This document shows, piece after piece, positions 1-64,000 of a stretch of 64,000 bases of DNA; position 1 is the first letter of the stretch; the number at the start of each line of letters is the position of its first letter. The translations under genes and the position numbers were made by a program. The stretch is from Sulfitobacter mediterraneus (GTDB lineage: Bacteria; Pseudomonadota; Alphaproteobacteria; Rhodobacterales; Rhodobacteraceae). The notes below the pieces were generated by a model that saw nothing but the letters and a program-made list of their open reading frames with translations, made no database searches and was not told where the DNA came from. The stretch lies in contig NZ_CP069004.1 in assembly GCF_016801775.1 (NCBI RefSeq), positions 2,294,001 through 2,358,000 of the forward strand. The letters are read 5' to 3'.

Positions 1-439
1 ACAACGCCTCCGCATCCGGCAAGGACAACCGATCTAACGCTTGGACCAACGCGGCATTCATCGTCTCGACGATCTGTGCATCGCTGATCTCGCTGCGGGC
101 ATCGCCGGCAAACCATGCCTCCTCGCGAAACATGTCCTCTATCAATGGGTCAATGACCGCCCCGCCGCCACCGGGATAGCGATAGTAGCCAACGCCGCCA
201 GATTTGCCGATACGCCCTTCCGCCACCATACGCGGCAAAACCGGCACTGGGCGGTTTGGTTCGCGGGCAAGGACCTTTTCAAGCCCGATTAAATCCTGCG
301 CTTCACATGGGCCCATGGTATAGCCCCAATCGGTCAGCGCCTCGTCCAGCTCCCAAGGGGTCGTATGCCGGTACATCAGCGCCTCACCGGCCTGCCAGAA
401 CGCATCCTGCAACACAGCCGCCGCATCACGCGCGGTCAT
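1..439 (-). CDS. 3-hydroxyacyl-CoA dehydrogenase C-terminal-domain protein (partial, runs off left edge)
   Basis: The 146 visible residues start at an ATG whose ATGA overlaps the boxR stop, so translation is probably coupled to boxR. They match the helical C-terminal half of FadB-type 3-hydroxyacyl-CoA dehydrogenases: a MGP motif (residues 42-44), the domain-ending GRIGKSGGVGYYRY (75-88), then the start of the second helical repeat (ISDAQIVETMNAA, 118-130). No NAD-binding Rossmann domain precedes it, because boxR occupies that space; it therefore looks like a free-standing dimerisation/substrate domain. In the box pathway a hydroxyacyl-CoA dehydrogenase makes beta-ketoadipyl-CoA after ring opening, which fits the position. 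The 3' end is not visible. The family call is good; a catalytic role alone is doubtful. Confidence 0.75.
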   Translation of the reverse strand, partial: MTARDAAAVLQDAFWQAGEALMYRHTTPWELDEALTDWGYTMGPCEAQDLIGLEKVLAREPNRPVPVLPRMVAEGRIGKSGGVGYYRYPGGGGAVIDPLIEDMFREEAWFAGDARSEISDAQIVETMNAALVQALDRLSLPDAEAL

Positions 440-1323
440 TTGGCCCCGTCAAGGAAACGGTGTTTGGCAATCACCGCCAGTAGATCATTGGCCGATGACC
501 GCACCGCACGGTTGGTTGTGTTCACCTGCGCTTCGGCTTTTTGATAAAGTGGTATCCGGCTTTCCAACAGCGACTTGAGATGCGCCATTGCCGCCGGGTT
601 GCCCTCCATTGGACGCAGATCACCTTGCCCGCGCACCCGCTGCATATGCTCGGCCGGGCTGGTCTTGATCCAGACGGTGTGAAACCGCTCAAGCAGGCGG
701 GCATAGGTATCCGGCTGGGCCACAATCCCTCCCGCAACGGCAAGGATCATCTTGTCATGTTTGGCCGATGCACGCTCAAGCGCCTCGGCCTCCAGCTTGC
801 GATAGCCGTCCTCACCGTAAAACGCCATCACCTCCGCGAGCGGCATATCGGCGTCTGTTTCAATGTTGTGGTTCAACTCCACAAACGGAATGCCAAGCGC
901 CTCTCCGGCCATGCGGCCAAGGGTGGATTTGCCCGCCCCGCGCAGCCCGATCAAACAGATCCGCCCGGCCCGCATGACCTTGGGGTTTTGCGGCGCGAGC
1001 AACCCGCAGACCTGCTGTTGTATCTGCGGCGGCGCCTGCCGGAACAAGGCCGTAATCCGCTCTGCCTCGTGGTCCATCGGGATGCCTTCAGCCAACAGCG
1101 CCTCAATCCGCAGATCAAGGGCACTGGCCACCCGCTGCAACAGCAGCACCGAGATATTGCCCTCGCCCGCCTCCAGCTGCGCCAGATAGCGCGGCGAGAC
1201 ACCGGACATCTCCGACAAGACCCTCCGCGACAGCCCGCGCAGCTTGCGGGCCTCCGCCACGCGGGCCGCCAGGCGCGCAATCAAAGCGGCGCCGAGGTCT
1301 TCTGAGGGGGAAAGGTCAGTCAT
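436..1323 (-). CDS. boxR: BoxR: benzoyl-CoA-responsive transcriptional regulator (HTH + shikimate-kinase-like domain)
   Basis: 295 aa fusion protein. Residues 14-75 form an XRE-type helix-turn-helix (RKLRGLSRRVLSEMSGVSPRY); residues 120-290 resemble shikimate kinase AroK with a Walker A loop GLRGAGKS (126-133). This HTH-AroK architecture is diagnostic of the BzdR/BoxR family, in which the kinase-like domain senses benzoyl-CoA and releases repression of benzoyl-CoA genes. It sits at the end of the box operon, 84 bp after the thioesterase, and overlaps the next gene by 4 bp. A TGCA-type motif at 1404-1419 lies about 80 bp before its start and suggests autoregulation. The Shine-Dalgarno sequence is weak. 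Start chosen as the first ATG before the HTH. Confidence 0.93.
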   Translation of the reverse strand: MTDLSPSEDLGAALIARLAARVAEARKLRGLSRRVLSEMSGVSPRYLAQLEAGEGNISVLLLQRVASALDLRIEALLAEGIPMDHEAERITALFRQAPPQIQQQVCGLLAPQNPKVMRAGRICLIGLRGAGKSTLGRMAGEALGIPFVELNHNIETDADMPLAEVMAFYGEDGYRKLEAEALERASAKHDKMILAVAGGIVAQPDTYARLLERFHTVWIKTSPAEHMQRVRGQGDLRPMEGNPAAMAHLKSLLESRIPLYQKAEAQVNTTNRAVRSSANDLLAVIAKHRFLDGAK

Positions 1324-1403
1324 AAAACCAGAGAGATGATTAGGAATAATACTGCATCGTTGCCTGTCATTTGGCGAAAAACAATCCTTACGGAACGATT
1401 TTT

Positions 1404-1419
1404 TGCACTATTCCGCACG
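1404..1419. promoter_or_regulatory. Candidate BoxR operator upstream of boxR
   Basis: TGCACTATTCCGCACG agrees at 11 of 16 positions with the motif TGCACTATAATGCGCA found at other promoters of this cluster. It lies about 80 bp before the boxR ATG and overlaps the stop codon of the thioesterase gene. It is the weakest of the six copies. Assignment to BoxR is inferred from location and from the TGCA repeats known for BzdR/BoxR operators in Azoarcus. Confidence 0.4.
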
Positions 1420-1833
1420 CAGACGCGGCTCAATCACCGCCCTGAACTCTGCCGGCGCCGATTGGCTTTTGAACTGATCGGCGATGATAAACACGCAGGT
1501 AAAGCGCCCTTCAAAACACAGCACATCATCTTGCCGCCCCTTCACCGCAAAGGTGATCGACTTGTCGCCCAGCCGTGTCGGATATGTTTCGCACAACAGC
1601 TTATGGCGCGGTGTCACGGGGCTGCGAAAATCCATCGACATGTTGACGAATGGCGTGCCGACATTGCGATCGATCTCCATCTGGAACCAACCGTCGCCAT
1701 CCAGATGGGCCTCCCACCAGGCATTGATCGCATCCAATGCAAAGTAAGGCAGCCGCGCGGTATAGGCGATGCGGGCGGGGTCACAATCGGCCCAGGTCAC
1801 ATTGACCGGATGCACAAAATTCTCTGCGCTCAT
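1408..1833 (-). CDS. Acyl-CoA thioesterase, 4-hydroxybenzoyl-CoA thioesterase family
   Basis: 141 aa hot-dog fold protein. The N-terminal motif ADCDPARIAY (15-24) is the active-site segment of 4-hydroxybenzoyl-CoA thioesterases, with Asp18 of CDP as the expected nucleophile/base. Length is normal for the family. Its ATG directly abuts the TAG stop of boxA (no gap), so it is translated with the box oxygenase genes. In box clusters such thioesterases are thought to hydrolyse benzoyl-CoA or dead-end CoA esters and so release trapped CoA; the exact substrate cannot be read from sequence. Followed by boxR 84 bp downstream. Confidence 0.88.
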   Translation of the reverse strand: MSAENFVHPVNVTWADCDPARIAYTARLPYFALDAINAWWEAHLDGDGWFQMEIDRNVGTPFVNMSMDFRSPVTPRHKLLCETYPTRLGDKSITFAVKGRQDDVLCFEGRFTCVFIIADQFKSQSAPAEFRAVIEPRLRAE

Positions 1834-3012
1834 CTAATAGGTCTCCACGTGATAGCGACCCTCATCGCGCATCACATCACGTAGGGCGGTCCATTGCTGG
1901 CCGATGCTTTCCGCGATGGAGGTCATGGCAAGCTCAACCCCCTCTTCCATCCCCCGCAACCCGCAGATGTAGATATGCGTACGCTCATCACCCAGCATTT
2001 CGGCGACCTCGTCCTGTTCGGCCACGATCCGGTCCTGCACATATTCCTTGTCCGCATCCGGCAGGCGGCTGAACACCAGATGTTGCCGCAGGATCTTTTC
2101 CGGGATCTTCTTGAGCGGTCCGAAATACGGCAGGCTTTCGGGTGTGCGCGCACCAAAGAACATGGTCATGCCGCCCGTGGCACCGCCGCGCTGCCGCTGC
2201 ATGGTGAAGGCCCGCATCGGCGCTGATCCGGTGCCGGTACAGATCAACAACAGGCGCGCATTGGGATCATTCGGCATCAGGAAGGTAGAGCCAAACGGAC
2301 CAGTGACCTCAACCTCTGAACCTTGCTCAAGATCGCACAGGTAGTTGGACGCCAGTCCGCCCTCTTCGCGTTTCACGGTCAGCGAGATATTGTGATAGCC
2401 GGGGCGCTCCCCGTCCCGCGGGCTGGACACGGAATAAAGACGCGGCAGATGCGCCTTGCCTTCCGCATCTTGCCCCGGTGGAATGATGCCGACCGATTGC
2501 CCCTCCAGCACCGGAAAGGGCAATGCGCCGGGGTCCAGAATGATATGGCGCACATCATGGCTTGGATCGTCGGTCAGGCGGTAGTTGCCCTGTACTTTCA
2601 TCTTGGCCGGTTTGCCAAGCGTGTACATATTGACCGCCGGTTTCGCCGCTGTCAGTGGCGCACGCGCCTTGCCGCCCGCGCCCTTGTGCGCCTCGGCCAA
2701 CAGGGCCGCAACCGGATCTGCATCGCCCTCGTCACCGCCCGCTGGCGCCGCCTCGATCTCGGCCTGTTCGGGCAGTTCGTCAAAATCAAACTGTTCTTCA
2801 AGGGTGTAAGGCGTTTCCACCACCCGCCATTCGTCAATGGACCCCGTAGGACAGACCGGGATACAATCCATGCAGAAATTACAGACATCCGCATTCACAA
2901 CGACATTGTTGTCGTCATGTTCGATTGCCCCAATTGGGCAGGTCATCTCACAGGTATAGCAACGGATACAGATCTCGGGATCAATCAGGTGCTGTTTGAC
3001 GGGGGTGGTCAT
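1834..3012 (-). CDS. boxA: Benzoyl-CoA 2,3-epoxidase reductase subunit BoxA
   Basis: 392 aa. Two [4Fe-4S] motifs open the protein: CIRCYTCEMTCP (Cys15, 18, 21, 25) and CNFCMDCIPVCP (Cys44, 47, 50, 54). A linker follows, then a ferredoxin-NADP reductase module with the FAD-binding RLYSVSSPRDG and the NADP-binding LLLICTGTGSAPMRAF. It passes electrons from NADPH to BoxB for dearomatising epoxidation of benzoyl-CoA. ATG at 3012 chosen because GGGAGAG lies 5 bases ahead; an in-frame ATG at 3024 would add four residues. Separated from boxB by 82 bp that hold a strong hairpin. Confidence 0.96.
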   Translation of the reverse strand: MTTPVKQHLIDPEICIRCYTCEMTCPIGAIEHDDNNVVVNADVCNFCMDCIPVCPTGSIDEWRVVETPYTLEEQFDFDELPEQAEIEAAPAGGDEGDADPVAALLAEAHKGAGGKARAPLTAAKPAVNMYTLGKPAKMKVQGNYRLTDDPSHDVRHIILDPGALPFPVLEGQSVGIIPPGQDAEGKAHLPRLYSVSSPRDGERPGYHNISLTVKREEGGLASNYLCDLEQGSEVEVTGPFGSTFLMPNDPNARLLLICTGTGSAPMRAFTMQRQRGGATGGMTMFFGARTPESLPYFGPLKKIPEKILRQHLVFSRLPDADKEYVQDRIVAEQDEVAEMLGDERTHIYICGLRGMEEGVELAMTSIAESIGQQWTALRDVMRDEGRYHVETY

Positions 3013-3070
3013 AGGCTCTCCCATTCATCAAAAGAAGGGCGGAGAGACCCCCACCCTTGATATTCTGCAA

Positions 3071-3088
3071 GGCGGGGTCTACCCCGCC
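3071..3088 (-). other. Intercistronic GC hairpin between boxB and boxA
   Basis: GGCGGGG and CCCCGCC pair perfectly over 7 bp around the 4-base loop TCTA. It lies 6 bp after the boxB stop and 58 bp before the boxA start, and no T tract follows on the coding strand. It is therefore more likely an mRNA-stabilising or processing element than a terminator. Such an element could hold BoxB at higher levels than BoxA. Confidence 0.6.
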
Positions 3089-3094
3089 AAACTG

Positions 3095-4546
3095 TCAGGC
3101 CATGTGCAGCTTAACATACTCATAATCGCCCGGCTTGTTGTCGATCCCAACCTTGGGCGCTGCGATCCAAGAGGCGTATTTGCCAGGCTCAAAACAAGGC
3201 ACCATCAAGGATTGGATGAAATCCCCATCGGCCTTGGTCGGCAACCAGTCACCCTGACGCTTTTGCCACTCTTCCGCCGACAGGATATTGCCGTCCGGAT
3301 CAATCGCAACTGTGCTAAAGACACCGATCTGGCGGTGGAAACCCTCATGCGGCAGCTTCAGTTCAAACTCCACGCCCGACTTGGCAATCAGCTTGTTCCA
3401 ACGGCCCACCCCGCCCGCAGCATCGCGCACGTAATCATCGCGAAGGCGCATGTTGATCGCGGTCAATGCAGGTACATCTTCAGTCAGGATCTTGCCATCC
3501 TTGATCGAGGTGACCGGATAGGTCGCATCATTCAGCTTGTGATCGTCGTCGATCCGCTGCTCCATATAGCGGCCCTTGATGCCGGAGTTGAACGCATTGG
3601 CGGCGTTTGTCGATACCTCCTGACCAAACAGATCCAGTGAAAGAGTATAATGCAGGTTCAGCTTTTTCTGGATCGTCGGCAGGTCAATCACGCCCAGATC
3701 GCGGATCTTGTTGATGTCATAGGGATCGGTGATGCCATTGGCGTTCATCGCCTCAACAGTTGCCTGAATGGTTCGGCCCACGCCGGTCTCGCCGACAAAC
3801 ATATGATGCGCCTCTTCGGTCAGCATGAACCGGCAGGTGCGCGACAGCGGGTCAAACCCCGATTGCGCAAGGCTTTCCAATTGCATCTTGCCATCACGGT
3901 CGGTGAAATAGGTGAACATGAAGAACGACAACCAATCGGGCGTTTCCTCGTTGAACGCGCCCAGCATACGCGGCGCGTCTTCGGACCCGGAGGAGCGCAC
4001 CAACAGGTCGTTCGCCTCTTCGCGGCCATCGCGGCCAAAATATTTCTGCAGCAGATACACCATCGCCCAAAGGTGACGGCCTTCTTCGACGTTCACCTGA
4101 AAAAGGTTGCGCATGTCATAAAGGGATGGCGCCGTCAGACCAAGGAAACGCTGCTGTTCTACCGATCCCGGCTCAGTGTCGCCCTGAATGACGATCAGGC
4201 GCTTGAGCATATTGCGATACTCACCCGGCACCTCTTGCCATGCCGGCTCACCATAATGCTCGCCCATCGGGATCTTGCGATCTTCAACCGCTGGTGCCAG
4301 CAGAACACCCCAGCGATATTCTGGCATCTTCACATAGTCGAACTTCGCCCAGCCCTTGGGATCAACGCTCACCGCGGTGCGCAGGTAGACCATGCTTTCC
4401 TGAAAGTTCTGCGGGATCAGATCATTCCACCAGTTGATATAACCGGGGTGCCATTTCTCCAGCGCTTTGAGCACCTTCTTGTCCTCGGACAGCCCGACAT
4501 TGTTCGGGATTTGCGTGTCATAACTTACGTTGATCAGATCGAGCAT
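3095..4546 (-). CDS. boxB: Benzoyl-CoA 2,3-epoxidase oxygenase subunit BoxB
   Basis: 483 aa, the usual size for BoxB. It is the class I diiron oxygenase that adds one oxygen atom to benzoyl-CoA, giving 2,3-epoxybenzoyl-CoA. Diiron ligand motifs are visible: VNVEEGRHLW (E155, H158) and LTEEAHHMF (E245, H248), the paired ExxH helices of the ferritin-like core. The start has a good ribosome binding site, AAGGAAC, 7 bases before the ATG. It follows boxC by 84 bp and precedes its reductase boxA on the same transcript. Confidence 0.97.
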   Translation of the reverse strand: MLDLINVSYDTQIPNNVGLSEDKKVLKALEKWHPGYINWWNDLIPQNFQESMVYLRTAVSVDPKGWAKFDYVKMPEYRWGVLLAPAVEDRKIPMGEHYGEPAWQEVPGEYRNMLKRLIVIQGDTEPGSVEQQRFLGLTAPSLYDMRNLFQVNVEEGRHLWAMVYLLQKYFGRDGREEANDLLVRSSGSEDAPRMLGAFNEETPDWLSFFMFTYFTDRDGKMQLESLAQSGFDPLSRTCRFMLTEEAHHMFVGETGVGRTIQATVEAMNANGITDPYDINKIRDLGVIDLPTIQKKLNLHYTLSLDLFGQEVSTNAANAFNSGIKGRYMEQRIDDDHKLNDATYPVTSIKDGKILTEDVPALTAINMRLRDDYVRDAAGGVGRWNKLIAKSGVEFELKLPHEGFHRQIGVFSTVAIDPDGNILSAEEWQKRQGDWLPTKADGDFIQSLMVPCFEPGKYASWIAAPKVGIDNKPGDYEYVKLHMA

Positions 4547-4630
4547 TGTCGAAGTTCCTTTTCAGTCTGGGCATCGGAAACCTGAGGCGTTCCCGACCGG
4601 CTTCTTTCGAGGACGCCGTTCCATTGATGA

Positions 4631-6289
4631 TTACACACGTTCCATATTGTATTTGCCGCGCACCCCGGTGCCGTAGCGTTGCAAGGCGCCCTCTTCACCA
4701 ACTGCGTTGGGGCGCTGGAAAATCCAGTTCTGCCATGCAGTCAGGCGGCCAAAAATCCGGGTTTCCATGGTTTCCGGCCCGGCAAAGCGCAGATTGGCTT
4801 CCATCCCCGTCATCGCATCGGGGCTAAAGCTGGCACGTTCTTCCATGAACAGGCGCACCTCATCCTCCCAATCGATGTCATCGTAGGCATAGGTGATCAG
4901 GCCCAGTTTCTCTGCGTCATCCGCATCCAGTGCCTCCCCTATGGAGGATTTCAGCTTTTCCACCTGCTCCGGAGTGCCAAGGAAACGGGTCTGCAAACGG
5001 GTCAGGTCATTGCCCATCGGATAGGTGCCAAAGTTGCCCTCTGACATCGCAACGGTTGCCAGCGCCCGGTTGTCGCCGTCAAACTCCTCCAGCATCATAT
5101 AGCTGCGGTCCACCGCCCAGAGCAGTTCGGCCAGCACCCCGGCAAAGCATGATCCATGCTCCACGATCGCCACCAAGGACCGCGAGGTCATGTCGATGCG
5201 TTTCAGCACCCGTTTCCAATATTGCAGCACTTCGTTGGCCAGCCAATGATCAGGGTTGCCCAGCAACAGCGCTTCATGCGCCAGTACGGTTTCAGGATCG
5301 CCCTGGGTCTGGAATTCAATCAGCCCCAGTTCCTTTTCGTTGTTGCGCAAATGCAAAATTGCGTCGTCCAGTTCCCGCGCACAGCGCAGCATCCAATTCT
5401 CCGCCCCCTTGGCGGTGAAGGCATCCATATCCGCTGGCGCATCTGCCTCCGGACCTTTGATCGTGATTGTGGCACGGCTTTCATCCCGCACAAGCGCCAC
5501 CTCAACCGTGGTATAGCTCACACCATCCTCGGCAAAACTGCGGGACAGCGGAGTAAGTTCGATCCCCTCCGCCACATCAGGTTTGGCCGATTCTGCGGCC
5601 AGCGTGGCCGCCCGCTCCGCGACCTTTTCATCAAAGCTGGAGTTCGGGAACACTTCGTCCACCAGCCGCCATTGCACCGCGCGTTTGCCTTTCACGCCCT
5701 CTTCGATAGAACAGAACACATCTGCCAGATCACGGCGCACCTTGCGTTTGTCGGTCACTCGGGTCAGCCCACCTGTGCCCGGCAGAACCGCCAGCAACGG
5801 CACCTCAGGCAAGGCCACAGAGGACGTGCTGTCATCGGTCAGCATGATGTGATTGCACGCCAACGCCAGCTCATAACCCCCGCCCGCACAGGCCCCTTTG
5901 ACCGCGCAGATATAGTTCTGCCCGCTGTCGGCCAAAGCGGCCTCAAACGTGTTGCGGGTCTCGTTGGTGAATTTGCAGAAATTGACCTTATGGGCATGCG
6001 CCGCGCCGCCCAGCATGCGGATGTTGGCCCCTGCACAGAACACCTTGTCCTTGGCCGAACGCATGACCACCACTTTGACTTCGGGGTGTTCAAACCGCAT
6101 CCGTTGCACAACGTCAGCCAGCTCGATGTCGACACCCAGATCATAGCTGTTCAGCTTGAGCTCATAGCCGTCGAACAACCCGCCCTTTTCGTCCACATCC
6201 ATCGAAAGCCATGCAATCGGACCATCATATTCAATCTTCCAGTGCCGGTACTTGGACGGATCGGTCTGAAAGTCGATCACTTTGGTCAT
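4631..6289 (-). CDS. boxC: 2,3-epoxybenzoyl-CoA dihydrolase BoxC (benzoyl-CoA-dihydrodiol lyase)
   Basis: 552 aa, made of two crotonase-fold halves. The first carries FCAGANIRMLGG and a GACAGGGYELALACN oxyanion segment; the second resembles it more weakly (SCFAGVLAELLWAVDRSYM). The enzyme hydrolyses the epoxide and cleaves the ring, giving 3,4-dehydroadipyl-CoA semialdehyde and formate. The next enzyme, BoxD aldehyde dehydrogenase, is not in this window. ATG at 6289 chosen because GAGGGG is 8-9 bases upstream; the ATG at 6304 lies on top of that site. boxC probably opens a boxCBA-thioesterase-boxR transcript controlled from 6290-6399. Confidence 0.96.
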   Translation of the reverse strand: MTKVIDFQTDPSKYRHWKIEYDGPIAWLSMDVDEKGGLFDGYELKLNSYDLGVDIELADVVQRMRFEHPEVKVVVMRSAKDKVFCAGANIRMLGGAAHAHKVNFCKFTNETRNTFEAALADSGQNYICAVKGACAGGGYELALACNHIMLTDDSTSSVALPEVPLLAVLPGTGGLTRVTDKRKVRRDLADVFCSIEEGVKGKRAVQWRLVDEVFPNSSFDEKVAERAATLAAESAKPDVAEGIELTPLSRSFAEDGVSYTTVEVALVRDESRATITIKGPEADAPADMDAFTAKGAENWMLRCARELDDAILHLRNNEKELGLIEFQTQGDPETVLAHEALLLGNPDHWLANEVLQYWKRVLKRIDMTSRSLVAIVEHGSCFAGVLAELLWAVDRSYMMLEEFDGDNRALATVAMSEGNFGTYPMGNDLTRLQTRFLGTPEQVEKLKSSIGEALDADDAEKLGLITYAYDDIDWEDEVRLFMEERASFSPDAMTGMEANLRFAGPETMETRIFGRLTAWQNWIFQRPNAVGEEGALQRYGTGVRGKYNMERV

Positions 6290-6380
6290 CGGTGGTCCCC
6301 TCATGAATAAGTCGCATTGATGCGATATAGTTCAGAATACTTAGCGGAAACGGCAGGTAGTTACATTATTTTCCGGATAA

Positions 6381-6396
6381 CGTGAATTATAGTGCA
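6381..6396. promoter_or_regulatory. Candidate BoxR operator upstream of boxC
   Basis: On the minus strand this reads TGCACTATAATTCACG, 13 of 16 matches to TGCACTATAATGCGCA. It lies in the 110 bp gap between the DUF309 gene and boxC, 92 bp before the boxC ATG. A second 14-bp palindrome, TCGCATTGATGCGA, lies at 6312-6325 between this site and the gene and may be part of the promoter. Confidence 0.55.
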
Positions 6397-6399
6397 TCT

Positions 6400-6858
6400 T
6401 CATTGATCGATCAGGATCAAAGTTTCCTGCACCAGCCGTTCCATCTTGGGCCGTTCCAACCCCAAAACCGGCAGTCCCATCGGGCAACGCGCAAGATGTG
6501 CCAGCACCATATCACACAGCCGCCTCGCCGCATTTAGGCGCTGCATCCGGATCTTGATCCGTGCATTGGCCAGCTGGATCATCGCCTGCGCCATGTCCCG
6601 CTCTGCCGACCATTCCGGCGTTTGCAACCAAACAGCCTCAAGCACCTCGTGGCATTCCCAGTAATAGCCGGCCTCGAAATATTCCAATCCCGCCTGCCAG
6701 GCGAGCGTCAGATGCAGCGCATCCAGCGGTGTCTGCGGGCCCACACTGATTTTGATATCATCGAACCAATCTTCGGGATGACGTGCATTCACCCCCGGCA
6801 AATAGGCATGGGACGGCCGCGGAATATGGTCGGGCTGATCAGCCAATCCTGACCTCAT
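6400..6858 (-). CDS. DUF309 domain-containing protein in the box cluster
   Basis: 152 aa. The centre carries the DUF309 signature, a helical segment with AGLEYFEAGYYWECHEVLEA (about residues 58-77), including the conserved HEVLE. Function is unknown. The ATG at 6858 overlaps the end of the alpha/beta hydrolase gene by 20 bp, with GAAGAGG directly before it, so the two are co-translated. A longer reading frame upstream would be arginine-rich antisense-like sequence inside the hydrolase and is rejected. Its place between benzoate-CoA ligase/hydrolase and boxC implies a role linked to aromatic degradation, but nothing in the sequence says which. Confidence 0.82.
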   Translation of the reverse strand: MRSGLADQPDHIPRPSHAYLPGVNARHPEDWFDDIKISVGPQTPLDALHLTLAWQAGLEYFEAGYYWECHEVLEAVWLQTPEWSAERDMAQAMIQLANARIKIRMQRLNAARRLCDMVLAHLARCPMGLPVLGLERPKMERLVQETLILIDQ

Positions 6859-7663
6859 CCTCTTCGAGCCGCCGCAGCCGGGCGCAGAACTCCGTGATCT
6901 CCGCCAGGGTTTCCTTCGGTTTCTCCAGGTGCGGCGCATGCCCGCAATCGTCAAGGATCAGCGTATCCAGCGGTGAATAGATCCGGTCTTCTATCTCTTG
7001 GATTTGCGCCAGGGTGCCATAGGCATCATCGCGCCCCTGAATGGCCAGAACCGGAATGCGCCAGTGGTCAATTGCATCAGCCACGTTCCACTTGGCAAAG
7101 GCAGGATCAGTCCAGACATCATGCCAGCCCTTGAACGCCACTTCGACATTGGCGTGATATTTCTCAAGGCGCTGTTTCAGATCCCCGTCTTCAAACGCCT
7201 CGCCTGCCGCGCGGATCGCCGCCAGCCCGGAAGGTTCGGTAAAGAAATGCGGCGCGATCAGGACAAGCCCGCGCACCCGCATATCAGACACTGAACCGGC
7301 ATAAATCGCGGCAATGGTCGCACCGTCCGAATGCCCCATCAAAATGCAATGCTCGATTCCGGCCGCATCCAACACGGCACCCAGAACATCCTCAGCCTCA
7401 CGCGTCTGAAAATCAAGCGGTCGGGGCAGCGTCACGGGATCAGATCCGCCATATCCAGCACGGCTGTAGGCAAAGACACCAAAGCCCGTGCGTGCGGCCA
7501 ATTGCGCAGGCACGTCTTTCCACTGCGCGACAGAACCAAGCCCCTCATGCAGCAGCACCAGCGTAGGCGCCTTGTGCGGCGCGGGGCCCCAGCAGGCATA
7601 CTCAAGCGATTGGCCGTTGACCGCAATCCGCGCCCCATCGGCATTCGTCCAATTGATCGCCAT
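6839..7663 (-). CDS. Alpha/beta hydrolase of the benzoate cluster
   Basis: 274 aa. Classical hydrolase layout: oxyanion strand LVLLHEGLGS (about 36-45), nucleophile elbow GHSDG with Ser112, and a late catalytic His in DDCGHAPHLEKP. It begins with ATG in a TGATG overlap with benzoate-CoA ligase, so translation is coupled. Alpha/beta hydrolases are common accessory members of box clusters; likely substrates would be an ester, lactone or CoA thioester of the pathway, but this is inference. No signal peptide, so cytoplasmic. An upstream in-frame extension lies wholly inside the ligase gene and was discarded. Confidence 0.88.
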   Translation of the reverse strand: MAINWTNADGARIAVNGQSLEYACWGPAPHKAPTLVLLHEGLGSVAQWKDVPAQLAARTGFGVFAYSRAGYGGSDPVTLPRPLDFQTREAEDVLGAVLDAAGIEHCILMGHSDGATIAAIYAGSVSDMRVRGLVLIAPHFFTEPSGLAAIRAAGEAFEDGDLKQRLEKYHANVEVAFKGWHDVWTDPAFAKWNVADAIDHWRIPVLAIQGRDDAYGTLAQIQEIEDRIYSPLDTLILDDCGHAPHLEKPKETLAEITEFCARLRRLEEDEVRIG

Positions 7664-9201
7664 CACGCGCCCTCTCTGAGTTTGAACCGCTGGATCTTTC
7701 CGGTTGCGGTTTTTGGCAAGTCTTCCACCACTTCGATCCAGCGGGGATATTTCCATTTGCCGATTTTCTCTTTCACAAAGTCTTTCAGCTCGGCTTCAAG
7801 GGTGTCTGATCCCTCACCTGATTGCAGCACGATAAAGGCCTTGGGCTTTTCCAGCCCATCGGAATCCCGCATGGCCACGACCGCCGCCTCCAGCACCTGC
7901 GGATGGCTGACCAATGCGCCTTCAACCTCAAAGGGGGACAGCCAGATACCCGAGACCTTGAACATGTCGTCCGTGCGCCCGCAATAGACCAGCCGCCCAT
8001 CCTCGCGGCGCTCGTATTTGTCGCCCGTGCGGGTCCAGACCCCTTCGAAGGTCTCACGCGATTTGTCGCGCTGGTTCCAGTAACAATGTGCGGCGGACGC
8101 CCCGTTGACCAAGAGTTCCCCCACTTCTCCAACGCCCACCTCTGCGCCGCTTTCGTCGACCAGACGCAATTCGTATCCCGGCACCGCAACCCCCGAAGTG
8201 CCATAGACGATATCGCCCGGCCCGTTGCTCAGGAAAATGTGCAGCATCTCGGTTGATCCGACACCATCCAGAATGCCCACTCCCGTATGCGCCTCCCACC
8301 GTTTGCCCACATCTTCGGGCAATGCCTCACCTGCCGAGATGCAGGTGCGCAATGGCGCATCGGGCGCACCAGTTTGATCCATCTGTGCGACCATCGCCGC
8401 ATACAGTGTCGGCACCCCGCAGAAGATCGTCGGCCGATGCGCGGCAATTGTTTCGATCATGTCCGGCGGCGTGGGCCGACCGGTGAACAGCACCGTGCTG
8501 GCCCCGACAGACAGCGGAAAGGTCATCGCATTGCCCAGCCCATAGGCGAAAAAGAATTTGGCGGCTGACAGCACCACGTCATCCTCGGCAATACGCAGCA
8601 CCTTGGCACCGTAGGTGTCTGCCGTGGCCTTCAGGGCGGAATGCACATGCGCAACGCCCTTTGGCTGCCCGGTAGAGCCCGACGAATATAGCCAGAATGC
8701 CACCTCGTCGGCACTGACGGCCATGGTGTCTTGGGCGGGGGCATCGCGCATGAAGTCATCGAAACCCTGCGTGTCCTCCGGCGCATCGCCAATCATAACC
8801 ACCTGCCGCAGATAGGGATTGCCTGCGACCGCAGGGGCAACCACGGGCCAAAGCGCCTCTGACACGAACAGGACCGCCGCGCGGCTGTCGCGCAGGATCG
8901 CGTCATAAACCGGCGTGGCCAACAGCGTGTTGAGCGGGACCGGCACCACGCCGGCCTTGATCGCGCCCCAGAAGATCTGTGGAAATTCGATCTGGTCCAG
9001 CACCAGCATCGCCGCGCGTTCCTCGGGCCGGATACCAGCGCGGGTCAACGCCCCCGCCACCTGCGCGGCACCTGCGGCCATGTCGCTGTAGCTCAGGCTG
9101 CGTCCGCTTTGTGCTTCCAAGAAGGCACGCTTGTCGCCGCGTCCTTCGTCCAGATGTCGATCCACAAAATAGGTGACAGCGTTGTTGTCGGTAGAAACCA
9201 T
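7663..9201 (-). CDS. bclA: Benzoate-CoA ligase
   Basis: 512 aa adenylate-forming enzyme that converts benzoate, ATP and CoA to benzoyl-CoA, the entry step of the box pathway. The ATP loop SSGSTGQPKG is near residue 168, the adenylation motif GVGSTEMLHIF in the middle, and the catalytic lysine motif KTATGKIQRF near the C-terminus. Overall it resembles the BadA/BclA group rather than acetyl-CoA synthetases. Start ATG at 9201 is fixed by GGGGGG 4 bases upstream; an in-frame ATG at 9234 has no such site. Two TGCA-type motifs occupy its 75 bp upstream gap, suggesting BoxR control. Confidence 0.93.
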   Translation of the reverse strand: MVSTDNNAVTYFVDRHLDEGRGDKRAFLEAQSGRSLSYSDMAAGAAQVAGALTRAGIRPEERAAMLVLDQIEFPQIFWGAIKAGVVPVPLNTLLATPVYDAILRDSRAAVLFVSEALWPVVAPAVAGNPYLRQVVMIGDAPEDTQGFDDFMRDAPAQDTMAVSADEVAFWLYSSGSTGQPKGVAHVHSALKATADTYGAKVLRIAEDDVVLSAAKFFFAYGLGNAMTFPLSVGASTVLFTGRPTPPDMIETIAAHRPTIFCGVPTLYAAMVAQMDQTGAPDAPLRTCISAGEALPEDVGKRWEAHTGVGILDGVGSTEMLHIFLSNGPGDIVYGTSGVAVPGYELRLVDESGAEVGVGEVGELLVNGASAAHCYWNQRDKSRETFEGVWTRTGDKYERREDGRLVYCGRTDDMFKVSGIWLSPFEVEGALVSHPQVLEAAVVAMRDSDGLEKPKAFIVLQSGEGSDTLEAELKDFVKEKIGKWKYPRWIEVVEDLPKTATGKIQRFKLREGA

Positions 9202-9217
9202 GTAACCCCCCAGTATT

Positions 9218-9233
9218 TGCGCAACATTGTGCA
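9218..9233. promoter_or_regulatory. Candidate BoxR operator upstream of bclA (proximal)
   Basis: Minus strand TGCACAATGTTGCGCA, 13 of 16 matches to the cluster motif. It ends 16 bp before the bclA ATG, just ahead of the ribosome binding site, a position where a bound repressor would block transcription. Its centre is 53 bp, about five helical turns, from the next copy at 9271. Confidence 0.55.
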
Positions 9234-9270
9234 TCCCGCCCGCATATGCGCAACCGGCAGCACAAAAGGT

Positions 9271-9286
9271 TGCACTTTAATGCGCA
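9271..9286. promoter_or_regulatory. Candidate BoxR operator upstream of bclA (distal)
   Basis: TGCACTTTAATGCGCA on the plus strand, 15 of 16 matches to the motif. It straddles the stop codon of the feruloyl-CoA-synthetase-like gene. With the copy at 9218-9233 it frames the bclA promoter region. Confidence 0.6.
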
Positions 9287-11091
9287 GTGGTGATCCGGCT
9301 TTCGGTTTGCGGATCATAAAGCTGATCCACCAGATCGGCGCGGCGGCGCAGGAACTTGGGAAAGTTGATATTTCCCTTCGCGGTCGCCTCTCCCTCGGCC
9401 ATGGAGGCCGGTTCAGACAAGACCAAGGCGCAGCTGACATGCGTGGATTGATCTGACTGCCCGGCCAACGCCGACAGACGCCGGCCCAGTTCTTCTTGCA
9501 ACGGGGCGCAGGTGATTACGCCATCCGCCTCTGTCATAGTCCAGCCTTGCGCGGCAATCGCGGCGCGGTTGGGCAGGATCATCACCCCCACCTCGGACCG
9601 GTCCTCACCTGTTATCACCACGTCCTGCGCCAGGGGGGCCAGTGCCGCCAACACATCAAGGCGCAATTGCGAGGCCCGCACCCAAGTGCCGGTCATCAGT
9701 TTGAAGTTTTCGGAGATCCGCCCGTCAAACATCAGCCCGCGATCGGCATCTGCGGGGGCCACCAACTGCATAGCGTCGCCGGTGATGAAATAGCCCTCGC
9801 CGTCGAACGCCTCCTGCGTTTTTTCAGGGTTGTTCAGATATCCGGGCGTGACGTTGTCGCCTTTGACCCGCACATCAAAGCGGCCATCCCCGTCCGGCAC
9901 CAGCTTGACCGTGCACCCCGGCATCGGCACGCCAACAAGCCCTGCCCCCTTGGCCGGCTCGTGGCTGATCATCACCCCCGGTGCGGTTTCGGTCAGCCCC
10001 CAAGAGGTGGTGATCAGGGGCAATTGCCCGCAAGTGTCCAACGCCAGTTGTTCCAAAGCCATCCAGATGTCCTGCGGCAGGGACGCGCCTGCGTAAAAGA
10101 TCATATCGAGATCGGCAAAATAGGTCTCGCGCAACGCCTTATCCGCCTTTAGCGCCGTGACCAACTGGGCAAAACCAACAGGTACGTTAAAGCTTATGGT
10201 GGCCGAGATTTCGGCAAGGTTCTGGCGGGTCCGGTCAAACAGCCCCGGCGCAGGTTTGCCATCGTCCAGATGCATGCTACCGCCATTGGCCAGCACCAGA
10301 TTGAAATTATACGAGCCGCCAAAGGTGTGATTCCACGGCAACCAATCGACCAACCGGGGCGGACGTTTGGCGAGGAACGGCAGGCAGGCCGCGACCTGTG
10401 CCTGATTGGTGGTCATCATTCGCTGCGTGGTCAGCACCCCTTTGGGATCGGAAGTGGAGCCGGAGGTGAGCAGGATCTTGGCCAACGTCTCGGGCGTCAC
10501 CGCATCTGCCGCCGTCTGCACATCGCCGGTGCCGGGGCGCATCAGATCGGCCAGATCCGTCGCACCACTGCCCCCCGGCATCGACGATAGTTTTTCAACG
10601 CCCGCAAATATCTCCAGATCCAGCGCGGCTCCATATTGGGACGCATCCGATGCATAGACCAAACCGGGGCGCACCATGTCTGCGGCATGGATCAACCGCC
10701 CATGCGCGGCGGGGATCAGGGCGTATTGTTCGGCAACAGGCACCACTGGAATACCGACATATTGCGCCGCAAGGCTGAGCAAGGCGTGGTCAATGCTGTT
10801 GCCGGAGATGATCAAAACAGGCCGGTCCGGGCCTAGATCGCGGTTCAACAGGTGCCCCGCTATCGTCCGGACCATATCCCGCGCCGCGCCGTAGGTGACC
10901 TTGCGCCAGCCTGTCCCGGACCGTTCGGCCAGAAACAGGGCGTCGGGCGTTGCATCCGCCCATTGATCCAGCCAATCCCCTGTGCACCGCGCCACCGGCC
11001 CATGGGTATATCCGGACTGCAAGACAATTGCCCCATTCGCGCGATCCTCGCGCAGAACCTGATGTGGTTTCAGCCCCAAATGTGCCGTCAT
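9277..11091 (-). CDS. Feruloyl-CoA-synthetase-like acyl-CoA ligase
   Basis: 604 aa adenylate-forming enzyme. It has the ATP loop LLTSGSTSDPKGV (near residue 200) and, shortly after, DWLPWNHTFGG followed by LDDGKPAPGLFDRT, a combination typical of feruloyl-CoA synthetases, which activate hydroxycinnamates. The C-terminal lysine segment reads GEATAKGNINFPKFL, also typical of that group. Start ATG at 11091 follows AGGGAGG by 7 bases; an upstream extension to 11238 overlaps dctM and looks non-coding. In a benzoate cluster it may admit cinnamate-type or other substituted aromatic acids, matching the adjacent TRAP importer. A palindrome CCTGCAAAATTGCAGG lies 17 bp upstream (11108-11123). Confidence 0.85.
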   Translation of the reverse strand: MTAHLGLKPHQVLREDRANGAIVLQSGYTHGPVARCTGDWLDQWADATPDALFLAERSGTGWRKVTYGAARDMVRTIAGHLLNRDLGPDRPVLIISGNSIDHALLSLAAQYVGIPVVPVAEQYALIPAAHGRLIHAADMVRPGLVYASDASQYGAALDLEIFAGVEKLSSMPGGSGATDLADLMRPGTGDVQTAADAVTPETLAKILLTSGSTSDPKGVLTTQRMMTTNQAQVAACLPFLAKRPPRLVDWLPWNHTFGGSYNFNLVLANGGSMHLDDGKPAPGLFDRTRQNLAEISATISFNVPVGFAQLVTALKADKALRETYFADLDMIFYAGASLPQDIWMALEQLALDTCGQLPLITTSWGLTETAPGVMISHEPAKGAGLVGVPMPGCTVKLVPDGDGRFDVRVKGDNVTPGYLNNPEKTQEAFDGEGYFITGDAMQLVAPADADRGLMFDGRISENFKLMTGTWVRASQLRLDVLAALAPLAQDVVITGEDRSEVGVMILPNRAAIAAQGWTMTEADGVITCAPLQEELGRRLSALAGQSDQSTHVSCALVLSEPASMAEGEATAKGNINFPKFLRRRADLVDQLYDPQTESRITTAH

Positions 11092-11161
11092 TGCAAACCT
11101 CCCTAAGCCTGCAAAATTGCAGGGCGGTTGATCCAGCGGCAGCTTTCCCGATGGCGGCCCG

Positions 11162-12481
11162 TCAGCCGGGCAGCAGGAACAATGTAATCGCGGGGAAAGC
11201 CACCAGAATGATAACGCGCAGGATGTCGGAGCCGACAAAATACATCACTGATTTGTAGGTCTCGGTCATCGGGGTCTCGCGGTCCATCGAGTTGATGATA
11301 AACAGGTTCATCCCCACCGGCGGCGTGATCAAACCAACCTCGACCACGATCAGCACCAGAATGCCGAACCAGATCGCCAGATGTTCCGGGCTCATCCCAA
11401 AATCCATCGCCGAAATCACCGGGAAAAAGATCGGCACGGTCAGCAGGATCATCGACAGGCTGTCCATCAGACAACCAAAGACCAGATAGAAGGCCAAGAT
11501 TACGCAAAGCACCAACAGCGGGCTGAAGCCCTGTGTCACGACCCAATCGGCCATGAACTGCGGCACGCCCGACAGGGCAAGGAAGCCGTTGTAAAACGCC
11601 GCGCCCAGCACGATGAAAAAGATCATCGCCGTGGTCCGCGCTGTACCCAAAAGGCTGTCACCCAGCACTTTCCAGTTCAAACTGCCGGACACCAGCGCCA
11701 CCAGCCCCGTGCCCATCGCACCAATGGCGGAGCCTTCGGTGGGTGTAAACCAGCCCAGATAGATGCCGCCAACCACCACGAGGAAGATCACCAGAACCGG
11801 CCATGTGTCGGCCAGGGCGCGAAACCTCTCGGCCATGGGGACCGCAGGACGGGTGCCTGCCGCATCCGGGTGCAGACGCACATAGATGGAAATGGTCAGA
11901 ATATACCCCAGCGCCGCCAGAATGCCCGGTATGAACGCTGCGAGGAACAGCTTGGCGATATTTTGTTCGGTCAGGATGGCGTAGATCACCAAGATCACAG
12001 AGGGCGGGATCAGAATGCCCAGCGTGCCGCCAGCGGCCAGCGTCGCGGTGGAGAAACCACCCGAATAGCCATAGCGTTTCAACTCCGGCAGGGCGACCTT
12101 GGACATGGTCGCAGCCGTGGCCAGCGACGATCCGCAAATCGCACCAAACCCGGCGCAGGCACCGACAGCCGCCATGGCAACGCCGCCGCGGCGGTGACCA
12201 AGAAAGCTTTCTGCTGCTTTGAAAAGGGCCTGACTCATCCCGGACAGGGTCGCAAATTGCCCCATCAGCAAGAACATCGGAATGATGGTCAGCGAATAGC
12301 TGGAAAAGGTGGTGTAGGTCTCAGATTTCAGCTTGGCCAACAGCGGGGTCGGATTGCCGCCCATCGCCATATACCAGCCGCCAAATCCACACAGCAGCAT
12401 AGCCAGACCAATCGGCGCGCGCAGAAACACCATGATCATCAGGATGGGAAAGGACCAAAAGCCCAATTCGAGGTTGGTCAT
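11162..12481 (-). CDS. dctM: TRAP transporter large permease (DctM)
   Basis: 439 aa polytopic inner-membrane protein with about twelve hydrophobic segments and family motifs such as GFGAICGSSLATAATM and LLTVPIFFPV. It is the ion-coupled channel subunit of a tripartite ATP-independent periplasmic transporter. Start at 12481 is preferred; an ATG at 12496 would overlap dctQ by 14 bp. Gene order dctP-dctQ-dctM plus position at the head of the aromatic cluster suggests uptake of benzoate or a related aromatic acid; the substrate is inferred from context only. Confidence 0.92.
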   Translation of the reverse strand: MTNLELGFWSFPILMIMVFLRAPIGLAMLLCGFGGWYMAMGGNPTPLLAKLKSETYTTFSSYSLTIIPMFLLMGQFATLSGMSQALFKAAESFLGHRRGGVAMAAVGACAGFGAICGSSLATAATMSKVALPELKRYGYSGGFSTATLAAGGTLGILIPPSVILVIYAILTEQNIAKLFLAAFIPGILAALGYILTISIYVRLHPDAAGTRPAVPMAERFRALADTWPVLVIFLVVVGGIYLGWFTPTEGSAIGAMGTGLVALVSGSLNWKVLGDSLLGTARTTAMIFFIVLGAAFYNGFLALSGVPQFMADWVVTQGFSPLLVLCVILAFYLVFGCLMDSLSMILLTVPIFFPVISAMDFGMSPEHLAIWFGILVLIVVEVGLITPPVGMNLFIINSMDRETPMTETYKSVMYFVGSDILRVIILVAFPAITLFLLPG

Positions 12482-12482
12482 T

Positions 12483-13064
12483 TCAATGTTCCCCATGCTC
12501 GGACGGCAGAATGCTGTGGTTCTGCACAGCCTCCAAAAGGCGCATCACCGCGCAATAGGCCGCAACAATGCAGGTCACGACGCCTGCAGCAAAGCTGGCC
12601 GCATAGGCCCACCAAACCGGAAACTGCAGGAACAACGTTGTCTCGCCATTGCCCATGTAGCGCTGCATCCCCTCGTACAGCCGCCAGATGATCAGCGCCA
12701 GCACGAGCGCCAGAACAATCTCCCAAAAGGCGGCAATCCAACGGTTCGCCCGGACCGGAAGAGCGGCGGTAAATACATCCACTGTCGCATGAGCGCCATA
12801 AAGCTGGCACAGCGGCAGGAAAGAAAAAATCGCAAAGGCGACGCCGGCCTCAAGCAGCTCGTAGCTGCCATTGATCTCACCAATGCCGAGATCAAGCAGG
12901 GCTTGGGAGAAGCCGGTCATCTTTTGCTGAAAGAAGTCATTGTGCAGCAGCTTGTTCACGGAGCGCCCAATGATCGACAGTGACGTTAGAACGATCAACA
13001 CGATCAGCACAAACCCACCAGCCAAAGCGGTGAGGCGTGCAAGGGACTGGATCAGCCGGTGCAT
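12483..13064 (-). CDS. dctQ: TRAP transporter small permease (DctQ)
   Basis: 193 aa with four predicted membrane helices: residues about 13-30, a middle pair, and one near 135-165. This is the normal DctQ topology. It pairs with DctM in the membrane and docks the solute-binding protein. The stop is only 1 bp from the dctM ATG, so the two are co-translated. It is separated from dctP by a strong hairpin with a T tract, which probably lowers its expression relative to the binding protein. Confidence 0.9.
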   Translation of the reverse strand: MHRLIQSLARLTALAGGFVLIVLIVLTSLSIIGRSVNKLLHNDFFQQKMTGFSQALLDLGIGEINGSYELLEAGVAFAIFSFLPLCQLYGAHATVDVFTAALPVRANRWIAAFWEIVLALVLALIIWRLYEGMQRYMGNGETTLFLQFPVWWAYAASFAAGVVTCIVAAYCAVMRLLEAVQNHSILPSEHGEH

Positions 13065-13083
13065 TGCTATTCTCTCAGTTCAG

Positions 13084-13120
13084 TAAAAAAGATCTGCGGC
13101 AGCAGGACTGCCGCAGATCT
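13084..13120 (-). terminator. Intra-operon hairpin/attenuator between dctP and dctQ
   Basis: Perfect 13 bp stem AGATCTGCGGCAG / CTGCCGCAGATCT (13090-13102 with 13108-13120) around a 5-base loop. On the coding (minus) strand it is followed at once by TTTTTT. Placed 17 bp after the dctP stop, it fits a partial terminator that gives excess binding protein over permease, a common design in binding-protein transporter operons. Confidence 0.85.
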
Positions 13121-13137
13121 GTATTCATGCAAGGCGA

Positions 13138-14172
13138 TTACTTATCGTAAGCGTCCATCAGCATTCTTGCTTCGTCGATCAGAGCCTGACCGTCGATGCC
13201 TTTAGACTTCATGTCTGCGATCCATTCGTCATAGATCGGCTGCGCCACATCGCGCCACGCCTGAACATCATCACCCGAAACTGTCACGATGGTGTTGCCA
13301 CGATCCACGGCGGCCTGACGTGAAGGACCATCGGCATCGGACTGCGTGCCACCTGCAAAGATGGAGAATTCCAGACCGGAGTTGTCGTCGATCACCTTTT
13401 GCAGATCCGCTGGCAGACCCTCGTAGCGGTCCTTGTTCATCGCCAGAACGAAGGTCAGAACATAAAGGGCATTGCCTTCAAATTCGGTGTGGTAATCCAC
13501 CAGCTCTGGCACTTTCAACGCGCCGGTCACTTCCCAAGGAATGGTTGTGCCGTCGATCACACCTTTGGACAGGCCTTCTGGCACGGCCGGAACCGGCATG
13601 CCCACGGGTGTGGAGCCCATTTTTTCCAGCAGCGAGTTCACAAGACGCGAACCACCGCGGATTTTCAGGCCTTCCATATCGGCAGGCGTGCGGACTTCCT
13701 TGTTGACGTGGATCATGCCGGGGCCGTGAACCCATGTGCCCAGAATATGCACATCTTTGAATTCACCGTCTTTCATGTGCTTTTCAAACATCTGCCAATA
13801 GGCCGAAGAGGCCGCGCGGGCGTTTGTCATCATGAACGGCAGTTCGAACACCTCAGTGCTGGGATAGCGGCCCGGCGTATAGCCAACCACGGTCCAGACG
13901 ATGTCGGCCACGCCGTCGATCGCCTGGTCCATCAGTTCTGGTGGTTTGCCGCCCAGCTGCATGGAAGGATAGCGCTCAACCTTGATACGGCCGCCGCTGT
14001 CTTTTTCAACGTTGTCCGCCCAGACATCCAGCACCAGCTTGGGCACATTGGCCTGCGGTGGCAGGAATTGGTGCATGCGCAGCGTCACCTCCTGCGCCAT
14101 TGCGGTTGTCGCCATCAAGGTTGCAGCAACAGCTGCCCCCGCCATACCCATCAGGGTTCTGCGAAAAATCAT
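13138..14172 (-). CDS. dctP: TRAP transporter substrate-binding protein (DctP)
   Basis: 344 aa periplasmic binding protein. An N-terminal signal peptide (MIFRRTLMGMAGAAVAATL..., cleavage expected after TAMAQ, about residue 27) precedes the DctP fold. The LKIRGGSRL segment carries the arginine that usually contacts a carboxylate in TRAP binding proteins. AAGGGAGA lies 7 bases before the ATG. It heads the aromatic cluster and is preceded by two copies of the TGCA-type motif, so it is probably induced together with the catabolic genes. Likely ligand: benzoate or another aromatic acid (inference). Confidence 0.92.
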   Translation of the reverse strand: MIFRRTLMGMAGAAVAATLMATTAMAQEVTLRMHQFLPPQANVPKLVLDVWADNVEKDSGGRIKVERYPSMQLGGKPPELMDQAIDGVADIVWTVVGYTPGRYPSTEVFELPFMMTNARAASSAYWQMFEKHMKDGEFKDVHILGTWVHGPGMIHVNKEVRTPADMEGLKIRGGSRLVNSLLEKMGSTPVGMPVPAVPEGLSKGVIDGTTIPWEVTGALKVPELVDYHTEFEGNALYVLTFVLAMNKDRYEGLPADLQKVIDDNSGLEFSIFAGGTQSDADGPSRQAAVDRGNTIVTVSGDDVQAWRDVAQPIYDEWIADMKSKGIDGQALIDEARMLMDAYDK

Positions 14173-14372
14173 AGTGGTCTCCCTTTGTTATCCATCTGGC
14201 CCCGGTTGTACCGCGGTCCTGATTTTGCCGAAGTGCTGCTTGCACCCCCGGTTGTGCCTATAATCAATACCCGCTGGCCGCGATGACGCAAGCCAAGACA
14301 GGCAAAAACGCAATTTGTCACAGGTTTACCGGCCAAAACCGGCCCTTCCGACAGGACAAGTCGCGCACAGAC

Positions 14373-14388
14373 AAAGCATTTTAGTGCA
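14373..14388. promoter_or_regulatory. Candidate BoxR operator upstream of dctP (proximal)
   Basis: Minus strand TGCACTAAAATGCTTT, 12 of 16 matches to the cluster motif. It lies 200 bp before the dctP ATG and 64 bp, about six helical turns, from the stronger copy at 14437. Confidence 0.45.
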
Positions 14389-14436
14389 GATCATCCCAAG
14401 CCAGCGCCGCGCCGCAGTCAACGGCAAAGATAAATC

Positions 14437-14452
14437 TGCGCATTATAGTGCT
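14437..14452. promoter_or_regulatory. Candidate BoxR operator upstream of dctP (distal)
   Basis: Minus strand AGCACTATAATGCGCA, 15 of 16 matches; it differs from the bclA copy at 9271 in only two positions. An extra TGCA follows at 14457-14460. Confidence 0.6.
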
Positions 14453-14493
14453 TAGGTGCAGCCCTGAGCGGCATTGAAAAATAAGGGAGGAGA

Positions 14494-14570
<77 letters not shown>

Positions 14571-14581
14571 ATCCGCGCGTG

Positions 14582-14609
14582 AAGTAGGGCAGCCTCCGCT
14601 TGGCGTCAA
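14582..14609 (-). promoter_or_regulatory. Likely sigma-70 promoter of the CAU tRNA
   Basis: On the minus strand TTGACG (14609-14604) and CTACTT (14587-14582) are 16 bp apart, and the -10 ends 11 bp before the mature tRNA 5' end. The -35 is near perfect; the -10 is weak. Confidence 0.5.
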
Positions 14610-14775
14610 GCCCAAAACCTCATCGAAAATTACATCAGTTTGCTGGCGCAGGCACCGCCGGGAATTTCCCGTTGCGGGCCGCGACGCACTGAGCTTCATC
14701 CAATTGCCCCGCTCGCGCCCAAATCTGGCCCAAAAAACCAAAGATACCAACTGTGACCAACTCCGGAGAGCGTCC

Positions 14776-15771
14776 ATGCCAACCGATGCCAGCCTAACTT
14801 TCGCCGCCCCTCAAAAGACGGCACCAAGACCCGCCTTGGAAAAGGTCGGGCTGTGGCTGGCCCCTGCCGAGATTTTCCTCATTGTGTTGTCAGTGCTGAC
14901 AGGCGCGCTCGCGGCAGTTCTGGCCTTTGCATTTGACCAGCAGGTCGCCTGGGCCGCGTTTCTTATCAGCTTTGCACCGGCCATCGGGTTGATTGGTCTG
15001 GGTGCATATATCCGTGTCAAAAAACAAATGCACCGTGCCGGATTGGCAGCGATTGGCGCGGGCATCTATATCGGGTTTTCCGGCGTCATCGCGATCTTGA
15101 TCTATCTGCGGTTTCCGATCAGCACACCGTTGATCGACACAGACCTTATGCGTATCGACCAGTGGCTGGTTGGATATGACTGGGTCGGCTTCGTCGGCTT
15201 TATTGCGCAGTACCCAACTCTCGGCAAGATCCTTGGCTGGGTTTACAACACCTCACTGGGTCAGTTGTTCGTGGTGATCTTTGTACTGGGCTTGACGGGC
15301 CGCACCGTGCAATTGCACCGCGTTCTGGTGGCCGGCATTGTCTCGCTGCTGTTTGCTGTGGCGTTCTGGTGGGCTTGGCCCAGCATTGGCCCTTCCGCAT
15401 ATTTCACCTTGCCAACCTCCATCGAACAGGCGCTTGGGCTGGTCCACGGTCACGCCGAAGGCGGGCAGTTGTTGCGCATGACCCAGGAAGGCAATGCATT
15501 GATCGCCCCCGGTATGATCATGGGCACAATCGCCTTTCCATCATACCATACGGTGATGGTGTTTCTCGCGATCTGCTTCGTTCGGGGGACGATGATCTTT
15601 TGGCCGATGGTCTTGCTCAATATCGGGATGCTGCCCGCGATCCTGTCACACGGCGGGCATCACTTTAGCGATCTGTTGGGCGGATTTGCAGTGTTTGTCT
15701 TGGCGTGGCTGTTTGCCCGCTGGATTGTGCCGAGCAATGCGAAAGATCAAGCCGCAGAGGCGAACGCCTGA
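14776..15771 (+). CDS. PAP2 / inositolphosphotransferase-like membrane phosphatase
   Basis: 331 aa with about seven membrane segments. The PAP2 active-site motifs appear late: FPSYHTVMVFL (motif 2, His) and SHGGHHFSDLLGG (motif 3, His and Asp). The PSYH form and large N-terminal membrane part resemble the Aur1/Ipt1 branch, which handles phospholipid head groups, more than soluble acid phosphatases. Start ATG at 14776 follows GGAGAG by 5-6 bases; an earlier in-frame ATG at 14704 has no ribosome site. The gene ends immediately next to the convergent SDR gene, with no base between stop codons. Substrate unknown. Confidence 0.8.
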   Translation: MPTDASLTFAAPQKTAPRPALEKVGLWLAPAEIFLIVLSVLTGALAAVLAFAFDQQVAWAAFLISFAPAIGLIGLGAYIRVKKQMHRAGLAAIGAGIYIGFSGVIAILIYLRFPISTPLIDTDLMRIDQWLVGYDWVGFVGFIAQYPTLGKILGWVYNTSLGQLFVVIFVLGLTGRTVQLHRVLVAGIVSLLFAVAFWWAWPSIGPSAYFTLPTSIEQALGLVHGHAEGGQLLRMTQEGNALIAPGMIMGTIAFPSYHTVMVFLAICFVRGTMIFWPMVLLNIGMLPAILSHGGHHFSDLLGGFAVFVLAWLFARWIVPSNAKDQAAEANA

Positions 15772-16572
15772 TCAATGTGCAGGGGCGCTCACCGCGTCCA
15801 GCAGGCTGCGCCCGCCGTCGATCACCATCACTTCACCGGTCATAAAAGCAGAGCTTTCAGCGGCAAGAAATTGCACCGCTTCGCACAGTTCCGTTGGAGA
15901 GGCGATGCGCCCAAGCGGGGTATGATCGCGAATATCATCGCGCCACTCGCGGTTTTCCGCAACCGTGGCCCGCAAGCTCCCGCTCATCACCGATCCGAAC
16001 GAGATCGCATTCACGCGAATCCGGTGCTGGGCCAGAACCAGCGCCATGGACCGCGTCATCTGCTGCACCGCGGATGCGGCGATGGCATAACCCATCAAGT
16101 CCGGCTGAATTTGCCGCGCCGCGATCGAGCTGAGATTGATGATAGAGCCGATTTGCCCCTCGGGCTGGTCCGCCTCTTGTTTGATCATGCGTTTGGCCAC
16201 GAACTGCGTCAACCGCAGGGCCGTCATCAGGTTTTGATCCAGCAGCGTCGAAACAGAATCGTCTTCGACGTTAAGCGCATCTGTCGGCAGCAATTGCCGC
16301 GAGGCGTTCACCAGAATGTCGATCTGATCAAAAGCATCAATCGTTGCCGATACCAGATTGGCCACCGTCAGCCGCTGGCGCAGATCCCCTGCAAAGGTGC
16401 GGATATTGCCATCTTCCGGTTCATCCCCCAATTCGGCGATCAAACCTTTTTCATCCGCATCCGCACACATCACATTGGCGCCGTGGTCGGCCAGATGGCG
16501 GGCAATGGCCAGGCCGATCCCATTGGCCGCACCTGTCACAATGGCGGTTTTTCCAGAAACAGAAAAAGACAT
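15772..16572 (-). CDS. Short-chain dehydrogenase/reductase family protein lacking the catalytic lysine
   Basis: 266 aa SDR. The nucleotide motif TGAANGIG (13-20), Asp-rich strand end CADAD (36-40), N114, and the catalytic pair S149 and Y162 are present. The YxxxK motif, however, reads Y162-A-I-A-A166: the lysine that orients NAD(P) and lowers the tyrosine pKa is Ala. The rest (VNAISFGSVMSG, MTGEVMVIDGG) is a standard classical SDR. It may be a weak or altered oxidoreductase or a binding protein. It is 21 bp downstream of the RsmC-like gene on the same strand. Confidence 0.85.
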   Translation of the reverse strand: MSFSVSGKTAIVTGAANGIGLAIARHLADHGANVMCADADEKGLIAELGDEPEDGNIRTFAGDLRQRLTVANLVSATIDAFDQIDILVNASRQLLPTDALNVEDDSVSTLLDQNLMTALRLTQFVAKRMIKQEADQPEGQIGSIINLSSIAARQIQPDLMGYAIAASAVQQMTRSMALVLAQHRIRVNAISFGSVMSGSLRATVAENREWRDDIRDHTPLGRIASPTELCEAVQFLAAESSAFMTGEVMVIDGGRSLLDAVSAPAH

Positions 16573-16593
16573 GAGGTGCCCCTTTTGGTGAAA

Positions 16594-17586
16594 TCAGCGC
16601 CTTGGGCGCGATGGCCGCGTCGCGTGGAACAGCTTGAACCGCGCATCGCCGCCCATCTCTTCTACATGGGCGAAGCGTTTTTTCAACTCAACTTCATAAG
16701 GCAGGTGCCGGTTGGCGACCATCCACAGATGTCCCTGCGGCGACAAAATCCGCGCGGCAGCGGCGACAAAGGCCTGACCGATCTGCGGCTCTGCGGCGCG
16801 GCCCGTGTGAAAGGGCGGGTTCATCACAACCGTATCCATCCGGTGCGGCGGCTGCCAAGTGGTGGCATCCTCCCAATAGAACTTTGCACGGTCATCGGTG
16901 ACATTGTGGCGCGCACATTCCAGCGCCATATGCCCCGCCTCAACCATATGCACAGAAGTCACTTCGGGCCGTGTGAGGACATGCGCGGAAAGAAAGCCCC
17001 AACCGGCCCCCAGATCCGCAACTTCTTTGCCCATTTTATCTGGCAGGGCATCTACCAGCAAAGCCGAGGCCAGATCGACCCCATCCGCAGAAAACACCCC
17101 CGGCGCGGTCCAGAACCCGCCATCGGTCTGCTCTGGTCCGGCCTCCCAATCGGCAAAACAATCGGCGGCAGGCGCGTCGATCCAGAACAATTTGCCATGC
17201 GCCTTGGAAATCGGGCCATGCACTGTCACCCGGCCGCGCATCTCACGAAAAATGGAATCGATACCATCGGTCTTTTGGCCATCTACAACGACCGGCCCGT
17301 CACTGAATGCGCAGGCCTGCGCAATCAAACTGCGGGCCTCTTGCTTGGCCCGAGGCAGGCAAACAACCGTCGCGGCAAAGCGCTCAGTTGGCGCATTGGC
17401 CACGGTATAGCCGCGGCTTTCCCATGCTGCGTAGAATGGTTTGAAATCATGCAGAATCTGGCACCGATCCATGTCGATCCCGTCAAGGTCGGCATCAACA
17501 GTCGGACGGAACACCCCGATCAGACCGTCCTGGGGCAGGTCCAATCCACCCCCACCCAGCGCCAGCTGCAATCGCGCGTCAATCAC
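16594..17586 (-). CDS. RsmC-like class I SAM-dependent rRNA (guanine-N2) methyltransferase
   Basis: 330 aa. The C-terminal half has the SAM-binding motif DLGAGWG (191-197) and the amino-methyltransferase motif NPPF (256-259) followed by HTG, as in RsmC/RlmG, which make m2G in 16S or 23S rRNA. The N-terminal half is the degenerate methyltransferase-like domain of the family. It starts 3 bp after the clpS stop, so the two are probably co-transcribed. Whether it is RsmC (G1207) or RlmG cannot be settled from motifs. Confidence 0.82.
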   Translation of the reverse strand: MIDARLQLALGGGGLDLPQDGLIGVFRPTVDADLDGIDMDRCQILHDFKPFYAAWESRGYTVANAPTERFAATVVCLPRAKQEARSLIAQACAFSDGPVVVDGQKTDGIDSIFREMRGRVTVHGPISKAHGKLFWIDAPAADCFADWEAGPEQTDGGFWTAPGVFSADGVDLASALLVDALPDKMGKEVADLGAGWGFLSAHVLTRPEVTSVHMVEAGHMALECARHNVTDDRAKFYWEDATTWQPPHRMDTVVMNPPFHTGRAAEPQIGQAFVAAAARILSPQGHLWMVANRHLPYEVELKKRFAHVEEMGGDARFKLFHATRPSRPRR

Positions 17587-17589
17587 GCG

Positions 17590-17934
17590 CTATTCTTCCT
17601 TTTCCATCGTGCACTGCAACGGATGCTGATGCCGGCGGGCAAAATCCATAACTTGCGCCACTTTGGTTTCGGCAATCTCGTGGCTGAACACACCCACAAC
17701 TGCCAGCCCCTTTTTGTGAACTGTCAGCATGATCTCGAAAGCCTGCGCATGATTGAGCCCAAAGAAACGCTCAAGCACATGCACAACGAATTCCATCGGT
17801 GTGAAATCGTCATTGAGCAGCATCACCTTGTACAAAGGCGGGCGTTTGGTCTTTGGCTTGGTCTTGGTCAGCAGGTCGGTCTGGCCGTCGTCATCGCCGG
17901 GCCGGTCTGCCATCATATGATCATCAAGGCGCAT
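17590..17934 (-). CDS. clpS: ATP-dependent Clp protease adaptor ClpS
   Basis: 114 aa. After a polar N-terminal tail comes the ClpS core: [19 protein letters not shown] (the NDD and hydrophobic-pocket residues for N-degrons), then [20 protein letters not shown]. ClpS delivers proteins with destabilising N-terminal residues to ClpAP. ATG at 17934 follows AGGAG by 7 bases; longer in-frame starts run over the divergent promoter and lack one. clpA is not next to it here; the RsmC-like gene follows instead. Confidence 0.95.
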
Positions 17935-18022
17935 TGCTGCTCCTGAGTTGCTTCGAAACATTGGTGAGTCGTGTTGGCGTCTATATAACCTGCCACAGGC
18001 ATTAGAAAAGAGGCAGAAGAAA

Positions 18023-18730
18023 ATGACCACGCCGTTAACAGCCATCGGATTGGATGCCGATGACACGCTTTGGCACAATGAACGCTTCTTTGCGATGACT
18101 CAGGCCCATTTTGCCGAACTTCTGGCCGATCACAACGAGAAGGACCACTTGATGGACCGCCTCTTGGCGGCGGAGCGGCGCAATTTGCCGCATTACGGCT
18201 TTGGCATCAAAGGGTTCACCCTGTCGATGATCGAAACCGCGATTGAAGTGACAGAAGGAAAAGTGCCCGCAGATGTCATTGGCGAAATACTCGCGGCGGG
18301 GCGCGATATGCTGTCCCATCCGATTGAATTGCTGCCCCACGTCGAGACCACCCTGGCGACGCTGCGCGATGATTTCAAACTGATCCTGATCACCAAGGGC
18401 GATCTTCTGGACCAGTCGCGTAAATTGGCGCAATCGGGTCTGCGCGAGCATTTTGATGCCATCGAGATCGTTTCCCACAAGACCGCCGCCGAGTACCACG
18501 AAATTTTTACCCGGCTTGGCACGGGCGCGGATCAGGGTTTGATGGCGGGCAATTCCATGGCCTCGGATGTGGTGCCGATGATTGATGCGGGCGGATGGGG
18601 CGTGTTGATCCCGCATGGGCTGACCTGGGCGATTGAGCACGCCAAAGCCCCCGCTGACGCCCCACGATTTGCAGAGCTTGCTGATCTCGGCGCGCTACCC
18701 GATTTTATTTACGGTCTGACGCAGGCCTGA
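18023..18730 (+). CDS. HAD family hydrolase
   Basis: 235 aa haloacid-dehalogenase-type phosphatase. Motif I is LDADDTLWH (Asp11 nucleophile, Asp13 acid/base), motif II LITKGD, a lysine in ETVSHK-like [10 protein letters not shown], and motif [19 protein letters not shown]. The cap is a small helical insertion. Substrate not predictable. It is divergent from clpS; its ATG at 18023 follows AGGCAGAAG. A 263 bp gap holding a CtrA-type box follows. Confidence 0.88.
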
Positions 18731-18866
18731 TCAGGGCGATTCCGAACCCAAAAATCCGGGCCAAACGAAACATGGCAGCCCGCCAAGTTCTTGCCTTATT
18801 CCCGCCACAATGGCCGTGGTGGGGTCATGGGCCGGAGCAAACCCAACATGTTGACAAGCCAGAACG

Positions 18867-18881
18867 TTAATTTCCCGTTAA
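18867..18881. promoter_or_regulatory. CtrA-type box TTAA-N7-TTAA
   Basis: TTAA TTTCCCG TTAA is an exact full CtrA recognition site (TTAA-N7-TTAA), in the 263 bp gap before the D-Ala-D-Ala carboxypeptidase gene, 113 bp from its ATG. CtrA is the alphaproteobacterial cell-cycle response regulator. Binding is inferred from sequence only. Confidence 0.5.
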
Positions 18882-18993
18882 TCCTTTGAATGAATGGGTT
18901 TATTTTGAATACACCTTATGCTAGTGTCGAACGATAATAATACATGGTCAGCCGAATAAATCGGCGGCTTGAGGCAGAAAAAGGCAGTTCATC

Positions 18994-20445
18994 ATGAAGG
19001 CGCGGCGCGTTCAGCCGGCCCGTTTGGGGCTATTTTTTATCACGGCTTTTTGGCTCTTGGTGGTGCTTCCGCTCAGTGCGATGGCTGCACCCTATGCCGC
19101 TTATGTAATCGATGCCCGCACCGGTAAGGTGCTGCATGCCCGCAACGCCGACACCCGCCTGCATCCGGCATCTCTGACCAAGATGATGACCCTTTACGTG
19201 GCCTTTGAGGCGATCCAGCGCGGTGAAATCTCCCTTGATACCAAGGTCACTATTTCCAAGAAGGCCGCAGCAGAGCCGCCCAGCAAACTGGGACTGCGCC
19301 CTGGACAGCGCATTGCCCTGCGTTATCTGATCCGCGCCGCCGCTGTGAAATCCGCCAATGACGCCGCCACCGCAATTGGCGAGGCGATCTCGGGGTCCGA
19401 AGCCAAGTTTGCCCGCCGCATGAACCGCACCGCCAAGGCGCTGGGTATGACGCGGACCACGTTCAAGAATATGCACGGCCTGACCGAAGCGGGCCACCTG
19501 TCCACCGCCCGCGACATGACCATCGCGGGGCGCCACCTGCTGTATGATTTTCCGCAATATTACAATCTGTTTTCGCGCATCACCGCTGATGCGGGTGTGC
19601 GCAAAGTAACACACACGAACCGCCGTTTCCTGAACGACTATCGCGGTGCAGACGGGATCAAGACGGGATATACACGCGCCTCCGGCTTTAACCTCACCGC
19701 CTCCGCTGAACGGGGCAATGAACGCATTATCGTGACCGTGTTTGGCGGCAAATCCACCTCTTCGCGCAATGCCAAGGTGGCAGAGCTGATGGATCTTGGT
19801 TTCCGCCGCGCGCCCTCACGTGCGCCGCTGCGCAAACCGGCCAAGCCGGTTTATGCCGATGTCGAGACCGAAAAATCCGTTGTGCCCGGTTCCACTGCAG
19901 GTGGCGCTGGCAAGACCATTCGCGTCGTCGGCGCCGTCAAGAAATCAAAGCGCCCTGTTCTGCGTCCGGGCCATCAAGCCCCGGTATTGGTCGCCGAGGC
20001 CAAGCCGGCAGAGTCAGCCAAGCCGCCAGTTAAACCTGTCGCCGAAGCCGCCGAAACGAAACCAGCCGAAACAGCGCCGGTTGTGACCCTGGCCTCTGCC
20101 GCCGTGTCAATCAGACCTGCAGCACGTCCATCCACCTTGGCCTCAGTCGCGCCAGGACCGAAAAAGGCCCGTCCCCAAGAGATCGTGACCCGTGTTTCCA
20201 CATCAGGTGGCCGGCATTGGGGCGTCAACGTGGGCCGCTACCCCAGCAAGTTTGCCGCAGAAAAAGTGCTGCTTAAAACCGCCTTGGCAGAAATGGCCAC
20301 ACTCGATGGCAGCCTGCGCAAGGTGGTGCGACGCCCACAGGGCTTTGACGCCAATTTTCTTGGGATGACACGCGAAACCGCCGATCTGGCCTGCCGACGT
20401 CTGGCGGCGCGCAAGATCAGCTGTTTCATGATTGGGCCCAGCTAA
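18994..20445 (+). CDS. D-alanyl-D-alanine carboxypeptidase (S11 family) with C-terminal SPOR domain
   Basis: 483 aa. A hydrophobic signal segment (12-31) ends in AMA. The penicillin-binding catalytic motifs follow: SLTK (S60, K63), SAN (120-122) and KTG (223-225). A Pro/Ala/Lys-rich linker (about 275-395) joins a SPOR-like C-terminal domain (RHWGVNVGRYPSKFAAEKVL onwards) that would bind denuded glycan at the septum. The enzyme trims the terminal D-Ala from peptidoglycan pentapeptides in the periplasm. Such carboxypeptidase-SPOR fusions are common in this order. A CtrA-type box upstream hints at cell-cycle timing. Confidence 0.93.
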   Translation: MKARRVQPARLGLFFITAFWLLVVLPLSAMAAPYAAYVIDARTGKVLHARNADTRLHPASLTKMMTLYVAFEAIQRGEISLDTKVTISKKAAAEPPSKLGLRPGQRIALRYLIRAAAVKSANDAATAIGEAISGSEAKFARRMNRTAKALGMTRTTFKNMHGLTEAGHLSTARDMTIAGRHLLYDFPQYYNLFSRITADAGVRKVTHTNRRFLNDYRGADGIKTGYTRASGFNLTASAERGNERIIVTVFGGKSTSSRNAKVAELMDLGFRRAPSRAPLRKPAKPVYADVETEKSVVPGSTAGGAGKTIRVVGAVKKSKRPVLRPGHQAPVLVAEAKPAESAKPPVKPVAEAAETKPAETAPVVTLASAAVSIRPAARPSTLASVAPGPKKARPQEIVTRVSTSGGRHWGVNVGRYPSKFAAEKVLLKTALAEMATLDGSLRKVVRRPQGFDANFLGMTRETADLACRRLAARKISCFMIGPS

Positions 20446-20466
20446 ACCGCCCACACCATTTCCTGG

Positions 20467-21348
20467 TCAGGCAGTCTCACGCGCCTCACGGCGTATCCAT
20501 GTCACAAATGATTTCAGAACGGGCCGCATCACGCCGGGCCGTTTGACAAGGTGATAGCCTGCATCATCGTCCGGTTCGATGTGCAACTCACGCAATCGCC
20601 CCGCCGCGATATCCCGCGCAACAAATTCACGCACGGTTACAATCACCCCCTGCCCGTCCCGCGCCCCGTCAAGCAAGAGATTGCCGGGCACCTGCACCAT
20701 CCCGTGTTTGCGTGCGCCGGACATCCCGTGACGGTCCAGCCATCTGGTGCTTTCAGATGTGCCAAACTCTTCGAGCCACGGCAGATCGGCCAAGGCATTG
20801 ATGTCCGGGCCCGGACCATCGCCAACCAAACAGGGCGCAGCCACCACGACCATAGGCGAGCGGAGCAGCATTTCCGCATCCAGCCCCGGCCACGGCCCAA
20901 CCCCATAACGCAGCGCCACATCAATTCCGTCTGAGGACAGCGTGACAATCTCTGGTGTTGGATCAATCATCAGATCCACCTCGGGATGCCGCGCCCGAAA
21001 CTTTGGCATGCGCGGCATCAACCATGAGGCGGCAAAGGTGGGCGTGACAGAAATATGCAGCGGCTTGTCGTCCAACGCGCCGGTGATCTCTTGCGTCGCT
21101 TCGATCATCGCGGCAAATCCCGCCTGCAGGGCTTTGGCCAATGTCTCGCCCGCGTCCGTCAGCTGCAGACCCCGCCCGGACCGATCAAGCAATGCCACGT
21201 CCAGATGTGCCTCAAGCGCACGCAACTGTTGGCTGATCGCGGCGTGGCTGACGCCAAGCGCCTCACCTGCCGCCACCAAGTTACGGGTCTGGGCAAAGGC
21301 CGAAAACGCCCTGAGCGCCGACAATGGCGGTAGGTGACGCCAATCCAT
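20467..21348 (-). CDS. LysR family transcriptional regulator (GcvA-like)
   Basis: 293 aa. N-terminal winged helix-turn-helix (LPPLSALRAFSAFAQTRNLV, then ALGVSHAAISQQLRALEAHL), then a periplasmic-binding-protein-like effector domain. The opening W-R-H-L-P-P-L-S resembles the GcvA/AmpR branch. ATG at 21348 has GGGG 7 bases ahead; an earlier start would add a cysteine-rich stretch unlike the family. It is divergent from the 48-aa ORF and the isochorismatase-like gene and probably controls them through the 99 bp between. Confidence 0.9.
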   Translation of the reverse strand: MDWRHLPPLSALRAFSAFAQTRNLVAAGEALGVSHAAISQQLRALEAHLDVALLDRSGRGLQLTDAGETLAKALQAGFAAMIEATQEITGALDDKPLHISVTPTFAASWLMPRMPKFRARHPEVDLMIDPTPEIVTLSSDGIDVALRYGVGPWPGLDAEMLLRSPMVVVAAPCLVGDGPGPDINALADLPWLEEFGTSESTRWLDRHGMSGARKHGMVQVPGNLLLDGARDGQGVIVTVREFVARDIAAGRLRELHIEPDDDAGYHLVKRPGVMRPVLKSFVTWIRREARETA

Positions 21349-21447
21349 ATTAAACCCCAGCTTACACAATGCGAACATCCGTGACTCGCAGTATGTCACC
21401 GTTTCAAACATATTCAACAGCAGATGCATGCAAGGAAAGGAACCGAC

Positions 21448-21594
21448 ATGTTAAATATTTATGCTCAAGCCTTCATGACTGCGACCCGCACCGACAAAGT
21501 GGAAATGCGCGAACACCCCAGAACAAACAAGACCACCCGGCGCCGCTGGTTCCAGCGCGGCAAGACGATCCAGATCCACCCGCTGGACCTGTGA
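21448..21594 (+). CDS. Small basic hypothetical protein (48 aa)
   Basis: ATG TTA AAT ATT ... to TGA, 48 codons, with AAGGAAAGGAACC directly upstream as a strong ribosome binding site. The protein starts MLNIYAQAFMTATRTDKV and turns strongly basic (KTTRRRWFQRGK), with no membrane segment. It stops 7 bp before the isochorismatase-like start, so the two form an operon. I do not recognise a family. The good ribosome site and tight spacing argue it is real rather than chance. Confidence 0.6.
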   Translation: MLNIYAQAFMTATRTDKVEMREHPRTNKTTRRRWFQRGKTIQIHPLDL

Positions 21595-21601
21595 GGCTGG
21601 T

Positions 21602-22129
21602 ATGAGCAATTCAATGGCCTTGGTTCTCGTGGACATTCAGAACGATTATTTCACCGGAGGGCTGTGGCCCGTGGAAGACATGGAACGCGTCGCGTCACAT
21701 GCTGCCGAAGTGCTGCAGGACGCTCGGACCGCTGGTGAGATGGTCGTGCATGTCTATCACGAGGCCGCCAGCGACAGCGCACCATTCTTTCGTCCCGGCA
21801 CCCAGGGGGCGCAAATCCACGCCTCCGTCGCACCGCAGGAAGGTGAGGCGATGATCCTCAAACACCGCCCCAACAGCTTTCATGGAACAGATCTGCACGC
21901 ACATCTTCAGGCGGCGGGGATCACCCAAGTGACGATCATCGGCGCTATGACGCAAATGTGCATTGATGCGACCGCGCGTGCGGCACGGGATCTGGGTTAT
22001 GACGTGACGCTGATTGCCGATGCCTGCGGGGCCAAGGCGCTGTCATTCAATGGCGTGCACCTCAGCGCTGCCGAAGTGCAGGCGGCCTTTCTCGCCCCGC
22101 TTGCCATGTCTTATGCAAAGGTGATCTGA
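21602..22129 (+). CDS. Cysteine hydrolase, isochorismatase family
   Basis: 175 aa. The catalytic triad of the isochorismatase-like hydrolases is in place: Asp11 (LVDIQNDYF), Lys87 (LKHRPNSF) and Cys120 (GAMTQMCIDATARAA), with a cis-peptide region before the cysteine. The family includes nicotinamidases, ureidoacrylate and isochorismate hydrolases; lack of the nicotinamidase metal motif makes a general amide hydrolase more likely. It forms an operon with the small basic ORF before it and the membrane protein after it, opposite a LysR gene. Confidence 0.88.
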   Translation: MSNSMALVLVDIQNDYFTGGLWPVEDMERVASHAAEVLQDARTAGEMVVHVYHEAASDSAPFFRPGTQGAQIHASVAPQEGEAMILKHRPNSFHGTDLHAHLQAAGITQVTIIGAMTQMCIDATARAARDLGYDVTLIADACGAKALSFNGVHLSAAEVQAAFLAPLAMSYAKVI

Positions 22130-22184
22130 AATGCCGTCAATACCCCACCCTCGTCTCGGAACAATGCAACGGGAACGCGGCATC

Positions 22185-22388
22185 ATGACCCTCAAATGGG
22201 CCGCTTCGGTTGTGCAGATCATGGGCTACAGCGCCACGGCATTCGGGCTGACGCCGCTTAATATCTATCTGTTCCTGATCGGGCTGATCGGCTGGTTCAC
22301 AGTGGGCGTGTTGTGGCGCGACAAGGCGATCATGTTGATCCATGTCGTGGCCTTGGGCGCCATGGTGGCAGGATTGATCAGCGGTTAG
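22185..22388 (+). CDS. Small membrane protein, DUF6552-like
   Basis: 67 aa from the ATG at 22185 (MTLKWAASVVQIMGYSATAF), with GGGAA 10 bases ahead. Two hydrophobic spans (about 7-42 and 48-66) around a WRDK turn suggest a hairpin in the inner membrane. In-frame ATGs at 22131 and 22164 would add 18 or 7 polar residues; the first almost touches the stop of the hydrolase gene, so it cannot be excluded. Resembles a small Rhodobacterales family of unknown function. Confidence 0.65.
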   Translation: MTLKWAASVVQIMGYSATAFGLTPLNIYLFLIGLIGWFTVGVLWRDKAIMLIHVVALGAMVAGLISG

Positions 22389-22397
22389 GGCCTGATC

Positions 22398-23162
22398 CTA
22401 GGCAGCCACGCGCCGGTAAAGATGCCATGTGGCGTGGCCCAGCACTGGCATCGCAATAAAAAGCCCCAGAAACAGCGGGATCATCGCAGCCAGGGTCACA
22501 ACGCCGATGAATATCCCCCAGAGGATATAAAGCGCGAAACTGTCCTGCACCGCGGACATGGAACGCAACATCGCTGTCATAAAATCGACGTCGCGATCCA
22601 GCAGCATCGGCATACCAAGAACGCTGAGCGAGAACACCACAGTTGCAAAGATCGCACCGATCACGGTGCCGAAGCCAAGCATCATCAGTCCATCGGGGCG
22701 CAGAAACACCTCAAGCGAGGTGGAAACATTGGTCATAGGAGAAAGGCCCAGAAACAGCGCAAAAATCATATGACCTAGGAAGAACCAGAACAGGAAAATC
22801 ACCACAATGATTGTGGCCAGCCAAGGCAACTGGCCCGATTTGCTGGTCCAGACCACGCGCAGCACATCGGGGAAATGAATCTCTTCTCCTGCGGCCCTGA
22901 GGCGGCTTGTCTCATAAAATCCAAGTGCCGCCAGCGCCCCGACCAGAGGAAAGCCCAGCACCGCAAGGATCAGCCAGAACGTCTGTCCGGTGGCATAGGT
23001 GATCCAGCCCATGATCAACCCGACAATGACAAAGAAACTGGCGAAGAACAGATCCGTGACAGGATTGGCAAGGAAATCGCGAAGACCCAGTCCAAGGCTG
23101 GTTTTGAAATCTGCAATAGTGGGTCTGCGCAGGGTTGGTGCGCCTTCGGGTCTGGTGTTCAT
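22398..23162 (-). CDS. DUF2189 domain-containing membrane protein
   Basis: 254 aa. After a short polar N-terminus (RRPTIADFKTSLGLGLRDFL) come about six hydrophobic segments. The opening and the GLRDFLANPVTDLFFASFFV segment match the DUF2189 family, described as a putative cytochrome-linked integral membrane family; function unknown. It faces the isochorismatase operon tail to tail, and lies downstream of yejF on the same strand. Confidence 0.85.
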   Translation of the reverse strand: MNTRPEGAPTLRRPTIADFKTSLGLGLRDFLANPVTDLFFASFFVIVGLIMGWITYATGQTFWLILAVLGFPLVGALAALGFYETSRLRAAGEEIHFPDVLRVVWTSKSGQLPWLATIIVVIFLFWFFLGHMIFALFLGLSPMTNVSTSLEVFLRPDGLMMLGFGTVIGAIFATVVFSLSVLGMPMLLDRDVDFMTAMLRSMSAVQDSFALYILWGIFIGVVTLAAMIPLFLGLFIAMPVLGHATWHLYRRVAA

Positions 23163-23188
23163 TCCGGCAGTATTGCCAAGAAATTCAG

Positions 23189-23208
23189 AAAAGCAAATTC
23201 TTGCTTTT
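23189..23208 (-). terminator. Possible weak terminator after yejF
   Basis: AAAAGCAA-ATTC-TTGCTTTT is a perfect 8 bp inverted repeat, 6 bp after the yejF stop. The stem is A/T-rich and the T run is inside it, so its strength as a terminator is doubtful. Confidence 0.35.
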
Positions 23209-23213
23209 GTTTC

Positions 23214-24794
23214 TCAGGTCGCGGCCTGCAACAAGGTGCGGGTATAGTCACTTTTTGGTCTGTCGTAGAGGTCTTCTGCAGCGCCATATTCGACCACGTC
23301 ACCGCGTTTCATCACCAGCACCTTGTGCGACATTGCGCGGACCACCTTAAGGTCATGACTGATGAACAAATAAGCCAGCCCGTATTTGACCTGCAGGTCG
23401 CGCAGCAGCTCAACAATCTGAACCTGCACAGTCATATCCAAGGCCGACGTTGGCTCATCCAGCACCAGAAGGCGCGGGCGCAGGACCATGGCGCGGGCAA
23501 TGGCGATCCTCTGACGTTGGCCGCCGGAAAACTCATGCGGATAGCGGTCCATGGTGGCCGGGTCGAGGCCCACTTCGACCATCACCTCATGGACCAGTTC
23601 ACGCTGGTCACGGTTCGGGTCCACTTTGTGAATGTCGAGACCCTCGGCAATGATCTGAAAGCAGGTCATGCGCGGGCTCAGCGATCCAAAAGGATCCTGA
23701 AACACGATCTGCATATCCTTGCGCAGCCGCCGCAACTCACGGGTCGACCATTTGCGCACGTCCTGCCCCATAAAGGTGATCCCCCCCTCGGAGGAAATCA
23801 GACGCATGATTGCCAGCGCCAGCGTTGTCTTTCCCGACCCGCTTTCCCCGACAATACCAAGCGTTTCACCGGCACGCACAGACAGGGTCGCGTCATTCAC
23901 GGCCTTCACATGGCCCACCGTACGGCGCAGCAGCCCTTGCTGGATCGGAAACCACACCTTGAGGTGTTCGGTGTTGACGATCTCTTCGGCCTCTGGCGCA
24001 ACGGGGTCCGGCGCGCCTGTTGGTTCGGCGCTGAGCAGCTTGATCGTATAGGGATGCTGCGGGGCGTCAAAAATCTCTTTGGTGGGGCCTTGCTCAACAA
24101 TCTCGCCATTCTGCATCACACAGACACGGTCCGCGATGCGGCGCACGATGCCCAGATCATGCGTGATGAACAAAAGGCCCATGCCCTCGCTGTCTTTGAG
24201 ATCTTTTAACAGATCAAGGATCTGCGCCTGAATGGTCACATCTAGCGCGGTTGTTGGTTCATCCGCGATCAACACGTCGGGTTTGTTGGCCAAGGCCATT
24301 GCGATCATCACACGCTGGCGCTGTCCACCGGACAACTGGTGCGGATAAGCACCCAAGCGGCTTTGCGCATCATTGATGCCAACCTTGTCCAGCAATTCAA
24401 GAATCCGGTCTCGGGCCGCCACCCCAACCAGCCCCTGGTGCAGGGCCAGCGATTCCGCCAGTTGCTTTTCAATCGTGTGCAGCGGATTGAGCGAGGTCAT
24501 TGGCTCTTGAAAGATAAAGCTGATGTCGTTGCCGCGCACCTTGCGAAGCAGCGCCTCATCCGCGCCAATCATCTGCTGCCCGTCATAGGTGACAGATCCG
24601 GACACCTCTGCGCTGCTGCCCAACAGCGCCACAGTGGACAGTGCCGAGACCGATTTGCCCGATCCGCTTTCCCCCACCAATGCGACCGTCTCGCCCCGTT
24701 CCACGTGGAAGGACACGCCCTTGACCGCATGGGTCAGCGCGCCGTCCTGCCGGAAGGATACGCGCAGGTCTTTGACATCAAGCAGTGCAGTCAC
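23214..24794 (-). CDS. yejF: Oligopeptide/microcin C-type ABC transporter, double ATPase subunit YejF
   Basis: 526 aa with two complete nucleotide-binding domains. Domain 1: Walker A GESGSGKS near residue 40, signature LSGGQRQR, Walker [13 protein letters not shown]. Domain 2: GESGSGKT near 315, [20 protein letters not shown]. Tandem ATPases in one chain are the mark of YejF. It energises the YejBE pore. Its ATG overlaps the yejE stop (ATGA). Confidence 0.93.
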
Positions 24795-25897
24795 GAAAAC
24801 GTCTTTCTTGGATCAAAGGCATCGCGGATGCCCTCAAAAATGAACACCAACAGCGACAGCATGATCGCAAAGGTAAAGAACGCGGTGAAGGCCAGCCAGG
24901 GCGCTTGCAGGTTTTGTTTGGCCTGCAATGTCAGCTCACCCAGCGAGGGGGCCGATGAGGGCAGACCGAAGCCGAGGAAATCCAGCACCGCCAGCGTGCT
25001 GATGGTGCCCGTGATGATAAAGGGCAGCATCGTCAGCGTTGCCACCATCGCATTGGGCAGCATATGGCGGAACATGATAGTGATATTCCCCACGCCCAGC
25101 GCCCGCGCCGCCCGCACATATTCAAGATTCCGCGCCCGCAGGAATTCGGCCCGCACCACGCCCACAAGGGACATCCAGCCGAACAGCACCATCAGGAACA
25201 CCAACAGCCAGAAACTGCGCCCCAGAATGGCGAACATAATAATGATCACGTAAATCTGCGGCGTGGAGGACCAGATCTCGATGATCCGCTGAAAGATCAG
25301 ATCGACCCACCCGCCAAAGAAGCCCTGCACCGCCCCTGCAATAATCCCGATGACAGAAGCCAGCCCCGTCACGATCAGGGTGAACAGGATCGACAGGCGG
25401 AAGCCATGGATGACCCGCGCCAGCACGTCGCGTTTGGTGCCGTCCGTACCAAGCCAGTTTTGTTCATTCGGCGGCAAGGGCGCCGCGCCGGGGCGGTCCA
25501 CGGCCGTGTTGAAAGAATAGGGAATGATCGGCCAGATCGCCCAGCCCTTGACGATGTCTTCGCCGTCGATCACGCCATCTTGGGCATCTTCGATCAAGGC
25601 CTCGGGGTCATCAAAACAGGCGTCAAGCCCGCCGGTTTCGATCAGGCATTTTACCTCTGGATCGCGGTAGATCGCTTCGGTCTGGAAATCGCCACCAAAC
25701 TCGGTCTCCGGGTAGAAGTTAAAAATCGGTGTGTAATATTCGCCGCGATAATTCACGAGGATCGGTTTGTCGTTGGCGACAAATTCGGCAAACAGCGAGA
25801 TCCCGAACAGCACCGCAAAGATCCAGAGCGACCAATAGGCGCGGCGGTTGCGGGTGAAATTGCGCCAACGGCGTTGGTTCAGGGGGGACAGGGTCAT
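24791..25897 (-). CDS. yejE: ABC transporter permease YejE
   Basis: 368 aa inner-membrane permease of the oligopeptide/nickel class. A first helix near residue 25-42 is followed by a large periplasmic loop with an acidic, cysteine-bearing insert (about 60-150, CLIETGGLDACFDDPEA), then five helices with the ATPase-contact segment EFLRARNLEYVRAARALG. The large first loop is characteristic of YejE. Overlaps yejB by 1 bp and yejF by 4 bp. Confidence 0.93.
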   Translation of the reverse strand: MTLSPLNQRRWRNFTRNRRAYWSLWIFAVLFGISLFAEFVANDKPILVNYRGEYYTPIFNFYPETEFGGDFQTEAIYRDPEVKCLIETGGLDACFDDPEALIEDAQDGVIDGEDIVKGWAIWPIIPYSFNTAVDRPGAAPLPPNEQNWLGTDGTKRDVLARVIHGFRLSILFTLIVTGLASVIGIIAGAVQGFFGGWVDLIFQRIIEIWSSTPQIYVIIIMFAILGRSFWLLVFLMVLFGWMSLVGVVRAEFLRARNLEYVRAARALGVGNITIMFRHMLPNAMVATLTMLPFIITGTISTLAVLDFLGFGLPSSAPSLGELTLQAKQNLQAPWLAFTAFFTFAIMLSLLVFIFEGIRDAFDPRKTFS

Positions 25898-26988
25898 CAG
25901 CCTTCCCTCCGTTCAAAGTCAATGCGCGGATCAACCAGCACATACATCAGGTCCGACAGGATTCCCACCAACAGACCGATCAGCCCGAAGATAAACAAAG
26001 AGCCAAACACGATCGGATAATCCCGCGCCACCGTCGCCTCAAAGGCAAGGCGCCCCAAGCCATCAAGGCTAAAGATCGTCTCGATGATCAGGGAGCTGCC
26101 AAAGAAGACCCCGATGAACACCGCCGGAAAACCCGCGATCACGATCAACATCGCGTTGCGGAACACATGGCCATACAGCACCTTGCTCTCGGACAAACCC
26201 TTTGCGCGGGCGGTCATGACATAGTGTTTCTTGATCTCGTCGAGAAAGCTGTTCTTGGTCAGCAGCGTCAGCGTGGCAAAGGCGCTGATGGTCGAGGCCA
26301 GCACTGGCAAGGTGATGTGCCAGAAATAGTCCCCGACCTTGCCCAGCAGGCTGAGCTGATCAAAATTGTCGGAGGTCAGTCCGCGCAGCGGGAAGATCTG
26401 CCAGTAAGATCCGCCAGCAAAGAGAACCAGCAACAGGATCGCGAACAGAAATCCGGGGATCGCATAGGCCGCAATGATCGCGCCGGACGTCCAGGTGTCA
26501 AAGCGGCTGCCATCGCGCACCGCCTTGCGGATGCCCAGCGGGATTGAGATCATATAGGCGATGAGTGTAGACCATAGGCCCAGCGTGATCGACACAGGCA
26601 GCTTTTCCTTGATCAGGTCAATCACACTGATGGAACGAAAATAACTCTCCCCGAAATCAAAGCGCATGTAGTTCCACATCATATTGATGAAGCGTTCGAC
26701 GGGCGGTTTGTCAAAGCCGAACTCTTTTTCCAGTTCCGCAATGAACTCTGGCGGCAAGCCGCGCGCGCCCACATAGGTGCTGTCAGAGGCGTTATCGATC
26801 GGATCGGAACCGGCGTCAGAGTTGGTCCCGGCAAAGCCGCCAAACACGTCGCCGCCACCCTGCGCACGGGCAATCGCCTGCTCAACCGGACCGCCGGGCA
26901 CAAACTGCGCCAGGGTAAAGTTGATCAGCATGATCCCCAACAATGTCGGGATGATCAAAAGCAACCGTCGAAGAATATATGCGCCCAT
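25897..26988 (-). CDS. yejB: ABC transporter permease YejB
   Basis: 363 aa. Begins [19 protein letters not shown], the usual DppB-class first helix, then a long periplasmic loop and five more helices with the EAA-type segment [20 protein letters not shown]. Forms the membrane pore with YejE for import of peptide-type substrates. Sits 9 bp after yejA. TGATG coupling with yejE. Confidence 0.93.
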
Positions 26989-26997
26989 GGCTGCGGC

Positions 26998-28926
26998 TTA
27001 CCTCAATGCACCAGAGGCGCGCAATGCAGCGGCTTTTTCCGGGTTGTACCACCAAAAATCAAGATAGCCCAAACCATAGGCTGGGATCTCTTCGGGATGT
27101 TCGTACTGGTCGTAGTAGGCCACCCAATGACTGTCGTTGTACCAGACCGGGATCATGATCAACTCTTGGCGCAAGGCGCGGTCGATGGCCATCATCGCGG
27201 CGGTTTCTTCCTCGCGGGTTTGGGCCGCCAGCGACACTTCGATCAACTCATCCACCAGTTTGCTGGCCACGCCCGCCGGGTTGAACAAGGAATAGCTTGC
27301 CGCTTCGGACCCGAAGTATTGGGCCAATCCGGTGCCGGTACCCAAAAAGGCAGGATAGCTATCATAGATCAGATCATAATCGCGATCACGCTCGCGGGCG
27401 GTGTATTGCGAACTGTCGACTTTCTCCAACTTGGCGTCGATGCCAAACGCCTGAAGGTTTGACACAAAATTCTCGATCACCGCCGTAATGGTGGCGGAAC
27501 TGGCGGAGTTGAACAGAAAATTGAGTGACAGCGGCTCCCCTTCCGCATTGACCCGCTTGCCATCCTTTATCGTCCATCCAGCCTCTTCCAGAAGCTTGCC
27601 AGCGCGGCGGGCATTGCGCCGGTCAAACAACCGGTCCCCTTTGGAGGTATGCGGCACGCGCACCTCCTCGCTTAGCATCTCTGGCGGGACCAGATCGCCG
27701 AGTTTCTGCAATAACGCCAATTCAGCCCCTTCGGGTTTGCCTTGGGCCATCAGCGGCGTGTCTTGTGAAAAAGAGGCCCGTTGCTTGAACAACCCGTATT
27801 GCAGCGATTCATTGGTCCATTCAAAGTTGAACGCCAAAGAGATCGCCTCACGCACGCGTTTATCCTGCAAGTTCTCGCTCGCCAGATTAAAAATGATCCC
27901 GCTGGAGCTCGGCGGCTGACCGTCTGGCAGCTCTTTCTTGACCACCTGACCCCGTTCGACTTTGGGGAAGTCATAGCCCGCCGCCCATTTCTTGGAATCG
28001 GACTCGCGGCGGAAGGTGTATTCACCTGCTTTGAACGCTTCAAACGACGCGGTGTCATCGCTGAATATCTCAAGGCGGATGGTGTCAAAATTGTTTCGGC
28101 CCTGATTGATCGGCAGGTCTTTGCCCCAATAATCGGGGTTCCGCTCAAGCACGATCCGCCGGGTCAGATCGATATCCTTTATCACATAAGGCCCAGAACC
28201 GGGCGGCGATGTGAGCCATGAATCCTTCAGGCCGACACCATTTTTCTCCATCCATTCTTTGGGCCAAGCCGGCACGCCGCCGACCTGCTCAATCAAGCTG
28301 CGGCGCGAGATACCGTCGGCAAAGTAGAACTTGATGGTGTGGTCGTCGATCACCTCAACCTTGGGAATGCGTTTGCGCACGGCATCAGCATAGGATTTTA
28401 GCCCCTCATCAAGCAGCAGATTGTGGGAAAATGCGATGTCATGCGCCGTTACTGGTGCGCCATCGGAAAATCGCGCCTCGGGTCGCATACGGAAGATAAC
28501 CCATGATTTGTCTTCGGGGTACTCCACAGACTCGCACAGCAGGCAGTAAGCTTCGGAGTATTGATCGGCAGGCAATCCATCCGAGGGCGCCTCTCCCAAA
28601 AGGCTTTCATAGCCAAAGACTGAGAACAGATGCGCCCGACCTTTGCCGGAATAGGGGTTCATCGAATCCAGCGAGCCAACAAATGCAATGGCAATTTCGC
28701 CGCCCTTGGGGGCGTCTGGGTTCACATAGTCAAAATGCGGGTAATCAGCCGGATAGGACAGATCGCCATAAAAGGAATAACCATGGCTGACCGTGGTGCC
28801 GGTATCCTGTGCCCGGACCGCCCCGGCCATGATGACGCCGATCCCAAGTGACAACAGCGCAGTCCAGTTCATCCAACTTTTCATTGGCAGGGTTCGGGCG
28901 GCGGTCCGGGTCTTGGGTCTGGTCAT
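26998..28926 (-). CDS. yejA: Periplasmic oligopeptide-binding protein YejA
   Basis: About 642 aa, family 5 extracellular solute-binding protein. A basic N-terminus plus hydrophobic segment (MNWTALLSLGIGVIMAGAVRAQD) is a signal peptide. The mature part includes the family run FDYVNPDAPKGGEIAIAFVG. ATG at 28926 chosen because AAGAGG is 9 bases upstream; ATG at 28935 (touching that site) and ATG at 28884 are alternatives. It heads the yejABEF operon. In enterobacteria Yej imports microcin C-like heptapeptides and other oligopeptides. Confidence 0.92.
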   Translation of the reverse strand: MTRPKTRTAARTLPMKSWMNWTALLSLGIGVIMAGAVRAQDTGTTVSHGYSFYGDLSYPADYPHFDYVNPDAPKGGEIAIAFVGSLDSMNPYSGKGRAHLFSVFGYESLLGEAPSDGLPADQYSEAYCLLCESVEYPEDKSWVIFRMRPEARFSDGAPVTAHDIAFSHNLLLDEGLKSYADAVRKRIPKVEVIDDHTIKFYFADGISRRSLIEQVGGVPAWPKEWMEKNGVGLKDSWLTSPPGSGPYVIKDIDLTRRIVLERNPDYWGKDLPINQGRNNFDTIRLEIFSDDTASFEAFKAGEYTFRRESDSKKWAAGYDFPKVERGQVVKKELPDGQPPSSSGIIFNLASENLQDKRVREAISLAFNFEWTNESLQYGLFKQRASFSQDTPLMAQGKPEGAELALLQKLGDLVPPEMLSEEVRVPHTSKGDRLFDRRNARRAGKLLEEAGWTIKDGKRVNAEGEPLSLNFLFNSASSATITAVIENFVSNLQAFGIDAKLEKVDSSQYTARERDRDYDLIYDSYPAFLGTGTGLAQYFGSEAASYSLFNPAGVASKLVDELIEVSLAAQTREEETAAMMAIDRALRQELIMIPVWYNDSHWVAYYDQYEHPEEIPAYGLGYLDFWWYNPEKAAALRASGALR

Positions 28927-29031
28927 CAGGCGCATCCTCTTGATCGCAATTCACGTTTGTCGCTTGATGTAAGCTAAAGGGCGGCCATGCCAAGATACAA
29001 GTTGCGATTATGTTATCGGCCGCCCATCGCA

Positions 29032-29057
29032 CAAAAAAGGCCGCCCATTGGGCGGCC
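29032..29057 (-). terminator. Rho-independent terminator after the cytochrome c gene
   Basis: GGCCGCCCA / TGGGCGGCC form a perfect 9 bp stem (29039-29057), followed on the minus strand by TTTTTT (29038-29033). It lies 23 bp past the cytochrome c stop codon. Confidence 0.88.
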
Positions 29058-29080
29058 TCTCATCCCGGTATGGGATCAAA

Positions 29081-29581
29081 TCAGTTTGCGATGCTTTGCA
29101 GGTAGGCAATCACGTCCGCGCGGTCTGCTGGTTTTTTCAAACCGGCGAAACCCATTGTGGTGCCAGGCGCATAGCCTTTGGGGTTTTCAAGAAAACCGCT
29201 CAGATTTTCCGGGGTCCATGCGCCGTCCAGACCTGTCAAGGCGCCGGAGTACCCAAAACCATCAACAGAGGCGATGTCGCGATCCACAACGGCATAGAGG
29301 TGCGGACCAACTGCATTCGCGCCATCTTCGACCTTGTGACAGGCCGTGCATTTCCTGAACACCTTCTCGCCCTTGCCGGCATCGGCTTCGGCCATCATGG
29401 CGACAAAGTCGATTTCTTCTTCGGGTTCAGCGTCGCCACCGGCAACCTCAATCACATAGGACTGTTCGCCATGCGCTTCGGCATGATAAATCTCTTCGGC
29501 TGCCCATTTGCCCAGAAGCAGGATCAGCCACGCGCCAAACAGGCCGCCGGCAATTTTGGTCAGTGTCATTGTATCGAACAT
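29081..29581 (-). CDS. Membrane-anchored cytochrome c (CycM/cytochrome c-552 type)
   Basis: 166 aa. An uncleaved-looking N-terminal helix (TKIAGGLFGAWLILLLG, about 8-24) anchors it to the inner membrane. A Glu-rich linker leads to a class I cytochrome c domain with heme site C78-T-A-C81-H82 and a distal Met in PGTTMGFAGLKK. Such anchored cytochromes carry electrons from the bc1 complex to cytochrome c oxidase in alphaproteobacteria. ATG at 29581 preferred over 29608 because it directly precedes the anchor. Divergent from prephenate dehydratase and followed by its own terminator. Confidence 0.9.
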   Translation of the reverse strand: MFDTMTLTKIAGGLFGAWLILLLGKWAAEEIYHAEAHGEQSYVIEVAGGDAEPEEEIDFVAMMAEADAGKGEKVFRKCTACHKVEDGANAVGPHLYAVVDRDIASVDGFGYSGALTGLDGAWTPENLSGFLENPKGYAPGTTMGFAGLKKPADRADVIAYLQSIAN

Positions 29582-29709
29582 GGCATAGGTCCAGTGTTTT
29601 GGTATCAAGCGTCGTTTTGCGCGTATCTATTGCTTTCCCTTGTCGCAAGCAAGGTGTAGTTACCGCGACCATTCGCCCATCCTCCGATATTTTACAACGG
29701 ATTGCGTTC

Positions 29710-30552
29710 ATGAGTGCAAAAACCACCCCCCGTATCGCCTTTCAAGGTGCCTTGGGTGCCTATAGCCACGAGGCCTGTCTGCAGGCCCGGCCAGAGATGA
29801 TTCCCGTGCCCTGCCTGACCTTCGAAGAGGTGATCCGCGCGGTAAAAGAAGGTCATGCCGATCTGGCGATGTTACCGGTGGAGAACACGACCTACGGACG
29901 GGTCGCCGATATTCACAGGTTGCTACCCGAAAGTGGCCTGCACATCGTCGGAGAGGCCTTTGTCCGCGTGCGCATTGCGCTGATGGCCAAGCCGGGAGTG
30001 AAGCTGGAGGACATCAAACATGTCCGCGCCCATCTGGTGTTGCTGCCGCAGGCCCGGACCTTCTTGAATGCGCATGGCATCACATCAGAGCCCGCCGCCG
30101 ACAGCGCAGGCGCAGCAGCGGATCTGGCAGCCTCCGATTGCATGACCGAAGGGGTTCTGGCCAGTGAGGTTGCGGCGGAGATTCACGGACTTGAGGTTCT
30201 GGCGCGGGATATTGAGGATCTTGACCACAACACCACGCGCTTCTTGCTGATGTCGCCGGAAATCGATGAAACACGCCGCAGTGAAAAGATGCTGACCACG
30301 TTCATTTTTGAGGTCCGCAACATCCCTGCTGCGCTTTACAAAGGCATGGGCGGTTTCGCGACCAATGGCGTCAACATGACCAAGCTGGAAAGCTATATGG
30401 TGGGCGGCTCTTTCACGGCCACCCAGTTCTATGCCGACATCGAAGGCCACCCCGAGGATCCGCCCGTGCGCCGTGCGTTGGAGGAATTGGATTACTTTAC
30501 CAATATGCTGGAAATCCTTGGGGTATATCCTGCTGACGCGGATCGGGGCTGA
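29710..30552 (+). CDS. pheA: Prephenate dehydratase
   Basis: 280 aa, monofunctional. N-terminal dehydratase domain opens with RIAFQGALGAYSHEA and includes the catalytic TRF motif (HNTTRFLLM). The C-terminal ACT domain (about 200-275) normally binds phenylalanine through ESRP; here the place reads ESYM. The enzyme converts prephenate to phenylpyruvate in phenylalanine synthesis. ATG at 29710 chosen because the family begins at this point; the longer frame upstream covers the promoter. Convergent with the endonuclease-like gene 3 bp downstream. Confidence 0.94.
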   Translation: MSAKTTPRIAFQGALGAYSHEACLQARPEMIPVPCLTFEEVIRAVKEGHADLAMLPVENTTYGRVADIHRLLPESGLHIVGEAFVRVRIALMAKPGVKLEDIKHVRAHLVLLPQARTFLNAHGITSEPAADSAGAAADLAASDCMTEGVLASEVAAEIHGLEVLARDIEDLDHNTTRFLLMSPEIDETRRSEKMLTTFIFEVRNIPAALYKGMGGFATNGVNMTKLESYMVGGSFTATQFYADIEGHPEDPPVRRALEELDYFTNMLEILGVYPADADRG

Positions 30553-30555
30553 GGG

Positions 30556-31356
30556 TCAAAGGCGCAGAACCAGCGGACAATGATCCGAGACTTCTGGCGT
30601 GTAGATCACATCAAAGTCTGCCCTCCCACCCAAACCGCGCACCAACATGTAATCAGCGAACCGGCCCGGTTTGAGATATTGTGCGGTGCGGGTGCCGGGG
30701 AAATTGCCGGAAGTCACCAGTTCTTCAAATCCGGCTTTGCGCATCAAGGCCAACGTTTCGCTGTCCGGTTCAACGTTGAAATCGCCGCAGATCACTGCGA
30801 TGTCATCCGCCCGCGCCACGCTGTCAAACAGCGCCAGCATTGATCGCGCCTGCGCCCTGCGTTCGACGGTGTCCATCTTGCCGCGCAAATCGCGCAACCC
30901 GTGCATATGCCCAACCGTCACGCTGCGCCCGGTTTCGTGATCATGGACCCGCACCACATGGGCGCTGCGCGATCTGGGATGATCACCGTAACCATCTGTG
31001 CCGTAAGATTTGTGAACGAACCCCTGCGCCTGACCGATCACCGGCAAATCCCGGCTGACAAAGGTCGCCAGCCCCCATTGTGACGGCACCGAAATGTCGC
31101 CATCCCACAACACGCCCTGCGCAGCCGGGCAAAAGCTGGCAGCATGTGTGGGCAGCACCGCACAAACATCCCCAAAGAAATTCGCCCGCTGCGGCAAGAC
31201 ATGATCCCCGTCGCGGTAGGTCAGTTCAGGTTTTGAAGACCGCGGGCTGTGCACCACTTCCTGCAGACAAAGGATATCGGGCTGTTCACGTTGCAGGTAA
31301 GGCAAAAGCACATCGTGCATCTTGCCGCCCCAGCCGTTCAGACACATGATTTTCAT
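30556..31356 (-). CDS. Endonuclease/exonuclease/phosphatase family protein
   Basis: 266 aa. EEP-fold motifs: MKIMCLNGWGG at the start (metal Asn), CLQEVVH (catalytic Glu), GDFNVEPDSE (Asp/Asn), and the final SDHCPLVL (Asp-His pair). No signal peptide. Substrate could be DNA, phosphoinositide or nucleotide; not resolvable. ATG at 31356 with AGGG 8 bases ahead is preferred to a GTG two codons earlier. Confidence 0.87.
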   Translation of the reverse strand: MKIMCLNGWGGKMHDVLLPYLQREQPDILCLQEVVHSPRSSKPELTYRDGDHVLPQRANFFGDVCAVLPTHAASFCPAAQGVLWDGDISVPSQWGLATFVSRDLPVIGQAQGFVHKSYGTDGYGDHPRSRSAHVVRVHDHETGRSVTVGHMHGLRDLRGKMDTVERRAQARSMLALFDSVARADDIAVICGDFNVEPDSETLALMRKAGFEELVTSGNFPGTRTAQYLKPGRFADYMLVRGLGGRADFDVIYTPEVSDHCPLVLRL

Positions 31357-31401
31357 CGGCACGGCCCTCAGTTCGTCGATGCAAGTTACGGCGATAGCGC
31401 C

Positions 31402-31869
31402 TCAGGCCTGCTTAAGATACCGTTCTTCCATCGTGGTGGCATAATCAGCCACGCGCAGTTTGTATTTCTTGGTCAGGGACGCTTTGGCGAGTTTGAGAGA
31501 TTGCACAAACAGACGTGCGCTGAGGTTCTTCGGCTTTATTTCAAGTTCAACCCTGATACGGGTCCGGGAGCGGGACAATGCAATTAGTTCAAACCGCATT
31601 TCTCCGATAAGCCCGGGTGACGTGCTGTGGATGACCATCTCGTTTGGACGATCAAACTGCACCATCTCGACCTGCAATTCGCGGCGTTTGCCGCGCAGTT
31701 CAAACACCGCGTGCCATTGCATTCCGATACCGGGATCGTCCAGACGATCCACGCGCCGCACATCCGCACCGCGCCGCATTGCCGCCCGTTCAAAGCTTTC
31801 AAAGTCGCACAACATCGCAAAAACTGCATCAATCGGAGCTTCGAGGTCTTCTCGTGTTGAAAACTTCAT
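31402..31869 (-). CDS. SRPBCC family (START-like) protein
   Basis: 155 aa. Begins MKFSTREDLEAPIDAVFAML, the first strand-helix of polyketide-cyclase/START-like SRPBCC folds, and keeps the long C-terminal helix (FVQSLKLAKASLTKKYKLRV). These form a hydrophobic cavity for lipids or small molecules; no catalytic residues can be assigned. ATG at 31869 chosen with AAGGC ahead. It lies between the EEP gene and nudC, all on the minus strand. Confidence 0.8.
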   Translation of the reverse strand: MKFSTREDLEAPIDAVFAMLCDFESFERAAMRRGADVRRVDRLDDPGIGMQWHAVFELRGKRRELQVEMVQFDRPNEMVIHSTSPGLIGEMRFELIALSRSRTRIRVELEIKPKNLSARLFVQSLKLAKASLTKKYKLRVADYATTMEERYLKQA

Positions 31870-31928
31870 CGGTCTGCCTTGTCTCTTCGTCAACTTGTCT
31901 GCGTTAACGTTCGTTTAACACATTCACC

Positions 31929-32897
31929 TCAATCCAGCGTATCCGCAAGCCAATTTTTCAGCAGGAAATGTGCGATTGCGCCCTTACGCGCGGGCAGCAG
32001 CTTGGGGTGGTTTCCGGCAAAGACGTCCACCATATCTTCGCGGCTGACCCAAAGCGCATCTTCGATTTCCACCGGATCAATGGTGATCTTGTCGTCAAGG
32101 GCCTCACCTTGGCATCCAAACATTAACGAAGCCGGAAAAGGCCAGGGTTGGCTTGCCAAATAGCTGACCGGACCAACCGGCACGCCCGCCTCTTCGAACA
32201 CCTCGCGGCGCACAGCGGCCTCAAGCGTTTCGCCTGGCTCCACAAATCCTGCTAGCAGCGAATACATCCCTTCGGGCCAGCCGGGCGAACGCCCCATCAA
32301 CACCGAATTGCCATGGGTGATCAGCATGATCACAACCGGATCGGTACGCGGGAAATGCGAGGCATTGCAAGCCGGGCATGTCCGTTGCCAACCGCCGTGC
32401 GTGATATCAGAGGCCACACCGCAAACCGCGCAGAACCCGTGGATGTCATGCCAGCCGATGATCGCCTTGCCGGTCGCGGCCAGTTCCGCATCACGGGGGG
32501 ACAGCCAAGTCATAACGCGCCGCAATTCATAAAAACCCATCGTGTCCGGTAGAGCCGGATGGCGCTGCTCTGACGGGTCAAGGAACGCGCCCAAAGACGC
32601 CTCATCAAGACCCTCGGGCAACCAGGGCGAGAGGTCAAACGCAAACCGCGGACCGCCATTTTCGCGTCCCAAAAGGATCGGGTCGGCCTCTGCTTCGTTC
32701 AAAATTACGTGATCCATCGGCAGCCGCACCAATTGGGAAGGCCGTTCGGGGGAGATCAAGACCTTGCCTCGCCAAAACAGGATCGCACGGGCATCAGGAT
32801 GCTGGCGCGCTTCGGTCAAGGCTTTGGGATCACTGCGAATTTCGCCTGCACGATCCAATGCGGACCCTCCAAAGGTCACCTGCTCTGCATGCTTCAT
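31929..32897 (-). CDS. nudC: NAD+ diphosphatase / RNA decapping hydrolase NudC
   Basis: 322 aa. A zinc ribbon with CAVCG and CPAC pairs is followed by HFPRTDPVVIML and a full Nudix box GFVEPGETLEAAVRREVFEE. The SQPWPFPASLM motif after the box is the NudC array that recognises NAD(H). It hydrolyses NADH to NMNH and AMP and removes NAD caps from RNA. The ATG follows AGGAG by 6 bases. Confidence 0.95.
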   Translation of the reverse strand: MKHAEQVTFGGSALDRAGEIRSDPKALTEARQHPDARAILFWRGKVLISPERPSQLVRLPMDHVILNEAEADPILLGRENGGPRFAFDLSPWLPEGLDEASLGAFLDPSEQRHPALPDTMGFYELRRVMTWLSPRDAELAATGKAIIGWHDIHGFCAVCGVASDITHGGWQRTCPACNASHFPRTDPVVIMLITHGNSVLMGRSPGWPEGMYSLLAGFVEPGETLEAAVRREVFEEAGVPVGPVSYLASQPWPFPASLMFGCQGEALDDKITIDPVEIEDALWVSREDMVDVFAGNHPKLLPARKGAIAHFLLKNWLADTLD

Positions 32898-33052
32898 ACC
32901 GTGCTCCTGCTGACAATTACGCTGCTCGGATACAGGAATGCACCATGGTCACCGCGAGGGCAATCGGATGCTGTCACTTGACGAAGTTGTGACACCTATG
33001 CGAACTCAATCATTAGTAGACTGAGTCAACTATCTATACCGTTAGGCATGTA

Positions 33053-34888
33053 TTGACAGCTTTTGACACATTATTCTCCGGACCGCCCTTGGGCCCGGAT
33101 GACCACAAGGGCAGATCGGTCGGGCTCAGGATTCTGGCGACCACGGATCTGCATTTGCAACTGCACGGATATGACTACCACGCAGACCGGCAGGGCCCGC
33201 ATTTCGGCCTCGCGGGGCTTGCGCCGCAAATCACGACCGCCCGCGAGGAGGCAGAGCGGATGGGAATGGCCTGCGTCCTGCTCGACAACGGTGATTTCCT
33301 TCAAGGCGGCGCGATGGGTACATGGCTGGCCAACCGGCCCGTGACCGCCGCGCATCCGCTGGTCAAAACAATGAACACCATCGGGTACGACGCCATCGGG
33401 TTGGGCAACCACGATCTGGATTTTGGCTTGCCCTATCTCAACGCGCTGGCGGAGCATCTGAATATGCCACTGGTCGCCAGCAATCTGCGGGGGCCAACGA
33501 CATCCGCCCTTTACCGCAGTGCGATCGTCTCTGCCCGGCTCCCCTCGCACGGAACACCCCCGGCCGCGGCGCTGCGGGTTGGGGTGATCTCTGTCCTGCC
33601 GCGCGGTACGGATCAATGGAATGCCAACGTTCTGTCAGGGCAAGCCACGGTACAAGACTATCACAAAGCGGTTGAACGGGCCGCGCCCGCCCTGCGCAGT
33701 GCCGGGGCGCACGTGGTTGTCCTTCTCGCGCATATGGGCAGGCAAGAGTTCCACACAGGGACCGCATCAGACCCCGCATTGGCATCCCTCAGGGGCATCG
33801 ATGCGATCGTTTTGGGACACACTCACGAAAGCTTTCCACTGTCAAAAAGCGCCTGTAGCCCCAACAGTCCTGCGGGCCGCATTGCAGGTCGTCCCGCGAT
33901 CATGCCCGGACATCACGGATCTCATCTGGGCGTGCTGGACATCACCTTGCAAGCGGGCAGCGACAACCAGTGGCGCGTCTGCGCCCATCAAGCCGAATTG
34001 CGAGAAAACACATCAAGGCCCTGCGAAAAACTCCTGTCCGCCTCTGCGCAGGCGCACGGTCTGGTCCAGCGTCACTTGAGACAGCCGGTAGGGCGCCTTC
34101 AACGCCGAATGCACAATTACTTTTCCTTTGCCGCGCCCACACAGATATGCGCCCTGCTCGCACAGGCCAAAAGGGCCGCCATTTTGGACCAGATTCGCGG
34201 CACCGCAAATGCGGCTTTGCCCCTTGCCATTGCTGTCTCTGCCCAAACCGCGGGTGGGCGCAACGGCGCTGACAACTTTGTTGAGGTTGCGCCCGGCCCC
34301 TTTCTCCGGCGTGATCTCAACGCGCCTTGCCCCCATGACAATGAAATCTGGGCGCTTCGTGTGACGGGCCGCGAAATTCGCGGGTGGCTCGAACAGGCGG
34401 CGGCGGTGTTTCAGCGCTTGCAAGCATGCGAACCCGATCAGAACCTGCTGCATCCCGGCACGGCACCCTTTCACTTTCTTACCCTTTATGGTCTGCGTTA
34501 TGAGATTGATCCGACAAAGCCCTTGGGCGCACGCATCAGCGATTTACGCTGCGATCAGGGGCCATTGGCGCCAAAAGATTCTGTCGTGCTGGTCACAGAC
34601 CATTTTCGCGCCGGTGGTGGCGGAGGATATCCGGCACTTGATCCAAAGAACGTGATCCTGCGCCATGCCGCCAATCTGCACGCCGCAGTTCAAGATAGTC
34701 TTACCGGCAACATTCTGGAAGAGGATCCCTTGGTCAGGCCTTGGAAGCTCAAGCCATCCCAAAGCGTGAAAGCGATTCTGAATACATCACCAAGGGCGCG
34801 CCTCCACTTGCAAGACATCGCTCATCTCAAGCCAGAGGACTGCGGGACAAGTGAAGATGGCTTTGCAAAAATACGCCTGTCGCTCTGA
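33053..34888 (+). CDS. Bifunctional metallophosphoesterase / 5'-nucleotidase-like protein (UshA/CpdB family)
   Basis: 611 aa. N-terminal calcineurin-like domain with DLHLQLHGYD, DNGDFLQGG, GNHDLDFG, LLAHMG and GHTHESFP metal motifs; C-terminal nucleotidase domain with FRAGGGGGYPALD for base and phosphate binding. The frame is open only from about 33020 and the first usable start is TTG at 33053 with TAGG upstream. No signal peptide is visible, though UshA and CpdB relatives are periplasmic; it may be cytoplasmic. Activity is probably on 2',3'-cyclic nucleotides or nucleoside monophosphates. Divergent from nudC; ffs follows 35 bp downstream. Confidence 0.85.
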   Translation: MTAFDTLFSGPPLGPDDHKGRSVGLRILATTDLHLQLHGYDYHADRQGPHFGLAGLAPQITTAREEAERMGMACVLLDNGDFLQGGAMGTWLANRPVTAAHPLVKTMNTIGYDAIGLGNHDLDFGLPYLNALAEHLNMPLVASNLRGPTTSALYRSAIVSARLPSHGTPPAAALRVGVISVLPRGTDQWNANVLSGQATVQDYHKAVERAAPALRSAGAHVVVLLAHMGRQEFHTGTASDPALASLRGIDAIVLGHTHESFPLSKSACSPNSPAGRIAGRPAIMPGHHGSHLGVLDITLQAGSDNQWRVCAHQAELRENTSRPCEKLLSASAQAHGLVQRHLRQPVGRLQRRMHNYFSFAAPTQICALLAQAKRAAILDQIRGTANAALPLAIAVSAQTAGGRNGADNFVEVAPGPFLRRDLNAPCPHDNEIWALRVTGREIRGWLEQAAAVFQRLQACEPDQNLLHPGTAPFHFLTLYGLRYEIDPTKPLGARISDLRCDQGPLAPKDSVVLVTDHFRAGGGGGYPALDPKNVILRHAANLHAAVQDSLTGNILEEDPLVRPWKLKPSQSVKAILNTSPRARLHLQDIAHLKPEDCGTSEDGFAKIRLSL

Positions 34889-34891
34889 TGC

Positions 34892-34920
34892 TTGCGCTTG
34901 GTGCGGCGGCGTCCTATATG
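34892..34920 (+). promoter_or_regulatory. Likely sigma-70 promoter of ffs
   Basis: TTGCGC (34892-34897) and TATATG (34915-34920) are separated by exactly 17 bp, and the -10 ends 4 bp before the inferred RNA 5' end. Confidence 0.6.
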
Positions 34921-34923
34921 AGC

Positions 34924-35022
34924 GGTGAGAGGTTGGTGCGGGCAGGCGCCTCGCCAACCCGGTCAGATCCGGAAGGAAGCAGCCGTAACGAGTCCCGCTT
35001 GGGTCGTTATCAATCTCTCACC
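34924..35022 (+). ncRNA. ffs: Signal recognition particle RNA, small bacterial type (4.5S RNA)
   Basis: The invariant SRP helix 8 core GGTCAGATCCGGAAGGAAGC is present at 34961-34980, followed by AGCCGTAACGAGTCCCGC. The two ends, GGTGAGAG and CTCTCACC, pair, closing the long hairpin of about 99 nt. It binds Ffh (domain IV) and targets membrane proteins. Its own promoter lies just upstream, inside the gap after the phosphoesterase gene. Confidence 0.95.
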
Positions 35023-35058
35023 TGATGCAACGGTCCCAAGTGGGCCGCGCATTCCGGC

Positions 35059-35937
35059 TCATCGTAAAATCTGATCCCAAACCGCTCGGTTCTTTCGGGA
35101 AAACGCGCCGATATGACCAACGGCTTCGAGGCCAAGCGCCGCTGGCGTAATCACGGTGACATCGGCATCGGTTTTGCCATAATCCCGCGCCAGCCGTTTC
35201 ACACAATGCGGCGGCATCATTACGTCGTCTTCAAAGGCGATGAATTTGACCTCGGTCGCGGGTTGGTTCCAGTTGATCGCAGGCAAGGTCTGGCCGGCCT
35301 CATCGCCAAAGGTGTTTTTGGAAGTGCACCAATGCCGCCATTGCCAATAGGCCGGTCCCGGCAGATCCTCCCCAATGCCAAGCAGTTTGCCCGGAATATA
35401 TCCAAACAGCGCCGCCATCATTGGCCCCAGGCCAAACCAGAACATAAGCGCCTGTGCGCGGTAAGGCCAAGGATGATCGGAGTGGCTGACATTGCCGGAA
35501 GCCACACAGATCACGCGATCAATACCGCTCGTGTCCTGCTGTAACGGCAGTGTCATGGCACCAAGGGAATGACCAATTGTCCAGAATGCCAGTTCAGGGA
35601 AATTTCGCCGCACATAGGCGCGGGCGGCTTGCTGATCTTGCAACCCCCAGTCGGCCATCGAAGCGGTCGATTTGCGTACAGATCCACGCCCGGACCGCCC
35701 CATATCGCGGTAGTCATAGGTGAACACGACAAAGCCATGCTCTTGTGCAGCATATTCGGCAAAGGCCCGATAAAATGTTTGCGGTACGCCCGTAGCGCCA
35801 TTGATCACCAGCGCGCCGCGTGCGGCCCCCGATGGCAAGAAAAACTCGCCAATCAATTCAGCTCCATCTTTGGTCTTGAAGACCTCAACCTTCTTCATCG
35901 GGCCCCTCAAATGGGCATATGTCGCGCCGTCTGCCAT
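35059..35937 (-). CDS. Alpha/beta hydrolase (serine hydrolase)
   Basis: 292 aa. Starts MADGATYAHLRGPMKKVEVF; hydrolase core with ALVINGATGVPQTFY (oxyanion region), GHSLGAMTLPL (nucleophile Ser) and a C-terminal His in LGLEAVGHIGAFS. No signal peptide. ATG at 35937 has GGAG 7 bases upstream; a long in-frame extension runs over the divergent TetR gene and is rejected. It is divergent from a TetR gene with two TetR-type operators in the 87 bp between, so it is very likely its target. Confidence 0.85.
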   Translation of the reverse strand: MADGATYAHLRGPMKKVEVFKTKDGAELIGEFFLPSGAARGALVINGATGVPQTFYRAFAEYAAQEHGFVVFTYDYRDMGRSGRGSVRKSTASMADWGLQDQQAARAYVRRNFPELAFWTIGHSLGAMTLPLQQDTSGIDRVICVASGNVSHSDHPWPYRAQALMFWFGLGPMMAALFGYIPGKLLGIGEDLPGPAYWQWRHWCTSKNTFGDEAGQTLPAINWNQPATEVKFIAFEDDVMMPPHCVKRLARDYGKTDADVTVITPAALGLEAVGHIGAFSRKNRAVWDQILR

Positions 35938-35961
35938 GCTGTTTCTCCACAGAATACAGGC

Positions 35962-35977
35962 TAGACCAATCGGTCCA
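35962..35977. promoter_or_regulatory. TetR-family operator 1 (TAGACCAATCGGTCCA)
   Basis: 16 bp site with palindromic GACC-N4-GGTC core, the classic shape of TetR/AcrR operators (TAGACCN4GGTCTA). It lies 24 bp from the hydrolase ATG, on the side of that gene's promoter. Confidence 0.72.
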
Positions 35978-35989
35978 ATTGATTCCATC

Positions 35990-36005
35990 TGGACCAATCG
36001 GTCTA
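35990..36005. promoter_or_regulatory. TetR-family operator 2 (TGGACCAATCGGTCTA)
   Basis: Second copy, 28 bp from the first, with the same GACCAATCGGTC core. It ends 19 bp before the TetR ATG, so it could give autorepression. Confidence 0.72.
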
Positions 36006-36024
36006 GTTGTGTCAAGAAGGAAAA

Positions 36025-36579
36025 ATGACCAAACGCGCACTCTCCACCAAGGATCGATTGATACGATCTGCCGCCAACCTGTTTCGGGTGCGCGGGTATC
36101 ATGGGGTCGGACTGAACGATCTTTTGGCCCATGCAAATGCGCCCAAGGGTTCGCTTTACCATCATTTTCCTGATGGAAAACCGGACCTTGCCAAGGCGGC
36201 GGCGATCTGGGCCTCCGATGAAATGCTGCGGCTTATCGCCGTCAGCTTTGAGGAGGCAAAAACCTTTGAGGACGGCATGACAACGCTGTGTCACAAACTG
36301 GCGAAATTGTTTGACCTTGCCGGCCGATGGGATGGTTGCCCGATCTCGTCCACCCTATTCGAAGGGCCGGACAACGAAGATTTTCGTGCCTGCGCCGAGC
36401 AGTTGTTCAACGGCTGGATTGCCGAAGGGGCAGAGGCGGCGGAACGTCTGGGTGATGCGCCCGACGAGGCCCGCCGCAAATCGGAACGCATGTTTATCAT
36501 GGTGCAGGGCGGCTGGACGCTTGCCCGCGCCCGCCGGTCCTCCGATGTGCTGCGCGAATTGCCCGGTTTGCTCAACTAA
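36025..36579 (+). CDS. TetR/AcrR family transcriptional regulator
   Basis: 184 aa. N-terminal TetR helix-turn-helix: TKDRLIRSAANLFRVRGYHG, then LLAHANAPKGSLYHHFPDGK. The C-terminal ligand domain resembles the TetR_C group of regulators next to hydrolases and efflux genes. ATG at 36025 follows GAAGG by 4-5 bases. It shares its promoter region and two operators with the divergent hydrolase. Its stop overlaps the convergent YpfJ-like gene by 4 bp. Confidence 0.92.
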   Translation: MTKRALSTKDRLIRSAANLFRVRGYHGVGLNDLLAHANAPKGSLYHHFPDGKPDLAKAAAIWASDEMLRLIAVSFEEAKTFEDGMTTLCHKLAKLFDLAGRWDGCPISSTLFEGPDNEDFRACAEQLFNGWIAEGAEAAERLGDAPDEARRKSERMFIMVQGGWTLARARRSSDVLRELPGLLN

Positions 36580-37427
36580 AGCCGTGCGGCGGCGAAGGTA
36601 TCACATTGCCCGATATCACCGCTTTCATAGCCCCGCGCAAACCAACGCGCCCGCTGTTCTGAGGTGCCATGGGTAAAGGTATGCGGCTGCGGGACACGCC
36701 CGGCCTGTCTTTGCAAATGGTCATCGCCGATCTTGCGCGCCGCATTCAGCGCCTCTTGCAAATCGCCCTTTTCCATCAACCCCTGCACATTGGTGGCCCA
36801 AATACCCGAGAGACAATCGGCCATCAGCTCCAGCCGGACGGTCAGGGCATTGGCTTCGACCTTACTGGCTTGCTGCCGCGCGGCGTTGACCTTGGGCAAG
36901 ATGCCGAGCTGGTTCTGCACGTGATGCGCCACCTCATGGGCGATCACATAGGCCGCGGCAAAATCACCGCCCGCCCCCATACGTTGATCCAACAATGTGA
37001 AAAAGCTGGTGTCCAGATAAGCCTTGTTGTCCGCCGGACAGTAGAACGGCCCCGTGGCGCCCGATGCACCGCCACACGGGCTTTGTGTAACGCCGGAAAA
37101 CACGACCAGCTTTGGTGGTTGATATTGGCGGTTGAGCTGCTGCGCAAAGATATTGGTCCAGACATCTTCGGTGGTGGCCAAAACCTGCGCTGAGAATTGG
37201 GTTGCGCGACTGTCGGCGTCAGACACGGGCGCAGTTTGCTGCGTTTGAACGGTGCCGCCGCCTTGCAGGAGAGGGCTCACATCAATACCGGTGAAATATC
37301 CGATTGCAAGAACCGCAATGACACCCACAAGGCCAAGCCCACCAGCACGGCCACCGCGTCCACCGCCCCTGCGTCCCCCGCTGCGCACTTCTACATTTCT
37401 GCTGCGCCGAATACCTCTCAACCGCAT
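36576..37427 (-). CDS. Neutral zinc metallopeptidase, YpfJ family
   Basis: 283 aa. A Gly/Arg-rich N-terminus (about 10-30) precedes one membrane helix (LVGVIAVLAIGYFTGI), then a periplasmic peptidase domain with the zinc motif HEVAHH and a conserved C-terminal FTHGTSEQRARWFARGY. This matches the putative neutral zinc metallopeptidase family. ATG at 37427 chosen with AAGGGG 7 bases ahead. Target unknown. Confidence 0.9.
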   Translation of the reverse strand: MRLRGIRRSRNVEVRSGGRRGGGRGGRAGGLGLVGVIAVLAIGYFTGIDVSPLLQGGGTVQTQQTAPVSDADSRATQFSAQVLATTEDVWTNIFAQQLNRQYQPPKLVVFSGVTQSPCGGASGATGPFYCPADNKAYLDTSFFTLLDQRMGAGGDFAAAYVIAHEVAHHVQNQLGILPKVNAARQQASKVEANALTVRLELMADCLSGIWATNVQGLMEKGDLQEALNAARKIGDDHLQRQAGRVPQPHTFTHGTSEQRARWFARGYESGDIGQCDTFAAARL

Positions 37428-37490
37428 GACACCACCCCTTTTTGCAACGGCACTATTGTCAGCCGAACGCATCAGCCACACAATAGTTCA

Positions 37491-37853
37491 ATGAACGATA
37501 GCAATGAAATGGCAAAAGACCGGACAGATTGGGCCGAAGACCGCACCATTCTGGCGAACGAACGCACTTTTGCAGGCTGGATGCGCACAGGCATGGCGTC
37601 ATTGGCCATCGCTGTGGGGCTCAAGGCGGTGTTTGGCGCATTTGACCCCACATGGCTGGCCAAGTCGGTCGCATCGGTGTTTGTCCTGATCGCGATCTAT
37701 ATTTTCTGGGCCGCGCAGCAGCAAAGCCGCCGCACCCTCGACCGGCTCAGCGAACATCAGGCCGCCTCACAACCCCACAGCCGAATGCGCAACCTTGCCA
37801 TCGCCTTCATCGGCGGGTCGATTGCGACGGGCGCGATCCTCTGGACACTGTGA
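37491..37853 (+). CDS. DUF202/YidH-like membrane protein
   Basis: 120 aa with the family N-terminus DRTILANERTFAGWMRTGMA and three membrane helices. Related to yeast/bacterial YidH and to a domain of vacuolar transporter chaperones; function unknown. Ribosome sites are poor for both candidate starts (37491 and 37509), so the exact N-terminus is uncertain. It is divergent from the YpfJ-like gene and 67 bp before dnaX. Confidence 0.82.
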   Translation: MNDSNEMAKDRTDWAEDRTILANERTFAGWMRTGMASLAIAVGLKAVFGAFDPTWLAKSVASVFVLIAIYIFWAAQQQSRRTLDRLSEHQAASQPHSRMRNLAIAFIGGSIATGAILWTL

Positions 37854-37920
37854 GGGTGGTGGACGCCGCGCGGCGGAACGCCTAGTTTAACACCTTGACC
37901 GAATCCGCCGCAGGAACACC

Positions 37921-39666
37921 ATGACCGCACCCACAGCCTACCGCGTGCTGGCCCGCAAATACCGGCCCGAAACCTTTGTCGATCTGGTCGGCCAGGACGC
38001 CATGGTGCGCACCCTCAAGAATGCCTTCGAGGCGGATCGCATTGCCCAAGCCTTTGTAATGACAGGCATTCGCGGCACCGGCAAAACCACAACCGCGCGG
38101 ATCATCGCCAAAGGCATGAACTGTATCGGCCCCGATGGCACCGGCGGCCCAACCACCGAACCCTGCGGCGTTTGCGAGCATTGCACCGCAATCATGGAGG
38201 GGCGCCATGTTGACGTGATGGAAATGGACGCCGCCTCTAATACCGGCGTCGCCAACATCCGCGAAATTATCGACAGCGTGCATTACCGCGCCGCATCGGC
38301 CCGTTACAAAGTCTACATCATCGACGAAGTTCACATGCTGTCCACAGGTGCGTTCAACGCCTTGCTCAAGACGCTGGAAGAACCGCCCGAGCACGTCAAA
38401 TTCATCTTTGCGACCACCGAGATTCGCAAAGTGCCGGTCACGGTGCTGTCGCGGTGCCAGAGGTTTGACCTGCGCCGGATCGAGCCCGAAGTCATGATCG
38501 AAATGCTGCGCCGGATTGCAAACGGCGAAGAGGCCCAGATCACGGATGATGCGCTGGCCCTGATCACCCGCGCCGCCGAAGGATCCGCGCGGGATGCGAC
38601 CTCCCTTCTTGATCAGGCAATCAGCCACGGCGCCGGAGAAACCACCGCTGATCAGGTGCGGGCCATGCTGGGTCTGGCCGACCGGGGCCGGGTGCTCGAT
38701 CTGTTTGACATGATCTTGCGCGGGGATGCCGCCGCCGCCCTGACCGAACTGAGCGGCCAATATGCCGATGGCGCCGACCCGATGGCGGTGCTGCGCGATC
38801 TGGCCGAGATCACCCACTGGATTTCGGTGGTGAAAATCACACCAGAGGCCGCCGAAGACCCAACCGTATCCCCCGAAGAGCGCAATCGCGGCACCCAGAT
38901 GGCTGAGGCCCTGCCGATGCGGGTGCTGACGCGGCTCTGGCAGATGCTGCTCAAGGCGCTGGATGAAGTCGCGGCGGCCCCCAACGCGATGATGGCCGCA
39001 GAAATGGCGATTATCCGATTGACTCACGTGGCCGATCTGCCCTCCCCCGAGGAACTCGTGCGCAAGTTGCAAAACACCACGCCCCCCCCCGCCCCTTCGG
39101 CCGGCGGATACGGCGGCGGCATGGCCCCCTCAGGCGGTGCGCCCATGGCCCAATCAGGCCGGACCGCGCCATCCGGTGGTGGCGGCGGCAGCCCGGTTAC
39201 GGCCTTGGCGACGGATACCGACGCGGCATTGGCGCGTTTTCCGACCTTTCACCATGTCGTCGAGCTGATCCGCGCCAACCGCGATGTGAAACTGCTGGTC
39301 GAGGTGGAAACCTCCCTGCGTCTGGTCGCCTACCAGCCCGGTCGCATCGAATTTACCCCAACCGACAATGCCCCGCGCGATCTGGCACAGCGCCTTGGCG
39401 CAAAGCTTCAGCAATGGACAGGCAACCGCTGGGCCGTGACTGTGGTGAACGATGGCGACAGCGAGACCATTGCCGAAGTTCGGGACGCCAAAGACCGCGC
39501 CCTGCGGCAAGAGGCCGAAGATCACCCCCTGATGCAGGCCGTTCTAGCGCAATTCCCCAAGGCAAAGATCACCGCGATCCGCACCCCCGAAGACATCGCA
39601 GCCGCCGCTGTTCAGGAGGCATTGCCGGAAGTCGAAGACGAATGGGATCCCTTCGAGGAGGATTGA
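37921..39666 (+). CDS. dnaX: DNA polymerase III subunit gamma/tau
   Basis: 581 aa clamp-loader ATPase. Walker A GIRGTGKTT (near 44-52), a four-cysteine zinc module (C64 and the CGVCEHC cluster, 75-81), DEVHM Walker B, and the SRC sensor (VLSRCQRFDLRR). After the AAA+ lid a Gly/Pro/Ser-rich linker (about 385-425) joins a tau-type domain IV-V. The gene is followed by ybaB and recR, the standard dnaX-ybaB-recR recombination/replication operon. Confidence 0.97.
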   Translation: MTAPTAYRVLARKYRPETFVDLVGQDAMVRTLKNAFEADRIAQAFVMTGIRGTGKTTTARIIAKGMNCIGPDGTGGPTTEPCGVCEHCTAIMEGRHVDVMEMDAASNTGVANIREIIDSVHYRAASARYKVYIIDEVHMLSTGAFNALLKTLEEPPEHVKFIFATTEIRKVPVTVLSRCQRFDLRRIEPEVMIEMLRRIANGEEAQITDDALALITRAAEGSARDATSLLDQAISHGAGETTADQVRAMLGLADRGRVLDLFDMILRGDAAAALTELSGQYADGADPMAVLRDLAEITHWISVVKITPEAAEDPTVSPEERNRGTQMAEALPMRVLTRLWQMLLKALDEVAAAPNAMMAAEMAIIRLTHVADLPSPEELVRKLQNTTPPPAPSAGGYGGGMAPSGGAPMAQSGRTAPSGGGGGSPVTALATDTDAALARFPTFHHVVELIRANRDVKLLVEVETSLRLVAYQPGRIEFTPTDNAPRDLAQRLGAKLQQWTGNRWAVTVVNDGDSETIAEVRDAKDRALRQEAEDHPLMQAVLAQFPKAKITAIRTPEDIAAAAVQEALPEVEDEWDPFEED

Positions 39667-39720
39667 TTCCCCCTTCTCAGGGCCACATATAGATCCGAAC
39701 AACACCCAAAGGAGAGAGCA

Positions 39721-40065
39721 ATGCTCAAAGGACTAGGCGCACTTGGCGATATGGCCGGGATGATGAAAAAAGCACAGGAAATGCAGGGCAAGATGGCCCA
39801 ACTGCAAGACGACATGCACAACATCATGGTCACCGGCGAAAGTGGTGCGGGTCTGGTCAAAGCGGTCTGCTCTGCCAAGGGCGAGCTGAAATCGCTCGAC
39901 ATCGACCCGTCGATCTTCAATGGCGATGACAAAGAGGTGGTCGAGGATCTGATCCTCGCGGCTATCAAAGACGCCCAGGCCAAAGCCTCTGACAAGGCGC
40001 AGGCCGAAATGGCGAAATTGACCGAAGGCATGGGCCTGCCCGCCGATATGAAACTGCCGTTCTGA
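39721..40065 (+). CDS. ybaB: YbaB/EbfC family nucleoid-associated protein
   Basis: 114 aa, small DNA-binding dimer. N-terminal helix MMKKAQEMQGKMAQLQDDM and the strand LVKAVCSAKGELKSLDIDPS match the family. An ideal ribosome site (AAAGGAGAGAGCA) sits ahead of the ATG. It occupies the usual place between dnaX and recR. Confidence 0.95.
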   Translation: MLKGLGALGDMAGMMKKAQEMQGKMAQLQDDMHNIMVTGESGAGLVKAVCSAKGELKSLDIDPSIFNGDDKEVVEDLILAAIKDAQAKASDKAQAEMAKLTEGMGLPADMKLPF

Positions 40066-40130
40066 CAATGCGGCCGCTGCTTCATTTGGAAAAATAAACT
40101 CAACCCTTCCCGCGCAACAGGTGCCTCCCT

Positions 40131-40724
40131 TTGAGCTCAACCCGCGACATCGACAACCTGATCGAGATGATGGCCAAGCTCCCGGGGCTTGGCCCGCGAT
40201 CGGCGCGGCGGGCGGTTTTGCATCTGATCCGAAAACGTGCCCTGTTGCTGACGCCCTTGTCGGACCTGATGCAGACGGTCGCGGCCACGGCACGGGAATG
40301 TCTGAACTGCGGCAATATTGGCACTGAGGACATCTGCGATATCTGCACCTCTGAAAAACGCGCCAATGGAGAGTTATGCGTGGTCGAAGACGTGGCCGAT
40401 CTATGGGCGATGGAGCGGTCAGGCGTGTTCAAAGGGCGCTATCATGTTCTGGGCGGCACATTGTCTGCGCTGGATGCCATCGGCCCGCAGGAATTGCGCA
40501 TTCCCCGCCTGATTGACCGCGTCGCGATCGAAGCGGTCAGCGAGGTCATCCTTGCCCTCAACGCCACCATCGACGGCCAGACCACGGCGCATTACATCGC
40601 TGATCAACTCGACGGGCAGGTCACACTGACCTCACTGGCGCAGGGCGTGCCCATCGGCGGAGAGCTTGACTACCTCGATGATGGCACGATCACGGCGGCC
40701 ATGCGCGCACGCAAAAGCCTGTAG
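40131..40724 (+). CDS. recR: Recombination mediator RecR
   Basis: 197 aa. Helix-hairpin-helix [18 protein letters not shown], zinc finger [16 protein letters not shown], and Toprim domain starting [17 protein letters not shown], in the RecR order. Works with RecO/RecF to load RecA on gaps. The start is TTG at 40131 (TTG AGC TCA), as no in-frame ATG precedes the HhH region; GGT at about 10 bases upstream is a poor ribosome site. Confidence 0.95.
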
Positions 40725-40777
40725 CCAGATTTCTTGAAAATTTCCGCCAACCCCAGCAGCCAGCATCAAACAAAATT

Positions 40778-40807
40778 GGCCGCCTGCCCCTCCCAAGACA
40801 GACGGCC
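40778..40807 (-). terminator. Probable terminator of the decarboxylase gene
   Basis: On the minus strand GGCCGTCTG pairs with CAGGCGGCC (one G-T pair) around a 12-base loop, followed by AATTTTGTTTG. It is 20 bp past the decarboxylase stop. Confidence 0.55.
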
Positions 40808-40827
40808 ATTCCGCGCGATGACAATTG

Positions 40828-42000
40828 TCAGAGGACAATCACATCCAGCGGCGGAAAACCATTGAACCCGACCGAGCTGTAAGAGCTGGTATAAGCCCCA
40901 CAGTTGCGAATGACGACCTTGTCACCACAGGCCAGTGCCATTGGCAGATTGATCGGCCGTTTTTCATACAGAATATCGGCACTGTCACAGGACGGTCCAG
41001 CAAGAATGCAGGGGCCAGTGTCGCCGCCATCATGTTTGGTCACAAACTGATAACGGATCGCCTCGCCTTCAGTTTCAGCCAGACCAGAGAAACGGCCAAT
41101 GTCCAGATAGACCCAGCGGTGCAGATCATCCGCAGATTTCCGCGAGACAAGCATCACCTCGGCTGCGATATGCCCCGCCTCGGCCACCAGACCGCGGCCC
41201 GGCTCTGCCATCACCTGCGGCACATCGCCAAACCGCGCGGCAACCGCACGCATGACCGAAGCGGCATAGATGCGCGGCGCTTCGACATGCTCGCCGTAGA
41301 AGGCCGGAAAACCGCCGCCAAGGTTCAAGAGCTGAAGCTCGTGACCTGCCGCAATCGCCGCTTTCCACAAAGGCGCGATCTGATCCAAAACCGGGTTCCA
41401 GAACTCTGCCTTGCGGGTCTGAGATCCAACGTGGAACGACAGACCAAATGGCACAAGACCAACGGCTTTGGCATGATCCAGCAGTGCAGGCAGCGCTGAT
41501 GCGGCGCAGCCAAACTTTCGGCTCAGCGGCCAATCGGCCAGCGAATTTTCCACGATCAGGCGGATATAGACCCGTGCACCAGGTGCATGGGCGGCAATCT
41601 TGTCCAGCTCGGCCTCGGAATCAGCCGCGAACAGGGACACACCAGCGGAATGCGCGAAGGCAATGTCAGAGGCGCGTTTGATTGTATTGCCAAAGGAGAT
41701 ATTGGCCGGCTTGGCCCCTTGCGACAGGCACAGTTCGATTTCGGCGCGGGATGCGGCATCAAAACCAGAACCCTTTTTCACCAACAGGCGGATGATTTCC
41801 GGCGCAGGGTTGGCTTTGACAGCATAATGGATATGTGCGCGACCCAAACCCGCGTGCAGCGCATCGTATTGTGCGGCAACGCGATCACGGCTGATCACCA
41901 GTGTTGGACGGTCAAAATCATTGGCCGCAATAAATGCAACTGCAGGATCGGCATAGACAGGGGTTGCGGCGCGCAGGGCGCCGGGGAGGGTAGCGTTCAT
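40828..42000 (-). CDS. Type III PLP-dependent ornithine/lysine decarboxylase
   Basis: 390 aa of the alanine-racemase-fold (eukaryotic-type) decarboxylases. PLP lysine motif HYAVKANPAPEI; SFGNTIKR; glycine-rich LLNLGGGFPAF; phosphate-binding EPGRGLVAEAG; and the active-site cysteine motif GPSCDSADIL. It makes putrescine or cadaverine for polyamine synthesis. ATG at 42000 follows GGAG by 6 bases; ATG at 42006 is adjacent to that site. The 250 bp upstream carry a run of RNA hairpins that may be a polyamine-related leader. Choice between ornithine and lysine is not possible by eye. Confidence 0.92.
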   Translation of the reverse strand: MNATLPGALRAATPVYADPAVAFIAANDFDRPTLVISRDRVAAQYDALHAGLGRAHIHYAVKANPAPEIIRLLVKKGSGFDAASRAEIELCLSQGAKPANISFGNTIKRASDIAFAHSAGVSLFAADSEAELDKIAAHAPGARVYIRLIVENSLADWPLSRKFGCAASALPALLDHAKAVGLVPFGLSFHVGSQTRKAEFWNPVLDQIAPLWKAAIAAGHELQLLNLGGGFPAFYGEHVEAPRIYAASVMRAVAARFGDVPQVMAEPGRGLVAEAGHIAAEVMLVSRKSADDLHRWVYLDIGRFSGLAETEGEAIRYQFVTKHDGGDTGPCILAGPSCDSADILYEKRPINLPMALACGDKVVIRNCGAYTSSYSSVGFNGFPPLDVIVL

Positions 42001-42007
42001 GGTCATC

Positions 42008-42213
42008 TCCAAAGAGCAAGTGGGGAATAGCCCCATAAGTCGTTTCAAGAGACGTTACCGTCGCTACATAAACGCGGGTCAGTCAGGCCCAAGTTGGGAA
42101 AGCTGACCGGCCAGAGGCGCGTGCGTTGGCGTCTGTACGCCGCCATTTACGCCGATTTTGGATTCGCACAATATGGAAAATGCATCGTCACGCATTTTTT
42201 GCCGCCATGTCAA
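42008..42213 (-). promoter_or_regulatory. Structured 5' leader of the decarboxylase gene (speF-motif candidate)
   Basis: On the minus strand a TTGACA element (42213-42208) could start a leader of up to about 180 nt. Three hairpins follow: GTCAG...CTGAC (42082-42107) with an inner CCCAA/TTGGG; GACG-GTAA-CGTC (42051-42062); and TGGGG-CTATT-CCCCA (42021-42035), 14 bases before the ribosome site. Alphaproteobacterial ornithine decarboxylase genes are known to carry the speF RNA motif here. I could not test the match. Confidence 0.45.
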
Positions 42214-42250
42214 AACTGTGTCGCAAAAGTCGCAGGAAGGCTGTTCGATG

Positions 42251-43348
42251 CTAGCCGTCTTCCCAATCGCTTCCGATGGCCTCCCGGTCACGCTTTTTCT
42301 CTTCGGCGATCATCTCTTTGACGTCCTGCTCTTCCTGCGCATCCGCCTGTTCTGGCAGGGTGTCCGGCAGGGCATCTCCAGTCAGGGCCAGAACAAACCA
42401 CATCGGGAAATGATCCGATCCGATTTTACCAAGCCGCGCCATGTCGATCAGCCTGAACCGCGCATCATGAAACAGATGGTCCAGCGGCCAGCGCATCCAG
42501 GGCATCGTCGCACTGAATGTGTTGTAGAACCCGCGCCCGACCCTTGGGTCCAAAAGCCCTGAAAGACGTTGAAACCGCCGGGTGGTGGTGGACCATGCCA
42601 CATCGTTCAAATCTCCGGTCACGACGGCAGGCAGCAAATCCTCGGCCGCCTCCAACCCGATCAAAGCAATCTCGCTGTCGCGGCCCTTGGTGTCATGAGA
42701 GATGATGGGCGGCTCCGGGTGTACGACATAAAGTCGGATCTGTTGCCCGTCCCGCAAGGTCACTTTGGTACGGATGGACGGCACCCCTTCAGTCACCAAC
42801 TCGCGCACGTCTGTTTCATCCAGTGGCAGCCGCGACATCAGACATAGGCCGTAACTGTTGGCCCGCGGCACCTCGACCCAATGCGGGAACATTCCGCCAA
42901 GTGGCCCGCGCAGTGCGGCGATCCACTCCGCATCCACTTCAATGGCCATCAGAACATCTGGCGTTTTTTGCTGTACAAGTGAAATCAGCCGATCATAGGC
43001 GCGGTTGGACTGTTTGACATTGGCGGCGAGCAGGCTGATCTGGCGGCCCTTGTCCGCGAGATGCGCCGATGATGCATCAACAGACTGCTTCTTCCAGATC
43101 GGGGTAAATTTCGCGATATAGACCAGCTGCACCAGAGCCACCCCCAGCAAAAGCGCCACCCCCACACTGGCAGCAGGCGCCGGCTGAAAAAATATCATGA
43201 ACGGCAGCAGGACGACCGCCAGCACGAAAAATTGCTCACGCGGGAACGCCAGCCCTCGAATTGTGCCGAAAGGGATCTTGCTGAGCGGCAGCAAGCTCGC
43301 GATCACCAAGAACCCCGTCAAACCCCAAAGCACGATTGCGCTGATCAT
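42251..43348 (-). CDS. Membrane-anchored endonuclease/exonuclease/phosphatase family protein
   Basis: 365 aa. Three hydrophobic N-terminal segments within residues 1-75 are followed by an EEP domain: LLAANVKQSN, MAIEVDAEWI (catalytic Glu), GDLNDVAWS and GSDHFPMWF (Asp-His). This arrangement is widespread in proteobacteria as an exported or membrane-facing EEP protein of unknown substrate. The C-terminus is highly charged (EQDVKEMIAEEKKRDREA). Lies downstream of the trcR terminator and is probably its own unit. Confidence 0.87.
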   Translation of the reverse strand: MISAIVLWGLTGFLVIASLLPLSKIPFGTIRGLAFPREQFFVLAVVLLPFMIFFQPAPAASVGVALLLGVALVQLVYIAKFTPIWKKQSVDASSAHLADKGRQISLLAANVKQSNRAYDRLISLVQQKTPDVLMAIEVDAEWIAALRGPLGGMFPHWVEVPRANSYGLCLMSRLPLDETDVRELVTEGVPSIRTKVTLRDGQQIRLYVVHPEPPIISHDTKGRDSEIALIGLEAAEDLLPAVVTGDLNDVAWSTTTRRFQRLSGLLDPRVGRGFYNTFSATMPWMRWPLDHLFHDARFRLIDMARLGKIGSDHFPMWFVLALTGDALPDTLPEQADAQEEQDVKEMIAEEKKRDREAIGSDWEDG

Positions 43349-43392
43349 CTTGTCCCTTTCCGCCAGAAGCGGCTGTCACTGCATCACAAACG

Positions 43393-43426
43393 AAAAAGGG
43401 TGCAGGGCCAATGCCCCACACCCTTT
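43393..43426 (-). terminator. Rho-independent terminator of trcR
   Basis: On the minus strand AAAGGGTG pairs with CACCCTTT (43426-43419 with 43402-43395), with GGGGC/GCCC pairing inside, followed by TTTTT. It lies 49 bp beyond the trcR stop and separates it from the EEP gene. Confidence 0.78.
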
Positions 43427-43474
43427 ATCCAAACACGCAGCGGCCCAATTGGTTCCGCTGGAGCAGCACCGCGA

Positions 43475-44248
43475 TCACGCCTTGGCGTCATCCTCATCAT
43501 CATCCGCGCCACCTTCGGGCAGGGAAAAGAAGCTGTCGGCATCGGAATAGTCACCTTTGCTCGCATCATCTTCATCCTCGTCATCAACATCGCTGCCAGA
43601 CAGGGTAAAGGTTTCAAGCCCTTCGATGGCTGTCGGGATCTTCGGCTCTGTATCCATGCCGAGGCTCTGCTCTGTGCTCACCAGCTTGCGGCGCTCGTCA
43701 TCGCTCATCACTTCGCCATCCGCAGCCTTTTTCGCCGCCGCTTTCTGCACAGCCGCGTCCAGTTCGGACTGCTTGCACAGACCCAAGGCCACAGGGTCAA
43801 TGGGCTGAATGTTTGAAATGTTCCAGTGCGTCCGCTCGCGAATCGCCTGAATGGTCGGCTTGGTGGTACCCACCAGTTTACTGATCTGGCCATCGCTCAG
43901 TTCAGGGTGGAATTTGACCAACCACAGGATCGACGCCGGACGGTCCTGACGTTTCGACAGCGGCGTATAACGCGGCCCGCGGCGCTTTTCTTCACCCTGC
44001 GCTGCTGCGTTGAATTTCAACGACAGTTTGTGCAGCGGATTGGCCTGCGCCTCGTCAATCTCATCCTGGGTCAACTGGTTGTTGGCAATGGGATCAAACC
44101 CCTTGACGCCCTGCGCCACATCGCCATCCGCGATGCCTTGCACTTCCAGTTCGTGCATACCGACAAAATCAGCAATCTGTTTGAAGCTGATTGTTGTGTT
44201 GTCCACCAGCCAAACTGCGGTGGCTTTGGCCATAATCGGTTTTGCCAT
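43475..44248 (-). CDS. trcR: TrcR-type cell-cycle transcriptional regulator (DUF1013)
   Basis: 257 aa. Begins MAKPIMAKATAVWLVDNTTI; the middle holds two predicted HTH-like parts (ISFKQIADFVGMHELEVQGI and LSDGQISKLVGTTKPTIQAI). This matches the DUF1013 family, named TrcR in alphaproteobacteria. The C-terminus (about 215-257) is a long acidic tail of Asp and Glu, as is usual in Rhodobacterales members. ATG at 44248 follows AGGAGA by 7-8 bases; the longer upstream frame is not coding. Confidence 0.9.
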   Translation of the reverse strand: MAKPIMAKATAVWLVDNTTISFKQIADFVGMHELEVQGIADGDVAQGVKGFDPIANNQLTQDEIDEAQANPLHKLSLKFNAAAQGEEKRRGPRYTPLSKRQDRPASILWLVKFHPELSDGQISKLVGTTKPTIQAIRERTHWNISNIQPIDPVALGLCKQSELDAAVQKAAAKKAADGEVMSDDERRKLVSTEQSLGMDTEPKIPTAIEGLETFTLSGSDVDDEDEDDASKGDYSDADSFFSLPEGGADDDEDDAKA

Positions 44249-44375
44249 TGTGATCTCTCCTAAAGTCGCAACTTTCCCGTCGCCTGAAAAGGCTGTCTCG
44301 GCGGGCCGAAACGGTCTCCATTGTCGGGGAACTTGCACGCCTTATACTGAGCCATAGCAAATAAGGAAAGACCCA

Positions 44376-45020
44376 ATGCACAAGCTGCTTTTGCCGCTTT
44401 CGATCTGGCTGATCACAGCCGCCCTGCCCGCCAGCAGCGAAACAGGCAAGGCCGGGGCGTTTGACTATTACGTCCTCGCGCTCAGCTGGTCACCGAACTG
44501 GTGTGTCCGGACAGGCAATGCCCGCAACTCCCCTCAATGCGTCCGAAACAGCGGCCACGGCTGGATCCTGCATGGCCTCTGGCCGCAATATCACCGCGGC
44601 TATCCATCGTTCTGCCGCAGCGCAAAGAAACCGCCCTCACGGGGAATGACTGCACAAATGGCCGATATCATGGGCACCAGCGGCCTGGCCTGGCATCAAT
44701 GGAAGAAACACGGGGTCTGCACCGGACTTTCGGCGGAGGACTACTACAACCTATCGCGCCGCGCCTATCGGCAAGTTAAACGGCCAGCCGTGTTCCGCAA
44801 ATTGACCCGCACGGTCAAGCTGCCCGCATCGGTGGTCGAAGAAGCCTTCCTCAAAGCCAACCCCGACATGGAACCCGACGGGGTCACCGTGACCTGCAAA
44901 GGCGCCCAAATCCAGGAGGTCCGCATTTGTCTGTCCCGCAGCCTTGCGCCGGTGCCATGCGGCCAGGACGTCGTGCGTGACTGCAAAAAGAAAGACGCTC
45001 TTTTCGCACCTCTGCAATGA
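44376..45020 (+). CDS. Ribonuclease T2 family protein
   Basis: 214 aa secreted RNase. A signal peptide (about 1-20, cleavage near PASS) is followed by the two active-site motifs: CAS I WILHGLWPQ and CAS II WHQWKKHGVC, each with its catalytic His, and eight or more cysteines for disulfides. T2 RNases cleave single-stranded RNA via 2',3'-cyclic phosphate in the periplasm. Divergent from trcR with 127 bp between. Followed by a terminator at 45183. Confidence 0.93.
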   Translation: MHKLLLPLSIWLITAALPASSETGKAGAFDYYVLALSWSPNWCVRTGNARNSPQCVRNSGHGWILHGLWPQYHRGYPSFCRSAKKPPSRGMTAQMADIMGTSGLAWHQWKKHGVCTGLSAEDYYNLSRRAYRQVKRPAVFRKLTRTVKLPASVVEEAFLKANPDMEPDGVTVTCKGAQIQEVRICLSRSLAPVPCGQDVVRDCKKKDALFAPLQ

Positions 45021-45182
45021 ACACTGACGCCCCGCCCGCCGCTTTTTGCGGGACGCTCCGCGGGGAGTATTTATTTGCCAAAAAGGCGTAAGAAACTCTT
45101 AACCTTAATGTGGTCAATTCCCGATGCGGTACAGGCGGGAGCGCCGATGACCGCGCCGGAAAGGAAGCGTTGCTTTCGTCCG

Positions 45183-45218
45183 AAGGGAGGAAAGGACATG
45201 AGCCATTCCTCCCTTTTT
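45183..45218 (+). terminator. Probable terminator downstream of the RNase T2 gene
   Basis: AAGGGAGGAA (45183-45192) pairs with TTCCTCCCTT (45206-45215) around a 13-base loop and runs into TTTGG. It is 163 bp beyond the RNase stop, so it may end that transcript or a read-through. Confidence 0.6.
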
Positions 45219-45241
45219 GGCTCTTAAATATTCCCGCCGGA

Positions 45242-45290
45242 GGCACGATTTGCGCCTGCGCAAATCCAAACATCGTGCCGCGCGCAGCGC
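45242..45290. repeat. Compound inverted-repeat element next to the quinone oxidoreductase gene
   Basis: An outer pair GGCACGAT/ATCGTGCC (45242-45249 and 45271-45278) encloses ATTTGCGC-CT-GCGCAAAT, and a further GCGCGC-AGC-GCGC palindrome follows. The 279 bp gap 45021-45299 otherwise holds no gene. Structures like this are typical of dispersed intergenic palindromes or a bidirectional terminator. Confidence 0.5.
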
Positions 45291-45299
45291 GACCTTTTC

Positions 45300-46286
45300 T
45301 TAACCACCGACGCTGAGCACGATCTTGCCAATATGGCCGCTTGTTTCCATCCGCGCATGGGCCTCTGACGCTTGATCCAGCGGATAACAACTGTCCATCA
45401 CAGGTGCGACCTGCCCGCTTTCCAACAGTGGCCAGACCTCACTGCGCAAATCTTGCGCAATCCGCGCCTTGGCCAGATCACTTTGCGGGCGCAGGGTTGA
45501 TCCTGTCATCGTCAACCGCCGGGTCATCAGCGTGGCGAAATTCACCTCCGCCTTGGGCCCTTGCAAGAATGCGATCTGCACCAAACGTCCATCCTCGGCC
45601 AAAGCCTTGAGATTGCGCGGAATGTAATCACCGCCGACCATATCAAGGATCAGATCGGCGCCACCCTCGGCCTGCATCACATCCACAAAATCCATATCAC
45701 GATAGTTGATCGCGGCCTCCGCCCCCAGCCCGGCGCAGGCGGCGCATTTGGCATCCGTACCAGCAGTCGCAAAGACCCGCGCACCTTTCGCATGCGCCAG
45801 CTGGATCGCTGTCGTGCCAATCCCGGATGATCCACCATGCACCAAAAACCGTTCACCTGCCTTCAGCCCGCCGCGCATAAACACGTTGGACCAGACCGTG
45901 AAAAACGTCTCGGGCAAGCAAGCCGCCTCTTTCATCCCCATGCCCTTTGGCACGGGCAGACAATGCGCCGCAGGGGTCGCCACAAATTCCGCATAACCGC
46001 CCCCCGGCAGCAGCGCACAGACCTGATCACCAATGCGCAGATCAGACACCCCTGCACCCAGCGCAACCACCTCGCCTGACGCTTCTAGTCCCGGCAAATC
46101 GCTGGCTGTTGGGGGCGGCGCATACATGCCTGCCCGTTGCAGCGCATCTGGCCGGTTCACACCGGCAAAAGCCACCTTCAGCACCACCTGACCGGGGCCT
46201 GCCTGCGGCATTGGTCGCTGCGTGGGTTGCAAAACATCCGGGCCGCCGGGTTGGGTAATCTCAATCGCGCGCATTGTGTCGGGCAT
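45300..46286 (-). CDS. NAD(P)H:quinone oxidoreductase (zeta-crystallin-like MDR)
   Basis: 328 aa medium-chain reductase without the structural zinc cysteines. N-terminal GroES-like part (VNRPDALQRAGMY, GLEASGEVVALG) and Rossmann part with VHGGSSGIGTTAIQLAHAKG (NADPH loop). Matches the PIG3/QOR group, which reduces quinones or enones with NADPH. ATG follows AAAGGA by 6-7 bases. Divergent from the adenylating-enzyme gene. Confidence 0.92.
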   Translation of the reverse strand: MPDTMRAIEITQPGGPDVLQPTQRPMPQAGPGQVVLKVAFAGVNRPDALQRAGMYAPPPTASDLPGLEASGEVVALGAGVSDLRIGDQVCALLPGGGYAEFVATPAAHCLPVPKGMGMKEAACLPETFFTVWSNVFMRGGLKAGERFLVHGGSSGIGTTAIQLAHAKGARVFATAGTDAKCAACAGLGAEAAINYRDMDFVDVMQAEGGADLILDMVGGDYIPRNLKALAEDGRLVQIAFLQGPKAEVNFATLMTRRLTMTGSTLRPQSDLAKARIAQDLRSEVWPLLESGQVAPVMDSCYPLDQASEAHARMETSGHIGKIVLSVGG

Positions 46287-46415
46287 CAGCTATCCTTTGG
46301 GTCTTGGTTCGCGGTCAACATAATGCGCAAACAGGTGATGCACACCCCGATTGTCACGCTTGGCCTTTCGCGCGGCAATTTGATAGGAACACCAGCGAAA
46401 GACACAGGCAGCGCA

Positions 46416-47654
46416 ATGACAGACAATCAGCAACGTTTTCGCTGGCATCCCGATGCGCAGCTCTTTGCCGGGGCTTTGCCTGTCCCTAGCACTGGTGTGC
46501 GCCCCGCATCCCGGTTTTGCGCCATTGACGCCATAACAACCGCCGATGCCCTCACCGCCCTTGGCGCGGCATTGCAAAGCGGTTCCGGCTTTTGTCTTTA
46601 CGAGGGCATTGATCCTTCCGGGCTGAGCTCGGAACCGGATCAGTTCATCACGCTTTCAGGCGGCTCGTCCGGCCAGCCAAAGGGCATTCTGCGCCGGCAA
46701 TCCAGCTGGATCGACAGTTTCGACACGAACGCCCGGCTTTTTGGATATACCGCACAGGACCGGATCGCGGTTCTGGGCCGGTTGAGCCATTCCCTGGCCC
46801 TTTATGGTGTGTTGGAATCCTTGCATCTTGGCCTTGACGCATTTGCCCTCGATGCCGTGCCATATCGCAAGCAGGCCGCCATTCTGGCCGCTCGGGACAT
46901 CAGCATTCTCTACGCCACCCCAACTCAATTGCGCCTGCTGGCGCTTGGCACTGCGACCGAAGGGTTGCCCCACCTCCGGTTGATCCTATGTGGGGGTGGC
47001 GCGTTGGATGACAGCACCGCGCAAAGCATTCAAAGCCTTTGCCCCAACGCCGAGATCCGGGTGTTCTATGGCGCGGCCGAAACCAGTTTTATTACACTGT
47101 CTGGACCGGACACGCCGCATGCGTCCGTTGGCCAGGCCTATCCCGAAGTGACAATTCAAATCCGTGATCCTGATGGGCAAAAAACCACGCAAATTGGCGA
47201 GGTCTGGGTGCGCAGCCCTTACCTATTTGATCGCTACGCCTTGGGCCATGCCGATGACACACAGCTGCGCGATGGCTTCCTCAGTGTTGGGGAAATGGGC
47301 CGTCTTGATCGCACCGGCAATCTATACCTGATGGGCCGCAAGACACGGATGTTGCAAATCGCGGATCAGACCGTCTTTCCCGAAGGGATCGAGGCGCAGA
47401 TCTGCGCTGCGACCCCAATTGCCGCCTGTGCCATCCTGCCGCGTCCCGATCCTGTACGCGGCCACCGTTTGATTGCAGTGCTCGAAGGCCCGGCCAATGC
47501 AGATCTGGCCGCCGAAGTGCAACAGCTGTGCCGCGAGCGGTTTGGTCCGTTGATTGCGCCCAAGCAGGTCTTGTTTCACCCCGCGCTGCCGCTGCTTGGC
47601 TCGGGGAAAATTGATCTGCCGAAACTGTCGAAATGGGTCGAGGATCAGGCATGA
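46416..47654 (+). CDS. Short class I adenylate-forming enzyme (AMP-binding acyl-CoA ligase-like)
   Basis: 412 aa, about 100 residues shorter than usual acyl-CoA synthetases; the missing part is N-terminal. The ATP loop SGGSSGQPKG appears already at about residue 76, with adenylation motif VFYGAAETSFI and a full C-terminal domain ending in LGSGKIDLPKL (catalytic Lys). So the active site looks complete. It is coupled by an ATGA overlap to a thiolase, and both face the bioYNM importer. Substrate unknown; a short or medium acyl chain is a guess. Confidence 0.82.
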   Translation: MTDNQQRFRWHPDAQLFAGALPVPSTGVRPASRFCAIDAITTADALTALGAALQSGSGFCLYEGIDPSGLSSEPDQFITLSGGSSGQPKGILRRQSSWIDSFDTNARLFGYTAQDRIAVLGRLSHSLALYGVLESLHLGLDAFALDAVPYRKQAAILAARDISILYATPTQLRLLALGTATEGLPHLRLILCGGGALDDSTAQSIQSLCPNAEIRVFYGAAETSFITLSGPDTPHASVGQAYPEVTIQIRDPDGQKTTQIGEVWVRSPYLFDRYALGHADDTQLRDGFLSVGEMGRLDRTGNLYLMGRKTRMLQIADQTVFPEGIEAQICAATPIAACAILPRPDPVRGHRLIAVLEGPANADLAAEVQQLCRERFGPLIAPKQVLFHPALPLLGSGKIDLPKLSKWVEDQA

Positions 47655-48754
47655 CCGGTTTTATTGCCTCCGCCTGCCGCAGCCCAGTTGCCCCGCGCGG
47701 CGGCGCATTGTCCGCATTGGCGTTACATGATCTGGCCGCGCCGGTGATCAATGCCGCCCTGCGCGAGGCTGGATTGGCCCCGCAAGACGTAGACGAGGTG
47801 ATCTTGAGCAACGCCTTGGGCGGCGGCGGCAACCCTGCCCGCATCGCCGCGCTGGCGGCTGGCCTGCCGGAACACGTCGCGGGGCTCAGCACGGACCGGC
47901 AATGTGCCGGTGGTCTCGACGCGATCCTGCTGGCCGCGATGATGGTGCAAAGCGGCCTTGCCGATGTGGTTGTCGCAGGCGGAGCAGAAAGCTATTCGCG
48001 CCGCCCTTTACGGCACCAGACCTTTGCCGATGGCCGCGCAGCTGAACCCTATGATCAGGCGCCCTTCACCCCTTGGCCGGACCGCGACCCCGACATGGCA
48101 GTTGCTGCGGCGGCGTTGGCCAGATCTCATGGCATCAACAGGCAGGCCCAAGACGACTGGGCCGTGGCCAGCCATGCCAAGGCATTGGCGCGACCGGCGC
48201 GATCATCTGAAGTGATCCCTATCGCCGGGTTGCGGTCCGACAGTTTTGCCCGCGCCCTCAGCCCGGCCCTGTGCAAGCGGGCCAAGGTGATTACGGGTGA
48301 CATCACAGCGGCCAATGCGGCTGTCGCCGCGGATGGCGCAGCGTTCTGTGTGGTGGTTTCGCAGAAAGTTGCGGCGCGGCTGACGTCGCCCTTGGTACGG
48401 GTGATTGGCGGAGCCACACGCGGCGGACCGCCAGAGTGCCCCGGCCTTGCCCCTGTGGCCGCCATCCAGACATCTCTGGCCCGCCACGGTCTTGGCGCCG
48501 CGGATATCGGCACCGCCGAGATTATGGAGGCCTATGCCGTACAGGCCATCGCTTGCGTGCAAGGGGCGAAACTGGATCCAGCGGTTGTCAACCGTGGCGG
48601 CGGCGCCCTGGCGCGAGGGCATCCCATTGGCGCATCAGGTGCGATCAACGCAGTGCGTCTTTACCACGAGTTGATCCGGTCCGGTGGCGGCACCGGCCTT
48701 GCCGCAATTGCGGCGGCCGGTGGCCTTGGTACGGCGCTGCTGTTAGGAACGTGA
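47651..48754 (+). CDS. Thiolase-family protein with altered active site
   Basis: 367 aa thiolase fold. The acyl-accepting cysteine is kept (STDRQCAGGLDA, about residue 85), as is the His motif (RGGGALARGHPIGASG). The NEAF motif reads MEAY (EIMEAYAVQ) and the C-terminal CxGGGxG reads AAAGGLG, so the Asn of the oxyanion hole and the second catalytic Cys are both missing. It is also shorter than typical thiolases (about 390). Overlaps the ligase gene by 4 bp and the convergent bioY by 12 bp. It may load or cleave acyl groups without normal Claisen condensation. Confidence 0.82.
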   Translation: MTGFIASACRSPVAPRGGALSALALHDLAAPVINAALREAGLAPQDVDEVILSNALGGGGNPARIAALAAGLPEHVAGLSTDRQCAGGLDAILLAAMMVQSGLADVVVAGGAESYSRRPLRHQTFADGRAAEPYDQAPFTPWPDRDPDMAVAAAALARSHGINRQAQDDWAVASHAKALARPARSSEVIPIAGLRSDSFARALSPALCKRAKVITGDITAANAAVAADGAAFCVVVSQKVAARLTSPLVRVIGGATRGGPPECPGLAPVAAIQTSLARHGLGAADIGTAEIMEAYAVQAIACVQGAKLDPAVVNRGGGALARGHPIGASGAINAVRLYHELIRSGGGTGLAAIAAAGGLGTALLLGT

Positions 48755-49288
48755 AAGCAGGCTTGCGGGGCGCGCCTTGGCCAGGCCTGCGGTGATGAAC
48801 CCCGCCAGCACGGCCTTGATCAGATCACCCGGCACAAAGGCCAGGACCAGACCGGAGGCTTCAAGCAGGTCTTTTTTCAGCGCCACCATCAGGCCGCCAA
48901 TGCCAAAGGCATAAAGCACGACAACACCGCCCAGGATCGACGCCACGCCAGCCGCCCAACCAATCGGCAAAGCGCGGAACTGTTGCATAGCCAGACCCGT
49001 GACAAAGGCTGCGATTGGAAACCCGATGACAAAACCTGCGGTGGGGCTTGCAAAGACACCCAGACCGCCCCGGCCGCCCGCCAAAAGCGGCAGACCCAGC
49101 GCGACCAGCCCAATGAACAGGAGCGCCGCCAAACCGCCACGCTTGGCGCCCAAAACCGTACCGCATAGCATGACACCCATGCTTTGCGCCGTGATCGGCA
49201 CACCAAAGGCAAGGTCGAATTTCGGGATCAACCCCAGTGCCGCGATCAGAGCGGCAAAAAGGGCGATAAGCGTGAGGGAACGTTCCAT
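48743..49288 (-). CDS. bioY: Biotin ECF transporter S component BioY
   Basis: 181 aa, six hydrophobic segments, with family features FDLAFGVPITAQSMGVMLCG and FVPGDLIKAVLAG. BioY binds biotin and works with the EcfT (BioN) and EcfA (BioM) subunits coded next to it. ATG at 49288 follows AGGAT by 6 bases; ATG at 49318 and earlier are less likely. Its 3' end overlaps the convergent thiolase gene by 12 bp. Gene order bioM-bioN-bioY on one strand. Confidence 0.94.
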   Translation of the reverse strand: MERSLTLIALFAALIAALGLIPKFDLAFGVPITAQSMGVMLCGTVLGAKRGGLAALLFIGLVALGLPLLAGGRGGLGVFASPTAGFVIGFPIAAFVTGLAMQQFRALPIGWAAGVASILGGVVVLYAFGIGGLMVALKKDLLEASGLVLAFVPGDLIKAVLAGFITAGLAKARPASLLSRS

Positions 49289-49368
49289 ATCAATCCTGTC
49301 ATTTGCGTTTTGGTGCATGTTGGGCGCAGCGGTAGGGTGCAGGCCTAGTAAGGTCAACCGCTATTGCA

Positions 49369-49965
49369 TCACAGCCCGCCCCGCGCCCGCAAGGCTTCGG
49401 CGACATGTTCGGCATCGTCAATGGCCAGAATCGCAAAGGGCGTGATCACCCGCCAGCCCAAACGCCGGGCGGCGCGGGCCTTCCAAGCCAGCGCGAGTGT
49501 CTGCCCCTTCTGCGCCAACACCGGCGTGAATCGGACCACCAAGGCAATGGCAAGTTCGATACTGCGGGTTTGCACGCCAAAGCGGCGCAGTGGTGCAGAG
49601 AGCCAGCGCACAACCTCAATCATATCGCTGAGCTTGGTGGTCATTGTGACAAGATTTGCCAGACCAACAGCAGTGATCATCCGCACCACGATCACAGCGC
49701 CGTTGGCAAAGTCATTTGTGAAATAATGCCAAAGCAAGATGATCACGGCAAACGGCCAAAGCACCCGCAGCCGCCTCATACCGCCTTGGAAAAACGACCA
49801 CCCCGGCAGCGCGTACATGCACAGCGCGGCGCCGAGAAAGCCAAGATGCCAAACCAGTCCTTCAACCGCGAAAAGCATCACTGTCGCCAAACAAAGCCCC
49901 GCGAGCTTGGCCCCAGCGGGCCAGCCGTGCGCCCGTGTTTCAACTGGTGAGGTCAGAGAGATCAT
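49369..49965 (-). CDS. bioN: Biotin ECF transporter transmembrane component BioN
   Basis: 198 aa EcfT-type membrane protein. N-terminal helices, then the coupling-helix region with ARxG-type segments (ALAWKARAARRLGWRV) that contacts the ATPases. Overlaps the end of bioM by 26 bp. Its position between bioM and bioY makes the biotin assignment safe. Confidence 0.9.
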   Translation of the reverse strand: MISLTSPVETRAHGWPAGAKLAGLCLATVMLFAVEGLVWHLGFLGAALCMYALPGWSFFQGGMRRLRVLWPFAVIILLWHYFTNDFANGAVIVVRMITAVGLANLVTMTTKLSDMIEVVRWLSAPLRRFGVQTRSIELAIALVVRFTPVLAQKGQTLALAWKARAARRLGWRVITPFAILAIDDAEHVAEALRARGGL

Positions 49966-50674
49966 CGCCCGCTCCGATCTGGGTCATACGGTCTTGAAAA
50001 GCGGGTAAAACCTGCGCAGCTGCGCCAATCAATTCGGTTTTTCCTTGATCAACCCAAAGCACCTCGTCGTATCCAACCAGCACAGCAGGATCATGGGTGA
50101 TGTGAACCAGCGTCAGATCAATAGCCTCCAAAGTGCGCTGTAAATGCAATGTCGTCGGGATATCCAGCCCCGCAAAAGGCTCATCCAGGATGATCACTTT
50201 GGGGCGCATCGCCAGAACCGACATCAGGCACACAAGCTGCCTTTGCCCTTGTGACAACTGATGGATCGCCGCCTTTGCCCAATGGCTCTTTCCAAAATCG
50301 GCAAGGGTCTGGGCCACTGCTCGCGCGGCTTCGCTTTTCGGATGGCCTTGTTGCAGCAAGCCAAAGGCGAGCTCTTCTTCGACCGTAGGAAAGATAATCT
50401 GATGGTCGGGGTTCTGGAACAAAATTCCGATCACACCCAGCGCCGCCTTACGATCCTTGGCCACATTGATGCCTGCAATACGGACCTGACCGGCGTCCGG
50501 CGCGATCAATCCCGCCATGATCCGCGCCAAGGTGGTCTTACCCGATCCATTGCGCCCAACCACACCGATCCTGCGGGCATTGCTGCGCAGATCAATGTCC
50601 GACAACACCGGCTTACCCTCCGGGGCAAAGCCGATGGCCTGCATATCTATCAGATGCGCATTGGGGTCAGTCAT
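49940..50674 (-). CDS. bioM: Biotin ECF transporter ATPase component BioM
   Basis: 244 aa ABC ATPase of the energy-coupling-factor class. Walker A GRNGSGKTT (about 37-45), Q-loop FQNPDHQI typical of EcfA, signature LSQGQRQLV (LSGGQ with G3 to Q), and Walker B VIILDEPFAGLD. First gene of the bioMNY unit. No BioR-type operator was seen in its upstream region. Confidence 0.92.
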   Translation of the reverse strand: MTDPNAHLIDMQAIGFAPEGKPVLSDIDLRSNARRIGVVGRNGSGKTTLARIMAGLIAPDAGQVRIAGINVAKDRKAALGVIGILFQNPDHQIIFPTVEEELAFGLLQQGHPKSEAARAVAQTLADFGKSHWAKAAIHQLSQGQRQLVCLMSVLAMRPKVIILDEPFAGLDIPTTLHLQRTLEAIDLTLVHITHDPAVLVGYDEVLWVDQGKTELIGAAAQVLPAFQDRMTQIGAGDDLSDLTS

Positions 50675-50761
50675 AGGGATCTAGGGCCGGCTGTTCACTG
50701 GCGCACTGCCTAACAGGTCGCGGCCTGAAGTAAAGTGGGCCGCACACCCTGGGCCAAGCCC

Positions 50762-51460
50762 CTAGTCGCGCGGGGCCGTCCATGAGCCAGGCAAATTCCC
50801 TTTGGGAAATCTTGTGGGCGCTTTGATCTGTCCCAGAACCCAGTTTGGACCAGCCAACAATTTGCTCAGCGTCGGGCTTTGACGCACCTGCGCTTTGACC
50901 TTTTCGATTTGCATTACGTTGTCGATGCGGCGGTCTAGGAAATCCCAGGTGGCCTGATTTCCTTCGCTGGTGTCACCGAGCCAGAACAGCAAGGTAGAGG
51001 AATATACCCCCGAGAGCGTAGCCCGCTTTGTATACCAGTTCACATCTTCGGAGGTATCGCCCAGCGCGGTCCAGATTGCATCACATGTCCCCCAGACCAG
51101 TTTGGCCCCTTCGGGCGCATGATGCGGCAGCGCAAACAGCGTGGTGCCACGGCGCACGACCTCTTTGTCGGTGGCCACCTCCAAACGCAGCCGCACTGCC
51201 CGCGCAATCCGGTCACGAAACCGCAGCGCGTCCAGATCTTCTTCCTTGAGCTGCGCCAGCATCACCGCATCGCCGCGATGATGATAGGCCACTGCCAGAT
51301 CAACCGCGCCGCGTGGACAGATCGCCCGCGCCACCGTCCGATCAACACCGCTGTCTTTCACGGCGGCGGCAAATGTTGCCTCTGACCAGCCGTCAAAAGG
51401 CACATGATCAAGGGCTGCGTTTAACAATTGGGTCTTTGGCTCTGGCTGCGGATCGGTCAT
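50762..51460 (-). CDS. COQ9 family ubiquinone biosynthesis protein
   Basis: 232 aa. The N-terminus resembles a TetR fold (LNAALDHVPFDGWSEATFAAAVKDSG) and the core carries DAIWTALGDTSEDVNWYTKR, the COQ9 hallmark that follows a lipid-binding pocket. COQ9 presents the ubiquinone precursor to COQ7. ATG at 51460 follows AAGGAG by 7 bases. Divergent from rpsU. Confidence 0.94.
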   Translation of the reverse strand: MTDPQPEPKTQLLNAALDHVPFDGWSEATFAAAVKDSGVDRTVARAICPRGAVDLAVAYHHRGDAVMLAQLKEEDLDALRFRDRIARAVRLRLEVATDKEVVRRGTTLFALPHHAPEGAKLVWGTCDAIWTALGDTSEDVNWYTKRATLSGVYSSTLLFWLGDTSEGNQATWDFLDRRIDNVMQIEKVKAQVRQSPTLSKLLAGPNWVLGQIKAPTRFPKGNLPGSWTAPRD

Positions 51461-51492
51461 CGCGGGCTCCTTTTTGTGCAGGGATGAAAGAC

Positions 51493-51520
51493 TCGACAAA
51501 CCCAAATGGGCTTGCTATAG
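51493..51520 (+). promoter_or_regulatory. Possible promoter of rpsU
   Basis: TCGACA (51493-51498) and CTATAG (51515-51520), 16 bp apart, lie 55 bp before the rpsU start. Both boxes are imperfect. Confidence 0.4.
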
Positions 51521-51574
51521 GCCGGTTTCCTGCAAATCATTGCAACTTTATCCTAGAAAGGTGGTGACAACCAC

Positions 51575-51781
51575 ATGCAGGTTAGTGTTCGCGACAACAA
51601 TGTCGATCAGGCCCTCCGGGCTCTGAAGAAAAAGCTCCAGCGCGAAGGCGTTTTCCGTGAAATGAAGCTCAAGCAACATTTCGAGAAGCCGTCCGAGAAA
51701 AAAGCGCGCGAGAAAGCTGAAGCGATCCGTCGTGCCCGTAAACTGGCACGCAAAAAAGCACAACGCGAAGGGATGATGTAA
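51575..51781 (+). CDS. rpsU: 30S ribosomal protein S21
   Basis: 68 aa, very basic. [20 protein letters not shown] is the conserved S21 start, followed by a long Lys/Arg/Glu helix ([19 protein letters not shown]). S21 helps base-pairing of mRNA with 16S rRNA. GAAAGGTGGTGACAACC ahead of the ATG is a strong ribosome site. It has its own promoter and terminator, so it is a single-gene unit here. Confidence 0.97.
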
Positions 51782-51810
51782 ATCATCCTCAGCATTGGCT
51801 GAGAATTAGA

Positions 51811-51845
51811 ACCCCCGCACCATCGTGGTTGCGGGGGTTTTTCTT
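51811..51845 (+). terminator. Rho-independent terminator of rpsU
   Basis: ACCCCCGCA pairs perfectly with TGCGGGGGT (9 bp stem, with CCA/TGG pairing inside), followed by TTTTTCTT. It begins 30 bp past the rpsU stop. Confidence 0.93.
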
Positions 51846-51869
51846 TGGCTGTGTCGGACATTCGCCGGG

Positions 51870-52832
51870 TCAATCAGGCCTGTTGATCGTCAACTCGTAC
51901 CGAAATGTATCACCGTCGAAATGCCGCGTGCCCACGCCATGCAACTGCCGCGGCAGGATCGTGGTCAATAGCATCGTGCCATAGCCGGTTTGCTCTGGAC
52001 CATCCGATCCGCTGACCCCGGTCTCCTGCCAAGTGAGGGTGACTGTATCCTGACTGTCAACCGCCCAAGAAATGTCCAACTTTCCATCGGGATTGCGGAT
52101 TGCGCCGTATTTCAGCGAATTGGTGCTCAATTCATGCACTGCCATCGAAACCGCCTGCGCTTCAACCGGCGAGAGCGGCACGTCCGGCCCGGATTTGACA
52201 ATCCGGTCATGCGCCGAAGCAGCATAAACCTCAAGCTGTTCGTCGATCACCGATTGCAGACCGTCCCGCTGTTCACTGCCGGGCATCAGTTGTTTCTGGA
52301 TTGTAAAAAACGATTCAAGCCTGCTGTTGAAGCGGTCCATAAAGTCGGGCACATCCGCTGCACTGCGGGCCACCTGCCGCCCGATCGCGCCCACCACGGC
52401 AAAGAAATTGCCGATGCGGTGCTGCATTTCGCCCAGCATAGCGTCCTTGAGTTCGCGCAGGTGCACCTGCTCGGTGACATTCTCGCTATATTGGACAAGG
52501 TATTTGATGGACCCATCCGCCCCCGGCACAGGTGCATGAGATGCCGTCCACCAGTGTTCAACCAGCTTTCCATCCCTTGCAATCGTGAAAGGAATTTCCT
52601 TGAAGACAGGTCGCTCCCCTTCAAACACCTTTTGAAAAATCTCGACCATGGCTTCAACGCGGTCCGGTTCTTCCGGAAAGACGTCAAAAACATATCGTCC
52701 GATCAAATCCGCCTTAGCCTTTGACACCATCGTGAGATAGGCATCATTGGCCGTGACAAAATGCAACTGCCGGTCCAACACCATCATTGGAACGGGCGCA
52801 TCCATCAAAATCGCTTCGAAGTTCAGGGGCAT
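51870..52832 (-). CDS. PAS-domain HWE-type sensor histidine kinase
   Basis: 320 aa, soluble. A PAS domain (about 6-120, LMDAPVPMMVLDRQLHFVTA) with PAC tail (YLVQYSENVTEQ) precedes the phosphoacceptor helix EMQHRIGNFFAVVGAI. The ATPase domain has HELSTNSLKYGA (N box with the family His) and TWQETG (the W-x-E motif), which define HWE kinases. No membrane segment; likely senses an internal cue such as light, redox or a small ligand, but no cofactor residue is evident. No response regulator is adjacent. ATG at 52832 chosen with AAGGA ahead. Confidence 0.87.
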   Translation of the reverse strand: MPLNFEAILMDAPVPMMVLDRQLHFVTANDAYLTMVSKAKADLIGRYVFDVFPEEPDRVEAMVEIFQKVFEGERPVFKEIPFTIARDGKLVEHWWTASHAPVPGADGSIKYLVQYSENVTEQVHLRELKDAMLGEMQHRIGNFFAVVGAIGRQVARSAADVPDFMDRFNSRLESFFTIQKQLMPGSEQRDGLQSVIDEQLEVYAASAHDRIVKSGPDVPLSPVEAQAVSMAVHELSTNSLKYGAIRNPDGKLDISWAVDSQDTVTLTWQETGVSGSDGPEQTGYGTMLLTTILPRQLHGVGTRHFDGDTFRYELTINRPD

Positions 52833-52997
52833 TCGCACTGTCCTTGTTACCCGGAGCGGACAATCGGCTTGGCGCATGACATGTTCAGCGGGTCAGCAAG
52901 ATACGTCCAAAGACGTGTTTACCCACCACCGATTTGCTTGGCTACAAAAATAAGCGATTGCGCGGGCCACTTTGGGCCAGAACCCAAGGTCACGCTC

Positions 52998-53456
52998 TCA
53001 AACAGGCAAAGCCGTGGTTTTGCACACGGTTCGCAAGGCAAAGCTGGATTGCATTTGCCCGACACCGGGCAGACGGGCCAGATATTGCCTATGGATGCGG
53101 GCAAAATCCTCGGTATTCTCGGCAACGACCTTGAGCAGGTAATCCGCCGATCCCGCCATCAGATGACATTCCAAAACATCAGGGATACGGGCTACGGATT
53201 TCTCAAAAGCATCCAGAATCTCGTCCGCCTGACCGCGCAGGGTAATTTCCACAAAGACGGTAGTCGGCACGCCCAGTTTACGCGGGTCCAGTAACGCGAC
53301 ATAATCACGGATATATCCCTCTTTCTCCATCCGCTGCACCCGGCGATGGCAGGCAGAGGGAGACAGATGCACATCTTCGGATAGCTCCGCATTCGACATT
53401 CTGCCGTTGCGCTGAAGCGCCTTCAGGATACGTCGATCAATCTCATCAAGGCTCAT
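52998..53456 (-). CDS. Lrp/AsnC family transcriptional regulator (likely controls ald)
   Basis: 152 aa. N-terminal HTH (SLDEIDRRILKALQRNGRMS, ELSEDVHLSPSACHRRVQRM) and C-terminal RAM effector domain (LRGQADEILDAFEKS, VLECHLMAGSADYLLKVVAE). Divergent from alanine dehydrogenase, 139 bp apart, the usual Lrp-type/AldR pairing in which alanine or leucine signals induction. Start ATG at 53456 matches the family; an in-frame ATG at 53486 is possible. Neither has a strong ribosome site. Confidence 0.9.
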   Translation of the reverse strand: MSLDEIDRRILKALQRNGRMSNAELSEDVHLSPSACHRRVQRMEKEGYIRDYVALLDPRKLGVPTTVFVEITLRGQADEILDAFEKSVARIPDVLECHLMAGSADYLLKVVAENTEDFARIHRQYLARLPGVGQMQSSFALRTVCKTTALPV

Positions 53457-53595
53457 TTGCGCAAAACTTTCGCGTGGCTGTGGCATGTTGCGCAATACTA
53501 TCCCAACAAGCATCGCTCTGACCACGGTTATTCGTGCCTCTTTGCACAGCGGATCGCCTAAAAATCAGGCAATCTACAAACAAAAGGTCATCACC

Positions 53596-54714
53596 ATGAA
53601 AATCGGCTGCCCAACAGAGATCAAACCCCAGGAATTCCGCGTCGGCCTGACGCCAAGCGCGGCCCTGGAAGCCGTGAACAACGGCCACGACGTGATCGTG
53701 CAATCCGGCGCAGGCATCGGCGCCGGCTTTGACGATGCCGCTTATGAGGCCGCAGGCGCCAAAATCATCGCCACAGCGGAAGAGGTTTTTGCCCAGGCGG
53801 ACATGATCGTTAAGGTCAAGGAACCGCAGGCCGCAGAGCGCAAGATGCTGCGCGAAGGCCAGCTGCTGTTTACCTATCTGCACCTCGCCCCCGATCCAGA
53901 GCAAACCAAAGATCTGCTGGCCTCCGGCTGCACGGCCATTGCTTATGAGACCGTGACTGACCGTAATGGCGGCCTGCCCCTGCTGGCCCCGATGTCAGAG
54001 GTTGCCGGGCGCCTTGCGCCACAGGTGGGCGCATGGACACTTCAAAAGGCCAATGGCGGTCGTGGGGTCTTGATGGGCGGCGTGCCCGGTGTTGGCCCGG
54101 CACGGGTCATGGTCATCGGCGGCGGTGTCGTCGGCACCCACGCGGCCCGCATTGCGGCTGGCATGGGCGCCGATGTGACCGTCCTTGACCGATCCCTGCC
54201 ACGGCTGCGCTATCTTGATGATGTCTATGGCGGTACCTTCAAGACCTCCTATGCCTCGGCGCAGAACACCATCGAACTGGCCCGCGAGGCCGATATGATC
54301 ATCGGTGCGGTGCTGATCCCCGGCGCAGCCGCGCCCAAGCTGATCAGCCGCGCACAATTGTCCGAGCTCAAGCCCGGTGCGGCGCTTGTTGATGTTGCCA
54401 TTGACCAAGGTGGTTGTTTTGAAACCTCGAAAGCCACAACGCACCAAGATCCCGTCTACGACGTTGACGGCATCATGCACTACTGCGTGGCCAACATGCC
54501 CGGCGCGGTGGCGCGTACATCGACCATTGCCCTTGGCAATGCCACGATGCCTTTCATGCTGGACCTTGCCAACAAGGGCTGGCGTCAGGCCTGCACAGAT
54601 GATCCGCATCTCAAGGCAGGCCTGAACGTACACGCCGGCCAGTTGACCTATGCCGCCGTCGGTGAGGCGCTTGGCATGGATTTCATCACCGCCGATCAAG
54701 CCATCGCTGGCTGA
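53596..54714 (+). CDS. ald: Alanine dehydrogenase
   Basis: 372 aa. Starts [20 protein letters not shown]; conserved substrate residues in that motif and in VKVKEPQ; NAD site [23 protein letters not shown]-terminal catalytic region with [15 protein letters not shown]. Converts L-alanine to pyruvate and ammonia with NAD. Its ATG is preceded by AAAAGG. It ends with no gap against the convergent LysR gene. Confidence 0.96.
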
Positions 54715-55596
54715 CTACTGCGCTGCGCCCTCGAACAGGGGGCGCAGCGCTGCAAATTCACGAGCAGCAAAATCGGTGAAAGCCGAGACTTTGGCGGTTT
54801 TCGCCAAATCCGGATGCGCCAGTACCCACAGCGGGCGATAGGGCAGCAACGGCACATTTGGCAAACGCTCCATTAACGGATCGGGATCGCCCAGAAAACA
54901 TGGCATTCGGGTCGCTCCGATATTCTCACGCACGGCCGCAATCGCCGCGTACATATCATCCACCGTCATCCGCACGCGCCGGTTCGGCCAGTTCTGCTTG
55001 ATCACCTCGGGCGGTCCGGGCCAATGGGCAAATCGCACCCAATCCAGCGGCAACGCCGGATCATCGCGCAACCGCGCGGCCTGCTTTTTGCCGACATAAA
55101 CGGTCGCATTCTGTTCCGTCACCCGGCGCCCCACGAGCGTATCGCCCGGCGTATCAGAGATGCGAAAAGCCACGTCCGCCTCCATCCGCGACAGGTTCAA
55201 TTCACGGTTCGCCGCCACCACCTTGAGCTCAATCGCCGGATAGCGGTTCGCGAACTGGTGCAGGATCGGGGCCAGCGTCCGTTCAAACAGCAGCTGAGGC
55301 GCAGTGATGGTCAACGATCCGCTGAGCGCCTGATCCTTGGCCCCGATGCGGCGGCCCAGATCATGACTGGCCGCCTCCATCTGCTCGGCGCTGCGCGCGG
55401 CTTCTCTGCCCGCTTCGGTCGGGCGATAACCGCTGGCATGACGGTCAAACAGTCGTGTGCCCATCGCCGCCTCCGCCGCGGTGATCCGCCGTGCAACGGT
55501 CGCATGATTGACCCGAAGCGCCCGCGCCGCTCCGCTGATCCCGCCTTGGCGCACGGTCTCCAACACAAACCGCAGATCATTCCAATCAAGAGACAT
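54715..55596 (-). CDS. LysR family transcriptional regulator
   Basis: 293 aa. HTH region LDWNDLRFVLETVRQGGISG and ALRVNHATVARRITAAEAAM, then an effector domain with RLFDRHASGYRPTEAG. Belongs to the proteobacterial LysR group close to DUF1330-type and small oxidoreductase genes. Divergent from the DUF1330 gene, 102 bp apart, its likely target. Ribosome site GGAAGG precedes the ATG. Stop codon abuts that of ald. Confidence 0.9.
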   Translation of the reverse strand: MSLDWNDLRFVLETVRQGGISGAARALRVNHATVARRITAAEAAMGTRLFDRHASGYRPTEAGREAARSAEQMEAASHDLGRRIGAKDQALSGSLTITAPQLLFERTLAPILHQFANRYPAIELKVVAANRELNLSRMEADVAFRISDTPGDTLVGRRVTEQNATVYVGKKQAARLRDDPALPLDWVRFAHWPGPPEVIKQNWPNRRVRMTVDDMYAAIAAVRENIGATRMPCFLGDPDPLMERLPNVPLLPYRPLWVLAHPDLAKTAKVSAFTDFAAREFAALRPLFEGAAQ

Positions 55597-55698
55597 TCGG
55601 CCTTCCGATCATTTCCGCACATCCATTCCGCAACCTTGCGCGGTTTTCGCACATTGCCGCAACACCTATTTTTCAACCATCAACAAAGGAGAGAGACC

Positions 55699-55980
55699 AT
55701 GACCGCATATGCCGTTGTTACCCTGAACGTCACCGACCCTGACATGATGGCCCGCTACCGCGAGGCCGCTGGCCCCGCGATGGAAAAACATGGAGTGTCT
55801 GCCCTGCACGTCAGCCCTGCGCCCAAACAGATTGAGGGCAATGGTCCTGTCCCACAAATCATCGTCCTGCTGACCTTCCCCAGCCGCGAAGCTGCCGAAG
55901 CCTGGAACACCGATCCTGAGATCGCTGATGTGCGTGCGATGCGCCAAAACGCGGGCGAGTCCAATATCTTTCTGCTGTAA
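55699..55980 (+). CDS. DUF1330 family protein (dimeric alpha/beta barrel)
   Basis: 93 aa. MTAYAVVTLNVTDPDMMARY and the closing ESNIFLL fit the small ferredoxin-like alpha/beta-barrel DUF1330 family, related to antibiotic-biosynthesis monooxygenases. Function unknown. AAAGGAGAGAGACC gives an excellent ribosome site. Probably regulated by the divergent LysR. Confidence 0.85.
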   Translation: MTAYAVVTLNVTDPDMMARYREAAGPAMEKHGVSALHVSPAPKQIEGNGPVPQIIVLLTFPSREAAEAWNTDPEIADVRAMRQNAGESNIFLL

Positions 55981-55987
55981 AGTGCGC

Positions 55988-56018
55988 CAAAAAGAAAAGG
56001 CCCGCCAAACGGCGGGCC
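55988..56018 (-). terminator. Rho-independent terminator of mscL
   Basis: GGCCCGCC-AAAC-GGCGGGCC (55999-56018) is a perfect 8 bp stem, and on the minus strand it is followed by TTTTCTTTTT. It lies 28 bp past the mscL stop and sits at the 3' end of the DUF1330 gene too, so it may act both ways. Confidence 0.9.
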
Positions 56019-56045
56019 TGATCCAATCACGAGAACTCGCGCCTT

Positions 56046-56480
56046 TTACTTGGCTTTTGCCAGGGAATCCCGGATCTCAAGCAGCACGTCGAGTTCGGAT
56101 GGGCCAGTCGGCACTTCTGGCGCAACCTCGTCGGGCTTCTCTGCCACCGCCTTGGCCTTGTTCACAGCTTTGACCAACATGAACACCACATAAGCAATGA
56201 TCAGGAAATTGATCACGGCCATGATGAAGGAACCATAGGCAAAAACCGATGCTCCTGCCTCCCGCGCGGCCTCAAGCGATGCGCCTTCCGCAACCTCACC
56301 GGCCAGCACGGCATATTTATTGGTGAAATCCACACCGCCGGTGAACAAGCCGATGATCGGATTGATCAGATCACTGACCAAGGATTTCACGATCGCCGTA
56401 AAGGCGGCACCGATGATGATACCAACCGCCATATCCATAACATTGCCTTTGGCAATGAAGTCTTTGAATTCTTGAAGCAT
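56046..56480 (-). CDS. mscL: Large-conductance mechanosensitive channel MscL
   Basis: 144 aa. N-terminal amphipathic start [20 protein letters not shown] and pore helix [20 protein letters not shown], a periplasmic loop, second helix and charged cytoplasmic helix ([13 protein letters not shown]). The pentamer opens on membrane tension to release solutes after osmotic downshock. ATG at 56480 has GGGACGG ahead. Confidence 0.97.
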
Positions 56481-56628
56481 TTTCCGTCCCTTTTTTTGAC
56501 ATGCGGCTTGATATTCGCACCAAACGGTTCGCCGCTGCACAATTGTTAACACAAACGCGCACAGACCAAACTCTGTATTTGCGGGGAAAAATCCCTACCT
56601 CTTACCCATACCAAAAAAGGAACCACAC

Positions 56629-57330
56629 ATGACCGATCTCTCCGCTTTCCCGATCACCAAGAAATGGCCTGCACAGAACCCAGATGTGCTGCAGTTGTAT
56701 TCATTCCCAACCCCCAATGGCGTCAAAGTGTCCATCGCGCTTGAGGAAATGGGCATTCCCTACGAGGCACATCGTGTGACTTTGGCGGATGCAGATGTCA
56801 AAAGCCCTGAGTTCTTGTCCTTGAACCCCAACAACAAGATCCCTGCGATCATTGATCCCAACGGTCCGGATGGCACGCCGATTGGCCTGTTCGAATCCGG
56901 TGCGATCCTGATCTATCTGGCCGAGAAATCCGGCAAACTGCTGGGCAATAACGCGGCTGAACGGGCACAGATCATTCAATGGGTGATGTTCCAGATGGGC
57001 GGCCTTGGCCCCATGCTTGGACAGCTTGGGTTCTTCTACAAATTTGCCGGTTCCGAATGGGAAGACAAACGCCCGATGGAGCGCTACCTGAACGAGGGCA
57101 AGCGTCTTCTGAACGTGCTGAACCTTGAACTGGCAGGCAAGGAATGGATTGCAGGCTCGGAATTTTCAATCGCCGATATCGCCATCGCACCATGGTTGCG
57201 GGCGCTGGATTTCTACGGCGCGAAAGAGGCCATCGGCTGGGAAGAACACGGCAATCTGGTCGACTACCTCAAACGGTTTGAGGCGCGTCCGGCGGTGCAA
57301 AAAGGGCTGGTCACACCGCCGCGCGACTGA
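56629..57330 (+). CDS. Glutathione S-transferase, YghU/YfcG (Nu-class) type
   Basis: 233 aa. Thioredoxin-like N-terminus QLYSFPTPNGVKVSIALEEM, cis-Pro loop NPNNKIPAIIDPNG, GSH-contact FESGAILIYLAEKSG, then helical C-terminal domain with GPMLGQLGFFYKFA. This layout matches the disulfide-bond oxidoreductase branch of GSTs (YghU/YfcG) that lacks a catalytic Tyr or Cys. Likely acts in peroxide or disulfide reduction with glutathione. Convergent with ytoQ, 2 bp apart. Confidence 0.9.
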   Translation: MTDLSAFPITKKWPAQNPDVLQLYSFPTPNGVKVSIALEEMGIPYEAHRVTLADADVKSPEFLSLNPNNKIPAIIDPNGPDGTPIGLFESGAILIYLAEKSGKLLGNNAAERAQIIQWVMFQMGGLGPMLGQLGFFYKFAGSEWEDKRPMERYLNEGKRLLNVLNLELAGKEWIAGSEFSIADIAIAPWLRALDFYGAKEAIGWEEHGNLVDYLKRFEARPAVQKGLVTPPRD

Positions 57331-57332
57331 TC

Positions 57333-57779
57333 CTAGCCGGGCAAATTGCCCGACAAAACATAGCGCAGGATCTGGACAACCTGTTCCGGTTCCTGCGCGA
57401 CGGCCAGCGCCGCAGCGTCGACTTCCTTTAACGCATGTGCGTGATCAGGCCCGTGCAGGATGATCAAGGACTTGCCCAAAGCCGCAGCGTAGCCTGCATC
57501 AAATGCTGCGTTCCACTGTTTGTACTGATCGCCAAAGCGCACCACGACAACATCCGCATCCGCAATCCCCTTGCGGGTGCGGATCGCGTTCAACTGGGCG
57601 CCTTTGCGGTCGTGCCAGAACTTGTTCGCCTCCGCCCCGAGGATCGCAACGCCGCAATCATCGCTGGCGGCGTGATCGGTGACAGGGCTGTCAAAGCTGA
57701 CATCCAATCCCTCAGCCCCATTGATGATCCGCTCGCGCCAATCAGTGTGAATTTCGCCCGATAGATAAACCTTAAGCAT
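57333..57779 (-). CDS. ytoQ: YtoQ family protein
   Basis: 148 aa. Starts MLKVYLSGEIHTDWRERII; contains ARTRKGIADADVVVVRFGD-like sequence and DAGYAAALGKSLIILH, which resembles nucleoside 2-deoxyribosyltransferase-fold proteins. YtoQ has no established function. Perfect ribosome site AGGAGGG 6 bases ahead of the ATG. Last gene of the pheS-to-ytoQ series. Confidence 0.85.
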   Translation of the reverse strand: MLKVYLSGEIHTDWRERIINGAEGLDVSFDSPVTDHAASDDCGVAILGAEANKFWHDRKGAQLNAIRTRKGIADADVVVVRFGDQYKQWNAAFDAGYAAALGKSLIILHGPDHAHALKEVDAAALAVAQEPEQVVQILRYVLSGNLPG

Positions 57780-57794
57780 CCAGAACCCTCCTGT

Positions 57795-60194
57795 TCAGCC
57801 GCGCAGCACGCCGCCGGTGGCTTTGGTGACCTTTTCGATCACCTTGGCACCCACCGCTTCGATGTCCGCATCCTTCAACGTTTTGTCGCTGGGTTGCAGG
57901 CGCACTGTGATGGCGAGAGACTTCTTGCCCTCACCGAGGCTACCGCCGATGAATTCATCAAAGACGCGGACCTCTTCGATCAATGCCTTGTCTGCGCCTT
58001 TCGCGGCATTGACCAAGGTCAGCGCCTCTACGTCTGCGTCCACGACAAAGGCAAAATCACGTTCAACCGCTTGCAGATCACTGATCTGGAGGGCGGCCCG
58101 TGTTGCACCGGATTTGCGCGGCAAAGGCACTTCGCCCGGCCACAGGGTAAAGGCCATCGCAGGTCCTTTGACATCCATCGCAGCCAGCACACGCGGGTGC
58201 AATTCGCCGTAGATGCCCAGCACCTTTTTCGGACCAAGACAGATCTTGCCGTGACGCCCCGGATGCCACCAATCGGCAGCATCGCGCAGAATTTGCACCT
58301 TTGCAGGCGCACCCATTGCAGCCAGCACCGCCTCGGCATCGGCTTTGACATCAAACACATCCACAGGGCGGGACGCGCCATGCACATCTTTGGGGCCAGT
58401 ACGCCCAACGATCAGACCAGAAACCAGCATATGTTGCTCTCCCGGTTCACCGCCGTGAAACGCCGGGCCGACCTCGAACAGCGCCATATCTGCAAAACCG
58501 CGCGCCTGATTGCGGGCCGCAGCCTGCAACAGACCGGGCAACAAGGCGGGGCGCATGTGGCTCATGTCCGAAGAGATCGGATTTTCCAGACGGGTTTCGT
58601 CAGTTCCGCCACCAAAAAGCGCGGCAGAAGCCTGATCAATAAAGCTGTAGCTGATGCATTCGTTGTACCCCAGAGCGGCGCAGGTCCGCCGCGCGGCGCT
58701 CATCCGCCGCTGCATGGGCGACAGGATCGGGCGCGGCACGCCATCGGTCAGGCGCGGCAAGGGCCGGCCCTCAAGCTGGGTCAGGGAGGCAATTCGCGCG
58801 ACCTCTTCCACCAGATCCGCCTCGCCCTGCACATCGGGGCGCCAGCTTGGCACATGGGCCATGTTGCCCTCAAGGCGGAAGCCAAGCGCTGTCAACGTCT
58901 GGCGCTGGTCGCTTTCGGGGATGGTCATGCCAACCAGCGACTGCACCCGCGCGGCATCGAGTTTATAGGCGCGCGAAGTGTCCGGGATCTTGCCCGCGAC
59001 CACCACTTCGGAAGCTTCGCCCCCCGCGATATCGAGAATCATCTGGGTGGCATGTTCGATGCCATAGGGTGTCCATTCGGGATCAATCCCGCGCTCGAAC
59101 CGATACCGTGCATCCGAATTGATCTTGAGCGCCCGGCCCGTATAGGCGGTGCGGATCGGATCGAAATAGGCCGCCTCAAGGAACACATTTACGGTGTCTT
59201 CGGAACAGCCGGACGCCGCGCCACCCATAATGCCGCCAAGGCTTTCCACACCTTCGGCATCGGAGATGGCGATCATCTCAGGTTCAAGGGTGTATTCCTT
59301 TTCATCCAGCGCCACCAAGGTTTCGCCGCCCTTGGCGCGGTGAATACGCAAGGTGCCACCCGAGATTTTGTCGGCATCGAATACGTGCAGGGGGCGGTTG
59401 CGATCATAGGTGAAATAGTTGGTCACATCGACAAGGAACGAGATCGGACGCAGGCCAATAGCACGCAGCTTGTCTTGCAGCCAAGTCGGGCTTGGCCCGT
59501 TCTTCACACCCTTGATCAAACGGCCGTAAAAGACCGGACAGGCGTCCAGCGTGTCTTCATCAATGGTGACAGAGATCGGGCAGGGGAATTGTCCTTCGAC
59601 CGCGGGCACATCGCGCGGCTTGAGTTTGCCAAGACCGCGCGCCGCCAAATCACGGGCAATCCCGCGCACACCCAGCGCATCTGGGCGGTTCGGGGTGATC
59701 GCAATCTCGATCACCGGATCAACCTTGGCCGGATCATTCTCGGCCAGCCAATCGACAAACCGGTCACCCACCGAACCGGACGGCAGCTCGATGATGCCAT
59801 CATGTTCTTCGCTCAGCTCCAGCTCACGTTCGGAGGCCATCATGCCAAAGCTTTCGATGCCGCGGATTTTGCCAACGCCGATGGTCGTGTCGATACCCGG
59901 CACGTAAACGCCCGGCTTGGCAATCACCACCGTGATCCCTTCACGGGCATTGGGCGCACCGCAGATGATTTGCTGTACACCTTCGTCAGTCTCGACCTGA
60001 CACACACGCAGACGGTCCGCATCGGGGTGTTTCTCAGCTGACTTCACAAAACCCAATGTGAAATCGGCAAGCCGCGCACCGCGATCTTCGACGCCTTCAA
60101 CCTCAAGGCCCAGATCGGTCAGGGCATAGGTGATTTCATCCACCGAAGCGGTGGTATCGAGATGTTCTTTCAGCCAGGACAGGGTGAATTTCAT
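57795..60194 (-). CDS. pheT: Phenylalanine-tRNA ligase beta subunit
   Basis: 799 aa, full length. N-terminal EMAP/OB tRNA-binding domain (FTLGFVKSAEKHPDADRLRV), B3/B4 editing domain with GVRGIARDLAARGLGKLKP, B5 domain, catalytic-like core, and C-terminal ferredoxin-fold anticodon-binding domain (DLQAVERDFAFVVD). Pairs with PheS to charge tRNA-Phe and edit Tyr-tRNA. Unusually, two genes lie between pheS and pheT. Confidence 0.97.
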   Translation of the reverse strand: MKFTLSWLKEHLDTTASVDEITYALTDLGLEVEGVEDRGARLADFTLGFVKSAEKHPDADRLRVCQVETDEGVQQIICGAPNAREGITVVIAKPGVYVPGIDTTIGVGKIRGIESFGMMASERELELSEEHDGIIELPSGSVGDRFVDWLAENDPAKVDPVIEIAITPNRPDALGVRGIARDLAARGLGKLKPRDVPAVEGQFPCPISVTIDEDTLDACPVFYGRLIKGVKNGPSPTWLQDKLRAIGLRPISFLVDVTNYFTYDRNRPLHVFDADKISGGTLRIHRAKGGETLVALDEKEYTLEPEMIAISDAEGVESLGGIMGGAASGCSEDTVNVFLEAAYFDPIRTAYTGRALKINSDARYRFERGIDPEWTPYGIEHATQMILDIAGGEASEVVVAGKIPDTSRAYKLDAARVQSLVGMTIPESDQRQTLTALGFRLEGNMAHVPSWRPDVQGEADLVEEVARIASLTQLEGRPLPRLTDGVPRPILSPMQRRMSAARRTCAALGYNECISYSFIDQASAALFGGGTDETRLENPISSDMSHMRPALLPGLLQAAARNQARGFADMALFEVGPAFHGGEPGEQHMLVSGLIVGRTGPKDVHGASRPVDVFDVKADAEAVLAAMGAPAKVQILRDAADWWHPGRHGKICLGPKKVLGIYGELHPRVLAAMDVKGPAMAFTLWPGEVPLPRKSGATRAALQISDLQAVERDFAFVVDADVEALTLVNAAKGADKALIEEVRVFDEFIGGSLGEGKKSLAITVRLQPSDKTLKDADIEAVGAKVIEKVTKATGGVLRG

Positions 60195-60259
60195 CGGTCA
60201 GTTCCTCGTGCAAACGCTTGTGGCTTCGGTATCGTCAAATGCGCAAGGTTTCAATGCAT

Positions 60260-61063
60260 CTAAGGATACTGCGGCACACGCCCCATCAATTGATCCAATT
60301 GCCAGCCGATCCAGCCATGCGGTATGAAATGCCCACCCGAATGCAGATCCAGCGTTACGGTGTGCCCGCGATCACAATTGTCCCAGTGCCAACGCTCAAA
60401 GGACAGAAAGCTAACGATCTCCCATTGCGGCAGGCGGCGGCCAGCACCACAGCCCAGCGCCTCGCGCCACAGGGCCACCGGATGGGTCTCATCGCCGTCC
60501 GGCCCCATCGGGAAATCCATAACAGTATCGGCAAAACCATGCACATGACGGATATGTTTGGGGGCCTGCGGACAGCGCTCCGATTGGCGCAACGTGCCGG
60601 ACACCGCCAATAGCCCCGCGACCCCATTGCCATTCTCACAGGCATAGCGCCAGGCCATAGCAGCGCCGTAGGAATAGCCCGAGACAAAGATCCGATCACG
60701 GTCTATTGGAAACCGCTTGGCCACATCTTCGATCACGGCAGCGGCAAACGGCACATCGGCGCTGTCTTGATCCCAGAAATCCCATGTGCGCCCCCGGCCA
60801 TTGGGCGCTACCAACAGAACGCCGCGCCGGCGTGTATGACCCGAAATCCGTTGATGTTTGACGATCAGATCACCTTGCCGCCCCCAGCCGTGAAAATGCA
60901 AGAGCACCGGCAGCGCGGTTTCACCATCCCAATCATCGGGCATACGGATGTGATAGGATCGGCCGTCCAGTTCACAGGCCTTTGCGCCTTCGCAAGCCTG
61001 CCACGGCCCCATGGCAGGCAAGATCGAGATAACAATCAAGAACAAAAATGCACGCAAAATCAT
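60260..61063 (-). CDS. Secreted polyhydroxybutyrate-depolymerase-like esterase (LpqC family)
   Basis: 267 aa. Signal peptide MILRAFLFLIVISILPAM; oxyanion motif LLHFHGWGRQGD; nucleophile FVSGYSYGAAM (G-Y-S-Y-G); and a C-terminal catalytic His in HSGGHFIPHGW. The layout is that of PHB-depolymerase/feruloyl-esterase-like proteins. Substrate not certain; a periplasmic or external ester is likely. Lies between the amidotransferase and pheT, all minus strand. Confidence 0.85.
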   Translation of the reverse strand: MILRAFLFLIVISILPAMGPWQACEGAKACELDGRSYHIRMPDDWDGETALPVLLHFHGWGRQGDLIVKHQRISGHTRRRGVLLVAPNGRGRTWDFWDQDSADVPFAAAVIEDVAKRFPIDRDRIFVSGYSYGAAMAWRYACENGNGVAGLLAVSGTLRQSERCPQAPKHIRHVHGFADTVMDFPMGPDGDETHPVALWREALGCGAGRRLPQWEIVSFLSFERWHWDNCDRGHTVTLDLHSGGHFIPHGWIGWQLDQLMGRVPQYP

Positions 61064-61099
61064 GGCGCCAAGGAACGACGCCCGCGCCCGAATGTCACT

Positions 61100-61870
61100 T
61101 CACAATGACGCCAGCCAATTGTGCAATTCGGTCATCCGCGTGTTCGGATTCATATCAGAGACCCGCACCCCCAAACGCTGTGCCGCGTCTGGATCCCGCT
61201 CGACAATCTCCAGATCCTGCGCGTCTTGCGCGGACAGCCAGTTCATCCGCCCCAAGCTCGGGCCCAGGTTTTGCGGATCAAGCTCCGGGTGGTACTGCAT
61301 GCCCCAGAATTTCACCCCGTCCCGCTCATAGGCAAAGGCCTGGACGCCGGAATGGTCATTGCCCGCCAAAAGCACGGCCCCTTCGGGCAGCTGCGTGACC
61401 TCATCGCGGTGCACACAGGGCACGGCAAAGCCATCTTCGCGGCCCTTGAGCAGCGGATGATCCCGTCCTGCGTCCGTCAGGCGCACACCTTTGGCCAGAC
61501 CATCCTCGCGGCCATTTGGCGATGCATCAGATTTGCCGCCCAGCACGCTTGCCGCCAGTTGCATGCCATTGCACGACCCGAGCGTTGGCAGACCCTGGGC
61601 GAACACCTTGCGCATCACATCAGCCAAAGGCGCGGCGCGGGTGTCGTCGGTGTTCCATTCCACGCTGGAGCCGGTGAACACCACGCCATCGAATTCTTTG
61701 AGTGCCGGCAGTTCCTCTCCGTCATAGGGCGCGACAATCGTAATCGTCAGATCATCCCGACAGGTTTGCAGCGCTGCTGCGTAATTCTCGCCGACGGTCA
61801 TGCCTTGCGTTTCCTTAAACGGGGCATTGGCGGCGGCAGGGTTGGAATCGACGATGAGGATGTTGAGCAT
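61100..61870 (-). CDS. Class I glutamine amidotransferase-like protein
   Basis: 256 aa. Glutaminase triad: Cys in LGSCNGMQLAA, His and Glu in MQYHPELDP. Upstream FTGSSVEWNTDD resembles the GMP-synthase-like amidotransferase family, but no synthetase domain follows, so the acceptor is unknown. ATG at 61870 (MLNILIVDSNPAAANA) is chosen; its ribosome site is weak and an in-frame start at 61912 has no support. Located between pheS and the esterase. Confidence 0.88.
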   Translation of the reverse strand: MLNILIVDSNPAAANAPFKETQGMTVGENYAAALQTCRDDLTITIVAPYDGEELPALKEFDGVVFTGSSVEWNTDDTRAAPLADVMRKVFAQGLPTLGSCNGMQLAASVLGGKSDASPNGREDGLAKGVRLTDAGRDHPLLKGREDGFAVPCVHRDEVTQLPEGAVLLAGNDHSGVQAFAYERDGVKFWGMQYHPELDPQNLGPSLGRMNWLSAQDAQDLEIVERDPDAAQRLGVRVSDMNPNTRMTELHNWLASL

Positions 61871-62049
61871 GATGTGTCTCGCGCAATGGGGTGCACGCTC
61901 ACTCTTCCGCACCTATTGGAACGAAATCAAGCACAGACATTTGTAACCGCACAAATCGCCCGCCCAGCCTCACCGAATCGCCAGCCCGCGCAGGCGGTGC
62001 CTCGGCAGCTACAAGCAGCCTTGATTGCGTGCCAGCGCTAAACAAGCCC

Positions 62050-63123
<1,074 letters not shown>

Positions 63124-63197
63124 CGTCCGCCCGTCCTTCAAAGTCCGCTGACGTGCTAGCAGATACGCGGCTGATTACAAGGGAGAGCCGCCCCGGA

Positions 63198-63776
63198 TCA
63201 GTCTTTGGGCAGCAGCCAGGCATCGAGATAGACCTGCAAACGGTCCCGCATATCCACATTGGCATGAATGGCGCAGAAATGCAGGGCCATCACCTGCACC
63301 AGAAAGGCCTGCACCCCTTCGGCCATCAACAAGGTCGAGATGTCACGCCGAAACGGCCCATCCCGCAACCAATCCGCCACCACGATCAGATGTCGACCAA
63401 AGGTCTTTGCGATCGGCCCGATTTCATCAGACATAGCCGCACCCGAATGGCGCAGGATCACATCGAACACATAGCGCTCGCAGGTCATGAACCGCATCAT
63501 TGGATCCATTGCCGCGATCAGATCTGCGGTGGAGCCCGGCACTGGCTGCCGTTCCAGATCATCCAGGAGCCCGTCAATTTTGGCCCCGATCAGCAGGTCC
63601 ATCAACGCATCCTTGTCCTTGAAATGCGCAAAGAAGGTCCCCTTGGCCACCCCCGCGGTCTTCACCACCTCTTCCACCCGCAAAGCATCATAGCCGTGAT
63701 CTGCGATCAGAGCTTCGGCAGCCGCAGTCAGTTTGGCGCGAGTTATCAGTGTGCGGGGTTGGATGGCATCTTTCAT
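63198..63776 (-). CDS. TetR/AcrR family transcriptional regulator
   Basis: 192 aa. HTH with TRAKLTAAAEALIADHGYDA and VVKTAGVAKGTFFAHFKDKD, then a C-terminal ligand domain (about 55-190). Divergent from an NAD(P)H oxidoreductase gene, with three identical palindromic operators in the 102 bp between, so it most likely represses both itself and that gene. Downstream pheS lies on the same strand. Confidence 0.92.
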   Translation of the reverse strand: MKDAIQPRTLITRAKLTAAAEALIADHGYDALRVEEVVKTAGVAKGTFFAHFKDKDALMDLLIGAKIDGLLDDLERQPVPGSTADLIAAMDPMMRFMTCERYVFDVILRHSGAAMSDEIGPIAKTFGRHLIVVADWLRDGPFRRDISTLLMAEGVQAFLVQVMALHFCAIHANVDMRDRLQVYLDAWLLPKD

Positions 63777-63798
63777 GCGTAGTGTTTCGCATGCTTTT

Positions 63799-63810
63799 TG
63801 ACCGTGGTCA
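63799..63810. promoter_or_regulatory. TetR-type operator copy 1 (TGACCGTGGTCA)
   Basis: TGACC-N2-GGTCA palindrome, 22 bp from the TetR ATG. It reads as the reverse complement of copies 2 and 3. Confidence 0.72.
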
Positions 63811-63820
63811 AATTAGTTAT

Positions 63821-63832
63821 TGACCACGGTCA
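63821..63832. promoter_or_regulatory. TetR-type operator copy 2 (TGACCACGGTCA)
   Basis: Same 12-mer, centred 22 bp (about two helical turns) from copy 1, so proteins on the two sites would sit on one face of the DNA. Confidence 0.72.
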
Positions 63833-63850
63833 TTTTTGAATCTACCAAAT

Positions 63851-63862
63851 TGACCACGGTCA
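63851..63862. promoter_or_regulatory. TetR-type operator copy 3 (TGACCACGGTCA)
   Basis: Identical to copy 2, including the flanking T and ATT (TTGACCACGGTCATTT), centred 30 bp (about three turns) further on and 16 bp before the oxidoreductase ATG. Confidence 0.72.
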
Positions 63863-63878
63863 TTTATTGGAGATTCCC

Positions 63879-64000
63879 ATGCCCAAACGCATTTTCGTCC
63901 TCAACGGACACCCCGCTGACAACTCACTGAACCACGCGCTTGCCGATAGCTATGCCAAGGCGGCCCGCGCCGCAGGGCATGATGTTCGCCTGACACATCT
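63879..64000 (+). CDS. NAD(P)H-dependent oxidoreductase, flavodoxin-like fold (partial, runs off right edge)
   Basis: The first 40 codons are visible: MPKRIFVLNGHPADNSLNHA and on to AGHDVRLTHL. The LNGHPADNSLN opening is the FMN-phosphate loop of NQO1/MdaB-like quinone reductases. ATG follows GGAG by 6-7 bases. It is probably repressed by the divergent TetR and induced by its ligand, for example a quinone. Confidence 0.75.
   Translation, partial: MPKRIFVLNGHPADNSLNHALADSYAKAARAAGHDVRLTH

Follow-up and report, generated by a model that had tools for sequence, protein, structure and literature searches.

Predicted paired BoxR operators at four promoters of a box cluster with a TRAP transporter operon in Sulfitobacter mediterraneus

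The BoxR/BzdR regulon has been described in Betaproteobacteria, where the binding sites are multiple and mainly 3–5 helical turns apart (Suvorova and Gelfand 2019, PMC6449761). In Azoarcus sp. CIB, BzdR uses operators of the form TGCA(N6)TGCA, has benzoyl-CoA as its inducer and forms a loop-like complex (PMC6678401). A TRAP operon for aromatic acid uptake has been reported near aromatic catabolic genes of roseobacters, in that case associated with 4-hydroxybenzoate and with the pca cluster (PMC12442348); no word starting with "box" or "regulator" appears in the article's main text. An earlier account of BoxR sites in Alphaproteobacteria is not mentioned in the main text of PMC5343134, within a literature covered mostly through papers outside subscription. 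A Sulfitobacter strain takes up algal benzoate and grows on it via another route, catechol (PMC9873259). How benzoate use is controlled in the genus is therefore ecologically interesting.

The window analysed here is a 64 kb stretch of the Sulfitobacter mediterraneus genome. Its repeats are the published betaproteobacterial BoxR/BzdR palindrome ATGCACTATAGTGCAT, with the core TGCA-N6-TGCA (PMC6449761). The locus resembles that regulon in the regulator family, the palindrome, the multiple sites several turns apart and the targets (box, bclA, hydrolase and transporter genes). It differs in belonging to Rhodobacterales, in having a one-strand rather than a divergent cluster, in a spacing of 5–6 turns versus mainly 3–5, and in its transporter, a TRAP dctPQM operon; the terms TRAP, tripartite and dctP appear nowhere in the main text of PMC6449761. 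BzdR at the PN promoter (PMC6678401) likewise has several TGCA(N6)TGCA operators per promoter, with one region overlapping the promoter, and cooperative binding and benzoyl-CoA induction would be further likenesses. In contrast, three operator regions serve one anaerobic promoter there, and two sites are found at each of four epoxide (box) promoters here. The motif itself is already published, and the present set is a well-supported predicted addition to the known regulon type, with the TRAP operon as a target. It would carry a repressor regulon with experimental grounding in Betaproteobacteria over to a genus of marine Rhodobacterales and makes the TRAP operon a predicted regulated uptake route. 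Comparing genomes with and without boxR offers a natural test of how the operators function and how their spacing evolves.

All genes of the cluster are on one strand, as follows.

436–1323, minus strand: boxR, helix-turn-helix and shikimate-kinase-like regulator (NF006015, 351 bits, cut-off 204; HTH_3 and SKI domains)
1408–1833, minus strand: acyl-CoA thioesterase-like gene (weak match only, TIGR02799, 22 bits, far under cut-off)
1834–3024, minus strand: boxA, benzoyl-CoA 2,3-epoxidase subunit (TIGR03224, 511 bits)
3095–4546, minus strand: boxB, benzoyl-CoA 2,3-epoxidase subunit (TIGR03225, 902 bits)
4631–6304, minus strand: boxC, 2,3-epoxybenzoyl-CoA dihydrolase (TIGR03222, 954 bits)
6400–6834, start provisional, minus strand: DUF309 gene (PF03745 on ORF 6400–6954)
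6839–7756, minus strand: alpha/beta hydrolase gene (PF00561)
7663–9201, minus strand: bclA, benzoate-CoA ligase (TIGR02262, 736 bits on ORF 7663–9234)
9277–11238, minus strand: acyl-CoA synthetase-like gene (NF009232, 618 bits, under the cut-off of 777)
11162–12496, minus strand: dctM, TRAP large permease (PF06808)
12483–13064, minus strand: dctQ, TRAP small permease (PF04290)
13138–14172, minus strand: dctP, TRAP solute-binding protein (PF03480)

BoxR belongs to the BoxR/BzdR family by its domains, an XRE-type helix-turn-helix (HTH_3) and SKI, with NF006015 above cut-off. Its gene also stands among box/bzd genes, another mark of the family, sharing the cluster with boxA, boxB, boxC and bclA. 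The helix-turn-helix stretch is SGVSPRYLAQLE in this BoxR and a similar TGLSERHLANLE in Mycetohabitans. For boxC, a start at 6289 is likelier than 6304, because a ribosome-site-like GAGGGGAC, judged by eye, lies directly 5' of it. For bclA, 9201 is the preferred start over 9234, as the relatives' alignments begin there. The acyl-CoA synthetase-like gene was not found in the cluster stretch in part of the genus, with presence scored by locus. For boxD, the best genome match is distant from the cluster and is an aldehyde dehydrogenase within a 677-aa frame.

The initial annotation reported six copies of a 16-bp near-palindrome before dctP (14437–14452 and 14373–14388), bclA (9271–9286 and 9218–9233), boxC (6381–6396) and boxR (1404–1419), matching a shared motif at 15, 12, 15, 13, 13 and 11 of 16 positions. 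All six copies are located there, and recomputing gave the same match counts. However, two weaker copies had been overlooked, which raises the total to eight, and the 16-mer was off register: the 14-mer TGCA-N6-TGCA of the relatives and the literature fits better. In this register, the predicted set is eight sites, two at each of the boxR, boxC, bclA and dctP promoters.

1343–1356: predicted boxR-proximal operator, GGAATAATACTGCA on plus (10.8 bits, window rank 8; new relative to the six)
1404–1417: predicted boxR-distal operator, TGCACTATTCCGCA on plus (12.3 bits, rank 6)
6321–6334: predicted boxC-proximal operator, TGCGATATAGTTCA on plus (11.9 bits, rank 7; new relative to the six)
6383–6396: predicted boxC-distal operator, TGCACTATAATTCA on minus (18.3 bits, rank 1; one mismatch from the degenerate core)
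9220–9233: predicted bclA-proximal operator, TGCACAATGTTGCG on minus (10.0 bits, rank 9)
9271–9284: predicted bclA-distal operator, TGCACTTTAATGCG on plus (16.4 bits, rank 3)
14375–14388: predicted dctP-proximal operator, TGCACTAAAATGCT on minus (17.1 bits, rank 2)
14439–14452: predicted dctP-distal operator, AGCACTATAATGCG on minus (15.8 bits, rank 4)

The proximal sites of boxR, boxC and bclA are centred about 25–38 bp 5' of the likely start codons, and both dctP sites are more than 200 bp upstream of the start, the distal one between a tRNA-Met gene and dctP. The bclA-distal site overlaps the 3' end of the upstream ligase-like gene. The eight sites are imperfect copies, and four of them score only 10–12.3 bits. 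The best is one mismatch from the degenerate core TGCAYTWWARTGCA, a pattern composed after the own and the relatives' sites were seen; the independent count across relatives used the published core instead.

The 16-mer, TGCRC-N6-GYGCA, could also be an altered, wider operator special to this genome, as both bclA sites make fair 16-bp palindromes when read in this form. With up to 3 mismatches it matched 4 times in the window, whereas 100 shuffles gave 0.47 on average and 2 at most. Nevertheless, it was rejected as the unit, since at 3 mismatches it is not genome-specific (51 matches versus 21 for the reversed pattern). The orthologous sites in most relatives are closer to plain TGCA-N6-TGCA, and the degenerate 14-mer core is matched by three own sites with at most one mismatch. 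A special 16-bp operator is therefore highly improbable.

A scoring matrix was seeded with the published consensus and trained on the best site of each boxC and bclA region in loci L051–L085, with the own and nearest genomes excluded. Because the same boxC and bclA regions were reused for spacing, only the window, boxR and dctP results are independent of the training. When the 64 kb window was scanned, 8 of the top 9 matches fell at the four promoters, two at each (binomial P 2e-13, with promoter zones fixed after the matches were seen). In the own genome, where counting was by pattern search and the matrix was applied to the window, the 4.21 Mb contained 3 matches to the degenerate core with at most one mismatch, and all 3 were in the cluster. 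Thus the expectation that the motif is rare elsewhere in the genome held in its 14-mer form.

Conservation before orthologous genes was counted with the published core at up to 3 mismatches in genus relatives, which are non-independent samples. It was clear at boxC (24/29) and bclA (24/29) and partial at boxR (8/27) and dctP (8/28, within 320 bp). At this threshold the core was found in 0.3–1.4% of shuffles, and 30 permuted palindromes reached means of 0.13–0.33 loci and at most 4 of the 27–29 per promoter, versus the 8–24 observed. L064 is without dctP, L084 is without the boxC upstream region, L108 (G094) was left out, and the family group combines genomes of the same family with others of the same class (L080–L089). 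A near full-length boxC match is present in 31 of the 62 genomes of the genus examined, own genome included. By the matrix, 15 of 27 genus relatives carry a boxR-proximal site of at least 8 bits, 20–39 bp 5' of the start, and the other 12 have no boxR site at this score; the own genome has a pair. The scan of named genomes with BoxR returned 6 loci, of which 4 are close. An 18.8-bit site lies about 90 bp before the boxR-like gene of a betaproteobacterial box cluster in Mycetohabitans (L152). The BoxR-like locus of Methylobacterium bullatum, which may lack box genes, has no site of at least 13 bits. Lone weak copies do occur, such as one of 12.6 bits before bioY, so scores of the size of the weak sites arise elsewhere. 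However, the concentration of top matches at the four promoters and the permuted palindromes, far below the observed loci counts, leave chance repeats with almost no probability and make them very unlikely for the whole set.

The two sites of each pair are 61 bp apart at boxR, 62 bp at boxC, 51 bp at bclA and 64 bp at dctP. Of the spacings previously given, 64 bp at dctP stands, and 53 bp at bclA becomes 51 bp in the correct register. Their proximity to whole helical turns was borne out by the relatives, whose spacings likewise group near whole turns. Across 19 values, one per promoter and spacing class with dctP pairs more than 320 bp upstream left out, phasing at 10.5 bp gave R 0.68, and random sets were as high in a fraction of 0.0001. 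At boxC, boxR and bclA the spacing remains near whole turns and shifts between genomes by about one turn (41/51, 51/61).

Pairing may nonetheless be overstated if some of the weaker sites, unlike the strong ones, are not operators: the boxC-proximal one could be chiefly a -10 element, and the boxR-distal one could belong in part to the thioesterase coding sequence. The boxC-proximal position in many relatives is TGAATTATAATAC-like, with a good -10 hexamer (TATAAT-like) and degraded TGCA halves, and it may double as a -10 element. The boxR-distal site overlaps the Ala-Glu-stop codons that end the thioesterase-like gene, and coding may thus preserve part of the site. In contrast, in L056 these codons are kept and the second half-site is gone, boxR-proximal sites reach 13–16 bits in several relatives, and the paired spacing is phased at boxC, boxR and bclA and differs by about one turn between genomes. 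We regard such overstatement as rather unlikely and prefer the reading of paired operators at all four promoters.

The TRAP operon also occurs in boxR-less genomes, and hence need not be benzoate-specific. A dctP site of at least 12 bits was found in 17 of 28 relatives with boxR versus 1 of 17 without it (Fisher P 0.0004). The 17 boxR-less loci come from the 18 boxR-less genomes with a match, G011 being omitted because the gene is at a contig edge; among them, G004 has a completeness of just 64%, and the TRAP genes of L173 and L174 (G034, G006) are more divergent and may be paralogues. The 11 boxR relatives without such a site include one whose sequence covers only 313 bp. No site of at least 10 bits was found in two genomes where dctPQM adjoins a divergent boxR. 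The sole boxR-less genome with a dctP site has a completeness of 66% and contains a bclA that has sites. Strong predicted dctP operators were seen solely in genomes with boxR or other box-cluster genes.

These data also bear on whether a regulator other than BoxR binds the sites. BenR/XylS and CopG also use TGCA-containing sites (PMC6678401). However, the motif is the published BoxR/BzdR palindrome (PMC6449761), within the genus the occurrence of dctP sites of at least 12 bits follows that of boxR, and G052, which has bclA and dctPQM without boxR, is without strong sites (best scores 8.2 bits over the 1.5 kb upstream of dctP and below 0 over the 300 bp upstream of bclA). Among the part of the ORFs that were typed, the only regulator genes are boxR and a LysR gene some 6 kb away from the dctP sites. 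Another regulator is accordingly improbable, and the inference that BoxR binds the sites is strengthened by how rarely boxR-less relatives have one before dctP.

The operator match, the genome rarity, the conservation, the phasing and the boxR dependence of the dctP sites together indicate that BoxR very probably controls import, activation and ring cleavage here, and perhaps its own gene. The earlier proposal of one regulator acting at four promoters is supported by the agreement of the sites with the published operator and by the presence of boxR within the cluster. The comparison with relatives suggests that the same repressor would also control the adjoining uptake transporter. BoxR, encoded at the cluster end, most likely acts as a repressor released by benzoyl-CoA, by analogy with BzdR. 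At each promoter the two predicted operators are about 5 or 6 helical turns apart, and those proximal to boxR, boxC and bclA are placed where RNA polymerase could bind. BoxR dimers on the paired operators would probably be in contact, with the DNA bent or looped, and would keep expression of the TRAP uptake operon, bclA, boxCBA and boxR low. When benzoate enters, presumably as the TRAP substrate, BclA would make benzoyl-CoA, which would bind BoxR and release repression. We hold with considerable confidence that paired BoxR operators under benzoyl-CoA-released repression are the best explanation as a whole. It is somewhat favoured, with less confidence, that BoxR took over a separately conserved aromatic-acid TRAP operon and that selection acts on a looped two-dimer complex as a unit; shifts of the pairs by about whole turns would be expected in that case.

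Genus-wide counts at up to one mismatch were mildly informative: 118 matches in 31 boxC genomes (reversed pattern 87), 47 in 26 genomes without BoxR (reversed 52) and 17 in 5 genomes with divergent BoxR only. At 2 mismatches the own genome has 52 matches; among the 50 listed, 45 are outside the window, of which 7 fall in no ORF of at least 100 aa. Further targets may lie among these matches. The match upstream of bioY (about 49303–49304) departs from the pattern at two positions in the own genome and has no aromatic genes around it; it was taken as chance. In the nearest relative, G035, the bioY upstream site is an exact match.

The operators predicted here are best explained as a BoxR regulon spanning four promoters, those of boxR, boxC, bclA and dctP. 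The cluster lies on the minus strand of the window in the order dctPQM (the TRAP operon), acyl-CoA synthetase-like gene, bclA, alpha/beta hydrolase gene, DUF309 gene, boxC, boxB, boxA, thioesterase-like gene and boxR, with a tRNA-Met gene immediately upstream of dctP. The acyl-CoA synthetase-like gene (9277–11238, between dctM and bclA) varies in presence among relatives. boxD was not among the typed ORFs of the cluster; genome-wide, BoxD matched best to an aldehyde dehydrogenase whose 677-aa frame is distant from it (C1:2640019–2641566, locus L147). Near full-length boxC matches were found in 31 of the 62 genus genomes, own included, and BoxR (E 1e-40 or better) in 36, including all 31 with boxC. 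dctP homologues were present in 54 (all 31 with boxC, five with divergent BoxR only and 18 without BoxR), a distribution in which the TRAP operon occurs independently of the box genes.

The motif, its regulator and the pathway are already known. A comparison across 32 betaproteobacterial species described the BoxR/BzdR palindrome ATGCACTATAGTGCAT, with the core TGCA-N6-TGCA, and found the sites nearly always multiple and spaced mainly by 3–5 turns (PMC6449761). In Azoarcus, BzdR protects sites of the TGCA-N6-TGCA type, and its complex with its promoter is loop-like (PMC6678401). The initial annotation had proposed a 16-mer near-palindrome, and all six of its copies (14437–14452, 14373–14388, 9271–9286, 9218–9233, 6381–6396 and 1404–1419) are present with the claimed 11–15 of 16 matches. 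Allowing up to 3 mismatches, the 16-mer is enriched in the window (4 matches versus 0.47 expected) but unspecific in the whole genome (51 versus 21 for the pattern read backwards), so that as written it is a poor detector. Upstream regions of most relatives carry a nearly plain TGCA-N6-TGCA where the own genome reads TGCACTTTAATGCG and similar, and the trailing CA that creates the 16-mer is not generally kept.

The published core was scored independently, with up to 3 mismatches, in genus relatives excluding the own and the nearest genome (G035, whose BoxR is 97% identical to that of the window). It was found upstream of boxC in 24/29, bclA in 24/29, boxR in 8/27 and dctP in 8/28 relatives, so conservation before orthologous genes holds for boxC and bclA but only partly for boxR and dctP. 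Dinucleotide shuffles gave 0.3–1.4%, and 30 permuted palindromes gave means of 0.13–0.33 loci (largest 4). Next, the window was scanned with a symmetric matrix derived from 64 sites before boxC and bclA in other genomes. Ranks 1–4 and 6–9 fell in pairs at the four promoters, which recovered all six copies and raised the count to eight. Eight of the nine top matches fell in four promoter zones of about 317 bp each, together 2% of the window (binomial P 2e-13, with the zones fixed after the matches were known). Rank 5 was a match before bioY; this operator-like sequence (49304–49317) is exact in the nearest relative and has two mismatches in the own genome.

The motif had to be rare elsewhere if the prediction was right, and with up to 1 mismatch TGCAYTWWARTGCA occurs at three places in the 4.21 Mb genome, all in the cluster, before boxC, bclA and dctP. 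Allowing two mismatches gave 52 matches, of which four lie in the cluster, versus 38 with the pattern reversed. In the 62 genus genomes 15 exact matches were found, 12 in box clusters (reversed pattern 6), and one-mismatch matches showed a modest excess in boxC genomes over the others. Outside the promoter zones of the box loci, the matrix gave 4 matches of at least 12 bits in 436,094 bp.

The centre distances in the own genome are 61 (boxR), 62 (boxC), 51 (bclA) and 64 bp (dctP); of the proposed spacings of 53 and 64 bp, that of dctP was reproduced but bclA measured 51 from centre to centre. Spacing statistics used the two best sites per promoter of at least 8 bits in the own genome and relatives (loci up to L085). 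Spacing was 51 bp in 16/27 and 41 bp in 5 for bclA, 50–51 bp in 12/16 and 61 bp in 2 for boxR, and 61–63 bp in 15/30 for boxC, the remainder being mostly 20, 31–32 or 50–54 bp. The full set of 76 values centred about 1 bp below whole turns (R 0.81 at 10.5 bp). When each spacing class of a promoter was counted once (19 values), which removes relatedness only roughly, R was 0.68 and random sets as high made up 0.0001, in agreement with the proposal of near-whole helical turns. dctP pairs with one or both sites more than 320 bp upstream, kept outside these statistics, are spaced by 61 bp in L070, L072, L075, L076 and L159 and by 64 bp in L067.

The proximal site is centred 25–26 bp before the start codon at boxR and bclA; at boxC the distance is 23 bp from start 6304 and 38 bp from the likelier start 6289. 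Such positions would suit repression, and pairs on one helix face would suit cooperative binding; benzoyl-CoA would release the repressor, a step carried over from Azoarcus work. Four points appear to be new, since searches of open papers, including the main text of PMC6449761, found no earlier description of them: the regulon in the genus, the pairing of sites at each of the four promoters, a TRAP operon as predicted target, and the boxR-linked dctP operators.

dctP sites were compared over 1.5 kb upstream with a matrix trained without dctP. A site of at least 12 bits was found in 17/28 box-cluster genomes (excluding the own, the nearest and one with dctP outside the fetched stretch) versus 1/17 of those without BoxR, 17 of the 18 such genomes with dctP (Fisher P 0.0004, rank test P 0.002). 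The single exception, G059, is 66% complete and has a bclA that carries sites; the assembly has therefore probably just missed its boxR. Since 11 of the 28 box-cluster genomes had no dctP site of at least 12 bits (one with just 313 bp of sequence), the predicted TRAP control by BoxR seems widespread without being universal. G052 (99% complete, L158) lacks boxR but retains dctPQM, bclA and a DUF309-like gene; no site reached 12 bits before dctP or bclA, the best scores being 8.2 bits and below 0, respectively. Because the TRAP operon also occurs alone, benzoate is a candidate substrate only. In L160 (G045) and L162 (G050) dctPQM adjoins only the thioesterase-like gene; neither box genes nor boxR were found in the 12 kb fetched, a layout that looks like a cluster whose middle has dropped out.

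Evidence against the prediction came from two genomes without boxC, in which dctPQM directly adjoins a divergent boxR (G058, L154 7868–11781; G001, L157 7968–11929; 53% and 45% identical to that of the window): neither had a matrix site of at least 10 bits. dctM in L154 is broken into two frames. Also against it, no site of at least 8 bits was found at boxR in 12/27 genus relatives, and the TRAP operon exists independently of box genes. In L153, L155 and L156, also without boxC, a BoxR-like gene adjoins what looks by eye like a tRNA-Met sequence, which in L155 is followed by a hemF-type gene; a half-operator-like ATATAGTGCA stands right before the BoxR-like gene in L153 and L156. Elsewhere in the window, a LysR-type regulator gene (20467–21429) adjoins an isochorismatase-family gene (21602–22129).
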